A stretch of DNA of 64,000 nt, from the NCBI GenBank assembly GCA_948567375.1, contig OX419760.1, positions 6,200,001 through 6,264,000 of the forward strand, in the 5' to 3' direction. Under the pieces are notes generated by a model. The model was given only the letters and a program-made list of their open reading frames with translations, did no database searches and was not told the DNA's origin. Made by a program: the position numbers and the translations under genes. This document shows positions 1 to 64,000 of this stretch, piece after piece. Each line of letters opens with the position of its first letter. The first letter of the stretch is position 1. The DNA is from Lunularia cruciata. Taxonomy: Eukaryota > Streptophyta > Marchantiopsida > Lunulariales > Lunulariaceae.

Positions 1-1000
1 GCTTGAAAACTGAGGACAATTTTATAAGCCAAAGATGTTCATTTGGAAGATAAATACAAATTTGGATGAGAAAAGATAAAGAGAAATTCTGAGCTCACCA
101 TGGACACAAGGACAATTCTTAATTTAGCAAGTAAAGATAAGATTTTATTCATAGATAGGATTAGCAATGAGTGATGTAGGTGGAATTACAAGATTTCCAG
201 CATCCCTCAACTGCTAAATCTCTGCATAGAGAATAGGAAATCGTATATATGGGTTGCAACACAATGTAAGTTTGTTCACTTTTCATAATCAAAGTGTTGG
301 CACAAGGAACTCCATGATCCTTGGCATTGATTTTCAACACTTTGCATCTTTGAGTGCATGCTTGGTAAAGTAGAAGGGAGGAAAAATGGAGTGAGTGCAG
401 ATGCTAGAGTACCTGAATAAAGAACTCACATCCATCAGGGCAAGTTATCCTTGTCATTCTCATTGGGAGCACTAAAGCATTGGAAGTACCACTGAATAGG
501 AAGCAAAGTACACAGTCAATTTCATGATTTTGTAGGATTGCACCTTGAGAGAAGGGTAGTATGCAAAATCACCAAAGTGACCCAAACTTTTGGGATGAAA
601 TATCATTTGGGGTGGAATTGGCCTTTGGGGTAAAGAGTCTTTTTGAGGACAAGAGGCCTTTGGCGTGAAGCAAACCATCACCTTTAAGAGCATACTTGGG
701 TTGGAACTTTTGTGAGAGTGATTTTAATTTCCATACAGCGCTGCCGCGGGTGACTCTACCCTCTTCTTGGAGTGGTTCTTTCACAAGAGGTTAAATAGGT
801 AACAGTAAATAAACTGTGACATTGTGACACTTTTCCTTCAAATCTAGTCATTTCCAAGCCGCAGCCTTGTGTGAACACATTGTTCTTATCATTTTAGTAT
901 TAGTGTGTAGACACTAGGTTGTCACATTAGGTCATATAAAGTTTATATTCAACTTGGTTTCCACTATTGAGCTTGTGTACCCACTGTACAAGGTTTTACT
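1..1000. other. No supported gene
   Basis: No open frame here resembles a known protein, and both strands are full of stops. The right end leads into the copia remnant that begins near 1,001, so part of this stretch may be unrecognisable upstream retroelement sequence. Confidence 0.5.
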
Positions 1001-1450
1001 GATTTGGACTAGGCATGAAGTGTTCAAGATAGTTTATGGACATCAAGTTGTGCTTTTAATATTAGAAGGTCTGTAAATAGGTGGTAATCAAAGGAGCCAC
1101 CTATTGTTGCTTTATTATAAATAGAAGCACAATATAGAGGTGTCACTGATGCAACGTATGAATCAATTTGGCTTCCCACTTTATTACAAGATATGGTACA
1201 TAAATTTCATGATCTTATAATTTTATATACAGATAATATTTGTAGTATTAAATTTCAATCCATTGTTTCATGCTAGGACGAGACATATTGAGGTTTTATT
1301 AGAGAGAAAGTATTGGCTAGAGAAATAAATCTGCAATATATCCTTATGGATCAGCAAGTTGTTAATATTTTCACCAAAGCTTAACCTGGAGATAATTTTG
1401 AGTATTTCAGATCTCATCTAGGTATTCAAGTATTGAAGCTAGCTTGAGAG
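1001..1450 (+). mobile_element. Decayed Ty1/copia RNase H and polyprotein end
   Basis: Reading across stops and frameshifts gives the C-terminal RNase H part of a Ty1/copia polyprotein. A D-L-D-W-A-G-S-V-like start is at 1,001-1,030, with TGG changed to TAG. It is followed by V-A-L-L-x-I-E-A-Q-Y (counterpart of VALSTTEAEY), then Y-T-D-N near 1,230, the H-A-R-T-R-H-I-E-V block near 1,270, and D-Q-Q-V-x-N-I-F-T-K-A near 1,350-1,383. A purine-rich stretch follows at about 1,443-1,457, in the usual place of a polypurine tract before a 3' LTR. No matching LTR pair was found. The copy is clearly non-functional. Confidence 0.85.
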
Positions 1451-1554
1451 AGAGTGTCACAAGCTAATGTTCCTAGCCGTTAAGTGTTTTCATGAAATTT
1501 TAATTCTTTAGTATCCATTTTTTAAGCGAGACTCGGTACACAACAACTTTTACA

Positions 1555-1652
1555 CACACTCTTCCTATATATATTAGAGCAAGACTAGAGGAGATACTCA
1601 TTACACGACACCTTGTACACATTTCTCTTCCTATGTATATTAGAGCAAAACT
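1555..1652. repeat. Degenerate 63-bp direct repeat pair
   Basis: A unit reading CTCTTCCTATATATATTAG and continuing AGCAAGACTA at about 1,559-1,587 recurs at about 1,624-1,652 with a few changes. The offset is about 63-64 bp. It lies just downstream of the copia fragment and may be part of its 3' LTR. Confidence 0.6.
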
Positions 1653-1659
1653 AATCCCC

Positions 1660-4640
1660 CGCACACCATTCTTTGGTGAACTTTTGTATCTCCACCTCCT
1701 ATTTCCGCTTCGGTAAACTTTGGTATCTCTAACGGAAACTTTCTAGAAAAAAAGACGGAGAGTAGCAAAAGCAACGATGAAAAACAACCATATATCCTGC
1801 TTTCATCTTTACAAATATGAGAGTGCTTCGCATGTGTCTTCAGTTTCGGGGATTGGATTAAAAATTTGGATGTGAGATCAAAGACATTGGACATTACATC
1901 AACGTTTTAACAACTCATCGGCTAATTTTTTACAACTCATCGACTTCGACTATAGATCTAGAACTCGAAATGGGCTCTAGTAATATATACTAGGCGAGGT
2001 CAAGGAGCTGAAGCTAGCTGCTCAAACACATAAGATGCTGGCAATGGACGATGAGGAAATGTTGTGTGTGAGAGAACCTGCCCCCAATTTATAGTGGCAC
2101 CGAAAAGCTTTTTATCGTTCACCTGTTGACTCAGCGAAGGGACAAATGGAGGTATGCTGCGCACGTGAATTTTGGACCCTGCTTATCATCACAGAGGTGC
2201 TGGACAATATACACTAAACGCGATCATCTCATCAAAGTAAGTAACTAACATCTCTAGTTTTTTCGTACAGGTGACGTGGTTGGAAATCATTTCTTGCACC
2301 AGAGCTGTCCGCTTAGCTGGGGCCAAATAACTTGGCTTCAAGGACCCTCGCCATTCGTAGACATGTACAGACACAATAATTGTGAGGCCTCCCCTGATCA
2401 CGTGTTACAGTGGAATATGCTGACTTACTTCTTGGATTGCATAGTACAGATCCGCTAATGACGCACAGTGAGGTCGAATAATTTATCGTTTATTCCACTA
2501 TCAGTGGTATCCTGAGTCGAACGTTATCTAGATCTCTTCAATCTCTACTGCTTTGGTCTCTAATTATAATCAAGAGCTTGAGAATTCTGTGCGTCAGTTA
2601 TGATATCGAGTAGAGATTTGATATTATAATTCAGAATTATTTGTCAAAGCTCCTTGTGTTTAGCTTGAACAACTTAATCCAGAAAATAAATCTATACCTC
2701 ATTGCAGGAGTTGGGGAAAGGGAAAATTTGTTTGCAAGAGCTTGAGCTCAGAACAAGCGCTATATTACTATGCATGAGTTAGATAGCTGTGAAACAATTC
2801 CAGAGGATGATGAGTCTGAAAGAATTCTTCGAGTATGCAGGAAGGTCAATTAATTCATAGCTGATTTTTCCGTAAATTCTAGTGTTGATTGTGTATTTTT
2901 GAGCCCATGACCTGGTGGCAAGTGTGGACGTCCACACCACGAAAATACAAACTTCTTGATATGTAGAGTTGTAGATCCAAAAGCATGAGCAATCATGGGG
3001 CGAACAGGTTAGGAGAGGGTGTGTCCCCGACACTACCTAGTGAACGGGGTTTCGCAAGGATTCACTGTTCACACAGATTCCTAGCTAGCTCTTGGGTTAC
3101 CAGTGTTCACCAATAGTGGGCCCAAAACCCACCTCCGGTGGGACAATGATGGGATAATTGTCCTCGCAGCTGTCTTCAGAGAACTGTCGTATTCCTGCTG
3201 TTTGTAGACCTGTCCAGATATTTTACCTTGCTGTCCGCAGGAAAATAATATAGCCAGTTTTAATAGGAACATTTTTAAGATCTCCGGTTCCTTCAAAGTC
3301 CAAATTGTAGGAACATTTCTGCTGATATTCTGCTGACAGCATTCCTCCCTGAAGGAAGTACTTCGCAGAAAAAGGGGAATCATATTAAACTATCGGATTA
3401 CAGATTTTCTTCAAATAGAAACCATTTATGGCTATAGTGAATTGACTAATCCTGTTTATTCTTCGATCTTTAAGGTTTTAACGTTGAGAACACCTCGAGC
3501 AAATACACTCTTTTCAAAGCAAGTTAGCTCTGTCCATCTCTCATGTCGTTCTCTCCAAAGAGTACCAAATATACCAAATGTACTTCAATATGATCAGCTG
3601 CCTTGTCCGATTTGAGCTGTTATGGGTACGTACCCCCTTCTCTGACAATTTTCATGGATACAGTTGGTCAAATACCAATCCACATCATATACCTTGATTC
3701 CATTTTCTTTCTACCACTGCAACTTCAGGCAACTGAAGTCTCTGCAGATCACATGACATATTGCACGAAGCATTAGAGCCTTTTACTGCCTCTAGTACAC
3801 CTCTAGCCTAGAAGTGTAGTGATCATAATCTAAATTTACTGAATTCCCACATGTCAAGAATTTGTATACACTTTAACACAGACTGGATGGAGGTACAGAG
3901 ACCGTACTGCACTACCTGACGTTGTATGTTCTTTGTGGCTGATAGCTCGGAGTTCACATATACCCGCTGTTGTACACATATATGCGACATCCCTTTTTCT
4001 CCCTCATTGTGCAAGTCAAAACTTAAAGGCTTACTGTAGCTCAATATTCCCAGTTGTGATCAGCCATATGCATGAGTAGATGTGAAAGCTAGATCTAGAG
4101 ACAAAAACATTACATTCTCATGGTTGTAGCACTAAATCACTCCTTTTCTATTGTGATTGCAGTTTGGTGTGCCGCAGCAGTATTGGCTGCTTTTTAGATT
4201 ATCCCTTTTTTTTATGAATCGAAGAGGATGATGTTCTTGAATTCGGTAAGTTTATCCATGAACACCGTCGGAAACCGAACTGTTGGTTGGGAATCAGTCA
4301 ACTTGTAAATGTTGACACTATAGATAGAATGCAGTTTTTAAAACCAGCTATCTAAATCATCATTGAACCAACACACATCTGTAACATATAGCGTTACTTT
4401 ACTACTCCCGGGAGTGATACTTACTCTAACCTACTGGACTTTATCTCCACAACTCATATCCGTCGCCGGGACGTCCAGATTCTTACTGTCTGGAATTCGA
4501 AAGATCATTATCTCAAGGGCCATTTGGTGAAGAGGTCTAGCGGAGAAATATCCAAATCCTTGGATGGGACGAACAGGAGTTCCAGTTTCAGGTTGTGAAA
4601 TTGTGGTAAATCACGTCGTTGGCTTTGAAGCTCTTCACCT
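1660..4640. other. No supported gene
   Basis: Only short open frames without recognisable domains are seen on either strand. No RNA gene or clear repeat was recognised. Confidence 0.4.
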
Positions 4641-4648
4641 TTTCGCCT

Positions 4649-5083
4649 TCAGAACTCGGATCGGCTAAGAATCTTTTTCGCTTTCTCCAGCATAGCATCA
4701 GGCTTTACGGTACCCTTGATGGTTACCTTCTACTTCTCAGCGTTGCACTCCACTGATTCAACACCATGCACGTCTCTGAACTTCTTGTGGACTTTCTCAG
4801 TACAGCCTTCGCAACATAATGGCATTCTCAGTTCCACCACTCCCCTCCTCGAGTGATATGCCTCCCAGTACGCTTCACTTCTGGGTGGAACAGAAAACTC
4901 GGAATGCATATACTCTTCACTCCTCGGCGGACTGTAGTACGCATGTTTTCTATACTCTTCTATTCTTTGGGACCTGGCATTCGATGTCAAAGGTGCAGTT
5001 TGTCTCACAGCAGTTGGAGAGTCAGCTTCCCGTGGAAACTTGTAAGCAATAGCCCATGGTGATGGAGTATAACCACGATACAT
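4649..5083 (-). pseudogene. HMA-domain protein, nonsense-inactivated copy
   Basis: This is a close relative of the protein encoded at 12,300-12,806. It starts M-Y-R-G-Y-T-P, has a Tyr/Arg/Pro/Ser-rich N-terminal part with imperfect P-P-R-S-E-x-Y repeats, and then the heavy-metal-associated fold start V-E-L-R-M-P-L-C-C-E-G-C. A TAG stop at 4,730-4,732 sits exactly where the sibling has a CAG glutamine codon (N-x-E-x-Q-K-V-T), a single C-to-T change. In the same frame, translation would continue K-V-T-I-K-G-T-V-K-P-D and end S-R-S-E-F with TGA at 4,649-4,651, where the sibling has a TGG tryptophan codon. Residues after the first stop stay well conserved, so inactivation looks recent. The stopped protein would lack the second half of the metal-binding fold. 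A TGCAG just upstream of the start could be a splice acceptor, so an upstream exon is possible. Confidence 0.8.
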
Positions 5084-5731
5084 TTCCTGCAGTCAGCGAT
5101 TCCCAAGATTTTGTGAGGTTCCTGCATTGACATTCAAGGCCATATGTAGATATCAATGAGTGTTAACATGCACATGAACGCCTAATACGCTTTGCTCACT
5201 GTAATGCCTGTGCATGGCATTACCAAAGCATGCAGATTTAAAAGGTCCCGGTAGCCAAACCTCGTATTGGTTCGTTTCGACGTCTACAGATAGAGAGATC
5301 CGCTTTTTGAGTGTTGTGGAACTCTCGCTTCGGTAAGAACATGAGATTTTGAAGAAACTTAAGACGCTAGTAATTTTCCAAATAATACAGAGGAGAACTG
5401 CATCAGAAGTACTGTTACAACACACTGCTTGCAACCGTTTTGAAGGGGATTCATGGAAAGAGAACTTGATAATTGAGAGCAGTCTCTACAGTGATATAGA
5501 GGTACCAGATGTGTGATGTAAACAAATAGTTTTGGCTCGAATTTATAATCACTCACTGCAGAAAAGTTTAGGCTCACGTGTTTAATTCAAATTTCGATGC
5601 CGAGATGGAAATGTAGCTAGACTATGGTTCGCCGCTGGCCAGAGGTGCAAGCGACTGCTGAAAAGTAGACATGAAGATCAGTTATCTCCGGTCGTGATGG
5701 CTACCGTAACAACTCGCACGTCACGACACAT

Positions 5732-5766
5732 GCCTCATCATAGATTACATATATCTATGATGAGGC
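5732..5766. repeat. Perfect 14-bp hairpin
   Basis: GCCTCATCATAGAT at 5,732-5,745 is followed by a 7-nt spacer and its exact reverse complement at 5,753-5,766. No T-run follows, and it is too short for a plant microRNA precursor. Function unknown. Confidence 0.85.
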
Positions 5767-6796
5767 TCTCTGGCGGCTGTCCTATGTCGAGACGATTGTA
5801 ACGGTCGTTAAACCTTGTCGTTTGTTTCAAAGTCTATCACTACAGTAGTGCTTGTTGCAAAATTCTAAACAGGTTGCACTTGATACGCTAATTCAGAAAT
5901 ACCAGTACTGCGGTTAACTGCACATTCAGACAGTCATTCTAGTGTTTCATAGGAAGGTCACATAACTGGGCTACCGTCGTTCTCCTTGCAAGGTTCTTCG
6001 TACCTCCAAAGTTTTGCCAAGCCTCTGATACATCCCCATTACAGAGTTAGAGGATTCTCTTAAGCAAAGCACACAATGTTATTGGGAAAGCTCGTCTGCG
6101 TGCTGAGCATAGCATGCTGCTGTTTGGGTAGAGTTCTGAACAAGAGCACAAAGCAGATTTTACCTCTTCCTCGTGCAGATGTCGGAGATCTAAAAGGTTA
6201 GCCAATCTAGCATGTCTAAATTTTGAATGTAATGTTGAGTACTGCAACTTAAGAAGAATATCTGTGGATTAAGGGTCTATGTATTAGTGGAACGACGACA
6301 AAGAGATCAAAATTTGACCGAAGTTCACTAGAGCACATTCTGCAAATCATTGAGAACCGATCGATGTTGCATTTGCATACGCATCGTGACTTTTGCAATT
6401 GCTGCACTCAATCACTCCGTGAGCTAATACTATATATTTGAGCTTGATGTTTGATTAATCCATGTACATGCGTAGAGAGCGATAGGACTGGATACCTGCA
6501 ATGGAAGCTGTAGAAAGGTAGATTTATATTTGTGCTTGAAGATTTTTGGAACCCGAGCCGAGAAATAGCACTGTAAGAAATCTTGCAATTCGATCCTCGG
6601 GATCTCGTGTGATATTGTGTTAACTGATCACACCTTGGGGATTAAGGTCCACATATGCAAATCAGTATATCCAAGTCTTCATTTGGGATTGTTTAGAACA
6701 CTAATAGCTCTTCTTGGCGGGATGGAGAAGAAAACCGGCTGATCCGCTAGAAGGTTAAGTGTACACAGCTAATTTGATACATATGAAGTCTCATTT

Positions 6797-6905
6797 CATA
6801 CCGATACTAGGGGGCTTAGCTCCATTTTACCTCTCTTATGTTTTATCTTTGTACGGCTTGATGGGGTCTTCTCATCTTTCTTGTTATCTTCCGCCAGTCG
6901 CCTTC
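6797..6905 (+). repeat. Dispersed repeat, copy 1
   Basis: This segment, containing GGCTTAGCTCCATTTTACCT and CGGCTTGATGGGGT, recurs in inverted orientation at about 7,483-7,590 with moderate divergence and a small insertion. It is probably a fragment of a transposable element. No coding sequence was recognised in it. Confidence 0.65.
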
Positions 6906-7482
6906 TTGGTGGAAGCCGTTAATGTCTTAGTTATAAAGGAGCGGTAGAACTGGTTTGTTCTGGTTGCATGAAAACAAATGGCGGCGTATCGGGATGAAAC
7001 ATGATATGAGATGTAATGATACCATATTTCTGTCTAGCATAGAAGAGGGAAGAGTAGTATCATCGGTCTTGTGCCATTTCATACCTTAAATAAGTCTTTA
7101 CAAATATGCTCTAGGCAATGTTATTGTCCATGTATTCTAAGCTTTCTGTGATTTCAACTGTGGCCGCCCTCTACTTTATGCATTGAAGGTAATGTTGGCT
7201 AGTACCTTCTCTCTAGAATTTGCTCTTCGAACTCAAATTCTGACGGCTGTCTAACCAAAGATCTTCTTAAGTTAGTGAACTCTATTACTCCAATGATTGC
7301 CTTACGTGTTCTTTTTACTTTGCCGAGTCTGAAACGAGCAAAATGTCATTTATTCTACAATCTACAATGATTACTAGCGTTCGTCAGTAGTGAATGCAAG
7401 ACACGCACACATGTGAACTTTGCAGTAACTATATTATATTCTTATAACAACCATGAATGATGATGATCAATGAAGTAGAAAT

Positions 7483-7620
7483 AGGCGGCCGCGTATGATA
7501 ACAAGCAGGATGGGAATACCCCATCAAGCCGTGCAACACAAGAGGTAAAATGGGGCTAAGCCTCATTAGTATCGATGTAGAGATATCTGATCTACAGCAC
7601 CTAAGATATCTGAGCAATGA
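7483..7620 (-). repeat. Dispersed repeat, copy 2 (inverted)
   Basis: Its reverse complement matches 6,797-6,905 (GGCTTAGCCCCATTTTACCT, CGGCTTGATGGGGT). On the plus strand its right part (CACCTAAGATATCTGAGCAATG with the upstream GCCTCATTAGTATCGATG) also resembles 18,635-18,705. It therefore belongs to a repeat family with at least three copies in this window. Confidence 0.65.
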
Positions 7621-10600
7621 GCTGATGATCGATGAAGAGGATTAGTGAAATTCCTTCATGGTCCTGATAGGGTGATTGAGAGTTCGGTGAAAATCTCTCT
7701 CATGTGACGTTAAGAAAGTAGACATCATGCAGTGAGACGACTGCACTTAGCTCCACCTCTTGTATCGATAGCAACTACTGACAGACCATAACCACCGACT
7801 ACAATATAACATGTCTAATTGCCGGCCAAAGGTTGAGAAGATGACTCAAGTCAATTTGGTATGTCAAGCAAGTTGTAGGAACCACACTGACAATCATTTC
7901 ATTTAAAGATAGCTAACCGAATACCATATGACACGTTGCTCAAAATATCATACTTTTTCCATGGAATTATCCTTTAATCAATAACAGCTGTATGCCTGAT
8001 CGGCCTTTCCAGCTTCTTCTAGAGATGGCTAGATCTTCTTCTATCAGGTCTATACAAATATGAGAAATACAGTACAATGTAATTGTCGTATATGCCAGTT
8101 CCACATATTTAAATTGCAGCTGACAAATCGCAGATGAAAGTCCAGAATTAACGGCCTGCTACGAACTCTGACAAGTATGAGAGTTCGTGAGGTCAGACTT
8201 TGCACTCATTTGACTCTAAATTAACTTCCCATGACACAGCTGCAAATTGTGCTTCTCGGAAAGATTCTGTTGACCACAGCTGTAGGGAACTTATATTTGG
8301 TACACCTCACTCCAGGCGTAGGAGAACCACTTGACCAAGGTCCTGATTGATACAGTTGGAGAGTACATGCACATCGGTAAGCAAAGAGACTGGGTTGTAC
8401 GTGACCTAGTCCGCAGCACATTGATTTGTCGTTTCCAGCAGGTCAGCCAAGCTAAATCCCCTGCGCCAAATGGAAGTAATCATCATGCCCCGTCCGTAAC
8501 CTCATCTAAACGTAAAAAGATACCATACTGTTGGCCAAGGAATTTCCTCACTCAAAGTGGGATGAACAACGAACCTGGATGATAATTTGCAGGCAAAGTG
8601 ATGCTACCAAAACTTGCGACTGAAAACGTGGCGAAATTAAACAAGAGAGCCTCGATATTAGCCCCCTTTACGGACCTAATCACCCGGCTAGACTATTTTA
8701 TATTATAATTGGCGGCAGCCGCTGGGTCGGTAAGGGTTCATCATATTAGCCCAACTTAAGAACAAATGACTATTTTAGTAGTTAGGTATTTAGTCACTTT
8801 GCCTGCCAAGCTCTTGGTTGTATTTGCACATGACATGATTATGACCCTGTCTTGTGCGCCCCTGGTCCACGAGCTATACCTTAAGCAAATGAATCACTAC
8901 TTGAAGAATAAATTATGCAGCAGGTAATCCTTTTATCTCTTTGTGAGGAGCTGAGTTGGGTACAGTAGCTACAACTAGGTACTTTCCAACTGAAAATAGA
9001 GAAAACAAGCAAGCCCTTGCGACCACAGCTGTTCCCAATTCCGACTCGAGAACTTGCTAATATAGATCCACATTTGCTCAGCAGTTTGTCCTAGGTGCTT
9101 AACAGCAGGAAAATGCAGTTTCTTCAGGTTTTCCTGCAGTTCATTTCAGGTGATTCGCCTTGCTCTCCGCATCGGGAGCGGATCCACTTGAAAGTACCCT
9201 GCGTGCTAATCGTTCCAGGTGTTCGCTCGATATTTTGAATAACATGGAATATCCAGGTCAGTAGCTTGTACCCAGGAAGAACTCATCTTTATAAAGTAAA
9301 AGTTAGATTATCTCAAAGCAGACTGCTCATCATCTCAGACATTCATAAAGACAATCACGAGTTGACCGACTCCTTGAAGTATCGGCCGTTCTCTCTTCAT
9401 CGCCAAAAAGGATTCTTCATTGATAGAATCAGATCATTTCTGTCTGCTCAAAATGTGCCCCAGCCATAATCGCATCTAGCAAATAGCTCACATGCATGAT
9501 TCAAATCTCGAAACGAAACGAATGATGGATCCATGTTTTGTAGGTGAACTTGTGACATCACCAACTGACAGAAAGGGGTGCTGACAAGTGATCGGGGATT
9601 AGCTTCGTTGGTTTATACAACTTTCCTGCACGTGATGGCGAATACACTCTACCTGCGGTAAGACATGTACTTCCGATAAACGTCTATTATCAATTGCGGA
9701 AGTACTGCCGGTCCAATTGCCTCCGACGGTGTATGTGAACCCGCCAAATAGGAAGGTTAGAAGAACCGAGCCCTACCGTAGGATATTACTGGTACGTCGG
9801 GTTGAGCAAGCATCCCTGTGACTTACTTCAAATTCGATGTAAATGTTCGAATGTATTTCAGCTGATTGTGGAATGCAATGGTGTCAGTTCGCTCTTCTGG
9901 AAAAGCGAGCACAAGAAACAACATGACCACTCTTCCAGCCCCTAAGTTCCAGGCACAAGAACTTGGACACTCTAGCATGAAAGAAATGTCTGCGACGAAT
10001 TTGCAGTCCACGATATAGATCTTTGCCTCGTATGTCCACGTCTTCCTATCAATCGGGAACTAGATGCCCTACATCATATGAATCTTGACAGAGTAAAAGG
10101 AACGTAACGCTCGAAGCGAATCTCACTAGCAAATGCGTGGATACAGCGGATAGAGTCGTTCGCATTGGAACGTGTACAATAGCACTTGGATATTTAATTC
10201 GAGGATAAAGTTTCAGAAGCATGCGCACAGGTATCAAGTTCAATGCTCCGTCACTCCTTATCACCGGTTCACTCCTCCACTACTACCACCACCACCACTA
10301 TGATGGGAGCAGCTAAATTAGATTTAGATGTGTTCAAATTGGGGGTAGAGTAGCAAGTGAAATTGGTTTGGCCATTGAGCAATCAAATCTTAAGCGCATC
10401 GACCAAATCTGAAGGTTAGTCCCACCATGTGATGCCTGGTACACGACGATCAATTTCGCTTTACGCTTGATGGTGCCCAGAACCGCAGAATTTGACAACG
10501 TTACGAAGTAGTTGAAATCGCAATAGCTGTAGACGAGTTTAGCTACTATTGCACCGGTACCTCTAACTCTTCATGATTATAATCAGCAGTTGACACCTAA

Positions 10601-11580
10601 GAACACCTGGTCTTCCAACTTACCGACACGTTATGTAGTTGCTTGAGTATGAACAGCGGACAATAAAGCAATTCCATCTTGCAGCTAGGGGCGCAAGAAC
10701 CAAGTTTTCTGCTCCACCCTTCGGCCAAGCTAAACCCGTGACGGTCGTACCTTGCAAGCCAGTTTCCACTCTACTATGAGAGACTTGTAGAGTGATGCAG
10801 GTTCTACTATCTGGAAAGTATGTCATCCAACTTAATATCATAAGGTTCTAGCTGCAGTTTAGGGAATAGTGCTTCATAGATGTATAACTACCGTAGAGAA
10901 ACTCTTGCCCTCGGTGATCCTAGGGAGAAGTACAGAGAATCTCCTTCCTGCCTCAAGATCCTTCGGTCAACCATCAAACTCGGTACGTGACACTGGTTGT
11001 TTGTTATTCGGGGGTGTGTAACTCAATATTGCATTACTGTCGATCAATATCCTCGCACGGATGGTGTAACTAGGTCTCACTCGTGAGGTACGCATTTGTA
11101 ATTAGGGATAACTGAAAGTTTCATATATCAAAATACCATATAGAAACGCAACATTTAGACATTCACGTAATTCACGTAAACGATTCATTTCTAGCGCGTG
11201 ATTGTTTCCGGAATTAATGATCAGTCTATGAAGTATCATGGATACACGCAAGCGAAGGGTGCTTGCTATTTGTATCGACAATTACATAGACGATACAGAC
11301 TTTCCCTTTGATCGCAATGTTCACGTTTGTACTGTCTATATAGTAAGCATCCACATCGGCTGGAGGTGCTTTGACTTCAGCATAATTATGTTGTTGCCGA
11401 ACTACTCCAAAACCATCTGTACCAGTGTCACACCCAATCTGTAGTAAATGGCATTTGTTTATGTCACACAGACGTAGAAGATATGTATGGAACCCAAAGT
11501 AGTTGCTCGGCTTATTAACCTGTACCTCAAATTTGACTGTATCCCTATTGTTCGGAGAGGCTTCCCAACTAATAGGAGGC

Positions 11581-11616
11581 GTTGTCGATGCATATGGGTC
11601 CATATGCATCGGCAAC
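11581..11616. repeat. 36-bp near-perfect palindrome
   Basis: Two 17-bp arms (11,581-11,597 and 11,600-11,616) around a 2-nt centre are reverse complements with one mismatch. The core is GATGCATATGG / CCATATGCATC. No neighbouring gene explains it. Confidence 0.85.
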
Positions 11617-12299
11617 TACTGTAGAACCCTTGTAGGCCCAGACAAGGGTAGGCCCAAATTGAAGACGGATAGCCACCACGTCCATTGTACGAAAGGCTAC
11701 AGCTGGTAGTCCTCACTCGATGTAACGATCACGCTCACGGTCTGCTTTTCTACCACCCCTTTGTGATAGAATGTAGTGTCAAAGCTCCCGTACGAAGCAT
11801 GGCCCCATCTCCCTCTTCGATATGTGAGTCGACAACGAGAGGGTTAAGACATGTTTGGGCCCTTTATAAATTTGAGTCAAGTTTCCTCATTCCGGACACC
11901 TCTTTCTTGTCAAACAGCTCCAAGTTACTTTGGTGGTAAGGGACTTGAGGAAGTTAAACAGGCCATTAGTGACTTCACTTACTTGCTTGCATCTACCTTC
12001 AGCTCTGTCTGCAATTTGCATTCATTGAATGCACATTATCCAGCTATTAATATATATCTCTCCTTGGTAGTGCATTACGTAACCCTGAATTGACCAAGAA
12101 GAGCTTCAAAGGGAACGGCGAAACGGGACCTGCATATCATACAACATGTCAATGAATCAATATGAGGTTTCGCATTCTCCTTATCTCTTGATTTGTAGCC
12201 CTGCATGTAAAAGTTGTGGCTGGGCCTAGGAAGAGATGATTTCATGATCATGATCAAAACAGACCTGGATCTTCAGAGGCTGACCATGTCACGTGTAAC

Positions 12300-12806
12300 A
12301 TGTCTATGCAGGCTTTCTACCGTGGTTATACTCCAGCCTCCTGGTACGGACCTGGTTATCACCACGAAGTTGGCTACTCGAGTGGTGCGAGGACTGAAGA
12401 GTATCCGGTTCGACAAAGTGCGTATACAAGTGCTCCCAGACGAGAAGAACCTTGGCAAACTGCGTCTTCATATGCTCCTAGAAGAGAAGAGTATAGCCAC
12501 ACCGCGTACTTAACTGCTCCAATGAGAGGAGAGTACATGCAAGCTGCGTCATCAGGAGCATACAGAAGAAATGACTACTATGATGATTACAGGAGGGGCA
12601 TTGTTGAATTGAGGATGCCTTTGTGCTGCGATGGCTGTGTGGAGAAAGTTCACAAGAAGTTCAAAGATATGGATGGTGTTTCATCAATCGAGTGTAATAC
12701 TGAATTACAGAAAGTGACCGTCAGAGGAACTGTTAAGCCTGAAGCTGTCTTGAAGAAGGCCAAGAAGATCTTGAGCCGCTCCGAGTTCTGGAAGGGAAGG
12801 AGGTAA
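12300..12806 (+). CDS. HMA-domain metal-binding protein
   Basis: 168 residues. Residues 1-99 are rich in Tyr, Arg, Ser and Pro and contain about four imperfect units of the form A-P-x-R-x-E-Y. Residues 100-165 form a heavy-metal-associated (HMA, ferredoxin-like) domain, as in plant HIPP/copper-chaperone-like proteins. The CxxC metal-binding pair is C110-D-G-C113 within R-M-P-L-C-C-D-G-C, with Leu where the canonical motif often has Met. The C-terminus S-R-S-E-F-W-K-G-R-R has no CaaX box, so prenylation as in true HIPPs is not expected. The ATG at 12,300 is the first in frame after an upstream TGA near 12,236. The second ATG at 12,306 overlaps a TGCAG that could be a splice acceptor, so a 5' exon cannot be excluded. 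A broken sibling lies inverted 7 kb upstream. A role in binding or delivering copper or zinc is inferred from the domain only. Confidence 0.85.
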   Translation: MSMQAFYRGYTPASWYGPGYHHEVGYSSGARTEEYPVRQSAYTSAPRREEPWQTASSYAPRREEYSHTAYLTAPMRGEYMQAASSGAYRRNDYYDDYRRGIVELRMPLCCDGCVEKVHKKFKDMDGVSSIECNTELQKVTVRGTVKPEAVLKKAKKILSRSEFWKGRR

Positions 12807-14370
12807 AACAAGTATTTAAATCAAAGAGCCCTTCAACTTTAAATTTATTCTGAAGGGATTTTCAACCTACAACCGGAGCAATAAGTCGAAGGTCGTCCTT
12901 ATCAGTGCCAACCACTATTTCAGCACAGGTTTCCAGTATCATCTCCCATACTGATTCTGGACGTACATTAGGCACATTCTGAAAATGTTCAGAAACGCAT
13001 GCATGCCGTACCTTTCTGCGATTCCCGAGTTAGACCAGTGGATCTGTGTATCTAGTTACAAAATACTAGATTTAATGAACGTAAAGTTGATAGTAGAAAG
13101 AGTTCATTTTGGAGTTGCATCCATATACTACCCTTACAGTATTCCTTCAGTACGCGTTGTCTGTACTTGTGTGCAAGAAACTGTGTTTGAGTTAAGCTTG
13201 TAAAGACAGTAAATTTGATTTCAATTACGCATGCAATGAGTACCATGCGCATGGGACTGTTTCCGACTGCCTTCCCTACCATCTCTTGCTGAAAGCGTAG
13301 TTAATTACAAGAACAGCTCTGAATCAGATTAAACAGCTGTATTGTCAAAATAAAGTGCAGTAAATTGTTTCCTTAGACGACATCTTAAGCTGACCTTTAA
13401 TGTTCATTTGCCCGGTGCAATTGGTGACTTAGGGCAAGCAGGTGTAATGAGTTGAAAAAGAAGGATTTATGACTTCGGATTTCCTTAGTTGTACTTTACT
13501 GAATGTAGTTTCAGCCATACACAAAGCCAAATCAACAACGTAAATGGGGGCCACTGTCTGAGATCGAAGCACTCTAATCTTCCAGTTATAGAACAGAAAT
13601 CTTTAGAATACCAGTTTTGGGCGAGGAAAGGGACTGTGAAAGCAATCAGTGGCTAAGATTTTCCGTTGACGACTGCATAGGGACAAGGGCTCATTGCACT
13701 AGACTCAAAAATGTATGTGCACAGACCTGGAACTGAATAATTGAAATAAAATGCTTCTGAATAACGAACACGTGGTTACAGCGATAGGCTGAAAGGAGGA
13801 TGGATGAAGAAAGTACAAAGTCAATTGGCATAACCCTAGCTTAGCCTCGAGATCTCGGGCACGGGTATGGAACCCGTCGCATTTTGACATAGTTTGCTTT
13901 TGAAGTAGTAGTTGTTCCGCAGTCTATGCAGAGAAAAATTGGATCACTCTGTTGATCCTGGATTTCAAAACCAGAAACTTGCATGGTTGAATGTTTAGGC
14001 AACGCTATAACTAGCAGCAACACCACCGAATTGTAAGGAGGACTGAGAGAGCTGACCCTCTAAATGCACGATTCTTTCCCGATGTATATGTTTAGCAACT
14101 TATATATTTCACGTGACAACGTTACTGCCTGCTGACAAGGAGTGTGTCGGACACGCTCTCATATGAACTGATCAATTCCTCGTAATGGCACACTTTGACT
14201 AGTAATGTAGGCCTCAAATTGTTGCAGACAAAATACATTATATTTCGTCGTGTGTTGAACTTGAAAGAAAAGGGAAAAACGCAAAGCAAAAAAAATCTAC
14301 AAGCAGTTCGAATCCAGGTAAAGTTCCTTGTGTCATTGACTTGGATGCAACATTATAGCTGAGCCACAAA

Positions 14371-14635
14371 ATACCGTACCGCACGTACATCATGTGCACC
14401 TTTGGATATTTCCAGGGAAAGACAAGGATGAGCAGTTGAATAGACGACCCAGTAAATTGTATTGATTCTGCGCCTCCGTGTGGTCCAGAATATGAGCAAA
14501 TTAAAAATTGCAGGTAATTAGTCGGATCCGGTGTCGGGCCAAATTGCAAATAACGATACCATACCGCACGTACACGATGTCTGGATCTACTTTCCGAATC
14601 TAAAGGGGAGGAAACAAGGATGAGCAATTCAACAC
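14371..14635. repeat. Direct repeat pair of about 70 bp
   Basis: ACCGTACCGCACGTACATCA at about 14,373 recurs as ACCATACCGCACGTACACGA at about 14,558. Both copies are followed by a similar stretch ending near ACAAGGATGAGCA. The offset is about 185 bp. Confidence 0.65.
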
Positions 14636-14677
14636 ATTGAACAGGCCGTTTGGTTTAAGGAGGCTGAGGAAAACTTG

Positions 14678-14704
14678 GGAAAAGGAAAAGGAAAAGGAAA
14701 AGGA
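14678..14704. repeat. (GGAAAA)n microsatellite
   Basis: About four to five tandem GGAAAA units are readable directly. Confidence 0.9.
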
Positions 14705-17196
14705 TGAAGTATATAATCCCTCGATCCAGTCTCATTCTCAACTTGCTCATGTGTACTGCGGGTGATATCGGAGGAAGGTGAGAGAAGCCGAAGATGGACC
14801 GCATCGCATCACGATGATGTCCAGCTTCCAGATAGATTTGATTCAAAAATTCAGTGTTGAACAAGATGGCCGTCATGTTAAAATACCTGTGGTTCGCGAT
14901 AGTTGGTGTTTGTCGCGTTGGCCTTCGGGTGGGGTGACAGTGAGTATTCCAATCAGAATGGCAGTACTAGTTGGTTTAAATCAAACTTAATTCAGTTGAA
15001 ATTGAGTATTCCTAGATCAGGTCATGAAGAGGAGTCACGAACTCATTCTACTGTTATATACGATGTTTTGTCGATTCTCGAGGTTGCTTTTCGTGATAAC
15101 TATCAACATCTAAAGACTCAAAATTCCACTTCTGGGCCAGTGGCAGATGATGACCAGTAGCTTCGTCATATTTTCTGCACAATTGACAACAAAGAAACTC
15201 TTTCGTTGACGACAACTCCGCGATGACAACTTTAATCATTGTGGGTAATATTGTAACGCGACTACTACACAGGTGTTAATGGTCTAGCTACTGGATTTGC
15301 CACTTCCGTCTGGAAGTCAGAGTTTCAGCATGAGCCAAGCCGTTCTTGTAAGTACGGTTATCTTGATGCACATCACTTCATCATTTCGGTCCTCCAGTAA
15401 AAATGCAGCAGATGCTAGACATGATGATTTTGAGTTTTGAATCTTACAGTGTAGTCTAAACCTCAATGAATGGTAATACTGTGTGTAGATCGCTGTAGTA
15501 TTTGACTTCCTGGAAACCATTCTTCTGGGGGGAGTAGTAACCTGCACAAACTTAGTGAAATCGCTGACCTCAACAGTTTTCCGTGAAATCCATACTGTAT
15601 CCCTATGGAATGGTCTGTGCTTGCACTGCTCATTCTTTGGCTACTATGCCGTCGAGAGTGGGACTCAATGTCAGGGGCACCTAATTTACAGGTGAGAAGG
15701 ACGGAATTTTCTATGGGGAACTAAGTCGTTATTGCTGCAACACAATCTGGCCAGTTCGAGGGGTATTCTGTTAGAGTCTGTATCAACGTCTACTGTATCT
15801 GCCCCATGTTGGCCTCTTTGATTGTAGTTGGACTTACTATTTCCTTCTCTTGAATCGGGGACGGTAAAGATGCCGAAAGAGACAACTCCATCTATGTTTT
15901 CCCATACGAGGGAGTGATTTCCATTGTCACTTCTGTCGCCAGTAATAGCCGCTCTGGCTCAGGACTTCCTTCCACGGCACTCCGAACGCTGGTCCTCGGA
16001 TGTCAGAATACTCACCACATTGCGTTCAGGACTTTACCTCCAGTTTATTCTCCGTAGTTTCCATCATTCTGTACTTCATGTTCAGGAATGTCCGAAAACA
16101 AATTATCCCGTTCTTACTAGCTACTGGACAAGAATAAATCCTCCTGCGATATACTAGTTTATTGGGTGCCCATTCAATACATCGCCTAGTGTGTATCATG
16201 AGTTTTTAGATTATTATAATTTAAATATTATTACTTTTGTTTTATTATTAATTATATATTTTAATTTTAATTTATATAATATTTAAAATAATTTTTTTAG
16301 TTTTAAATATATTTTAATATTATTAATTTTAATAATATAAAAAATATTCACTAAAAAAACAAAATTGAAACTAAACCCCAATAGAGCCTATATAAATCTT
16401 TATCTTATACAATTTTAATTACATAAAGATATATCTTCCGACAAGACACTGCCGTTAGAAAATGGCTAGCGCGGCGCATATCGATTTCGACTATGGACAA
16501 CACTCGACCGTCATACTACTTTAAATTTAAATTCCTTCATTTGAATTTAAATCTCACACGCAACCATATTTCACTGCAAACCTCAATGCTCTGTCGACGG
16601 TGCATTACCCCAAATAGTTCATGGCCAAAAGTTCCACCACCAAGTTGCGGAAGAACTGGTAATGATGATCAAACTATCCAGAATGGATGGTTTTATCATC
16701 ATTTTTATATGTTTTATTATTATCTATCATAGAAAAAGCGTTCATGAATATTTGGAATTACAACAGTTTCTACCTCCTTGGAAACATTATTTTTCTAAAG
16801 AGATTTTTATATTCTTGATAATCAGTACAGTTTCCATGTAGGTTGTAAATGTAACCAACATGATGCATGAGTCATATATTCTGCAGAACGGCGTTCTTGC
16901 ACCGGTTGTACAATTGTTAAGAATTAAAAAAAGGTAAAGTTAATGCAAATTCAGGAAAAATAAAAATAATTTTTGCAATATGTGTAGAAATGCCAAAGTA
17001 TAATAAACCATCTGACCGCCCGAACCAGGACGTAAAGGAACCAAACCTAGAGACGGACGGGATTTTGTATGCCATACTCAAACACACGGATTCTCAATAC
17101 ATTCTTTGACGGGGAATACGGCCCAATTGATTGGGGCACACAACTTTAAATATAAAATTTAGTTGAAGTTTGTTTAGCAGTCGGTGTTTCAGGCAA

Positions 17197-17267
17197 GCAT
17201 CGGTGGTCTAGGGGTAGAATAGTTCCCTGCCACGGAACAGACCCGGGTTCGATTCCCGGCCGATGCA
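17197..17267 (+). tRNA. tRNA-Gly (GCC anticodon)
   Basis: 71 nt with a full cloverleaf. The acceptor stem is GCATCGG (17,197-17,203) paired with CCGATGC (17,260-17,266), with discriminator A at 17,267. The D-arm is TGGTCTAGGGGTAGAA. The anticodon stem GTTCC/GGAAC encloses CTGCCAC with anticodon GCC at 17,229-17,231. The T-arm is CCGGGTTCGATTCCCGG. There is no intron, and CCA is not encoded, as usual for a nuclear gene. Confidence 0.97.
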
Positions 17268-17809
17268 AGCTTCATGCTTCATTGCTGGAATTTCGGATGC
17301 TTTTGATTTTGGGCAACAAAGCCTGTCAATCGAGAATTCCTCTTTGATCTGATGCATCGTTTCTCATAGTGTTTAGGGTCACGCACATCACCTACAGATT
17401 TAAGCCTGTTTTGCTTCAGGAATCCATGCAGCAACATACTCATGTTTCTAAGTAGTTTTCGGAGTACAAGGTTCAAGTTATTCGGCATTCCGCCATTGCG
17501 TTCTTGATGAAGGCCTCAGGCGAGTGTGCTGTGTACCGGCATAGCTCTATCCTAAAATCCATGGTACTGGAAACCACCTTGGAAAAGCAAGAAGAAATCA
17601 GTTTGCTTACCATTCTTAGTGAGGTTCCAGACTCCTACGAACCCAAGGACTACCAATTATTTGTCTACGTCTATACGCCTACGTTTGATATTTAGTGATC
17701 ATATTCTCGATTTAAAGACCAGTACCTACCAAAACTGCTTAACATGATCGGATGATAGCTAGTCCTATGCATGTACTCTGGTATCCATCCGTATTAAAGC
17801 ATTGTTTGG

Positions 17810-18380
17810 TCATCTCAACGTCTTTTGGGCATCTGCAAGTTTCGGGCAACACATGCATGCCACGCCAGTGAAAACATCTGGTTTTGTGTTGTTATCAGCA
17901 TCTGCCATTTTGGTGCTGTAGCAACTCAGGGACCCGTTAAGGACATTATTTTGCCCAATGAGGATGGTGTTCTCTTGTAACAGGGCAAAAAGTGTGTTCA
18001 GCGAATTGATATATGCTGCAGGTTTCTCGGCAGCCGCAACTGAAGCCAGCATAATGTAGAGTAACGTCCAACAATTCTTAAGTACCCATGATACTGAAAT
18101 CTTTTCTACGCCGAGAAGGTGCACTGATGGTGAAGCACAAAATGCCACTTACTTGCTGCAAGTTGCTTGAAATCACCCAAATTCTTGACAGTTTTATCAT
18201 TGTCCGTAATAGCTGAGTTGAGCTCTTCCCAGGTTGCTAGTGGCAACCGGTCAAGAGTACCCGCAGCGCTGCCAACTTGGTAGGATTGGAGAGTGCGGTT
18301 GAAGTCCTTGTACCACTAAGTGGGCGATCCCGGCATTCTCCACCTTGTACGTGTTTCCCGCTGTTGCATCGATGGCGGAA
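17810..18380 (-). pseudogene. Unidentified gene remnant, probably two exons
   Basis: On the minus strand an acceptor-like TAATGCAG near 18,395 precedes a frame reading A-L-Y-A-P-S-A-I-D-A-T-A-G-N-T-Y-K-V-E-N-A-G. A frame change with a TAG near 18,315 leads into W-Y-K-D-F-N-R-T-L-Q-S-Y-Q-V-G and then L-P-L-A-T-W-E-E-L-N-S-A. This ends at a consensus donor GTAAGT near 18,150. A second exon after a CTTCAG acceptor near 18,045 would read V-A-A-A-E-K-P-A-A-Y-I-N-S-L-N-T-L-F-A-L-L-Q and continue to a stop at 17,810. The protein-like composition and matching splice signals suggest a once real gene. I do not recognise the family, and the frame change suggests it is broken. Confidence 0.4.
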
Positions 18381-18599
18381 GGTGCATATAAGGCCCTGCA
18401 TTACCAAATACTCACGAATCGTGAACTCGAATCTTCAAATTTTTCAACCACTTGATTGAATGTACATGGCCGGATTGAACCCGAGTACATGTGACCCAAG
18501 GGTTCCCTCGGGTACTACTAGAAACTAGAACGACGATAAAAGGCAACTTCCTAGGTAGACCTCATGAAACCGTACAAGAATAAAACATAAGCAGTAAAA

Positions 18600-18705
18600 C
18601 AGGGTTAAACCCCAATAGTATCGAAACGAAATATAGTTTAACCTCAATAGCATTGGTACGAGAAATTTGTCCCTGGTGCTCCTAAAATATCTGAGCGATG
18701 TAAAT
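18600..18705. repeat. Dispersed repeat, copy 3
   Basis: TTTAACCTCAATAGCATTGG and CTCCTAAAATATCTGAGCGATG match the right part of the repeat near 7,555-7,620 at moderate identity and equal spacing. A short internal echo (AACCCCAATAGTATCG) lies just upstream. Confidence 0.55.
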
Positions 18706-18929
18706 AGATTATACTAGCCAATATGAAGTATAAAAAGTGAAAGTGGTATCTTTGATGATTCCTGTAATAAGCTCTTCATCTCTTGTGTATTCTTTGAGAA
18801 ATGTGTTAAACATAGTAGATCGACTAATGCCAGGCTGTTTATAGTGATGTATATCTAGATCAAGATCACCGTCCCGTGACGAAAATGTTATCTTAAATTG
18901 CTGGTAGGTAAGTGAACGGAGTCCTGCAC

Positions 18930-20240
18930 GCTCTAAGCAATGCCAAAAATATGGACATCCTTGTGCGAAGAGTGCAGCCACCGCAATCCAACTAGGAGAG
19001 TTCTCACAACCCAACAACCTGCAAGCCAAATTGCTTCCAGTTCAGTCCTTATGATCCTTCTACTACTCCAACTCCGGCAATGGCTCCAACGATCACCAGA
19101 CTATCAGATTGAGGAAGACCAGACCTATTAGCCAAGAAACTCATTCAATGTTGTTCATTGCGGATCAGTTCAATGTCCAGGAAGGAGGAATTCATTGGAT
19201 TTTACTGCGAATTTCCACAACGTAAGACAGTGAATTCCCCAAAGTGAATACAGAAGTGATTGGAAGCAACAGCACTCACTTTGAAGCAACCATGACGACC
19301 ATATATAGCTTTGGCAACTTCAGGTAAACCCTGAAGGGTTTACGATTAGGGGTAATTTTACAAGCTTGGCTCCCATGGTACGCATGGTACGCATGGTATG
19401 GTAGCCATAGGTAGCAAGACCGCCGAAAACCACCACCCACATTTTGGGCTGCACATTCTTAGTGAGCTTGCCATCGTCATAAACCTGAAGGATGACTGAG
19501 ATGTGCCCTGCTGCGTAGCCGACTTCTCCAGCTCCATGTGAAACGATAACGCAGATGACTGACAAAACCTGAACAACGAATGGAGATTTATGGCTTGAAT
19601 CATGTTTCCGGAATATCCTAAACGAAGACAATCCAATTAGATTATCTTACTAAGATATATGAAGGCGTATTCCACTCTTGGCTTGCCAACCTCTGCATGC
19701 TTGTGAATGTCATCAACCATTCGGGTTGTGTTGACGACGTTGTGAATATCTTGGGTAAAACCGTTTGATACGATCTTCCAGACTTGGACCAAGCACTTTG
19801 TGCAGAATATTGGTCGGCAATTTTTTCTTTATGATGGATGTTTTTAACTGGTTTCTCATCATGGAAGTAAAGAGGACTTTCGATTTTCTCAATGTTATTA
19901 CCATCACTGCATTGTCGATTAAGAGTTCCACGACAGGTTTCTGGCTGGTTCCAAAATTACTCAATTTTATGGCGATAGCAGTTCGTCTAATAAGCGTAGC
20001 ATGAAAACAACGTTCGAGAATCTCAATCTGTTGCTAAAGATTGGAAACTGAAAGAGAGACACTACTGTAACAAAAAGATTTTGGTTCTTACCTGTCCAGC
20101 GTGACGTTCATTTTCCTGTACAACAAGGGAACCACGAATGAAGGCAGAGATTAAAGCTGCACCTGCTCCGATTTCAGCAGAAATCCACGCAGTATTGAAG
20201 AAGAACTGGTGAAATCCATCCTTGTCATCTGCTTTTTGTT
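18930..20240 (-). pseudogene. Broken SLC20/PiT (PHO89-type) phosphate transporter
   Basis: Several pieces match sodium- or proton-coupled phosphate transporters of the PiT family in the right order on the minus strand. A membrane-segment exon near 20,095-20,200 (W-I-S-A-E-I-G-A-G-A-A) ends at a consensus donor CAG/GTAAGAA. A loop near 19,660-19,770 reads V-D-D-I-H-K-H-A-E-V and R-V-E-Y-A-F-I-Y-L. An exon at about 19,320-19,580, after a TTGTTCAG acceptor, reads V-L-S-V-I-C-V-I-V-S-H-G-A and continues to V-F-G-G-L-A-T-Y-G-Y. A C-terminal part at about 18,930-19,110 reads G-A-I-A-G-V-G-V-V-E-G and N-W-K-Q-F-G-L-Q-V. The family signature H-G-A-N-D-V-A-N-A has decayed to H-G-A-G-E-V-G-Y-A, losing residues conserved in functional members. 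Stops (TAA after V-V-E-G-S, TGA near E-L-S) and frame changes break the rest. The N-terminal half was not found upstream. Confidence 0.65.
19374..19402. repeat. (CATGGTACG)n short tandem repeat
   Basis: Three tandem 9-bp units (CATGGTACG) with a degraded fourth, lying inside the phosphate-transporter remnant. They duplicate its M-R-T residues, a minor in-frame expansion. Confidence 0.85.
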
Positions 20241-20399
20241 TCCATCCATGATTACATATCCCTGCACGATAGCTGACAGTTTTACGTAACCCAGTAAGAT
20301 CAGATTGAAGCCTATGGCTAGTCGGCGTTACATCTACTATTCTGAAACTATTGTGGAGGGAAATGACACGCAAGCCGTTAAAAAATACATGGACTGAAC

Positions 20400-21555
20400 T
20401 TATATTAGTGTATTCACTACTTTTAAACGTTTAGATTATATGGTAAATATCTACAGGATTAAACAACTTGTAAATAATTTACTGAATAATTTTTTAACAT
20501 TTTTGTACTCTTCACATTATCGATCGGCGGAATGAAAAAGAAAAGAACCGAGTATAAAGAAGGCCGGGTTTTCACAGGGCCTACTGTTTTCATTGAAACT
20601 GAAGTGAACATTTTCAACAACTAAAATCGAAATCTTTTCATAGTTTGTAATCATGGGATTAAATTAGGTTGCTGCGGTTCTTGTAGTGCTTGCTAGAAAT
20701 AAATCATTTACATTCAGTCCATAAATCTTGAATTGAAGCCCTTCAATTTCTAATGGAATGTAATGAGAGATGAATGTTAAAAGTCTTTTTTCGTCGTCCT
20801 GAATCTGACATATTTTGTCAATTCTTTTTACTTTACTTGATACTCATGTTCAACTTTCATGAAAATATCCTTATAAAGTGTTACAATTGACGTGTTCATT
20901 CTAATCGCAAGTAGTCCCTATGAAATATCCCGCAAGGTCGAAATTTTATCCACTTGTTCGTGGGTATTTCAGGCATCCCATAATTCAAATAACAAACTGG
21001 ACAGTCGTTATTAATTTTGTATCAAGTTTAACAGTCTCTATAATCAATACTCTCATTTCCAATATCAAATTAAATAGTCTTTGTTCCCCATTTTCACAAC
21101 ATATCGTGTCTGTCGATGTTCCAATAAGTTTACCTCAACCCATAACCATTTTGTGAAATTTCTGACTGAAAATCCTAATGATAATGCACCCCAAGTGTTC
21201 AAAATCTTCTTTAGCACAATCGGGGACTTCAAGTAGATTACAAGAGCTGGCGAGCAACCCCTAGAATACCCGAAACTAAGACCTGTTTTTATAAGATTCG
21301 TGTTTTCTAAGCGGTTGCCTTTTCTCGGTTTTAAAAGATTCCGGCACGAAAACCTTTAATGAGAATTCACCCTTTAATGTGCAAAATCTCTTATTGCTAG
21401 CATATACATGTTCCCTACTTATTGAGATCCCTGTAGCTCCTGCAAGACAGAAAGGATTTTTCCTTTCTGTGAAACATAGTGAATGTTTTACAAGTTTTCA
21501 AAATGACTGATCCAGCAGGCTGGAAATCAAAATTTTGTGAGGGAATGTTCCGAGA
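20400..21555. other. No supported gene
   Basis: A+T-rich sequence with only short chance frames. The missing N-terminal half of the phosphate transporter would be expected upstream on the minus strand, that is here, but I could not recognise it. Confidence 0.4.
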
Positions 21556-21557
21556 AT

Positions 21558-21629
21558 TGAACTCGACGTGAATCGAACACGCAACCTTCTGATCTGGAGT
21601 CAGACGCGCTACCATTGCGCCACGAATCC
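21558..21629 (-). tRNA. tRNA-Trp (CCA anticodon)
   Basis: 72 nt on the minus strand. The 5' acceptor strand is GGATTCG (21,629-21,623) and the 3' strand CGAGTTC (21,565-21,559), paired with two G-U wobbles, with discriminator A at 21,558. The D-arm is TGGCGCAATGGTAGCGC. The anticodon stem TCTGA/TCAGA encloses CTCCAGA with anticodon CCA at 21,597-21,595. The T-arm has GTGTTCGATTCAC. Plant nuclear type, no intron. Confidence 0.95.
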
Positions 21630-23200
21630 CCGCATGTCTTCGTTACCAGACTTTTTCTTATTGTATTTTTGCAGTTCCTTGGTATACTCGCACGTGGCCC
21701 CTTGGTGGTCTTGTACCAATGAGTATTGGCGGACTGGATAAGATTGTTGCAAGATCTTTTAACACAGTAACCACAAAGAAGAGGAGACTACTATAAGAAA
21801 GCTTTTTAGTATACAACTGCCAACAGAATAGTGTAAATCTTCATGACTTTCGAAAAGCAGAATCTACAGGCAAGAGATCAGAGTTTCAAATCTAGAAGTA
21901 TTTCAACCGTGGGGGGGTTATACCGCTCGAATAGTGTTAACACGTGATAGAGTAGATTAAAGGAATTTGGCCAGAAAGTTGACCTGATTTATTAAACATG
22001 TTCTTCATCTTCAGAGTAGCGGCAACGACAAGAGACCTGAAGGCAGAAATCTTTAGAACGTAATCATGCCCGCGGTATGTTTGCTTTTTTGAAGACCAGT
22101 CTTACTTACTGCGTATGAAGGTAAGATTGGCATATGACATATGTGAAACGGACTTCAGATGAAGCAAAGAAAGAAAGAATGAATGTGTATGGAGTTCCGA
22201 CGATGCCAATTAGAATCACAACCATTAGTCGCAAACAAACCGTGAATATAGAGAATGGGAACGACTATGGGCTTGAAAATTTAAACAGAGAATTTGGGTA
22301 TGTAGAGTCAACGCGAAAGTCTATAAAAGAACAGAATAAATGACGGTCCATACTCCTTATGGCCTTTCTCACCTTTGAGCCGGAAAACTATTTACTAATA
22401 AATCTTCACCCTGACGGCGACACCTCCGTAAACTGGAGTCCAACAAAAGCCCAATCTGACTAAACTCTCGAGTCAGCTCGCGGCTTTCTCTTCCACCACC
22501 AAACTAACACCATCCTAACCATCCTGATCATGCTGTGAGCACGTCGCTAATGCGTCAGCACAGTCCTCGTCCGCCCAGACCTCGTGCCCTTATCTGGAAC
22601 AGCTACCATCCTCATGCGAAATCGAGATTAAGGGCCGCTGGGATTACAGCCAGAGACTACAATGTACATGGTCAGTAAAGAAAGAATTAGAAAATTCCAT
22701 ATTCGACGGGACGACAAAACGTGACTTCGGCAAAGCAGGGGACGGCGAGCGACGTAGAACTCAGTTTTTGTTTCGTACAGCTCTCCTGATCGCATTTTCA
22801 ACCAGTCCCCTTCTTTCAGCAACTTTAACTTCGATGCGTTCAGTGAACGCGTTTCCACTGCCCGCGCGCAAATCTTAAGAGTCTTCTGCAATTTGCAGGT
22901 GAGGATAACGTTTGAAACCTGGCCCGCCTGGCCTCATTCTCATCAACCTTCTGCACTTTTCATCACATACGTTCCGTGCCGACGATATTACGGATTTGAG
23001 CAACCATGCTTTCCAGAAAGCTCCAGTGACCTCTACTGTAGTTCTGTAGTCTATCTTGAGCCATCAACCGCCTTTGATGGCAAAACAGGAAATTCCCGAG
23101 TTTCTTCGCGTCATCTGCTTATGGGCTTTATCGGATTGGGATGCGTGAAAGCACCTGTGACTGCATCATCTGCCGTGTAGAGTATAAGTTATGATAGGGT
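21630..23200. other. No clearly supported gene
   Basis: A short minus frame at 22,628-22,891 (L-K-E-G-D-W-L-K-M-R-S-G-E-L-Y) is protein-like but unidentified. The stretch 22,380-22,640 is C-rich on the plus strand, unlike its surroundings. No RNA gene was recognised. Confidence 0.35.
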
Positions 23201-23426
23201 GATTCCGGTTCTCAAGAACTGACATTTGAATTCACGATAACCAAAGTAGAAGAAATTTTAAAAGCTTCTTGTTTTAAAAGAATTTCCTGGTATTACCTGA
23301 ATAATTTAATAACAAATGTATATAATTAAATTTTATTTTTTATTATTAAATTATTTCAAATTTGGTAAACACAAAATATGGGATTTGCTCGATATTCTAT
23401 AAGTGTAATAACTTTGACAATGAAAA

Positions 23427-23429
23427 TTA

Positions 23430-23453
<24 letters not shown>
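23427..23453. repeat. (ATT)n microsatellite
   Basis: About nine uninterrupted ATT units within the A+T-rich island. Confidence 0.95.
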
Positions 23454-23460
<7 letters not shown>

Positions 23461-24297
23461 ATTCTAAGTAGAATTTTGTATCTGGATCGATTATAATAAA
23501 AAATTATTTCAATAAATAAAATATCAGGAGTGATAATATCTTAATACTTCTATTGGTGAAATTTTCTTTTTTAAGTAAATTTTTTTTTTATATTTACAGA
23601 AGAAATACATATTATATTGTAATTTTCTATTTCGAACTTTCACAAACCTTTCTCTTGTATATTTGTATTGTTTCTCTATGTTTATTTACTTAATGGTTTG
23701 AAATTTTTCTTTTTTTTCTCATATAATCTTATATAGCATAATATATTTTATGCTTTTTCTTATTCTTGATGAGAATCTTTTGAATTATATTTCAAATCTC
23801 TTGATACAGTAAGTATCTTTAGAGCAAGATTAACAAATCTTAATATTTGGACTATATTACATAAGAAGGTCAGCTTTTCTGTAGGTATAAGTCTAGTTTT
23901 TAATGACAGATTGATCATGAATACTTTAATATAATAACTTCTGAATTGAACCATTCTGTAATCTTATAATATTGCTACTTTAATGCAGAATTAGGATGTT
24001 GTTTAAAATTGCTCATCTTTGAAGATCAGTGATACATATAAGAGTAGTATATTATTGCATTGGGTTTAGAATGATGTACTATCTGTTTATATGATTCTTA
24101 AAATTAGTAAATTTAAATGAAATATATCATATATTCATTTTATTCCATGTGTGTTAAAGTACTGTTTAAGCAACCTTTAAAAACTCTATGTTGTACTGTT
24201 TATTGATAAATTTTGAAATGGTATAGTATTAATATTATTGTTCTCTAGTTGGTCTATTTAATTTTCATTAACTAATTATTATATTAAAATTATTAGC

Positions 24298-24300
<3 letters not shown>

Positions 24301-24330
<30 letters not shown>

Positions 24331-24349
24331 GTATTAGTATTATTATTAT
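24301..24349. repeat. (TTA)n microsatellite, interrupted
   Basis: About sixteen TTA units interrupted twice by GTA. Confidence 0.95.
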
Positions 24350-27300
24350 AAGCTTATAAATAGAAAAGAAGAGGGGGCAAACTAGGTAAATTTATTACTC
24401 CTTGAAACTAGATTAGAGAGTTTTTAAACACAATTATGGAAAAACCCAATATCTTATGTAGAAATTGTAAATATTTCATATGTGATCCATAAAAGTTACT
24501 ACTCTTCAAGTAAGTCTAATGCTTTAAATAATTGAATATCCACGGGTTTTAGGAATTATATGAAAGAATGTTTTTTATGATATTTAGGAATTCCATACGT
24601 TTAGATCAATAATCAGAAAATAAAAAATTTAGCAAAGCTTATATTGTATAGGATTTATTTTTCTACTTGGAACATACATATAAATTATAATTTAATAATA
24701 GATGATGCAAAGTCATACTTCAATGAACATTAACTTATTTCCAATAGTTCATCTTCATTGAAAGATCTTTAAAACTCATATTATAAAACTACCTTGATAA
24801 ATTAAAAATATTTTGACATTTCCTTGAGTATTAAAAAATTTACTTGTAGAAGGATGATATGCATTATTTAAGATCTAATATGCATATTATGTTATAAAGA
24901 AGTTTTCCAAAGATTAATCTATTAGGATTTACTCTTATGCCTTAGGTTACAAGCTAAGCTATCAATCTGTTGGAGGATAATGAAATGAGAGAGTGTTGGG
25001 GTTCTTGCCTTGGATACACATATATGGCGGTGAGCCTGGTGTGTTAGTAAAGATTTCCTGAAGCATTCCGAGGATATAGCCTAGAGGTGAACCAAGTACA
25101 TTTGGTTAACATGTGAATTCGCTAGATATTTACTTGAAATGTGCATGTTGTTGTGACTCTTGTTTGTTTCTCGATACAACCATGCCTTTTGTTGATAAGT
25201 ATTTATAAGAGTGGTCATTTTCTTGTTCACAGTTCATTTGGTATCTAGTTTGATAGTTTTATTATGTTCCATAAGTATTTCAAATTTCTTCATTATAAAT
25301 TACATCTATTTTGAGAAATAGCTTGAAGTCAAGATTTATGTTAGATACATTTCTTTTACAATTACATAAAATCATTTCCCATTATATTTTAATAAATTTT
25401 TCCTTAATAATATATTATATTGATATTTAAATATATTTATTTCAAAGTGATTATATATATATATAAAAGAATGAGTTAGGTTTGGATGAAGGAAAATTCT
25501 AAAATCTATTAAACTGTATATAGTTAGCAAGGCTAGATAAGTTTAAATTATCTCAAAAGAGGGTGTGACTTTAAAGTAGTCTTAACAAGCATTTCCAAAA
25601 TTCTACGACCTCTAGTAAGGCTATCTAAACAAAACAAAAAATAACTATCAGACTCTCCGAACGAATACAGATATTATCTACATTATAATGGAGGAATAAT
25701 TATATTAAATATCCTTCAATAAATATACTAATATAATTTATTTATAGTGAATCCATTGGTGTCTCATAATAGTTGTTATTTCCCCAAAACTTATATAAAT
25801 GAAAAATAATTAGATTGTAGTTTTATATGCTCAATTTATTAAATTCAATTATTTTGAAGGATGTATCAAAATTTAAATATGAATTTTTGGTTTATATTAT
25901 ATATTCATATATAGTTGAACATATTTATTAATTTTTTTGTCAAAAATCTCATTAATCTAACTAAAAATATATTGAATTATGTTTATAATAGTAGACTTGT
26001 TGAGATATATTACTATTTTATTTTTATTTTTTTCACTTATATTGGATTTTATTTTGGATAATAGAATTAAAATAAAAAGGAGCATCAAAGAATAAATTTA
26101 AAAAAAATTTAAATTTTGATATTTTTAAAAATAGAGAATGCCTAAAACTCAATGATGATTAAAGGATAGATATAGCAATATAAGTAAGTACTTTATTTTT
26201 TCTTCTCTAGGATAAACTAAATATAATAGCACAGACTACCAAGATATAATATTTCTAAATCAAGATATGTCACATCTTTAAAAAGAATTTATATAACAGT
26301 TTAATAAGAGATGATAATTAATTTTCAGGCTATAAATATACATATAAAATATTTAATTATAAATAAGGAAAAATAAAATAATTTTCATAGATATTCCTGT
26401 TATTTATATTATAGATGTAGATTTCTATAATAAATTGAGTGAAAGGTTAAGTTCAGTTTGATTTTTGAGTTCTAGATATATGTTTTCTAGATTAATTAAA
26501 CAGATTTATTATGATGTATAATATGCTAATAATAATAATATAATTTTAAAAGGTTAATTTTAAAAATTAAACGATTAACTTTATGTTAAAATTTTTAGGA
26601 GGTTAGTATTTATAATTTTATTAGGAACTAGATAAAAAAATTTATTATTCCTAATTTATTAATGGTGGGAGAGGTTTAAAAAAACTTATTAAGGTAGGTG
26701 CAATATATCAAGGTGATAAGATCTGTTTTACACTCTAGTATGTTATATACATTCAATATAATTTAATCTCATATTTAAAAGTAAGTTATAAGTTTGTCAT
26801 GTCTAGAATATGTTAAATTGTGCTATGAAATTTTGATTAACTAATAACATAAAGATAATATTTTCAGTAATTTGAAATAGTAGTACTAAAAAGAAAATAG
26901 AGAAGAGGTATAACTTTAATTTCTTTTTAGTTTATGGCATGATGTATAAGATTTGGTACTATGATCTTTCTTAATTTCCTACGTAAATTGAGATCTTGTT
27001 GTAAATTGCTAATCTACATAATACAAATTTTGTGTTCAAAGTATAATATTGTTTATAAGAACTATCAAATTTTTATATATAACTATCTAGAATTTAAGAT
27101 ATAAATATTAAATTTGACTAATTTTATAGTTAGAAACTTTAATTATTTTTTCTAAATATGGTAAGTATAAGTTAATGGACATTTGTGATATTCTAATTAG
27201 GAATTATCCTTGATAAATATGGTATATGTATTTTAGTAGATTCTAAATCTAAGTTTCATTATCTTGAGATCCCTTCTCATAGTTACTTAGAGGCATGTTT

Positions 27301-28164
27301 GGTTATAGTTATATTTCTGAAATTTATCATTTAAAAATTAAAGTGAGAATCAAATTTGTGAATGAATTGGTTAGTAAAATAAATAAATTATTTTCTCACT
27401 TATATTTAGTGTCTCTAGAGTTCAATTGGAATAAATGTTATACATCATTTGATATTTACATTTATTGTATTGTAATTGATATTTCAGATATTCTGTTTTT
27501 CCTTATGAGTAGATGGGATCTTATCCAAATACATAAAAGACCAATAGAAGAATATAGTTACTAAAATTGATGAACCAATACTTACCTTCCTACCTGCTGT
27601 ATTTATTAATCCTAGAAAGTTATAGAAATTTAGGTTTCCTTTATGTTCATTTTACTCAACTAACATTGTTCTATATAAGGTTTATTCATACCATAGATGC
27701 TTTTATAGGAGCATAAATTCCAAGAGGAAATTAATAAAATAAAAATGAACCTCTTTAAATTTTAGTTAGCTCATTCTTATATTGGTATGTTGTTAAATCT
27801 CTTTGTTAAAATAATCCATATATGCCATTGTCCATTGGTATTATTTACCGTGTGTTCTAAAATAGATGTGAGTAGTGTTCTAATGATATTGTTCTAGTGA
27901 ATCTATAATCACAAGGTGGGTAAATTTAATAATATCTCTAATTTTTTGTGTGCCTAAATGACAACAATCATTTGCATGGATTCCTTGTGGTGATCCACCC
28001 TTGCCTCACTTGAGTTAAATTTCAATTTTTTTGTTAGTTTAGTAGTTTAAATATGAAGTTGTGCCAAAGGTTGAGAATGAAGATGAATAGAAGTCAGTAG
28101 TCATTAAATGAATCTCTTGCAAAGCAAGGAAGAAGATACAAAGTCCAATCAGGCTATCATGCAT

Positions 28165-28806
28165 GTATACATTGTTACACAACATATATCATTGTCTACA
28201 TCATACATTATAGAAGCACAACTCATAGATAAGTCTTAAATGGACTCTCAAGTGCCACAATAACCAGTTTGTTCACACAACTCAAATCACACTCAATCAG
28301 ATCATTCCTTGATCTATCACTCAATAATTTGCCAATAATTGAGCATTGATTACAATCAAGCCATACCCATTCTAGTGAAGAAAATCCAAGTGATGCTCGT
28401 CAGCCTCTGTCCACCATAGCCAAGAACTTGAATGCTCAACATTAGAGAAGTGAGCTCTCTAGAGCTGCACTTTGAAAGTATACCCCCTGGTCTCCAACCC
28501 TAATGATCTTGCTAATGGCACATCTGATTGTGTGAACAATGCAAGTGACAATGGGCTCCACCATGTAATCAATACCTTGAACACAAAATCTAATTGTCAA
28601 CAAGTAGTCTATGAGTAACTACCAAAATACTCATGACTACCAACACTACTACTCTAGAGTTTGAACAATCTAGGTGCAATGCTACAAATGTGGTGATAGA
28701 TGTTGTGCTTATATACATTGCTACACAATATACATCATTGTCAACATCACACACTATAGAAGCAGAACTCACACATAAGTCATATATGGACTCTCAAGTG
28801 CCACAA
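28165..28806. repeat. Pair of ~98-bp direct repeats
   Basis: 28,165-28,261 (TACATTGTTACACAACATAT and further, ending CTCAAGTGCCACAA) recurs at 28,709-28,806 with about 85-90% identity by eye, offset about 545 bp. It lies beyond the 3' end of the minus-strand methyltransferase element and may belong to its 3' LTR. LTR termini could not be fixed. Confidence 0.65.
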
Positions 28807-29599
28807 TTGGCCTTCCTAATTGGCAATTAGGTCCCTCTAACTCCAAATAACCATCTACTCCAAGTATATGGTATATGCTTTGGTGGGCAAAAGATCAAGA
28901 GGCCAAGTGCTACCAAACCCCATTGTTAGTCTCCTATCTGCAATCTATATCATATAAAGGATGAACTTAATATAGGTCAAGTACATCTAGGACATAATCA
29001 TTGTCCTTGAGGAACCATCATGAGGGGAGGAGTCATACATGCCACATGCCATCCTCTTGAAAAGATATCACACATTAACATAGTAGCAGCTCCACCAGAA
29101 GAACTGCATAACATACACAACAAGCCTACACGTATAAGTGCCAAGCTTGGGTCCATAGTACCAGCAATGTTTGGAAGGTGGCATGGTGCACAATTGCGCA
29201 CATGATCCTTCCAAACAACACCATCACATCCTTCTAACACAAGGACTCAAGATGGCAAAACCTCATGTACTCTCAAGATAGTGCAGCCTATAGACACATC
29301 AAGTGTTATCAATGTTGTCTACTATAGATATACATAGTCACATGGATAAAATTGATGGATCAAGGGTCTATAACCTCCTCCTTAAATGGTAGCATGGCGT
29401 AAGGTATCCCTATGTTGAGCAATTGCCAAGTTCTCAAAGACCATTGGTATCACTCTCCAAAAGATCTTTGCACATTGAGAACATGGGCTTGTCCATACAT
29501 TTGGATCATTTAAGTCCAAAACTACAATAACATCTTGACAAATGGCTATAGGTATAATCTAGATCTTGTCCACAAAGTAGAAAGTAAGAGAGAAGGATG

Positions 29600-30150
29600 C
29601 TAAGGAGGCTCACCATCTAAACCGATAGTCCATGGCCAAACAAGGTAATTGGAGATCCTAATCTCCCAAGTGGCCTCTTTGCAAACCATGCTTCCACAAT
29701 CCTCTCTCCACGGTCTGAACCACTCTCTCTGCTAAGCCATCTGCCTTAGGGTGATCTAGAGCAATAATATGATGATCAATTAAAGCCAAACCCAATCCAA
29801 GAATGAGTAAACCATCTTATCATTGAACTTGTCAAGAAGTGCTATCAACTCAATCCACTTAGAGAAGAACTCCACCATAACCAAAATGTATCAATGATGT
29901 CTCAAAATCAGCGGTAAAGGTCCAACAAAGTCTAAAATCCAATGGTAACCCAACCCCATGATAGGTAATGGGTATAATTATGGTGCAAGAGCATTAAATG
30001 ATGCTCTAACTTGGTCACAAAACACACATCTAGCAACAAACTATTGTACATTAGTCTGCATACTACGTCACCAATAATGACTATGGAGTAAGCTAAATGT
30101 ACACTTTGCTCCAAAATGTCCTAGCTCCTCATGAGCATGACGGACCAACT
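29600..30150 (-). pseudogene. Integrase of the methyltransferase element
   Basis: The reading contains H-E-E-L-G-H-F-G (zinc-binding His pair), then C-V-F-C-D-Q-V (Cys pair), so the HHCC N-terminal domain is complete. The core reads W-I-L-D-F-V-G-P-L-P and V-M-V-E-F-F-S-K-W-I-E-L. Stops and frame changes break it. Its partner domains lie upstream on the same strand (RNase H, RT). Confidence 0.75.
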
Positions 30151-30799
30151 ATGGTCTTTGAGATGGAAGTGATACTACTCTCACTCTACTATCCTCCCAT
30201 ACACAAAGCAAGTGTTTGCTTTCCAATCTGAACAGTTTGGCTCCTTGAAGAATACGATTTCTCTCTTAGGCTCCAATTGTGCCACACACAACACCAAAAA
30301 TAATCCATCACTAAGACATTATCATGAATGTCTTGCTAAATTGTACCACTATCTCCACTCTTTTGAATCTATGACCTCAATAACTCCTCTTGTATGCACT
30401 AAGAGAGATACCACCAAAGCCTAAAACAATATATAGAGAAAGGTAGATGCATGCCAACCTAGCACCATCTCCTCATCTGACATGCCAACATACCAACGTG
30501 CAAACATGCTCTAGTCTGATCCTATTGGCTTGGACATGGTTTCTACTCAACCCATCTGCATCATGGTTCACCACTCTAGGTTTATGATTAATCATACTCT
30601 TGTAAAATTTTTGGAATCATACTCCTATAAAATTAGAGCACATTGTGCAAGCTTCCCTAAAAGCTTGTCAAACTCCATCAACCTATTAAATGGTTGATAA
30701 TAAATGATGAGAGTAAAGGGGTTACCAAATAGGTAACATTGGAAATATACTACTACCCATATTACTACCAAGCACTCTCTCTCATATGACCTATACTTT

Positions 30800-30935
30800 G
30801 CCTATGCTATATTGTTGGAGCGACTACCATAGGCTACCACAAACTCCTTCCCCTCATCATCATTCTAGATGAGCATTGCTCCAAGCCCCAACATACTCCA
30901 ATCAGTGTGAACCTAAAATGGTTGTCCTCTGATTG
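30800..30935 (-). pseudogene. RNase H fragment of the methyltransferase element
   Basis: Reads H-T-D-W-S-x-x-G-L-G-A-M-L-x-Q-N-D-D-E-G-K-E, the start of a gypsy RNase H/RT-connection domain with its catalytic first Asp (D in T-D-W). It is followed by V-V-A-Y-G-S-R-S, interrupted by stops. It lies between RT and integrase as expected. Confidence 0.7.
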
Positions 30936-31189
30936 GTCTCCTCAAAATAGGAGCAGATGTCAACCTCTCATTGAGCTCTACAAAAGCTCGCTCTTGCTCA
31001 TCTCTCCAACACCACTCCTACATAAGCTTGGTCAGCTTTGTTTTGGCAATGACACTAAAACCTCTAACATAACAATGATAGAAGTTTGCCAACCCAAGGG
31101 GTGATCACACTCTACTCATATCTATAGGCCGAGGAATATGTGCAATAACCTCCACCTTGGTCTGCTGAACACCAGTCTTCCAAGGTAGA

Positions 31190-31760
31190 TAGTGTGACCC
31201 AAATACTCAACCTACTCATGGAAGAATCTACACTTCCTAGGATGTAATTTGAGTCCATGAGATCTCAACCTCTCAAACACCTCCAACAAATGTCTCTCAT
31301 GCTCCTCCATAGTAGTGATATCTACCAAAATGTCATCAATATAACATTGAGAAAAATCAAATCCAATTAGGATCCTATCCATGACCCTTTGGAACTCAGC
31401 AAGAGCATTCTTTAACCCAAATAATAGGAACCTCCACTAATATAACACATCCTTAACGTGAGGATCAATAGCCCAAAATGATGTCTTGGACTTATCTTCC
31501 TCCTTGATTGGCAATTGATGATATCATGCTCAAAGATCCAAAGTACTAAAGACCTTTGCATGCCCAATTTCATCAAAGATCTCCTCCATTATAGGCATGG
31601 CATACCAATGAGTCCTAGTCTATTGGTTGATAGGATGGTAATCTCCACACATCCGCCTATCTATTTAGTTGCCATGCATATCCTTCTTGGTTAGCATCAC
31701 TATAGCTGATTCATACTCTCCATGTGAAATCTCTACCAAACCAGCTTCAAAAAGATCTCT
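31190..31760 (-). pseudogene. Reverse transcriptase of the methyltransferase element
   Basis: Almost the whole gypsy RT can be followed in one frame: M-C-G-D-Y-H-P-I-N, A-K-V-F-S-T-L-D-L, D-K-S-K-T-S-F-W, F-L-L-F-G-L-K-N-A, F-Q-R-V-M-D-R-I-L, the catalytic Y-I-D-D-I-L-V near 31,345, and V-E-Y-L-G-H-T-I near 31,195. The TAG/TAA/TGA interruptions lie where relatives have Trp, Arg or Gln codons, which fits C-to-T decay. Its conserved linker (D-L-G-P-K-L-I, F-N-M-K-D-L-G-A-L-K) is at 31,835-32,017. Confidence 0.9.
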
Positions 31761-32019
31761 ACTCCAACTCCGAATCAATGCTCTCTCCATGTCATTATAT
31801 CAATAGGGATGTCAAAAAGTTGATGTATCGCTAGTCAGCTCAATCCAATACCAAGTCCTTTTAGAGCACCCAAATCCTTCATATTGAAAGCAAAACAACT
31901 TTTGTAGCTCCTCAAGAACCTCCAAACTCTTTGTCTGTCCCCTCCTATAAGCTTAGGTCCAAGATCTAGCTCCAAAGTATCCTCTATAACTATCATAAGA
32001 GTGGAAGATGTATTCACTA

Positions 32020-32613
32020 GCTACTACATTGGGACCTAAACATAATTGCATCTAACAACAAGGCATGTCCCATCCAAGAATAGACTTGATGTGTACTCAT
32101 GACCAATGGGGTGCAAGAATCACCCATCAAAGGGATGTTCTCTAAAATGTAAGCTAGAGAAATGGACTGATGAACCTGGAGATGTCATAATATACGTAAC
32201 ATCTCCCAAAACATACCAAAATAGGGATCTTGAAGACACAACCCTCGACCAACATGTGTATGTCTCTTACATGGCCATCCAAAAATCACCAAATGAATGG
32301 GATCATGTCTCTCTAGATCTTGCACTCCCGGTAAGGAAATGTTTATTGGAAGGGTCTTTTGATAACCCGTAACTGTTGACATCAATAATAACTCAAGGTA
32401 TCGATAGGCCAAGTGTGCCACATGATGTAGAGAGACTAGCATAGCAGTCTCATCTCTCTCCACATACAAGTATCTCTGTATTCGTATACCCAATTGTGGT
32501 ACCACAAATAGTCCAGTGCTAATCCCACCAAACAACTCTAGTAGACATACTTCGTCTATTGGATATTGCCAAGCAATGAATGTGGTATCTAGAGTAAGCA
32601 TAAGTACTGCACC
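32020..32613 (-). pseudogene. C5 cytosine DNA methyltransferase domain in the retrotransposon
   Basis: Catalytic part of a C5 cytosine methyltransferase. Motif I (SAM binding) is L-E-L-F-G-G-I-S-T-G at 32,541-32,512, most like the F-D-G-I-A-T-G of the DNMT3/DRM branch. Motif II-like residues are R-Y-L-Y-V-E-R-D-E. Motif IV is L-V-I-F-G-W-P-C, with the catalytic Cys codon at 32,269-32,271, followed by G-R-G-L-C-L-Q-D-P-Y and F-W-E-M-L-R-I-L. After a single TGA (32,185-32,187) the same frame continues to motif VI Y-I-L-E-N-I-P, with the Glu codon at 32,140-32,142. A degenerate motif VIII region (L-L-L-D-A-I-M-F-R-S-Q) precedes a TAG near 32,030. The target-recognition domain and motif X were not recognised, so the domain is shorter than cellular enzymes or truncated. 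Upstream it is in frame with gag's CCHC and Gly/Arg tail across the solo LTR. In an intact element it would presumably methylate cytosines in DNA. Which DNA is unknown. Confidence 0.85.
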
Positions 32614-32617
32614 CTTA

Positions 32618-33336
32618 TGTAATACCAAGGGTTAGCCATATGATCTAGATGTGAAATTTGGTTTGGTAACATCTAGAATGATGTTATACATGATGGTCAA
32701 AATAGATCAGATAGAAGTATCACCAAAAGAGTACTTTTACTAATAGGGCAGAAACCAAAATAGACTTGAGAACCTTAGAACCAATAGCTAGAAATATGAT
32801 TTAAAGGTGAGAATTGGTTTGGTAACATCTGGAAGGATGTTACACATGATGGACTAAACAGATCAGAAAGAGGTATCACCAAAAGGGGACTTCTACCCTT
32901 TAGTAGTAGTAGGAACCGAAATATGCCTGAAATCTTTGAAGGCAATTTTGGATGAATTAGGCCTCAAAAATATGTTGTTTCCCCCCACAATAGAGGGAAG
33001 GTTGGCCTTCTCTCCCCCTGCTTTGTCTCATCAAGAGCTTTCCAACGGTACCTTACTCACATGATTCTAAGATTCCTACAAGAAGATTCCCTCTGGTCAA
33101 AGCTTGTTTGACCAACCAGATAGGACCTAGACCGGACAGGTCACCCATCCAAGTAAGTAATCCAAGGGTGGAGCTTGCTGACATGTCACCTATCTGTGTC
33201 CCTAATCCTATGGTGGAGCTTCCTTGGAGGAGATCCTCTTTGTCTATATAATAAAGAGAAGGTGCTCCCTTGGGGCATCAAATGTTTGAGTGTGCAATCG
33301 GTGTTTTCTCTCGTCTCTTGTCCTTGGAGTATTACA
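32618..33336 (+). mobile_element. Solo LTR, family A (A-LTR3), TSD CCTTA
   Basis: 719 bp from TGTAATACC to GTATTACA, in opposite orientation to the element it interrupts. The 5 bp before it (32,613-32,617) and after it (33,337-33,341) are both CCTTA, a perfect target-site duplication. A promoter-like TATATAATAAAGAG lies near 33,246. The first ~155 bp are imperfectly duplicated in tandem (second unit from about 32,779). Removing the LTR and one CCTTA restores the frame between the Gly/Arg-rich gag tail and the methyltransferase. Confidence 0.92.
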
Positions 33337-33346
33337 CCTTACTAGG

Positions 33347-34421
33347 TGTGGATCCTCTACCACAACCTCTACCACCTCGTCCTCCATGACCTAGAGCTCA
33401 TTTACCACCTACCATAACAACCCTACCACTATGTAATTCCGGGTGTGAGTCAAAGCATCGGTCATTGGTGTGACCAAATCTATGGCAATGCTCACATTGT
33501 CTTTATGTTGGCTGTGATCCACTAGAGGTATCAGGTCCACTACCAAAGTAGGTGAAGAAGCCTATAACAATGTAACATCACATACTCTACATCACAACTC
33601 TTTGTCTAGTATCCCATATCAAAATTGGACTACTTGGGCTTCAATAATTCCTTGAGTAAAACTGATCAGCCATCTCATGCAAGTGTATGAGACGACTCTT
33701 CTCATGTAGGCTTCAGCTTGTTACATATAGGGTATTGGCTCTTCTCACGTAGGCTCTCTCCAGCCTTGCATTGGAACTCTTGCAAGCTCCTTAGCTTGTT
33801 AGTCCATACTCTTTGGTAGTTTTGCCTCAAACACTAGAACAACTCCACCATGGGTTAAACCCTGGTACTACACCACCTCATCTAGTGGTACCTCCACTTG
33901 TAGTAGCACCATCTCCAAGAGATCCACCAACGCTACTAGAGCTAGAATTTGTGGGCCACGCTTGAAGTGATGGAGACATAGTTTGGAGACCAATACTTGT
34001 CTCCCTAGCTCAATCTCCTCCAAGTGAGCTCTCTTGAACTCATGGAAATCATCCATTGGTAGACCCTCTAAGTGCTGAAATAACCCCTTCCATACCATGA
34101 AGGGTGTGAATAAAATTGGGTTCCACATCTGCTGCAGATCACACCAACTATCAAACTCATGGATGAAATTATCCAACTTAAAGGTACCCACCATACCAAA
34201 GTAATGCTTGGGGCCTTTGGAGTCCCCATAAATCTTGTCCATGAGAGTTCAATGATGGCAAAACTTACCATAGAGGTGAGAGACAAAGTGAGACAAGAGA
34301 GACATGTAGATATCATTAGCAAACCTCTTGAAATTTCTAAGTGAGGCTTAAACCACCAATTGGATAACCTAAGAATTAAAATTGTAGATTTCTTACTATG
34401 GGATTGGAGTCCGTCAAACAT
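33347..34421 (-). pseudogene. gag of the methyltransferase element, with CCHC knuckle
   Basis: Minus-strand gag with K-L-D-N-F-I-H-E-F-D-S-W-C, then E-G-L-P-M-D-D-F-H-E-F-K and broken frames further on. A canonical zinc knuckle C-E-H-C-H-R-F-G-H-T-N-D-R-C (C-x2-C-x4-H-x4-C) is at 33,496-33,455. It is followed by a Gly/Arg-rich tail, G-H-G-G-R-G-G-R-G-C-G-R-G, at about 33,400-33,355. The tail runs in the same frame into the methyltransferase once the solo LTR is removed. Frameshifts make it non-functional. Confidence 0.75.
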
Positions 34422-34429
34422 ATCCTACT

Positions 34430-36110
34430 AGAAGAGATTTGCAACAATACCTATAAATTTGAGAAGAAATCCTATTTTTTGGATAGAAGACCATTGGCAA
34501 TGAGTGTTGGGACACAAGTGCTTGCCCTTTGGCCAAATATACATAAACACTCCTCAAGGTTGTATTTGTAAGAGCCTCAAAGCCAAAATAAAAGACTTAT
34601 TTATTGACAAGAAGTTGACACACATATATTGAATAGATGATCTCAAAGATCCTACTTAACAGGTCATCACAAAAATGATCATGAAACTCTTCAAGTCAAA
34701 ATGAATAGCCTACATAAACCTAAACCAAGCAATTTTCTTCCAACTTCTACATAAAGAGAAACCTTGTAAGTTGGGCATGAATGTTTTGAGAATGTGTCAA
34801 TAAGCTATTGTAGATGTGACTAAAGGAGGAGCTACAATTATAGCACACTTTGTTTTGCATTTGTACATAAGAATGGACCTTCTTATGGAAGAAGAGAAGG
34901 TGAAATACCTTGGCTACTTCCACCATCCAATATATTTCAATAGGCACCCAAACCTACTTAGGGAACTAACAAAATACTATGAGGTAGATGAGGAGTATGC
35001 TTGTTTGAAGGAGTTAGTATTTGTCAAAGATTCCTACCATAGGATGATTCCTTGTAAGAAGGTGCTAATAGCATAATCCAAGATCTAAGCCTTCAAGAAA
35101 CAAAAGCAAAATGTCCGAATGGTGGACAAGTCATCTGGTGAAGTGGAAGCAAAGAATCTCCCATAAATGAAGGGAATGATGATAAAATGGGCAAAGCGGG
35201 TCAATCTGCATCACAAATTACATATTGTTGCTTTGGGACATAATAAATAGTCAAGAAGTGATAATTCCTTCACTAGGATTTCATTGCTTGGGATGGATGA
35301 TGAGGTGAACATAGAGGATTAGGATGATGAAGTGTAGTTGTTTCAAATAACAAACAAAAATGAAAATATGGTTGGATCTCAAAAGAAGGGGAAATGATAG
35401 TAGAAGAAGATGAGGATATCCTTATCTTCCCCTTAAAAAGGATGCCAAAGAAAGCAACCACCATCATAGACTTTATCCTAAGTATCCTTGAAAACAAAGC
35501 TAGGTCATCAAGGAGCAAGCCAGATGACAAGAACCATATGAAAGAACAAGATCAAGTTAACAAAGAACATGGTTTGGATAAGGAATCACCTACAAAAGAA
35601 GAGGTCCTTAAAATGAAGGAGGAGGAGTACACAAGAGTGCACCTATAGGACAAGAGTGGAAATGTAGTCACATTTTATAATGCAGCAATTGCTCATAAAG
35701 AGGAGAGAGTGGAAAAAACAAATCAACCTATGAGCCTAAGGCCAAAAAAAAAAGATAGACAAAGAAGGAGAGCACTACTAAAGAAATCCTATGCCGCTTA
35801 AAACTCAAAGGAATTCACTTTCTTGGCTGATAATAGTCTATATGGTGAATATGGTGGCACTATAAAGGGAGACCTTAGAAGAAATAATGCCATTTTACAA
35901 GGAACTTGATCCTACAATCAAAGACCTTGTAACACTTGTACAACATCTCCACCAACTACCTCAATTTGAAGTGAAGGACAAGGCCCTACTTTGTAACAAG
36001 CAGAATAAGTTCAAAGAGCTTGAGACCAAAGAAGTGACATCTAAAGAGAAGGACATAGTGCTAGAGAAGTAGCATAAGGAAAAAAAAGAATGATGGGAAA
36101 AGAATGAGGC
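34430..36110 (+). mobile_element. Element E4, left part: Lys-rich gag-like coding sequence
   Basis: Plus-strand coding remnant with stops. Pieces read L-A-L-T-L-W-P-N-I-Y, M-D-L-L-M-E-E-E-K-V-K-Y-L-G-Y-F, Y-E-V-D-E-E-Y-A-C-L-K-E-L-V-F-V-K-D-S-Y, an acidic stretch E-E-D-E-D-I-L-I-F-P-L-K-R, D-K-S-G-N-V-V-T-F-Y-N-A-A-I, then a Lys/Glu-rich region. It ends at the M3 insertion and continues in the same frame at 54,829. The charged, coiled-coil-like architecture and the setting suggest a structural (gag-like) protein of a retroelement. I do not recognise a named family, and a captured host gene remains possible. Its left edge abuts the methyltransferase element's gag. Confidence 0.5.
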
Positions 36111-37205
36111 TATAAAAGACCAATAGTAGAATGGAAATATTAGAATGGAAGATCAAAGTGAAAGATCACATTGGGACTCTTGAATTAGGGAAACTCCAAA
36201 TGTCTAGCATGAGCTTGGGCTTTGGTATTTATAGGGAATATACAAGGCTCTTGAGAAGCTTCTCAAAAAGCTTCCTAGAGCCAGCTTCTTAGAGTGCAAG
36301 CAAAGCTAATCAGGAAGTTTCTTGAGAAACTTCCTTCTAGAAATCATCTAATTGGCATGTAAGCTAAACTAGTCAAGAAGCTTCCCAAGAAGCTTATTTT
36401 TAAAAGCCACCTATTTGGCATACAAGCTAAGCTAGCCGAGAAGTTTTCCAAAAAATTTCCTCCTGTAAGTGTAATATTTCAAGGACAAGAGAACCCTCAA
36501 GAGAAACACAAGCAAGAAAACACAAAACTTCACACTCAATACTTTGGTGCCCTAAAGGAACACCTTGTCTTTATTATATAGCAAAGAGTATCTCCTCAAA
36601 GGAAGTTCCATCCTTGGATCAAATCCATGGATTGGTGATCTGTTAGAAAGTTATTCCCTTAGATTAGTTCCATGGATGGGTGACATATTGTCCTTGTCCT
36701 ATTTGGTTGGTCAAACGGGTTGATCAAAGGGAATCTTTAGAGAATCTTCTTATAGGAAGCTCAAAATTATATGGGTGAGGTACCATTGGAAAGGTCTTAA
36801 GGGAGGGAGGGTGGGCCTTTTTCCTTACAAGAGGAGGAAAATCTTCTCATTTTCAAGGTCTAATCTATCCATTTAGGTCTCCCAAATTGGCTTTGAAATT
36901 TAAAAGGTGTTTTTGACTCCTACTCTATTTGTGGAAGTACTCTTTTGGTGACACCTCTATTTGATCTACTTAGTCCATCATATATAACATCCTTTTTGAT
37001 GTTACCAAGCTAATTTCCATATTTAGATGTCTAGCTATTGGTATTAAAAGAAGCCATCACTTGATATGCACATTACTCAATACTTGGAAGGTACCGAGTA
37101 GCTTCCTAGATGGTTCAAGAATATTCTTATAATTCTTGGCTAATTTGGCCTATTTGTTACTTTTTTATTCTCAACTAACTCATCTATAAATTCTATATTG
37201 TTACA
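36111..37205 (-). repeat. M3 3' LTR with nested family-A LTR
   Basis: Begins TATAAAAG (LTR end, TG mutated to TA) and ends ATTGTTACA on the plus strand. Family-B LTR sequence is readable on both sides of the nested family-A copy at 36,470-37,048. GAAGCTTC-type modules and a TTTATAGGG TATA region (reverse) are near 36,225-36,270. Confidence 0.85.
36470..37048 (-). mobile_element. Solo LTR, family A (A-LTR1)
   Basis: 579 bp, minus orientation, inserted in the M3 3' LTR. The plus strand starts TGTAATATTTC and ends GGTATTAAA (CA end mutated). Flanks GTAAG and AGAAG fit a worn 5-bp duplication. Single-unit type without the 155-bp duplication. Confidence 0.8.
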
Positions 37206-37267
37206 TATTCTCCCACTGTTAGTTGGTGACCTCCTTGTCACCATGGAAACTTCAAACTCTTGGATGG

Positions 37268-37814
37268 TGTGATACGCGTAGCTAGATATATTATCTAGAG
37301 GTGGAAATTGGCTTGGTAACATCTAGAAGGATATTATATATGATGGACTAAGTAGATCAGATAGAGTTTTCACCAAAAGAGTACTTCAACTAATAAGGCA
37401 GAAGTCAAAAACACCTTGAAAACTTTAGAGCAAATTTTGGAGACCTAAACAAATGAGTTAGGCCTTGAAATTACCCTCTCCCATGGCCAAAAAAGGTTGG
37501 CCTTGATGAAGATTGATTTTTTGTCTCATTGGGAACTTTCCAACAATATCTCACCCATGCAATTATGAGCTTCCTAAAAGAATATTCCTTAAAAATTCCT
37601 TCTAGTTAAACTTGTTTGACCAATCATATAGACAAAGGATGGTGTCACCCATCCACGCAACTAATCTTAGAGTGGAGCTTACTAACATGTCATCAATCCA
37701 TATATCTGATCCAAGTGTGGAGTTTCCTTTGAGTGGATCCTCTTTGTTATATAATAAAGTCAAGTGCTCCTTTGGGGCATCGGAGTATTGAGGAACTAAA
37801 GCTTTGTGTCTCTT
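37268..37814 (+). mobile_element. Truncated family-A LTR (A-LTR4)
   Basis: Starts TGTGATACGCGTAGCTAGAT (LTR start) and runs through the TATATAATAAAG region near 37,748 to about GTGTCTCTT, where the terminal ~50 bp are missing. Then M3 chromodomain-coding sequence (CCATACCCTTTCCAAAGG) resumes. The insertion plus a deletion removes most of the M3 chromodomain. Confidence 0.75.
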
Positions 37815-40672
37815 CCATACCCTTTCCAAAGGACTTTGTACTCCATATGTTGTTGACGGCCATGTTGAATGTGGCAAAGCGTAAGGATAAAATCAACTTC
37901 ATACTCCTCAGATTGTTGATAGAGACAAGAGGAGGAGGGAGTTGAATACAAGAGGAAAAGGAAGATGGATTAGAAAAAAAAGGTTTCAAATTGGAAACAT
38001 GAAAGGTAGGGTGAATTTTCATTTGACAAGGCAAGTCAATAAGCACTAAGAGAAAAGATTTGGTTGATATCAAATGGACCTATTCAATAAGGAGCAAGTT
38101 TATGCACGTTGATATCAAGAGGGAGAGTAGGTTATTAGAAGAAAGTATGACCTTATCGCACTTATTGTGTTTGACAATTTTGAGCAACAAGGAGATGAGA
38201 TTTGGCTTGTTGTTGGGATTGGGATATTATGGTCAAGAAGGTGAAAGTATGAGAGACATGAGATGGAGGAGAAGTAAGAATAAAATCTTGAACAAGTGGG
38301 TCTTGGAAATATATTAGGAAGAAAAGAGAGAATCTTGTGCTTGCCTATTTGGAATTATTGTAGGTAAACTCAATAATTGTAAGATATTCATCCCAATTGG
38401 TATGATGACTATTGACAAAGGCATGAAGCATATCCTCCAAGGTGAAATTTTCACGTTTGGTTTGTCCATCAATTTGAGGATCATAGGTTGTGGAAAAGCA
38501 AGCTTGGTGTTGAGTAGCTGGAACAGTGCTTGCCAATGTTTTTGGTGAATTGAGGATCATAAACAAAGATGAGTGCACAAGGCATCCCATGATGCTTGAA
38601 GATATTATAAAAGTAGATTTGGGCCAATGTTGGAGCATCCATTATATCAAAGGTTGGTGCTAAATAGGTTTGCTTACTAAGCTTATTGACAAACACCATC
38701 ATTGTTGTGTGGCCTTGCTTTGTCTTGGACAAAGATGTGATCAGATCTAAGCTTACATGTTCCCATCAAAGAGATGGATGGGAAGTGGTTGAAGGAGTCC
38801 ACTTAGTTTTTGGTTATTGGTCTTGTTGCATTGGCAGCTCTCACAAGATCAAAAAAACCTCAAACATTGCATGCCATGTTGGGCCATCATCATTGGCATT
38901 GTAGGGTACCCAAGGTCTAGTCCAGACCCATGTGACCAACAAATGGTAAGTCATGGGCTTCTTAAAGGTGCACAAGTTCTAGATCACCCTTGGCTAGAAC
39001 ATAGATCTGGTTCTCATAGAATAGAAGGTCTTCCTTGAAGGAGAAAGTGTGTTATTCTTTATCATGTGTTGCAAGTTGACCTTGTATCATTTGAAAGGAG
39101 TATTGTTGTAAAGTGGTCTTAAACTCAATTTGGACTTTTGAGTCAATTGATGCTATTGTAATTGCTATTGTGATTAGAGGAAGAGACTCCAAATTAGGTC
39201 ATTGTAATAGGGCATTAGGGATGACATGGAACCTATCAAGTTTGTACTCAAGTTTGAGGTCAAACAATTGTAGTTGTTCCTCCCATCAATGATTTCAACT
39301 CTTCATATGCTCCAAATATAATGTCTACAACAAGCGTTTGTGTTCAATTTGCATGATCACTTATTTCCCCAAGAAATAATGCCTCCATACCTTGGTGGCA
39401 TATACCATTGTTAGTTGATCTTGATCTCAAGCAATTTTTTTGTTTTTGGTGTTTAGTCGATGAGACACAAAGGCAATGGGATGTACCCACCCATCTAGAA
39501 ATTCTTATTTCAATACAACTCCAATGACAAAGTTAGAAGCATCAAAATCAACCACACAAGGTAGTTGAGGATCATATGATTGAAGAATGGATCTTGAAGA
39601 CACCATATATTTCAGTATTTGGAATGCCTCTTTGTGCTTGGTGGTCCATTTAAAGCTAGAGGTCTTTCCCAAGAGTTTGGTCAATGGTGTGACCATATGA
39701 GCATAGTTGTTGATGAATCATTAGTAAAAAATTGCCAATCTATTAAATACCCGTACATCTATGGCATCCTCTGAAATAGGCCAGTCAATAATGGCTTTGA
39801 TTTTCTCCTTTTCCATCTTGATCTCCACTCTAATGAGATCTTATGACCCAAGAAGGTAACTTCCTTTTGCCAGAAGGTACTCTTTGACTTCTTGTAGCAA
39901 AAATTCCATTAACATAGTCATCTTTGGACTTCTTGCATGTGAATTATATGTTCTACCTCTATCTTACTATAGATTAAAATATCATTCAAGAACAACACCA
40001 TGTATCTATCCAATAGCCTACCCAACATCTGTTGCATCTGATCCATGAAGACTATTGGAGCATTAATGAGCCCAAAAGGTAGAACTTTACATTCAAAATA
40101 CCCATACCTTGTGCAAAAGGTAGTCTTTTGTGCATCCTTTCTATCAATGAGAATTGCCAATATCCACTCTAGAGATCCAACTTGGAGAAGTATCTTTCTC
40201 CACTCAATAGATCTAGCAAGTCATCAATTCAAGGTAAGGGATATGTATTCTTCACTATTTGTTTATTGAGGCTATGATAATCAATATAGAAGCAAAGTCC
40301 TCCATCCTTCTTTGGAACAAATAGTATTGGTGCTCCCCAAGGAGATGTACTATATTGTATAAAATCCTTCTCTAACAACTCTATTAATGTTATTTGAAGT
40401 TCATCCAACTCCTTTAGTGAGAGTCAATAGATTGGTCTATTCATAGAGTACTTCTTGGCAATAATGCAATCTTGAAAGGCATATCACAATCAAAGGTAAT
40501 CTCTCCAGCAGATCATCTAGAAACACATATGCAAACTACTGAACTATTTAATCAATCATTGCTTGATGAGACTTTGGCCCTCATCATATTCTCTATGCAC
40601 AATAAGCTTGATCCACATTGCAAAACTAGTAATTTCTTCCTCCAAAGCTTACTCTATGGTTGCTTCACTAAT
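37815..40672 (-). pseudogene. M3 pol: RT, RNase H, integrase, chromodomain remnant
   Basis: Minus-strand order. RT about 40,480-39,840 (K-V-L-P-F-G-L-I-N-A; catalytic block F-L-N-D-I-L-I-Y-S-K near 39,985, with the first Asp of F-x-D-D changed to Asn). RNase H about 39,700-39,290 (Y-D-P-Q-L-P-C-V-V-D-F-D-A-S-N-F-V-I-G-V-V-L). Integrase about 39,080-38,350 (V-F-V-N-K-L-S-K-Q-T-Y-L-A-P-T-F). C-terminal H-P-T-F-H-V-S-N-L-K-P-F leads to a chromodomain cut by A-LTR4. The sequence is interrupted by stops throughout. M2 is inserted just upstream of RT. Confidence 0.85.
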
Positions 40673-41139
40673 TGTAAAAGACCGATGCCAAGGAGAAAAA
40701 TAGGAGAATGGAAGATTGGAGTGGAGATCACATTGGGACACTTCAATGAGGGAAACTCCAAATGCCTAGCATAAATTTGGGCTTTGGTATTTATAGAGAA
40801 GCATACAAGGATTTTGAGAAGTTTCTAAAAAGCTATTTTCTTAGAGTGCAAGTCAAGCTAACAAGGAAGCTTCTCAAGAAACTTCTTTCTAGAATTCACC
40901 TACTTGGCTGCAAACTAAGCTAGCCAAGAAGCTTCCTTCTTGAAGCCACCTACTTGGCATGCAAGCTAAGCAGCTAGGAAGTTTCCCAAGAATGAATCAC
41001 TACTTGACATGCACATTACCCAATACTTGGAAGGTACCAAGAAGCTTCATAGATTCTTTTAGAAACTCTAGGATAACTTAACACTATTTGCTACTTTGTT
41101 AGTCTTAACTAACTCATTGATAAACTCCATATTGTTACA
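40673..41139 (-). repeat. M2 3' LTR
   Basis: 467 bp. Plus strand from TGTAAAAGACC to ATTGTTACA. A purine-rich tract (minus strand) abuts it at 41,140-41,160, as expected before a 3' LTR. Confidence 0.88.
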
Positions 41140-41177
41140 TATTACTCCATTGCGAGTTGGTGACGTCCTCATCACCA

Positions 41178-44000
41178 TTAAAGCTTCAAACTCTTGGATG
41201 ACCATTTGTGCATTTTGGAGATGAGAAAGAGGCTCCCAAGGGGCATCATGAAGGGGATACCCTTTCCAAAGGACCTTATACTCAATATGTTGTTGGCAGC
41301 CATGTTAAATGTGATGACACACAAGGATATAATCAACTTCATACTCTTCATGATTGTTAATAGGCACGAGAGGAGGAAGGGGTTGGCCATGAGAGGAAAA
41401 GGAAGATGGATTAGAGAAAAGGGTTTCAGCTTGGAAATATGAAAGATAGGGTGGATTTGAATATGAGAAGGCAAGGTAAGTTGATAAGCAACAAGAGAAA
41501 TGATTTAGGTGACATCAAATAGACCTATCTAATTAAGAGCAAGTTTATGGACTTAGATATCAAGTGGGAGGGGTAGTTTTCTACAAGAAAGCATGACCTT
41601 ATCACCAAGTTGAAAAGTAAGATCACAATAGTGGAAGTCCGCATATTGTTTTTGACAATTTTGAGCAACAAGGAGATGAGATTTGGCTTGTTGTAGGGAT
41701 TGGGATATGGTGGTCAAGAGTGGGAAATATGAAAGACATGAGATGGAGGCAAATCAAGAAGGGAATCTGGAACAAGTGGGTCTTGGCCAAAAAGGAAGAA
41801 GAAGAGAATCTGGTGCTTGCATGTTTGGAATTATTGGATGCAAACTCAACAACTACAACAGACTCATCCCAATTGGTATGATGAATGTTGATAAAGGCAT
41901 GAAACATATCTTCCAAGGTGCAATTTTCATATTTAGTTTATCCATCAATTTGAGGATGATAGGCAATGGACAAAGCAAGCTTGGTGTTGGGTATTTGGAA
42001 GAGTGTTTGCCAAAATTTTCCAACAAAACAAGGATCACGGTTGGAGATGAGTACACGAGGCATCCCATGATGCTTGAAGACATTGTCAAAGTACATTTGG
42101 GCCAATGTTGGAGCATCCACTATATCAAAGGTTGGTGCCAAATGGATTTTTTTACTTAGCTTATCCACAAACACCATGATTTTATATGATCTTGCTTTGT
42201 CTTGGGCAAGGATGTGATGAGATCTAAGCTCATATGTTCTTATCAAGTAGATGGGATGGGAAGTGGTTGAAGGAGTCCACTCGTTTTTTGGTTACTAGCC
42301 TTATTACGTTGGTAGCTCTCACAAGATCAGATAAACTCTTGAACATCTTGTGCCATGTTGGTCCACCACCATTGGTGTTGTAGGGTACCCAAGGTCTTGT
42401 CCACACCCATGTGACTAGCGATTGGTAAGTCATGGGCTTCTTAGAGGCACACAAGTCAAAGATTACCTTTGGTTGGAACATAGATCCGGTTCTCACAAAA
42501 TAAAAGGCTTTTCTTGAAAGAGAAGGTGTTGTACTTCATGTTGCATGTTGCATGACAACCCTAGGCCATTTGAAAGAAAGGATCTTGTTGTAAAGCTATC
42601 TTAAACTCAATTTGGACTTTGGAATCAATTGACACCATCATAATTGCCGCCGTGATGAGAGGAAGAGACTTCAAATCAGGTTGTTGTGATACGCATGAGG
42701 GGTTGACATGAAATTGGCTGGGTTTGTACTCAAGTTTGATGTTAAGAAATTATAGTTGTTCTTCCCATTGATGATGTCAACTCTTCATGTGTTCCAAATG
42801 TAATATTTGCAACAAGGGTTTTTGATTGGTTTGCATGGTCACTTGTTTCTCCAAGAGATAATACCTCCATACCTTGGTGGCATATACCATTTCTAGTTAT
42901 TCCTAATCTCAAGTAAAGTAATTCCTTTCTGTAGTATTTAGTCAGCAAGACACAAAGGCAATAAGATGTAACCCATCTAGGAATTCCTAATGCAACATGG
43001 CTCCAATCACAAAGTTAGAAGTATCAAAATCAACCACACAAGGTTGTTGAGGGTCATATGGTTGAAGAATAGGTCTTTAAGACACTATATTTTTAGCTTT
43101 TGGAATGATTTTTTTGTGCTTGGTGGTACATTGAAAACTCAAGTTCTCCCTAAGAGGTCAATCAATGGTATAATCACATGAGCATCATAGTGGATGAACC
43201 ATCAGTAAAAACTTGCCAATCCATTAAATGCCCATACTTCTATAGCATCCTTTGGAGTAGGCCAATCAACAATGGCCTTGATTTTCTCCTCTTCCATCTT
43301 GATCTCCTCCGATGAAATCTTGTGACCCAAGAAGGTAACTTCCTTTTACTACAAGGTATAGTTTGACTTCCTGCAATAAAATGATGTAGTCGTCTGAGGA
43401 CTTCTCATATGTGATTTGTGTCATCTGCCTCTGTCTTGTTATAGATTAAAGTGTCATCCAAAAACACCACCACATACCAATCCAATAGCCTATCCAACAC
43501 CCAATGCATTTGATCCATGAAGACTACTGGAGCATTAGTGAGCCCAAAAGGCAGAACTCTCTATTCAAAATGCCCATACCTTCTATGAAAGGTAGTCTTT
43601 TGCACATCTTCTCTATCAATGGGATTTTCTAATAGTTGCTTTGAAGATCTAACTTGGAGAAGTATTGTGCTCCACTCAATTGATTGAGCAAGTCATCAAT
43701 TTGAGACAAGTGATATGCATTCTTCACTGTTTGTTTATTGAGGTCATGATAATCAATATAGAAGCAAAGTCTTCCATCCTTCTTTGGAACAAATAGTATC
43801 GGTACTCCCCAAGGAGATGTACTATGTTGTGTAAAATCCTTCCCCAACTACTCGATTAGTGTTGTTCTAAGTTTATCCAACTCCTTTGGTGAGAGCCAAT
43901 AGATTGGCTACTCACTATAGTACTTCTTGGCAATAACTCAATTTTGAAGGGCATACCACAATCAAAGGGTAATCCCTTTGGTAGATCATATGGAAACATA
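41178..44000 (-). pseudogene. M2 pol: RT, RNase H, integrase, chromodomain
   Basis: RT about 43,960-43,240 with [21 protein letters not shown] and V-F-L-D-D-T-L-I-Y near 43,455. RNase H about 43,090-42,640. Integrase about 42,500-41,600 with V-F-V-D-K-L-S-K-K-I-H-L-A-P-T-F-D and F-K-H-H-G-M-P-R. C-terminal H-P-I-F-H-I-S-K-L-K-P-F and a chromodomain near 41,370-41,180. Frames are interrupted repeatedly, so non-functional. Confidence 0.85.
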
Positions 44001-44299
44001 TTTGAAAACTCATAGACTATTTGATCAACTATTGCTTGATGAAACTTCTAGCCCTCCTCAAATTCTCCATGTGCAATTGGCTTGATCCACACTGCAAAAA
44101 TAGACTTATCTTTCTACAAAGCTTGTTCTATGGTTGCTTTATTGACAAACTTCCCATCTTGGGACTTGCCTTCCTTCAACGTGTGCTCTATAGCTACTTT
44201 CTTAATAAACTTCCCATCTTGGGATTGATTATTCTTAGATGTCTTACTCAAAGATGCCAAACAACATCATTAGAAATTCTTACTTTGGTGTTGTACTTG

Positions 44300-45700
44300 A
44301 ATTTATCATTGGGTCAAATCAAATAGAACCTTGTGATATTCAAGCAAAGGCAAACCTAGAATGACATCATAGTGTAGAGATGTCACTACAAACCTTATCC
44401 ACTCCACATACTCCTTTCTAATCTTGAATGTAACCGGATGTGAGGTATGGAATATAGAACCCTTTCTACCATCCACCATCATCAATCTACTTTTAATTAT
44501 TGGCTTGATAGGAATACTTAAAATTCCTTTGCTAATTGCTTGGATATGCAATATTCTTTGAACTTCTAGAATCCACCAAAAATATACAACCATGGTCAAA
44601 TATCATACCTTGCAAGTGAAGCAAACTTGCATAGGCTGAGCTTTCAATCCCATTGGAACTAATAGGTAACTCAAAAATCTCTTATTGGGATTCATTATTT
44701 CCTTGATCATTTTACTCCACAAACTCTATTTGGGCAATTTGTTGAGGTCATTCATTCTTGAGTGGACATTCAACAATGCAATATCTAATTTGGCAAGAAT
44801 AAAAGCAAACAGCATTTTGTTGCAATCTTTCTCTACCTGCAATGCCAAGTGGTCTTTGTTAGATGGCATCAATCTCCATTGGTTTGGGCTTCACCAATCA
44901 TGTGTAGTGTATTGGTAGGTTTTGTGGAGGTTGAGCTTGAGACCAAGTTGTTGCAACCAAGGAATCAAAGCATTCAACCTACTACATGGCTTCCTCCAAC
45001 TATTTTGGCTCTTGCATGATCACCTTTAGTTTGGTTTGTGACTTCAAGCCCCTCACAAATCAATCCATAGCTTCACCTTCCAATATATCTAGAATTTGCA
45101 TGATGGTGTTCTAGAATTGCATGATGTAGCTTCTTATAGAGCCAATTTGCTTAAAATATACCAACCTATCTCGTGCAGCTCGTATGACATTTAAAGCTTG
45201 GAATCAACTAATTATTTTACTCTTGAATTCTACCCATGTCAAGATTGGTGTAAAAAATTGCCATAAAAAATTGCCATTTAGCTTACTCTACTTAGAATTG
45301 CCACCATAGTTTTGCTACTCTATCCAATTGGCTAGAAGCCAAGAGAATCTATTTCCATTCATTTTGAAGATTTGTAGCTTCAAAGTGATGTTTGTAATCA
45401 AACACAAATTCTTCACTGCATCCGAGAGATTCTTGCCTTCAAATACCTTAGGCTTTGAAAATTGTATTTGGTCTTTTTCTTCTCAAAATAATGCTCTCTC
45501 TACTTGATCTTATCATTGATGATCTTGTTCTTCCAACAATCAAGTAAGGTGCTAGATTTGTTGTTGAATGGCAATGATAACCATAGGCATTGCCACCATG
45601 ATTAATAATCTATCAAACTACCTATAGTTGATCTAAGTTGACATGTAGATGCAACACATCCACCATTCTCCATAAGTTACAATCAAAAGTACCAAGTGTT
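44300..45700 (-). pseudogene. M2 gag, zinc knuckle and protease
   Basis: Protease-like frame 44,599-44,306: I-P-I-K-P-x-I-x-S-R-L-M-M-V-D-G-R-K-G-S, then P-L-H-Y-D-V-I-L-G-L-P-L-L-E. The knuckle near 44,810-44,765 is degraded (C-F-Y-S-C, H changed to Y or C). Gag follows to about 45,700. Order and homology match B1. Confidence 0.75.
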
Positions 45701-45853
45701 TGTCAGACAAGGTGATTGCATTCAAAAAAATTTACCCAAAGTGTGAGATGATAAACTGAGTGAATAATTTTTGGTTAGTACATGGACACAAAAATCACAA
45801 TGGTTTGGCAAAAATGGATTTGGTGGTCCATAAATTCCATCCATCCTATTCTT

Positions 45854-45865
45854 GCTCTGATACCA
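45854..45865 (-). other. Primer-binding site of M2 (initiator tRNA-Met)
   Basis: Minus-strand TGGTATCAGAGC, identical to the standard plant retrotransposon site complementary to the 3' end of initiator tRNA-Met, one base inside the 5' LTR. Confidence 0.92.
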
Positions 45866-45866
45866 A

Positions 45867-46346
45867 TGTAAAAGATTGAGATCAAGGAGAGAAATAGGAG
45901 AATGGAAGCTTGGAGTGGAAGATCACATTGGGACACTTGAATGAAACTCCAAATTTCTAGCATGAGCTTGAGCTTTGGTATTTATAGGGAAGCATGCAAG
46001 GCTCTTGAGAAGCTTCCTTAAAGTTTTTTTCCTAGAATGCAAGTCAAGCTAACTAGGAAACTTCTCAAGAAGTTTCCTTTTAGAAGTTGCATACTTGGCA
46101 TCTAACCTAAGCTAGCCAACAAGCTTCCCAAGAAGCTTCTTTCTAAGAGCCACCTACTTGGCATGCAAGTTAAGCTAGCCAAGAAGCTTCCCAAGAATGA
46201 ATCACCACTTCACATGCATGTTACCCAATACTTGGAAGGTACCAAGAAGCTTCCTAGATGCTTCTAGAATATTCTAAGCTAATTTAGCGTATTTGCTACT
46301 TGTTTAGTCTTGACTAACTTGTTTGGTAAACTCCATATTGTTAACA
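45867..46346 (-). repeat. M2 5' LTR
   Basis: 480 bp, plus strand TGTAAAAGATTG to GTTAACA. It contains several GAAGCTTC modules and a perfect three-unit HSE pattern TTCTAGAATATTC at 46,262-46,274. A minus-strand TATA box (TATAAATACC) lies near 45,978-45,987. Confidence 0.9.
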
Positions 46347-47573
46347 ACATTGACAAACTTCCCATCTTGAGAATGACTATTCATAGATGTCTTATTCAAA
46401 GGTGCAAGACAACCTGATATGTAATTCTTATTCTTGGTGTTGTACTTGATTTTGTCATTGGATCCAAACAAATGGAACCTTATGATGTTCAAACCAAAGC
46501 AAACCTAGAATTACATCATAGTGTAGAGGTGTCATTCAAATCTCATACACTCCAAATATTCCTTTCTAATATTGAATGTAAAAAGATGTGAGATACAGAA
46601 TACACTTTCTACCATCCACCATCATCAATCTACTTCTAATTACTAGCTTGACAGGAATATTTAATTTCTTTACTAATTGCATGGATATGTAATTCATTGA
46701 ACTTCCAAAGTCAACTAAAATCTTACAACCATGATCATATATCATACCTTATAAGTGAAACAAACTTGCATAGTTGATCCTTCAATCCCATTGGAACTAG
46801 TCAAGTTTCTAGTAAGTGGCTTGAATTTTCTTATTAGGATTCTTCATTTCCTTGATCATCATGTTCCATACACTCCATTTGGGCAATTTATCAAGGTCAT
46901 CTATTCTTGAGTGGACATTCAATAATACAATGCACAATTTGGTGATAGTAAAAGCAATCACCTTTTTATCCTAATCTTTCTCTATCTATAGTGCCAAGTG
47001 GTCTCCATTAGATGGGATAGATCTTCATTGGTGCCGGCTCCTCCACTTATGTGTAGTGTGTGGGTAGGTTCTATGAAGAAGGTTGAGGTCAAGACCAAGT
47101 TGTTATAACCAAGGAATCAAAGTGCATGGCTTCCTCCAAGTGTTTGGGCTCTTGTATGGTTATATCCAATTTTGTGCATGACTTTAAACACCTTCCAAAT
47201 TAATCCAAAGCTTCACCTTCTAATATATCTGAAAATTGCATTATGTTGTTTTGGAATTGATTGATATAATTTCTTATAGAACCAATCTACTTCAATTCTA
47301 CCAATCTATCTCATACAATTAGTGTGGCATTTATAGTTGAGAAGTGCCCAATTATTGCACTTTTGAATTCTTTGCATGTTGAGCTTGGTGCTACAATTTG
47401 CCATTCAACTTGCACCACTCAAAATTGCCATCATAGTTTTGCCACTCCATCCGATTGGCTTGAAGCCAAGAGAATTTATTTAGTTCATCTTGAAGATTTG
47501 TAGCTTGAAAATAATATTCATAATCAAACATACAATTCTATATTACGATTAGGAGATTCTTACTTTTAAATAC
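46347..47573 (-). pseudogene. M3 protease-to-gag segment between M2 and B1
   Basis: Homologous to M2 44,140-45,440 in the same order: protease end (counterpart of D-V-I-L-G-L-P), degraded zinc knuckle near 46,930-46,970, then gag. It stops at the B1 target site (AATAC) and resumes at 53,220. Confidence 0.8.
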
Positions 47574-47958
47574 TATAACAATATGGAGTTTAGTGACAAA
47601 GTTAGTAGGGCTAACAAAGTAGCAAACAAGATAAATTAGCCTAGAATATTCAAGAAGTATCTAAGAAGCTTCTTGGGAAGCTTCTCAGCTAGCTTAGCTT
47701 GCACCTGAAGTAAGCAACTTCTAGAAGGAAGTTTCTTGAGAAGCTTCCCAATTAACTTGGCTTGTACTCCAAGAAAGCAGCTCCAGGAAGCTTCAAGAGC
47801 AGCTCAAGAAGTAGCTCAAGAAGCTTCAAGAGCCTTGTATGATCCCTATAAATATAAGAGCCAAAACTCATGCTAGACATTTGGAGTTTTCCCTCATCCA
47901 AGTGTCTCAATGTGAGCTTCCATTTTCCTATTTCTCTCCTCGGTCATTGTCTTTTACA
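47574..47958 (+). repeat. B1 5' LTR
   Basis: 385 bp, from TATAACAATATGG (TG mutated to TA) to GTCTTTTACA. It contains GAATATTCAAGAA at 47,645-47,657, GAAGCTTC at 47,666-47,673 and 47,678-47,685 and further modules, and TATAAATA at 47,847-47,854. It is shorter than the 3' LTR because of indels in the module-rich part. Confidence 0.93.
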
Positions 47959-47959
47959 C

Positions 47960-47971
47960 TGGTATCAAAGT
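47960..47971 (+). other. Primer-binding site of B1 (initiator tRNA-Met)
   Basis: TGGTATCAAAGT, two transitions away from the consensus TGGTATCAGAGC found intact in M2, one base after the 5' LTR. Confidence 0.9.
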
Positions 47972-48199
47972 AAGAATAGGATGGATGGAATTTATGGCCC
48001 ACCAAATCCACTTCCACCAAACCATTGGGATTTTCACGTCCAAATATTACCCAAACATCATTTCATCCAATTCATCACCTTGTGTTTTGGGTAGGATTTT
48101 TTGCATATGATCACCTTGTCTGAGGAACCCTTGATACTTCCAATTGTAACTTATGGAGACTGGTGGACTTGTTGCATCTATGTGTTAATCAATTAGATA

Positions 48200-49050
48200 A
48201 ATTGAGAGTAGTGGGATAGAGTAGTAGCTATGGCGGCAATACCAGACATTATCCTTGTAATGAAGCAACAAATCAAGCACCTTACTCAATTGTTGGATGA
48301 ACAAAGGCAATAACGACAAGAACATATAGAGAGAGCACCAATTTGAGATGGAGAAGATCACATCCGATTTCCAAAACCCAAGGTGTTTGAAGGCAAGAAT
48401 CTTCCAAGAATAGTAGAGAATTTTGTGCTTGACTACAAACGTTACTTTGAAGCCACCAACCTTCAAGATGAATAAAAACAGATCCTCTTGGCTTCTAGCC
48501 AATTGGATGGTGTGGCAAAACTTTGGTGGTGATTCCAAGTGGAGCAAGCAAAACAACAAATTTTTGTACCAATTTTGATATGGGAAGAATTCAAGGATGC
48601 ATTACTTGGTTGATTTCAAACTATAAATGCAACCCGAGTTGCACAAGATAAGTTAGCGGAGTTGAAGTAGATTGGCTCTATAAGGAGCTACATCATACAA
48701 TTCGGAATATAATCATGCAAATTCCAGATATACAAGAAGGTGAAGTTCTAGATTGATTTTTGCGGAGATTGAAGGCACAAACCAAATTGGAGGTGACCAT
48801 GCAGGAACCACAAAATGTAAAAGAAACCATGCAATTGGTTGAGCGCTTTGATTCCTTGGTTGCAACAACTTGGTCTCAACCTCAACCTACGTAAAGCTAC
48901 TAGTACACTATGCATGGGTGGAGGAGCCAATACTAATGGAGATTGATGCTATCCAACAAAGACCACTTGGTACAACGGATAGAGAAAGATTATGACAAAA
49001 TGGAGGTTGTTTTTATTGTTGCCAAGTTGGACATCACATTGTTGAATGTC
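48200..49050 (+). pseudogene. B1 gag with CCHC zinc knuckle
   Basis: The frame reads I-L-V-M-K-Q-Q-I-K-H-L-T-Q-L-L, then H-I-R-F-P-K-P-K-V-F-E-G, F-V-L-D-Y-K-R-Y-F-E-A, L-D-G-V-A-K-L-W-W and W-E-E-F-K-D-A-L-L, the typical retrotransposon gag core. The knuckle C-F-Y-C-C-Q-V-G-H-H-I-V-E-C (C-x2-C-x4-H-x4-C) is intact at 49,008-49,049. Several stops are present upstream. Confidence 0.88.
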
Positions 49051-49219
49051 CATTCAGGAATGAATGACCTTGACAAGTTGCCCAGATGGAGTTTGTGGAA
49101 AAAAATGATCAAGGAAATGAGGAATCCCAATAGGAAATTTTGAGCCGCCTACTGGGAGCTTGATTAGTTCCAATGGGATTGAAGGCTAGACCTATGCAAG
49201 TTTGCTTCACTTGCAAGGT

Positions 49220-49513
49220 ACAATATCTAATCAGGGTTGTAGGATTTTGGTTGATTCTGGAAGTTCAAAGAATTTCATTTTTATGTAAGTAGCAAAGGAA
49301 TTGGGTATTCCTATCAAGCCAATGATTGGAAGTAGATTGATGATGGCGGATGGTAGAAAGGGTTCTGCATTCCATACTTCACATCCTGTTACTTTTAAGA
49401 TTAGGAAGGAGTATTTGGAGTGTATGAGGTTTGTAGTGGCACCTTTACACTATGATGTCATTCTAAGACTACCTTGGCTTGAACGTCATAAGGTTCAATT
49501 TGATTGGACTTGA
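49220..49513 (+). pseudogene. B1 aspartic protease
   Basis: The catalytic motif I-L-V-D-S-G-S-S-K-N-F is near 49,245. It is followed after one stop by A-K-E-L-G-I-P-I-K and D-V-I-L-R-L-P-W-L-E-R-H, the second half of a gypsy protease. It would process the polyprotein. Confidence 0.85.
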
Positions 49514-49929
49514 CAACAAATTCAAGTACAACACCAAGGTAGGAATTTCCGATTAGGTTGTTTGGCATCTCTAAGTAAGACACCTAAGAAAAGCCAGTCC
49601 CAGGATGGGAAGTTTGTTGAGAAGGTAGCCATAGAGCATGCCTTGAAGGGAGAGGAGCACCAAGATTGGAAGTTTGCCAGGAAGGCAACCATGGAGCAAG
49701 CTTTGAAGAGAAGTGAGTCCATAGATGGGAAGTTTGTTAATGAAGCAGCCATAGAGCAAGCTTTGAAGGAAGATAGGTCTGTTTTGTGGTGTGAATCAAA
49801 CAAATTGCATAAGGACAATCTGGGGAGAGACAAAAGCCTCATCAAGCAAGGGTTGATCAGATAGTTCAGGAGTTTGCGGGCATGTTTCCGGATGATCTAC
49901 TAAAGGGATTACCCTCTGATCGTGGTATG

Positions 49930-50500
49930 CTCTTCAAGATTGAGTTATTGCCAAAGAGTACTCCAATGAATAGACCAATCTATAGGCTCTCACCAAAGGA
50001 GTTGGAAGAGTTGCAAACAACACTTACAATTTTTTTAGAGAAGGACTTCATACAACATAGTACCTCTCCTTGGGGAGCACCGGTACTATTTGTTCCAAAG
50101 AAGGATGGAGGACTTTGTTTCTATATTGATTGTCGTGGGCTCAATAAGCAAATAGTGAAGAATGCATATCTCTTGCCTCAGATTGATGACTTGCTTGATC
50201 AATTGAGTGGAGCATGATACTTTTCCATACTGGATCTTTGCAATGGCTATTGGCAAATCCACATTGATAGGGAGGATGTGCAAAAGATTACCTTTAGCAC
50301 AATGTATGGACATTTTGAGTGGAGAGTTCTACCTTTTGGGCTCACTAATGCTTCAACGATCTTCATGGATCATATGCATTGGGTGTTAGATGGACTATTG
50401 GATCGGTACGTGGTGGTGTTCTTGGATGATATCTTAATCTATAGCAAGACAGAGGCAAAACACGTGAATCATGTGCAGGAAGTCCTAAAATGACTATGAC
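49930..50500 (+). pseudogene. B1 reverse transcriptase
   Basis: [36 protein letters not shown] (catalytic Asp), F-G-L-T-N-A, and the catalytic V-V-F-L-D-D-I-L-I-Y-S-K near 50,420. One TGA near 50,216 replaces the position before Y-F-S. All three catalytic Asp are present. Confidence 0.93.
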
Positions 50501-50799
50501 AATAGAAATTTTATTGCAAGAAGTTGAGTGTGCCTTTTGGCAAAAAGAAGTTACCTTCTTGGGTCACAAGATCTCATTAGAGGAGATAAAGATGGAAGAG
50601 GAGAAAATCAAGGCCACTATTGATTGGCCTACTCCAAAGGACGTTATAGAAGTATGGGCATTTAATAGATTGGCTAGTTTTGACCGACCGTTCATTCATT
50701 ATTATGCTCATGTGGCTACACCATTGACTAACCTCTTGGGAAAGAACTTGAGCTTCCAATGGACCACCAAGCACAAAGAAGCATTCTAGAAGTTGAAAC

Positions 50800-51200
50800 A
50801 TATGGTGTCTTCAAGACCCATCCTTCAATTGTATGATCCTCAACTACCCTGTGTGGTTGATTTTGAGACTTCTAACTTTGCAATTGGAGCCGTGTTGCAA
50901 TAAGAATCCCCAGATGGACTACATCCCATTGCCTTTGTGTCTCACCGACTAAATGCAGCTAAAAGAAATTACTTTGCTCAAGACCAAGAACAACTTGCAA
51001 TGGTATATGCCACCAAGGTATGGAAGCATTATCTCTTGGAGAAACAAGTGATCATGCAAACTAATCAAAAACCATTGTTGCAGACCTTACACTTGGAACA
51101 CATGAAGAGTTGACATCATCGATGGGAGGAAAAACTCCAATTGTTTGACATCAAACTTGAGTACAAACCAGGTCAGTTCTATGTCATCCTTGATGCTCTA
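50800..51200 (+). pseudogene. B1 RNase H
   Basis: V-V-D-F-E-T-S-N-F-A-I-G-A-V-L-Q, then P-I-A-F-V-S-H-R-L-N and Q-E-Q-L-A-M-V-Y-A, followed by F-D-I-K-L-E-Y-K-P-G-Q. A TAA replaces a Gln codon after V-L-Q. Confidence 0.88.
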
Positions 51201-51439
51201 TCACAGCAATCTGATTTGAAGTCTCTTCTTCTCATCACGACAATAATTACGATAGTGTCAATTGACTCCAAGGTCCAAAACAAGGTTTGGTCAATGCTAC
51301 AACAAGATCCCTTTTTCCAAATAGTACATGGTTGTCTTACAACATGCAACAAGGAGTACAACACCTTCTCCTTCAAGGAAGGCCTTCTATTCCATGAGGA
51401 CCAAATCTATGTTCCAACCAAAGGTGATCTCCAACTTGT

Positions 51440-52170
51440 ATGCCTTCAAGAAGCCCATGATTTACCAATAGTTGGGCACATGGGTGTGGACAAGACTTTG
51501 GGTACCCTCCAACACCAATGATGGTGGCCCAACATGACACAAGATGTTTGAGAGTTTGTCCAATTGTGTGAGAGTTGCCAATGTAACAAGGCCAACAATA
51601 AGAAGCCGAGTGGACTCCTTCAACCACTCTCCATTCCATCCACTCGATAGGAACACATGAGCTTGGATCTCATCATATCCTTACCCTAGACAAAACAAGG
51701 ACCTACAACAATCGTGGTGTTTGTGGATAAGCTCAGTAAGAAAATCCACTTGGCACCAACCTTTGATAACGTGGATGCTCCAACCTTAATGTTAATCTAC
51801 TTCGATAATGTCTTCAAGCATCATGGGATGCCCAACATGTACTCATCTCCAACCGTGATCCTCAATTCATTGGGAAATTTTGGCAAGCACTCTTCCAAAT
51901 ACTCGGCACTAAGCTTGCTTTGTCCACAACATATCATCCTCAAACTGATGGACAAACTGAATGTGCAAATCATACCTTGGAGGATATACTACATGCCTTT
52001 GTCAATGTCTACCATACCAATTGGGATAAATGTCTTGCAGTTGCAGAATTTACCTACAATAATTGTAAATAGGCAAGCACCAGAATTTACCTACAATAAT
52101 TTCAAACAAGCAGCATCGGATTTTCTCCCTTCTTTCTCAATTTTGGCCAAGATCCGCTTGTTCTAGATTC
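51440..52170 (+). pseudogene. B1 integrase
   Basis: HHCC domain: H near 51,459, G-H-M-G-V-D-K-T-L, then C-E-S-C-Q-C. Core: V-F-V-D-K-L-S-K-K-I-H-L-A-P-T-F-D and F-K-H-H-G-M-P, with frame changes after it. A ~37-bp direct duplication (GAATTTACCTACAATAATT) occurs at about 52,045-52,065 and 52,082-52,102. Confidence 0.88.
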
Positions 52171-52579
52171 TCTTCTTACTCCTCCTCCATCTTAGGTCCC
52201 TCATACTTCCACCTTCTTGACCACCATATCCCAATCTCTCCAACAAGCCAAATCTCACCTCCTTGTTGCTCAGAATCGTCAAAAACAATATGCAGACCAC
52301 ATTCATCTTGATTTCACCTTTGAAGTTGGTAATAAAGTCATGCTATCCTCTAGTAACCTACCCCTCCCACTTGATACCCAAGTTTGTAAACTCACCCCTA
52401 ATTGGATAGGACCCTTTGAGGTCACCCAAATCATCTCTCTTGTTGCTTATTGACTTGCTTTACCTTGTTATATGTGCATCCACCCTGTCTTTCACATTTC
52501 CAAGTTGAAACCTTTTATTCCTAACCCATCTTCTTTTTCCTCTTGTATCCAACCTCCTCGTACTCCCATCCCTATCAAT

Positions 52580-52760
52580 GATCATGAGGAGTACAAAGTT
52601 GATTGCATCCTTGTACATTGCCACATTCAACAAGGATGTCAACAACATACGGAGTACAAGGTCTTTTAGAAAGGGTATCCCCTTCATGATGCCACATGGG
52701 AACCTCTTTCTCACCTCTAGAATGCACAGATGACCATCTAGGAGTTTGAAGCTTCAATGG
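52580..52760 (+). pseudogene. B1 chromodomain
   Basis: E-E-Y-K-V-D-C-I-L, then Q-H-T-E-Y-K-V-F, K-G-Y-P-L-H-D-A-T-W-E-P-L-S-H-L and N-A-Q-M-T-I-x-E-F-E-A. It matches a chromodomain (TEYLVKWKGYP..ATWEP pattern) fused to the integrase C-terminus, which in chromoviruses directs integration to particular chromatin. One stop replaces the Trp after K-V-F. Confidence 0.9.
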
Positions 52761-52865
52761 CAACGAGGATGTCACCAACTAGTGGTGGGGGAATATGTAA
52801 CAATATGGAGTTTAGTGACAAAGTTAGTAGGGCTAACAACGTAGCAAATAAGATAAATTAGCCTA

Positions 52866-53087
52866 GAATATTCCAGAAGTATCTAGGAAGCTTCTTGGGA
52901 AGCTTCCGGCTAGCATAATTTGCATCTCAAGTAAGTAGCTTCTAGAAGGAAGCTCCTAGAAGGTTCCAACTAGCTTAGCTTGCATGCCAAGTAAGTGACT
53001 TCTAGAAGGAAGCTTCTTGAGAAGCTTCCCAATTAACTTAGCTTGCACTCCAAGAAAGCGGATCAAAGAAGCTTCTTGAGAAGCTTC
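52866..53087 (+). promoter_or_regulatory. Cluster of heat-shock-element-like modules in B1 LTR
   Basis: A perfect three-unit HSE pattern GAATATTCCAGAA lies at 52,866-52,878. Further GAAnnTTC or TTCnnGAA modules lie at 52,887-52,894, 52,899-52,906, 52,940-52,947, 52,959-52,966, 53,000-53,007, 53,009-53,016, 53,021-53,028, 53,068-53,075 and 53,080-53,087. The last pair ends about 20 bp before the TATA box. nGAAnnTTCnnGAAn is the established heat-shock-factor site. Function here is inferred. Confidence 0.6.
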
Positions 53088-53108
53088 TCAAGAGCCTTGT
53101 ATGATCCC

Positions 53109-53116
53109 TATAAATA
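53109..53116 (+). promoter_or_regulatory. TATA box of B1 3' LTR
   Basis: TATAAATA, in the same context (CCTTGTATGATCCCTATAAA) as 47,847-47,854 in the 5' LTR. Conserved in the family-B copies. Confidence 0.8.
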
Positions 53117-53219
53117 CAAGAGCCAAACTCATGCTAGGCATGCGGAGTTTTCCCTCATTCAAGTGTCCCAATGTGAGCTTCCATTCTCTTATTTCTCTCC
53201 TCGATCACGGTCTTTTACA

Positions 53220-53642
53220 AATACCTTGGGCTTTGGAAATCAGATTTGCTCTTCTCCTTCTTGAAATGATGCTTTGTCTACATGCTCTTATCATTGATGG
53301 TCTTGTTCTTCCAAAAATTGAGAAAGGTGCTTGATTTGTTGCTACATAGCAAAGATAACTTCAACCATTTCCACCATGATTATTACTCTATCAAACTACC
53401 TACAATTATCTAAATTAATACATAGATGCAACACATCCACCATTTTCCATAAGTTACAATTGGAAGTACCAAAGGTTCATCGAACAAGGTGATTGCATTC
53501 AAAAATTTCTACCCAAAGCATGAGATGTTGAACTATGGGAATGATGCTTGTGTGGTACATGGACACAAAAATACTAATGATTTAATGGAAATAAATTTAG
53601 TGGTCCATAAGTTCCATCCATCACATTCTTGCTTGATACCAA
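53220..53642 (-). pseudogene. M3 gag start and leader, right of B1
   Basis: Continues M3 gag from 47,573. It matches M2 45,435-45,866, including the worn primer-binding site near 53,631-53,641 (minus TGGTATCAAGC). Confidence 0.8.
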
Positions 53643-54823
53643 TGAAAAAGACCAAGGAGACAAAGAGTAGAATGAAATATCAAATATAAAGATCACATTG
53701 AGATTCTTGAACAAGGGAAATTCCAAATGCCTAACATGAGCTTAGGCTTTGGTATTTATAGAGAATATACAAGACTCTTAAGAAGCTTCATAAAGCCAAC
53801 TTCTTAGAGTGCAAGCCAAGCTAACCAAGAAGCTTCTTGAGAAAGCTTCCTTCTAGAAGCCACCTACTTGATGTGCAAGTGTAATCTTTTGAGGATAGGA
53901 GATCCAAAGAGAAACACAAAAGAAGAGACACACAATTTCACACTCAACTTCCAATGCCCCAAAGGAACAGCTTGATTGTATTATATAGCATAGGGGACTC
54001 CTCCTAAGGAAGCTCCACCCTTGGATCAGATACATGGATTGATGACATGTAAGCAAGCTATACCCTTATATTGGTTGCATGCATGGGTGACATTTGAATT
54101 TTGATCCTACCTGGTTGGTCAAACCATCTTTGATTAGAAAGAATCTTCCAATAAGAATCTCCAAATTGTGTGGGTGAGGTATTGTTGGAAAGCTCTAGAT
54201 GAGAGAAACCTAGGGGGAGGAAAGGCCAAACTTTCTTATGATTGGGGGGAGGAGAATGTGCAAATTTTTTAGGCCTAATTCATCCATTTAGGCCTCCAAA
54301 CTTGGCTATGAAGTTTCTAGGCTATTTTCAGCTCTTGCCCTATTAGTAGAAGTCCTCTTTTGGTAACACATCTATCTTAACTACCTAACCCATCATGCAT
54401 AAAATCCTTTTATATGCTACCAAGCCAATTTCCACCTTTAGATAATATGTCTAGCTTTTGGTATTACAAATTCAAGCTATTTTTGGCTCTTGCCCTATTT
54501 GTAGAAGTACTCTTTTGGTAAAACCTCTATTTGATCTACCTAGCCCATCATACATAGCATCCTTCCAGATGTTACAAAGCCAATTTTCTACTCTAGATGA
54601 TATGTCTAGCTATTGGTATTACAATAAGCTAAGCTAGCCAAAAAGCTTCCCAAGAAACTTCCTCCTAGAAGTCATCATTTGGCATGCACATGACCCAATA
54701 CTTAGAAGGTACCAAGTAGCTTCCTAGATGCTTCTAGAATATTCTTATAATTCTTGGCTAATTTGGCCTATTTGCTACTTTTTTAGTCTTGACTAACTTG
54801 TCTATAAACTCCATATTGTTACA
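53643..54823 (-). repeat. M3 5' LTR with nested family-A LTR
   Basis: Plus strand from TGAAAAAGACC to ATTGTTACA, interrupted by A-LTR2. A perfect three-unit HSE pattern TTCTAGAATATTC is at 54,732-54,744. Confidence 0.85.
53880..54623 (-). mobile_element. Solo LTR, family A (A-LTR2) with 155-bp duplication
   Basis: 744 bp, minus orientation, inserted at a different point of the LTR from A-LTR1, so independently. Plus strand starts TGTAATCTTTTG and ends GGTATTACA. The terminal ~155 bp are present twice (about 54,314-54,468 and 54,469-54,623), each ending GTATTACA. Flanks GCAAG and ATAAG are a weak duplication. Confidence 0.82.
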
Positions 54824-55960
54824 AAGGCAGTCTTGCGGAAGATGAAGACAAATATAAACAATCTAAGCAATGATGTATCCCAACAACAAACAAGACATGT
54901 TGACCAAATACAAGCAAAAAACAAAGAAGTGTTGACACTATAAGTAGAGTTGAAGAGAGCCAATGCCAAGACATTTGCCACAAAATCCCACTACAAGAAT
55001 CTTAAGGGGATTATGGACCTCTATGTCCAAGAGCTCCCTACAAGTTTGAAGTGACAATGAGAGAAAGTAAACTAGCCAAAGGCAATGGTTTGTGATGAAG
55101 TGATAGCAAAGCTCCAAAGTGCACAAAAAACTTGGAGAACAAATAGACGGGGCTACTTGTAATAAGAGGTCATATGGCAACTCAACTCCTAAACTTACTA
55201 GAACCAATAGCCAATGAAAACTCCCAATGTATAAAGATGAAGGACCTCAAGACAAAAATTGATGCACTAGAGAGGAACATCTATAGAAACAAACAACTAA
55301 AGGCATTGTCCATCAAGTTGCAAGGCCACACTAACTCCAAGTTCTAGGAGAGGCAAACTAGCTTTGCACAAGAAGTTGCCACTTACAAGAAGGAGCTGGT
55401 AGAACTCATTGAAATATGCATAGGAGTAGGTAGTTTGTCATAAATACTACTAGATTGTCTAGCGTATGAGTATTGACTTCATATGAAACTAGAAGGGGCC
55501 AATGTTGTAAAGAATGACTACAATCCATCTTGTATTTAGGATAGGATTGTTTTTAGATTCACAGCACAAGTCTCTTTGTCTTTGTACATGCTTTGTGCAT
55601 TGTTAGTTAGGTTACAATACATAGATCTTGTGTTAGCTTGTCACCCAAAAAATAGCAATAGACAACAAATTATGAGGCTAAGGTGGCCATTCTATCTAGA
55701 CCTTGAAAATTGGGTTAGATTAGGATTCAATAAGTAGATAGGATGTGATTAACATTGAGTGCTATGGATGTAATTAGAAGATTTCCATTGCATTATAGCC
55801 ATTAGATCTCTTTGGCTATTAAGTAGGACATGTATAAAGAACCAAAGCTTTGTGATCCTGGTGTTCATTTAGTGCATCCTTCTTTTGCAAGTAAATGAAG
55901 TTTATATACCATCAAGACAAATGAGTTGATGTATGTGTATTTGTCTATGTTGTATATGAA
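54824..55960 (+). mobile_element. Element E4, right part: coiled-coil segment and 3' end
   Basis: Continues the left part in exact frame after removing M3 and one 5-bp duplication: E-K-N-E-A joins V-L-R-K-M-K-T-N-I-N-N-L. The following region (V-D-Q-I-Q-A-K-N-K-E-V-L, L-K-R-A-N-A-K-T-F, L-Y-V-Q-E-L-P) has heptad-like spacing typical of a coiled coil. Protein-like sequence ends near 55,460. From TGTTGTAAAGAATGAC at about 55,503 the sequence could be a 3' LTR, but no second copy was found. Confidence 0.5.
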
Positions 55961-56500
55961 TGAATACAAGCTTAACTGAGTAGAAGTGAGGAATCTTGAT
56001 GTAGGAACAAAAGCACTTAAGTGAAGGGAATCATTTCTGTGGAACTAGGGTTTTTATCTTTAACAGCTCTACACAAGTCAAGGACAATATAGTGATAGAT
56101 TGCCAAGTGCTTGGTGTATTGTAAAGTAACATGAGCCAATAGATTAAGCAACAAGGTCCATTTAGGACTCTTGTGATGTTGTGCATTTGAGGAAGGATAT
56201 AATGCCACTTCAAGGTTGTAGTTGTTAGGGTAATTGGACTCTTTGAGGATCATACTCCCTCTTTGTACATGCATTCTAAGTTACGGCTTGTAGAATGTTA
56301 TTGCATTGCTTATCTTGTACAACCACAAACTTCATGATGTGAATAAGAATCTCAATACATATGATTGTCTTAATGCTAGTAAGTTGAAATCTGGTTGTAC
56401 AAGTGGCAAGCAAGGAAATTTTGAGGCAAAGTGACTTCATTACAAATGAACCATCACATTTATGAATCATTTGGGTCAAAATTATAGTGAGTATCACTAA
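55960..56500. other. No recognised feature
   Basis: Short frames on the minus strand with no known domain. Probably old retroelement sequence between E4 and the next gag remnant. Confidence 0.35.
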
Positions 56501-57960
56501 TTTTGATTTATCTTTTCATAGTGCACTAAGTGTGATGACATCTTTTGGGAATGACTCTGCCCAAGAGGTTAACCATGAAACAATAGTGGTCAAAATTATG
56601 ACATTTAATCTCATTTTTAGTCATGTTCAACTTGTATCCTTGAGGGACTAATTTATTATTATCAAAATAATATGAATTTGAATTACACTTGGTCACTAAA
56701 TTTCAAGGTGTTGCTACTAATGATACACTCTTTGGAGTGACTAGACTCAAGATAGCACAAGGCCATGAATGTCATCAAGGAATTGAGTTACAAGAGACAT
56801 TCAAACCCCTTGTGAGGAGGGATTCTTCTTGAGAAACCAAAAGAAAGAAGTTGAACTACCTTCCGCACTAGATAAAAATGCTCAAAAGGGAGTCATCCAT
56901 CTTGAGAGAAAATTAATGAATGATAATAAACTAGATGCTTGGCTTTTGTCTTTGAATAAAGGAACAATTGAATTTAAGAATGTCAAAAATCAACTACTTC
57001 CCACCTTCTCTTTGTTGTGCACCTCATTAACTAGTGATATCAATCACCATTTTGTGGTTGAAAAGAAAGATACTTGATGAGATTTCCACAAGGGCGACGT
57101 TTTGGAGAAGTTCATGCAAGTTCCTCTATTGAATTGGGAGGTTGGATGAGGATCTTCCTCATTGGACCCATTGAGCTTTTCATGATAGAGTCCAACTATC
57201 TTCAAAAGAAGAGATACTTTGGAATGAGGCCTAATATTGACCTAGGAAATGCATACAAAAGAAAATCAAATTCATTGCGATCCCTAACTTGACAACTCAA
57301 TGCTATCATCCAAGGACAAGTACAAAGCAAAAGGTTTTCCAAATCTTGTGCCTGCTTACAATCTGTTTAGTCATTCTCAGATGAAGGCTGATCCTTATAG
57401 TACCTTGCTATCTCTGGCCATGGTGAATCATGCTCCCTTCACATGACAAAACTATCAAAAGTTCAAGTAGAAGGATGAGGAGGAAGAACTGGATAATTTC
57501 CCAAGGGTATTCAAAGCAATTTTGATAGCAAATAAAAAGATGCAGACTTTGATTGTCTATGGATAGTATTGAGCCTATTGAGGAAGAAGCCTCAAAACTG
57601 GTACACACATGTCAGCCAAGATCCAATGAATGTAGTGGATTGGCCAACAATTTGGTGTTAGTTCTTGAATCATTTTAGGGAGTTGAACTACAAACAAATG
57701 CTTTTGTCCCGCTCAACAGTCTAGAGTGGAAACAAAAGGAAAAGTTCAGAGACTATACAAAAATGTTTCAAAGTCTTTTGAGGTGCCAAAATGAGGTGCC
57801 ACTCTAGGCTACTCAGATGCTCAAGCAATGGCCTGGTTCCCGGGAGTATTACACACAAAATTTCCTATTTTGCCAAAGAACGAGAACATGGTACATTGGC
57901 AAAGGTGTGTCACCACACTTATAGGTGTTTATGTCCATCACTCCAACACATAGGCTTTTT
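56500..57960 (+). mobile_element. Gag remnant of another LTR element (E5)
   Basis: Plus-strand frames (56,829-57,077 and following) are hydrophilic. Near 57,730-57,900 the reading K-F-R-D-Y-T-K-M-F-Q-S-L-L-R followed by W-P-G-S-R-E-Y-Y resembles the conserved E-S-x-x-D-Y-x-x-R-F and W-x-x-G-L segment of gypsy gag proteins. No RT or LTR was found with it. Confidence 0.45.
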
Positions 57961-59780
57961 TTTAAACCCCTCTTCCTTCCTTAGCATAGATTATCTCTTC
58001 CTATTATTTAGGTGGAGAAAGAAATATTGAACAACCCCATTTAAGGAAAATTTGGAATATTACTGCTTAAGCATACAAATCAACAAAAAATACTTAAGAA
58101 TATCCTTTGTTCCACGAAAGAAAGAAAGAATCTATATCTACGATATAAACTGATGATTTTATTTAACCCACTGATTTTAGATTCTTAGTAATAATATTCA
58201 TGATTACCATTCCTAGTCGAAGTATAGCTTTTATAAAGAAAGTCAATCAGACTATATCAAAATATACTTCCATAAAATATATATTCTTTGTGTATCATAT
58301 CCAGTTGAAGATTAATATTTTACAAAGATAGTTAAATTAAATATTTACTTTCACAGTATATATATCTAAGACCTTCTGACTCTCATATCATCTCCAAAGC
58401 TAGAGTTTAATTACAAGGCTCACTTGGTTAAAATAAGATAAGAGCAATATTATAATAATTCATTATATTAAAATTTAATGCATTTTTATAACATTCTTTA
58501 TCTTCAACTAGATTAGGTAAGTGTATTAGATTTAAGCTCTATTTACTCCACTCTACCCATATAGTGAACTTATTAAGAAACCCAAGTACGAACTGATGCA
58601 AGTAACCATCAGTTAAGCATATGTGATATCATCGTTTGATGTTTCAGTATTCTTATGAAAATGAATTGTGACAACGTTAAAATGTATGGGACGTTCTATC
58701 TTCACCCCACTTTGTATTATTTTCAAAACATTTAACCCTCGATCCTGGCACTGGGATTAGTTTAGGTCGATTAATTTACAGTGTTGTAGTGTAAATAGCA
58801 AAATTGTGGTGGAAATGGCACGTCCCAAATATATAGTATCAGTTCATATCGTCGACATCTCAAATGGATATATTTGACAGGAATATGGAAAAAGCTCAAC
58901 AATTTCGATGTATTTCGATGTATGTTGATACTGAATGCAAAGTATCTTTCCTCTCACACACTTTTAATACAGCTTAACAATGGTAAAATATTCTACTCAG
59001 GCAAACATTCCCGCCAACAAAACTTAACCTCTATTAAGTTGATTCGTTGATTAAACTTGTGTTTTAGGACCGTGTACGACCGAGAGTCTGTACCGCCAAT
59101 TCACAGATTTACATCCTGTTCCGAAGGCCCAGTGAATAAGCAGACTTTCTAGTTCGCATTGCATTGCATGGATTCGGATGGCCCAGCTGCCCAATGCCGT
59201 GTGTTGTGTATCGTTTCCTTTGGCTGATCGGCTTTGTTCGGCTCACATGCTAATGTGTGGTGTCTCGGTCCTTTTCCTCCTCGTGGCCAATGGAACCGAT
59301 TTGTCCGGTCCTTGATCCGCTCTCTGCCGAAGAGAACGAGGAGGAAAGTGTTTTGGAGTGATCATTTCTTGTCGGCAGGCTCTAGACCAGGGGAGTAAGT
59401 TGGAGCGGGGGAGGTACAGTACCATTGTGTTTTGATGCCTTCGGGAGGGGAGGGAAAGAGAGGTGTTCGAGAACGTTTCCTCGTGGTCAATTGAACGCTG
59501 CATTGATGTTCCATGGTTCATGCAGGACGATTGTAGATTACAGTCGGGGGTGTGTCATGATCTGGAATGGAGCACACGATGGCGTCCTTTTGAAGCAAAT
59601 TGGTTGCTGAGCACTTCTGAGGTTTTTTCATGGATCTGTTCTGAAAGTCTGTGCACGAAGACGCGCCTGAGTTTGTTTGTTGTGAGAGATTTGGTGTAGG
59701 CGTTGTAGGTGCAGGTTAAGGTTGCCGCCTTGCTCACGAAGTTTGTCCAGTGAATAATTTTGTGCGGAGATTGTTCATTG
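57960..59780. other. Intergenic region upstream of the F-box gene
   Basis: A+T-rich to about 58,700, then normal composition. The last ~600 bp contain C/T- and G-rich tracts and would hold the F-box promoter and 5' leader. No confident TATA box was assigned. Confidence 0.4.
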
Positions 59781-59793
59781 AAGTGTACTTGTC

Positions 59794-60984
59794 ATGGACT
59801 TTGACGGGAGACAGCCGAAGTCAGTGGAAATGGTGTCTATGGATGCCATGGATGCGGACATTTGGGAACACTTACCAGAACAGCTGCTGAGGTCGATACT
59901 TGCTCGTCTTCCTTGGTGGAGTAATTTGAAGATGCGGTCAGTATGTCAGTCCTGGAATGTCATTCTGCGGGATGCAGAATTTTTGAGAAGTTCTTGTCCT
60001 GCCCCTTCTGAGCGACCGCCATGCTGGGTGTCGAAGACCAGCGACGAAAACTGCTACGGAATTCGAAATTGGACCAAGACGAAAGGTCGACCGATTCACA
60101 AGTCATTGCTCTTACCTGGCTTTCCTAGGGCATACCAGTATTCTGTCAAAGCTGCTGCCGGTGGCCTTCTTCTGATGGAGAATCACGACGATGGGAAGCT
60201 TGGTAGAGTTGTGGTCAATCCTCTCAATGGGACTCATAGGCAGGTACCTCCTCTGCCGAAGTTGGAAGACAAAGAAATGGGGCAAACGATGGGAATGGTT
60301 GTGGATCAAACTACGCAGAATCACAAGATCATTGCAGTTCATCGAGAAGGTATTGAGAAGAAGCGCCGGGGACTGGTCGGTTTGCCAACTTTCTTACAGG
60401 AAGAAATTTATGTGTACGACCTAAAAGATAACCAATGGCGCTTGGTATCCAGCTTGATGAGAACCTATGATGATCATCTGCGGCTTCTGTATCTTAATGC
60501 TGTGATCATAGACAATGATTTATACATTCTGACATTGATGCAGACCGAGGAGTTTTGGATTTACCGAGTTTTCAAAGTTTCTCCAAAAGTCTGGGATGAA
60601 GTACCGGCTGTTTTTGCATATCAACTAAAAAATGTCGATCTATTTGAGCACAACGGATCCCTGATGCTGGTGGGATCGGCGCTCAGATCTCTCCGAGTAC
60701 AGATCTGGAGGCTTGATTGGGTGACAAGAGAGTGGGAGGAGATGCTGACGATGCCGCACGAGATGCTTGGTAGAGGCAGCATCAAGTCGCCAGAGAACGC
60801 CATGTTTAGTTTTTACTCCCAAGGTGATCATATTTGTTTCATAGTAGAGCCCTCTCGATCACTACGGATCACCTGTGATATCGTGAAAAGAGAGTGGTGG
60901 TCAGGAACGTCTCCAAACTTCCGATGTATGAATGGTGAAGAAATTGGCTGGTTGTTTCAGCCCCGGCTAGACATTGTTCTCTAA
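59794..60984 (+). CDS. F-box/kelch-type protein, intronless
   Basis: 396 residues ending in TAA. The F-box is at about residues 23-66 (I-W-E-H-L-P-E-Q-L-L-R-S-I-L-A-R-L-P, then S-V-C-Q-S-W-N), the part expected to bind SKP1 in an SCF ubiquitin ligase. The rest is a kelch-like/galactose-oxidase-type propeller region. It has the typical V-V-N-P-L-N-G-T-H-R-Q-V-P-P-L-P motif (residues 140-155), Y-V-Y-D-L-K-D-N-Q-W-R (206-216), F-K-V-S-P-K-V-W-D-E-V (260-270) and I-W-R-L-D-W-V-T-R-E-W-E-E-M (304-317). The ATG is the first in frame after a TGA at 59,779. It would select a target protein for ubiquitination, but the target is unknown. No frameshifts or stops, and codon use is ordinary. It lies just outside the transposon-rich block. 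Confidence 0.92.
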   Translation: MDFDGRQPKSVEMVSMDAMDADIWEHLPEQLLRSILARLPWWSNLKMRSVCQSWNVILRDAEFLRSSCPAPSERPPCWVSKTSDENCYGIRNWTKTKGRPIHKSLLLPGFPRAYQYSVKAAAGGLLLMENHDDGKLGRVVVNPLNGTHRQVPPLPKLEDKEMGQTMGMVVDQTTQNHKIIAVHREGIEKKRRGLVGLPTFLQEEIYVYDLKDNQWRLVSSLMRTYDDHLRLLYLNAVIIDNDLYILTLMQTEEFWIYRVFKVSPKVWDEVPAVFAYQLKNVDLFEHNGSLMLVGSALRSLRVQIWRLDWVTREWEEMLTMPHEMLGRGSIKSPENAMFSFYSQGDHICFIVEPSRSLRITCDIVKREWWSGTSPNFRCMNGEEIGWLFQPRLDIVL

Positions 60985-63900
60985 GCTTTGTCAGATTAGT
61001 TTGACACCTCTTCCTCAATGTTCCCAAACTATCCCAGAATTATCTTCAATATAAGGCGCTGAAGGCTTCCTCCTGCTTTCTCCCAACTCCGGCGTCTTAT
61101 TGCTCTTCATATTGAGCTTCTGCTTGAGTACAACGACAACGATGCTACGGGGGACGTCATTGAGACACGGTTCGTTTTACGGTGTAGTGCGACACGGATT
61201 GAGCATACCTGATCACTGAGGCTTGCAACCAGTATCGCACCAGGCCTCTGTATTTATCCCAGCCCGCAAGCCTCTTAAACCGTCATCGATACCAGGTTTG
61301 ACAAATGGGAATACATTACCGAGAAGAGAGCCCTCTTGTACGAGGTAAAGTAGTAACGCGGAAGAGCAGTGGTCGGATATGAGTGATGAGGTCGGCATTA
61401 CTGACCAGTAGGCAGAAACTTCTTCTGCAGAACCCTCATGTTCACATCCGTTCCTGGCTTATGCTGAGAGCATCAGTTACTGCTTGGCTAGTCATACTAG
61501 TTACAATTGAAAAGAATGTCAGCTTTCTTCGAGAGTTTCAGGCTATGAGTGGTTTGACTCATTAGAAGTGGTCGCAGAGGATCTGGCGCTCAAACTTGGT
61601 CCTAAGGTCAGAGAGCAGGCCCCATATTTCCTGCACGACCGGTTCTGACATCATATGGTAACAATAGGAGGCACCAAGAAACGTTGGAGAAATATCTCAA
61701 TTTACGTTTAAGGAATTCTTAAGTGCTTCAGTTCAACTTCCACGGACTGTGCACCGGATTCAAACTTCAAAGCACTTGCTGAAAATGAATCACGAGAATA
61801 ACTCAATCCGATGGAGTAACACCGCTGGATATTGTGGGCTAAAACACCTTACTTCTCTACGAGTCTGCTTCGTCTTGGTAAGTCCTTCAGCCTTCGACCT
61901 TCGTGCGATTCGTCACCCGATTACAATTTACATCTAGCATTGCTCTCCCTTCCGCAAGCAGAGCACATGAGCCAGTCTATGACTAATTGTGTATTTTTAT
62001 GTTCCTTGTCGAGCCATGTAAGACTCAAATTGCATTTCTATCCAACAAAGAATACTGCAAGTTTCGATCTCTTTTGAAGTACACTAGCTCTTCAATTTGA
62101 CTCTTCGATTTGTATACTCATGACATACTCACAGATATCTTCATGATTTTCGGTAAGCAGAGTAATATCAATCGTCATAAAGCCCAAAGTTGCAAATATC
62201 TGAACGTGAAGCTTTGTTTCGGGCTTCAGTCCTGGACTGCTTTTCTGTACACTGTAATCTGTCCAAACTAGTGTTGCTTCCAAACCTTCTAATGCCTGAT
62301 TCAACCTGAGTCGATATCAATTTCCAAGCTGAGTCGAATCACTTGTTCGACCAAATACCTCAAGTACCTCTATCGACATGCATACATTTCCAATGTGATT
62401 GTTTCGCCTGAATGCCTCTGGTCGTGTGCGTGATATTGCTTGCGCAGCACTGTAGTAACAGCGAGCACCATCCTGTTTTCGTAATAGTACACGGCTTTAT
62501 GGGGTGTTAGCAGCAGGTGGGGGGAATTAACTGTGGTTTAATCAAGTTTCTTGTTGAGATGCAGAACTGGATGTTACAGTAGATCTTGGGTCGGTAGTAA
62601 AACCCCTCAATCGTCTGAAGAGGCTTCTGGTTTGGTTGGAACCGTTGGAACAGAATGAGATTGAAGGACAAGCATGTTTTTATTGTGATCATTTGGCATT
62701 AGATACTATATCAACATGAAGGTATAAACCAGAGCCAAGTCTGATGTGACTCTCTGCAGATGACGAAATTTTACAATTAGAACGCGCTTCTTGAAGGTCC
62801 TGAGATAGAAACTTCCTTTTGAAATTCACCACCCTCTACCCCTGTTCAATCTTCAATCAACACCTGGAACCAGTGTTCAACTACGGTGAACATGGAATAA
62901 AAGGAGAAATAATGTCACTGGCTCCTCTGGGAGTCAAAGTAGAGTACTATTAGCAATATGCTGAAGATGCAAGTAATACGGTTTTACTCCCCCTTCATCT
63001 GTAGGTAAAGAGGGAGGACCCTGCATTAGGACTCAATGAGCCATATGAATTCTATCAGGAGTAATACATCTAAAGAACAAAGCTAGGTACAATGAAGACG
63101 GTCTCGGAACTCGATGCCTCCAAAGTTTTTGAACTTATGTCATGCAGCAGTACCTCGACCAGGTATTGGGTTCTCTCGGAGTGGCAGCGTCCAAACAAGG
63201 TTGTAAACTGTTATATTGAGGTTTGGAGGTTTTGGAGACCGTCATGATCTAACTACTGAATCTAAGTACAAAGAAGTTCAGATGTGGGTATCTTAACCAC
63301 AAGATATTCAATTAGGAGTTACTGCCTTAAAGTTGCAAGTCGGTGTGCGCGATGTACTAATGAAATCAGCTGAGTTCCAGGTAAGAACTGCTACGAAAGT
63401 GAGCTAGCGCTTAAATATTCAATTAAGAGATTGCTGAATCATTTTTCATATCAAAGCTCATCCCTTTAGTTCACTTCGTGGTTTTTTCCTGGACAGTACA
63501 GCTGATTGGAACGGTCTTACAAGGCGTTATATCCTCCAATGTTGCGCTCGAGGTCGGGACCCATTGAGAACATAAGCCGAATGATATTCGTCTCATGTAA
63601 TTTTTTGCGATCTATGCTCTTTGATTCGTTCAGTCCTCCAGCGAATTGTCTCCAGTTTGGAGACAAAACAGGCGAAACACCCCCCTCTTAATATCTATTA
63701 TCACAGGAGTTTTACTGGAGCCTGCAACAATCCTATTAGCGCAGAAACTATAATGACATAGTCTATGCTTCAACAATCCTGTTAGCATATAGATGTTTTA
63801 CTAACAGAGTTCATGCTTCACATTATTTTGATACCGAATCTAACGCGTAAGAACTCCTACCTGAGATTCGTCCAAGTCTTACTTTTATTCTGCATTGGGA

Positions 63901-64000
63901 AGGAAATAAATACTTGAAGCCAAGTCTACTGAATTTGTGGAAGGAGCTCTGAACAGGCTGGTCTCTGAGCAGCCGAACCAGTAATTTGATAGTTATCATT
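60985..64000. other. No supported gene
   Basis: Downstream of the F-box gene only short frames without recognisable domains are seen on either strand. No RNA genes or clear repeats were recognised. Confidence 0.4.

Follow-up and report, generated by a model that had tools for sequence, protein, structure and literature searches.

The window, a 64,000-nucleotide stretch of the Lunularia cruciata genome, carries a broken Ty3/gypsy-type element on its minus strand (~28,153-34,243), and within this element about 60% of a C5 cytosine methyltransferase is preserved, counted from its N terminus, with motifs I, IV and VI (Table 1). The first-pass annotation described the locus as a retrotransposon with its own methyltransferase, and its motif positions are correct: the CCHC knuckle, LELFGGISTG, the motif IV Cys, the motif VI Glu and YIDD all lie where it claimed. 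It also read the nucleocapsid (NC) and the methyltransferase as parts of one minus-strand frame, followed by the reverse transcriptase (RT), with a gag-NC-methyltransferase fusion as the design of the element. But is such a fusion there? The three parts lie in three different frames, and the methyltransferase stretch reads without a stop through 148 codons (32,631-32,185) up to an in-frame TGA, beyond which it can be aligned on to 32,047. Nor does NC run straight into the methyltransferase, as the two are separated by a 719-bp repeat that has TAAGG at either flank. This repeat has kin elsewhere in the window (self-comparison) and is a later insertion, solo-LTR-like by its ends.

Table 1. Features of the window with position, strand and remarks
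Feature	Position	Strand	Remark
gag remnant	33539..34243	-	75% to L009 2673-3362
NC CCHC knuckle and Gly/Arg-rich tail	33337..33544	-	CCHC 33,496-33,455; tail 33,353-33,385
inserted 719-bp repeat, solo-LTR-like	32618..33336	-	TGTAATAC...GTATTACA; TAAGG duplicated at 33,337-33,341 and 32,613-32,617
methyltransferase N-terminal part, DNMT3-like	32047..32594	-	82% DNA identity to L009 5339-5886
motif I LELFGGISTG	32,541-32,512	-	
motif IV Cys codon	32,271-32,269	-	
in-frame TGA within methyltransferase	32,182-32,184	-	
motif VI Glu codon	32,142-32,140	-	
TAG where the family's ORF1/ORF2 stop sits	32024..32026	-	deletion of motifs VIII-X ends directly before TAG
RT - RNase H - integrase remnant	29789..32037	-	84% to L012 5324-7557; frameshifts and stops
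YIDD of RT	31,343-31,332	-	
PHD-finger remnant, one stop	28980..29126 (approximate; end by codon count)	-	
repeat B1	28700..28807	-	
repeat A2	28281..28696	-	about 74-75% to young copies
repeat B2, element 3' end	28153..28261	-	87% to B1
tRNA-Gly (GCC)	17,197-17,267	+	
tRNA-Trp (CCA)	21,558-21,629	-	

Eight 9.9-kb stretches of the same genome (L009-L016) were examined as fuller copies, and they place a long linker and a putative protease between NC and the methyltransferase. Compared with L009, the window copy lacks two stretches: 3866-5338 (1,473 bp), holding this linker and the putative protease, and 5887-6652, which covers the methyltransferase from roughly motif VIII onwards together with the linker that follows; in this alignment nothing of motifs VIII-X is left in the window copy. 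The 3' end of the element, missed by the first-pass annotation, consists of a PHD-finger remnant and repeats in the order B-A-B (28,807-28,153). Alignment to the fuller copies found no repeat A between 34,243 and 38,500, i.e. no 5' repeat upstream. How old is this copy? Its B1 and B2 are only 87% alike over 102 bp (self-comparison), whereas B1 and B2 of three young copies differ at 0-3 positions over 107 bp. The window copy is accordingly old; it is a dead derivative shaped by deletions and makes nothing. What looks like a fusion came about by chance in this one copy, through deletion of the putative protease, insertion of the 719-bp repeat after NC and loss of motifs VIII-X.

Other parts of the window hold features of their own. 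Further copies of the solo-LTR-like repeat lie at 53,935-54,628, 36,515-37,042 and 37,279-37,781, and the same repeat flanks the genome copy L012 (9345-9901). A diverged repeat family occupies 36,100-54,800, with direct and inverted copies of up to 3.6 kb that are 72-82% alike. Between 24,000 and 28,000 the GC content falls sharply to 22-24%, against 36-44% elsewhere, and no ORF of 100 codons is listed there. On the plus strand, a 400-codon ORF at 59,782-60,984 looks F-box/kelch-like by eye, and a 188-codon ORF at 12,240-12,806 ends, also by eye, in a heavy-metal-associated-like domain.

Are the methyltransferase motifs of such a degraded copy meaningful? Among 5.8 billion proteins the window stretch has 19 relatives, with identities of 51-59% and a best E of 2e-63, which shows that the motifs are not chance. 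PF00145 is annotated on 13 of the 19, and the one relative with a named host comes from the liverwort Calypogeia fissa. The window's own pieces gave zero Pfam matches, even at E<=1, an outcome that the first-pass annotation had named as speaking against its reading; PF00145 emerges through the relatives and the fuller copies.

The genome searched was the window's own assembly, with 74 contigs and 565,766,749 bases in all. Of 12,436 first-look candidates for the Calypogeia protein, 122 were scored as matches, 67-69% identical, and some of these lie in open frames of at least 1,400 codons. A 26-mer from the ORF1/ORF2 junction, with up to two mismatches, has 1,756 genome matches, whereas the reversed control has 0. 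In the fuller copies the order is gag-NC-putative protease-DNMT3-UAG-RT-RNaseH-integrase-PHD finger. ORF1 has 1,428 or 1,448 codons in L009, L014, L015 and L016 and is interrupted by stops in the remaining four; in all eight it closes with TAG, behind which pol continues in the same frame. Pfam searches with pieces of one copy returned, in order, DNA_methylase (9e-8), RVT_1, RT_RNaseH, Integrase_H2C2, rve and PHD (9e-12), while Retrotrans_gag reached E=0.026 in the same copy, below the cut-off. The RT - RNase H - integrase order and the DDE integrase mark the element as gypsy-type. Two CCHC knuckles are further parts of ORF1 in the fuller copies, as is a protease-like motif, LLDSGA (residue 762 of P0020). 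Pfam found no protease in the protease piece of L009; the assignment combines this motif with the protease domains (PF13650/PF13975) of the relatives P0039, P0064 and P0168.

The fuller copies that the first-pass annotation proposed to look for thus exist in number, and the methyltransferase is part of the gypsy element in them. Twenty further copies were selected by an exact match to the junction, from the sites listed for C1 and C2 other than those among the 122, and the methyltransferase is in place in 19. The exception, L063, lies ~5 kb from the methyltransferase of L023, and the two are therefore probably one interrupted element. By its identity and anatomy, the window segment is what remains of a member of a Ty3/gypsy-type family with a DNMT3-like methyltransferase as a standard part, a reading to which we give a probability of about 0.8. 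The paper on a 580-Mb Lunularia cruciata assembly (PMC9985172) ascribes the larger genome mainly to Ty3/Gypsy bursts; the word 'methyltransferase' does not occur in its main text.

Could the window copy have arisen in another way? Taken alone, the window is compatible with a host methyltransferase pseudogene or retrocopy that landed in an ordinary gypsy element at this site only. This is hardly credible given the same domain in the 122 scored genome matches and in 19 of the 20 junction copies, which lead us to reject a capture confined to the window, and given the proteins of Marchantia, Sphagnum and Closterium that join a methyltransferase to RT. The NC-methyltransferase arrangement might instead define a genuine protease-less subfamily, as the 1,473 bp missing relative to L009 are a multiple of three and the fusion could once have been open. 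We consider this very unlikely: the window's NC/methyltransferase junction is unique among the 40 matches scored in its own genome (of 1,689 candidates), the other 39 starting at query base 19-25, and the copy that has it is old and also without motifs VIII-X.

The ends of the element are unusual for a gypsy-type retrotransposon in that two identical full LTRs do not flank it; the repeats are split as A...B-A-B instead. Five of seven copies (L009, L012, L013, L014 and L015) have repeat A (449-458 bp) as their 5' end and close with B-A-B at the 3' end; L016 was left out as its 5' end is missing. The elements begin with TG and finish with CA, and a 4-bp target duplication is present in all seven copies with both ends seen. 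In the other two of the seven, L010 and L011 (the latter with L045), the 3' end is B alone, which leaves no terminal direct repeat, although the 4-bp target duplication is present. The sequence CA-GC-TG at the B1-A2 border resembles two joined element ends, and from this we infer that ends may be joined, or a circle formed, during replication. Between A1 and A2, five copies show only 3-9 differences over 449 sites, which makes these insertions recent.

What kind of enzyme does the family encode? The window copy alone shows motifs I, IV and VI; VIII and X come from the family profile. Searched against the PDB, this profile matches DNMT3A best (7e-22), followed by DNMT3C (4e-19) and DNMT3B (5e-18), and blocks I, IV-VIII and X align in order with DNMT3A, unrearranged. 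Matches to DRM (1e-8 to 7e-7), HhaI (8e-7) and DNMT2 (4e-6) are weaker. By sequence comparison, then, the family methyltransferase is DNMT3-like. The first-pass annotation had preferred a DNMT3/DRM type to a bacterial one; the preference over the bacterial type holds, with HhaI rejected as best match, whereas DRM is rejected as its match is confined to profile positions 8-136. DRM motifs are described as rearranged in PMC5890265.

The catalytic Cys and Glu are kept in 28 of 28 gap-free copies of the set ranked by protein similarity and in 11 of 11 of the junction set. Among relatives with an assigned layout, the Cys is present in 45 of 47 (the other two are gaps) and the motif VI Glu in 47 of 47; 39 of the 86 element rows are without a layout type and were left out of these counts. 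Is the enzyme under selection? In the junction set, chosen regardless of protein similarity, N/S relative to a context-matched expectation is 0.80, and stops are more frequent than expected (200 vs 88 pair counts); 11 of its 20 copies are gap-free and two of these 11 are free of stops. N/S falls to 0.52 of expectation in the 28 copies ranked by protein similarity, and to 0.70 for the RT of eight copies from that set. The value of 0.80 and the few stop-free copies indicate that most recent copies are decaying and that constraint has left a modest trace. CpG loss was considered as a trace of self-methylation and rejected: observed/expected CpG is 0.43-0.53 in the element and 0.46 in the window, so CpG is no scarcer in the element and composition shows no such trace.

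The stop between ORF1 and pol deserves attention. TAG is present in all 30 readable copies (31 examined, 30 of which align across the junction), although young copies share descent and the 30 count as little more than one observation. The bases that follow are CAGCCA in 28 and CAGCTA in two; both fit UAG_CAR_YYA, given as the tobamovirus readthrough consensus in PMC3542737, and the downstream frame is open into pol. With even base use, CARYYA would occur by chance once in 512. No stable RNA fold was found behind the UAG (z=0.77), and an RNA structure at this place was rejected. A second in-frame TGA, before the PHD finger, was also rejected as a true boundary, being TGA in four and CGA in three of seven aligned copies. 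Do the relatives have the stop? Marchantia P0022, P0023, P0027, P0028 and P0031, together with P0024, end 68-73 residues past the methyltransferase match, and P0034-P0041 end 79-127 residues past it; such protein ends would be expected from a stop there. Marchantia P0025, P0026, P0030 and P0033, known from protein models alone, run into RT, which may reflect splicing in the gene models or absence of the stop.

Relatives occur in the liverworts Marchantia polymorpha, M. paleacea, Riccia sorocarpa and Calypogeia fissa, in Closterium, in the mosses Sphagnum fallax, S. troendelagicum and S. tenellum, and in metagenomes (120 of 242 relatives were listed in one search, and the best ~8,000 candidates were scored in both searches); most of the named hosts are known from methyltransferase proteins alone and not from whole elements. 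Methyltransferase and RT are joined in one protein in Marchantia, Sphagnum fallax and Closterium. Two layouts can be distinguished, with the methyltransferase between protease and RT (A) or, in metagenomes, between RNase H and integrase (B). They are separated in both the methyltransferase and the RT trees (quick method), the former having DNMT3A as sole outgroup and long branches that meet at the root; A and B may go back to one capture or two. Motif IV of P0046-P0062 often reads ECQ, not PCQ (11 of 18 typed B rows). The Lunularia cruciata domain groups with Marchantia and Calypogeia (20 rows, SH-aLRT 100). Its RT is 80% identical to that of Marchantia P0026 over 193 columns, and for the methyltransferase the identity reaches 71% among the matches listed, values that would fit either long constraint or transfer between hosts. 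In sequence, the PHD finger comes closest to the fingers of CHD4, KMT2C/D, PHF12, DPF3 and KDM5. Scans of viral contigs confirmed no relative.

Retrotransposons bearing a DNMT are not new: de Mendoza et al. (2018, PMC5890265) described them in Symbiodinium and in Klebsormidium nitens, presenting the latter as an independent capture in its lineage, and a 2025 survey that cites this work (PMC12344493) mentions retrotransposon DNMT3s in streptophytes and dinoflagellates. The closest described system is KnitGypsy-Dnmt3 of K. nitens, which shares gypsy-type domains, an unrearranged DNMT3-type methyltransferase and, going by the legend of Fig. 4 in PMC5890265, DIRS-like A-coding-B-A-B repeats (here in five of seven copies). 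It is described with the DNMT in the Pol ORF, whereas here the methyltransferase closes ORF1, upstream of the UAG; the word PHD is absent from the main text of PMC5890265, whereas a PHD finger ends Pol here; and the present family has far more numerous copies than described for the algal element and lives in a liverwort. The likeness is one by description, as no Klebsormidium sequences were found among the relatives listed (120 of 242). SymbioDIRS-Dnmt3 and SymbioLINE-Dnmt of Symbiodinium likewise combine a retrotransposon with a cytosine methyltransferase, the former with split repeats and a DNMT3 type as well, but are described with tyrosine recombinase or LINE machinery in place of a DDE integrase. 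The type B metagenome polyproteins (P0046-P0063, P0065, P0066) share gypsy pol, a DNMT3-like methyltransferase and, in many, a PHD finger, but have the methyltransferase between RNase H and integrase and stand apart from type A in the trees. Animal DNMT3A/B, the best PDB match, have the motif blocks in the same order; here no PWWP or ADD domain is seen and the catalytic domain lies inside a retrotransposon polyprotein. A search of openly available papers turned up none that describes gypsy elements with a DNMT from liverworts or mosses. The kind has been known since 2018; as far as the searched literature shows, its occurrence in a land plant, combined with a PHD finger and a readthrough site, is new.

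Why would a retrotransposon carry such an enzyme, and why in this position? Lying before the UAG, the methyltransferase would be made at a Gag-like level and packaged, while tobamovirus-type readthrough of the UAG would yield a smaller amount of Pol. The protease could then cut the methyltransferase free in the particle, where it might methylate the element's new cDNA. The PHD finger on the Pol tail may read histone H3 and guide integration. New copies would arrive pre-methylated, with less harm to the host or less recognition as foreign DNA. Self-methylation of the cDNA by the family enzyme is a serious candidate, though we place it a little below even odds. A wider and clearly more tentative proposal is a streptophyte-wide lineage (liverworts, Sphagnum, Closterium and the metagenome hosts) with a writer-reader pair, in which the DNMT3 methylates the cDNA before integration, the PHD finger picks chromatin by its H3 state and UAG readthrough keeps particles rich in methyltransferase; that all of these parts hold together is rather unlikely.

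Could the methyltransferase belong to the element and leave its cDNA unmethylated? It might be a nucleic-acid-binding or structural part of Gag, or act on RNA or on host DNA. The lack of a CpG trace in the element and the weak selection in the junction set agree with this, as does the Klebsormidium domain, which was inactive in yeast (PMC5890265), a result that its authors call inconclusive; the SymbioDIRS-Dnmt3 domains of dinoflagellates are reported in the same paper to methylate CG in yeast. A structural role would not, however, require the catalytic Cys and Glu, which are retained in the young copies and in the typed relatives, and we regard an enzyme that spares the cDNA as improbable.

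What does the family mean for its hosts? It brings the DNMT-bearing kind into a high-copy, recently active land-plant family with relatives in the genetically tractable Marchantia, a setting in which one could test directly for what reason a silencing enzyme travels on a transposon. The PHD finger hints at a tie between DNA methylation and the choice of integration site. If the DNMT3 and the PHD finger do act as writer and reader, these elements would install their own silent, tolerated epigenetic state and would have multiplied in a land plant thereby.
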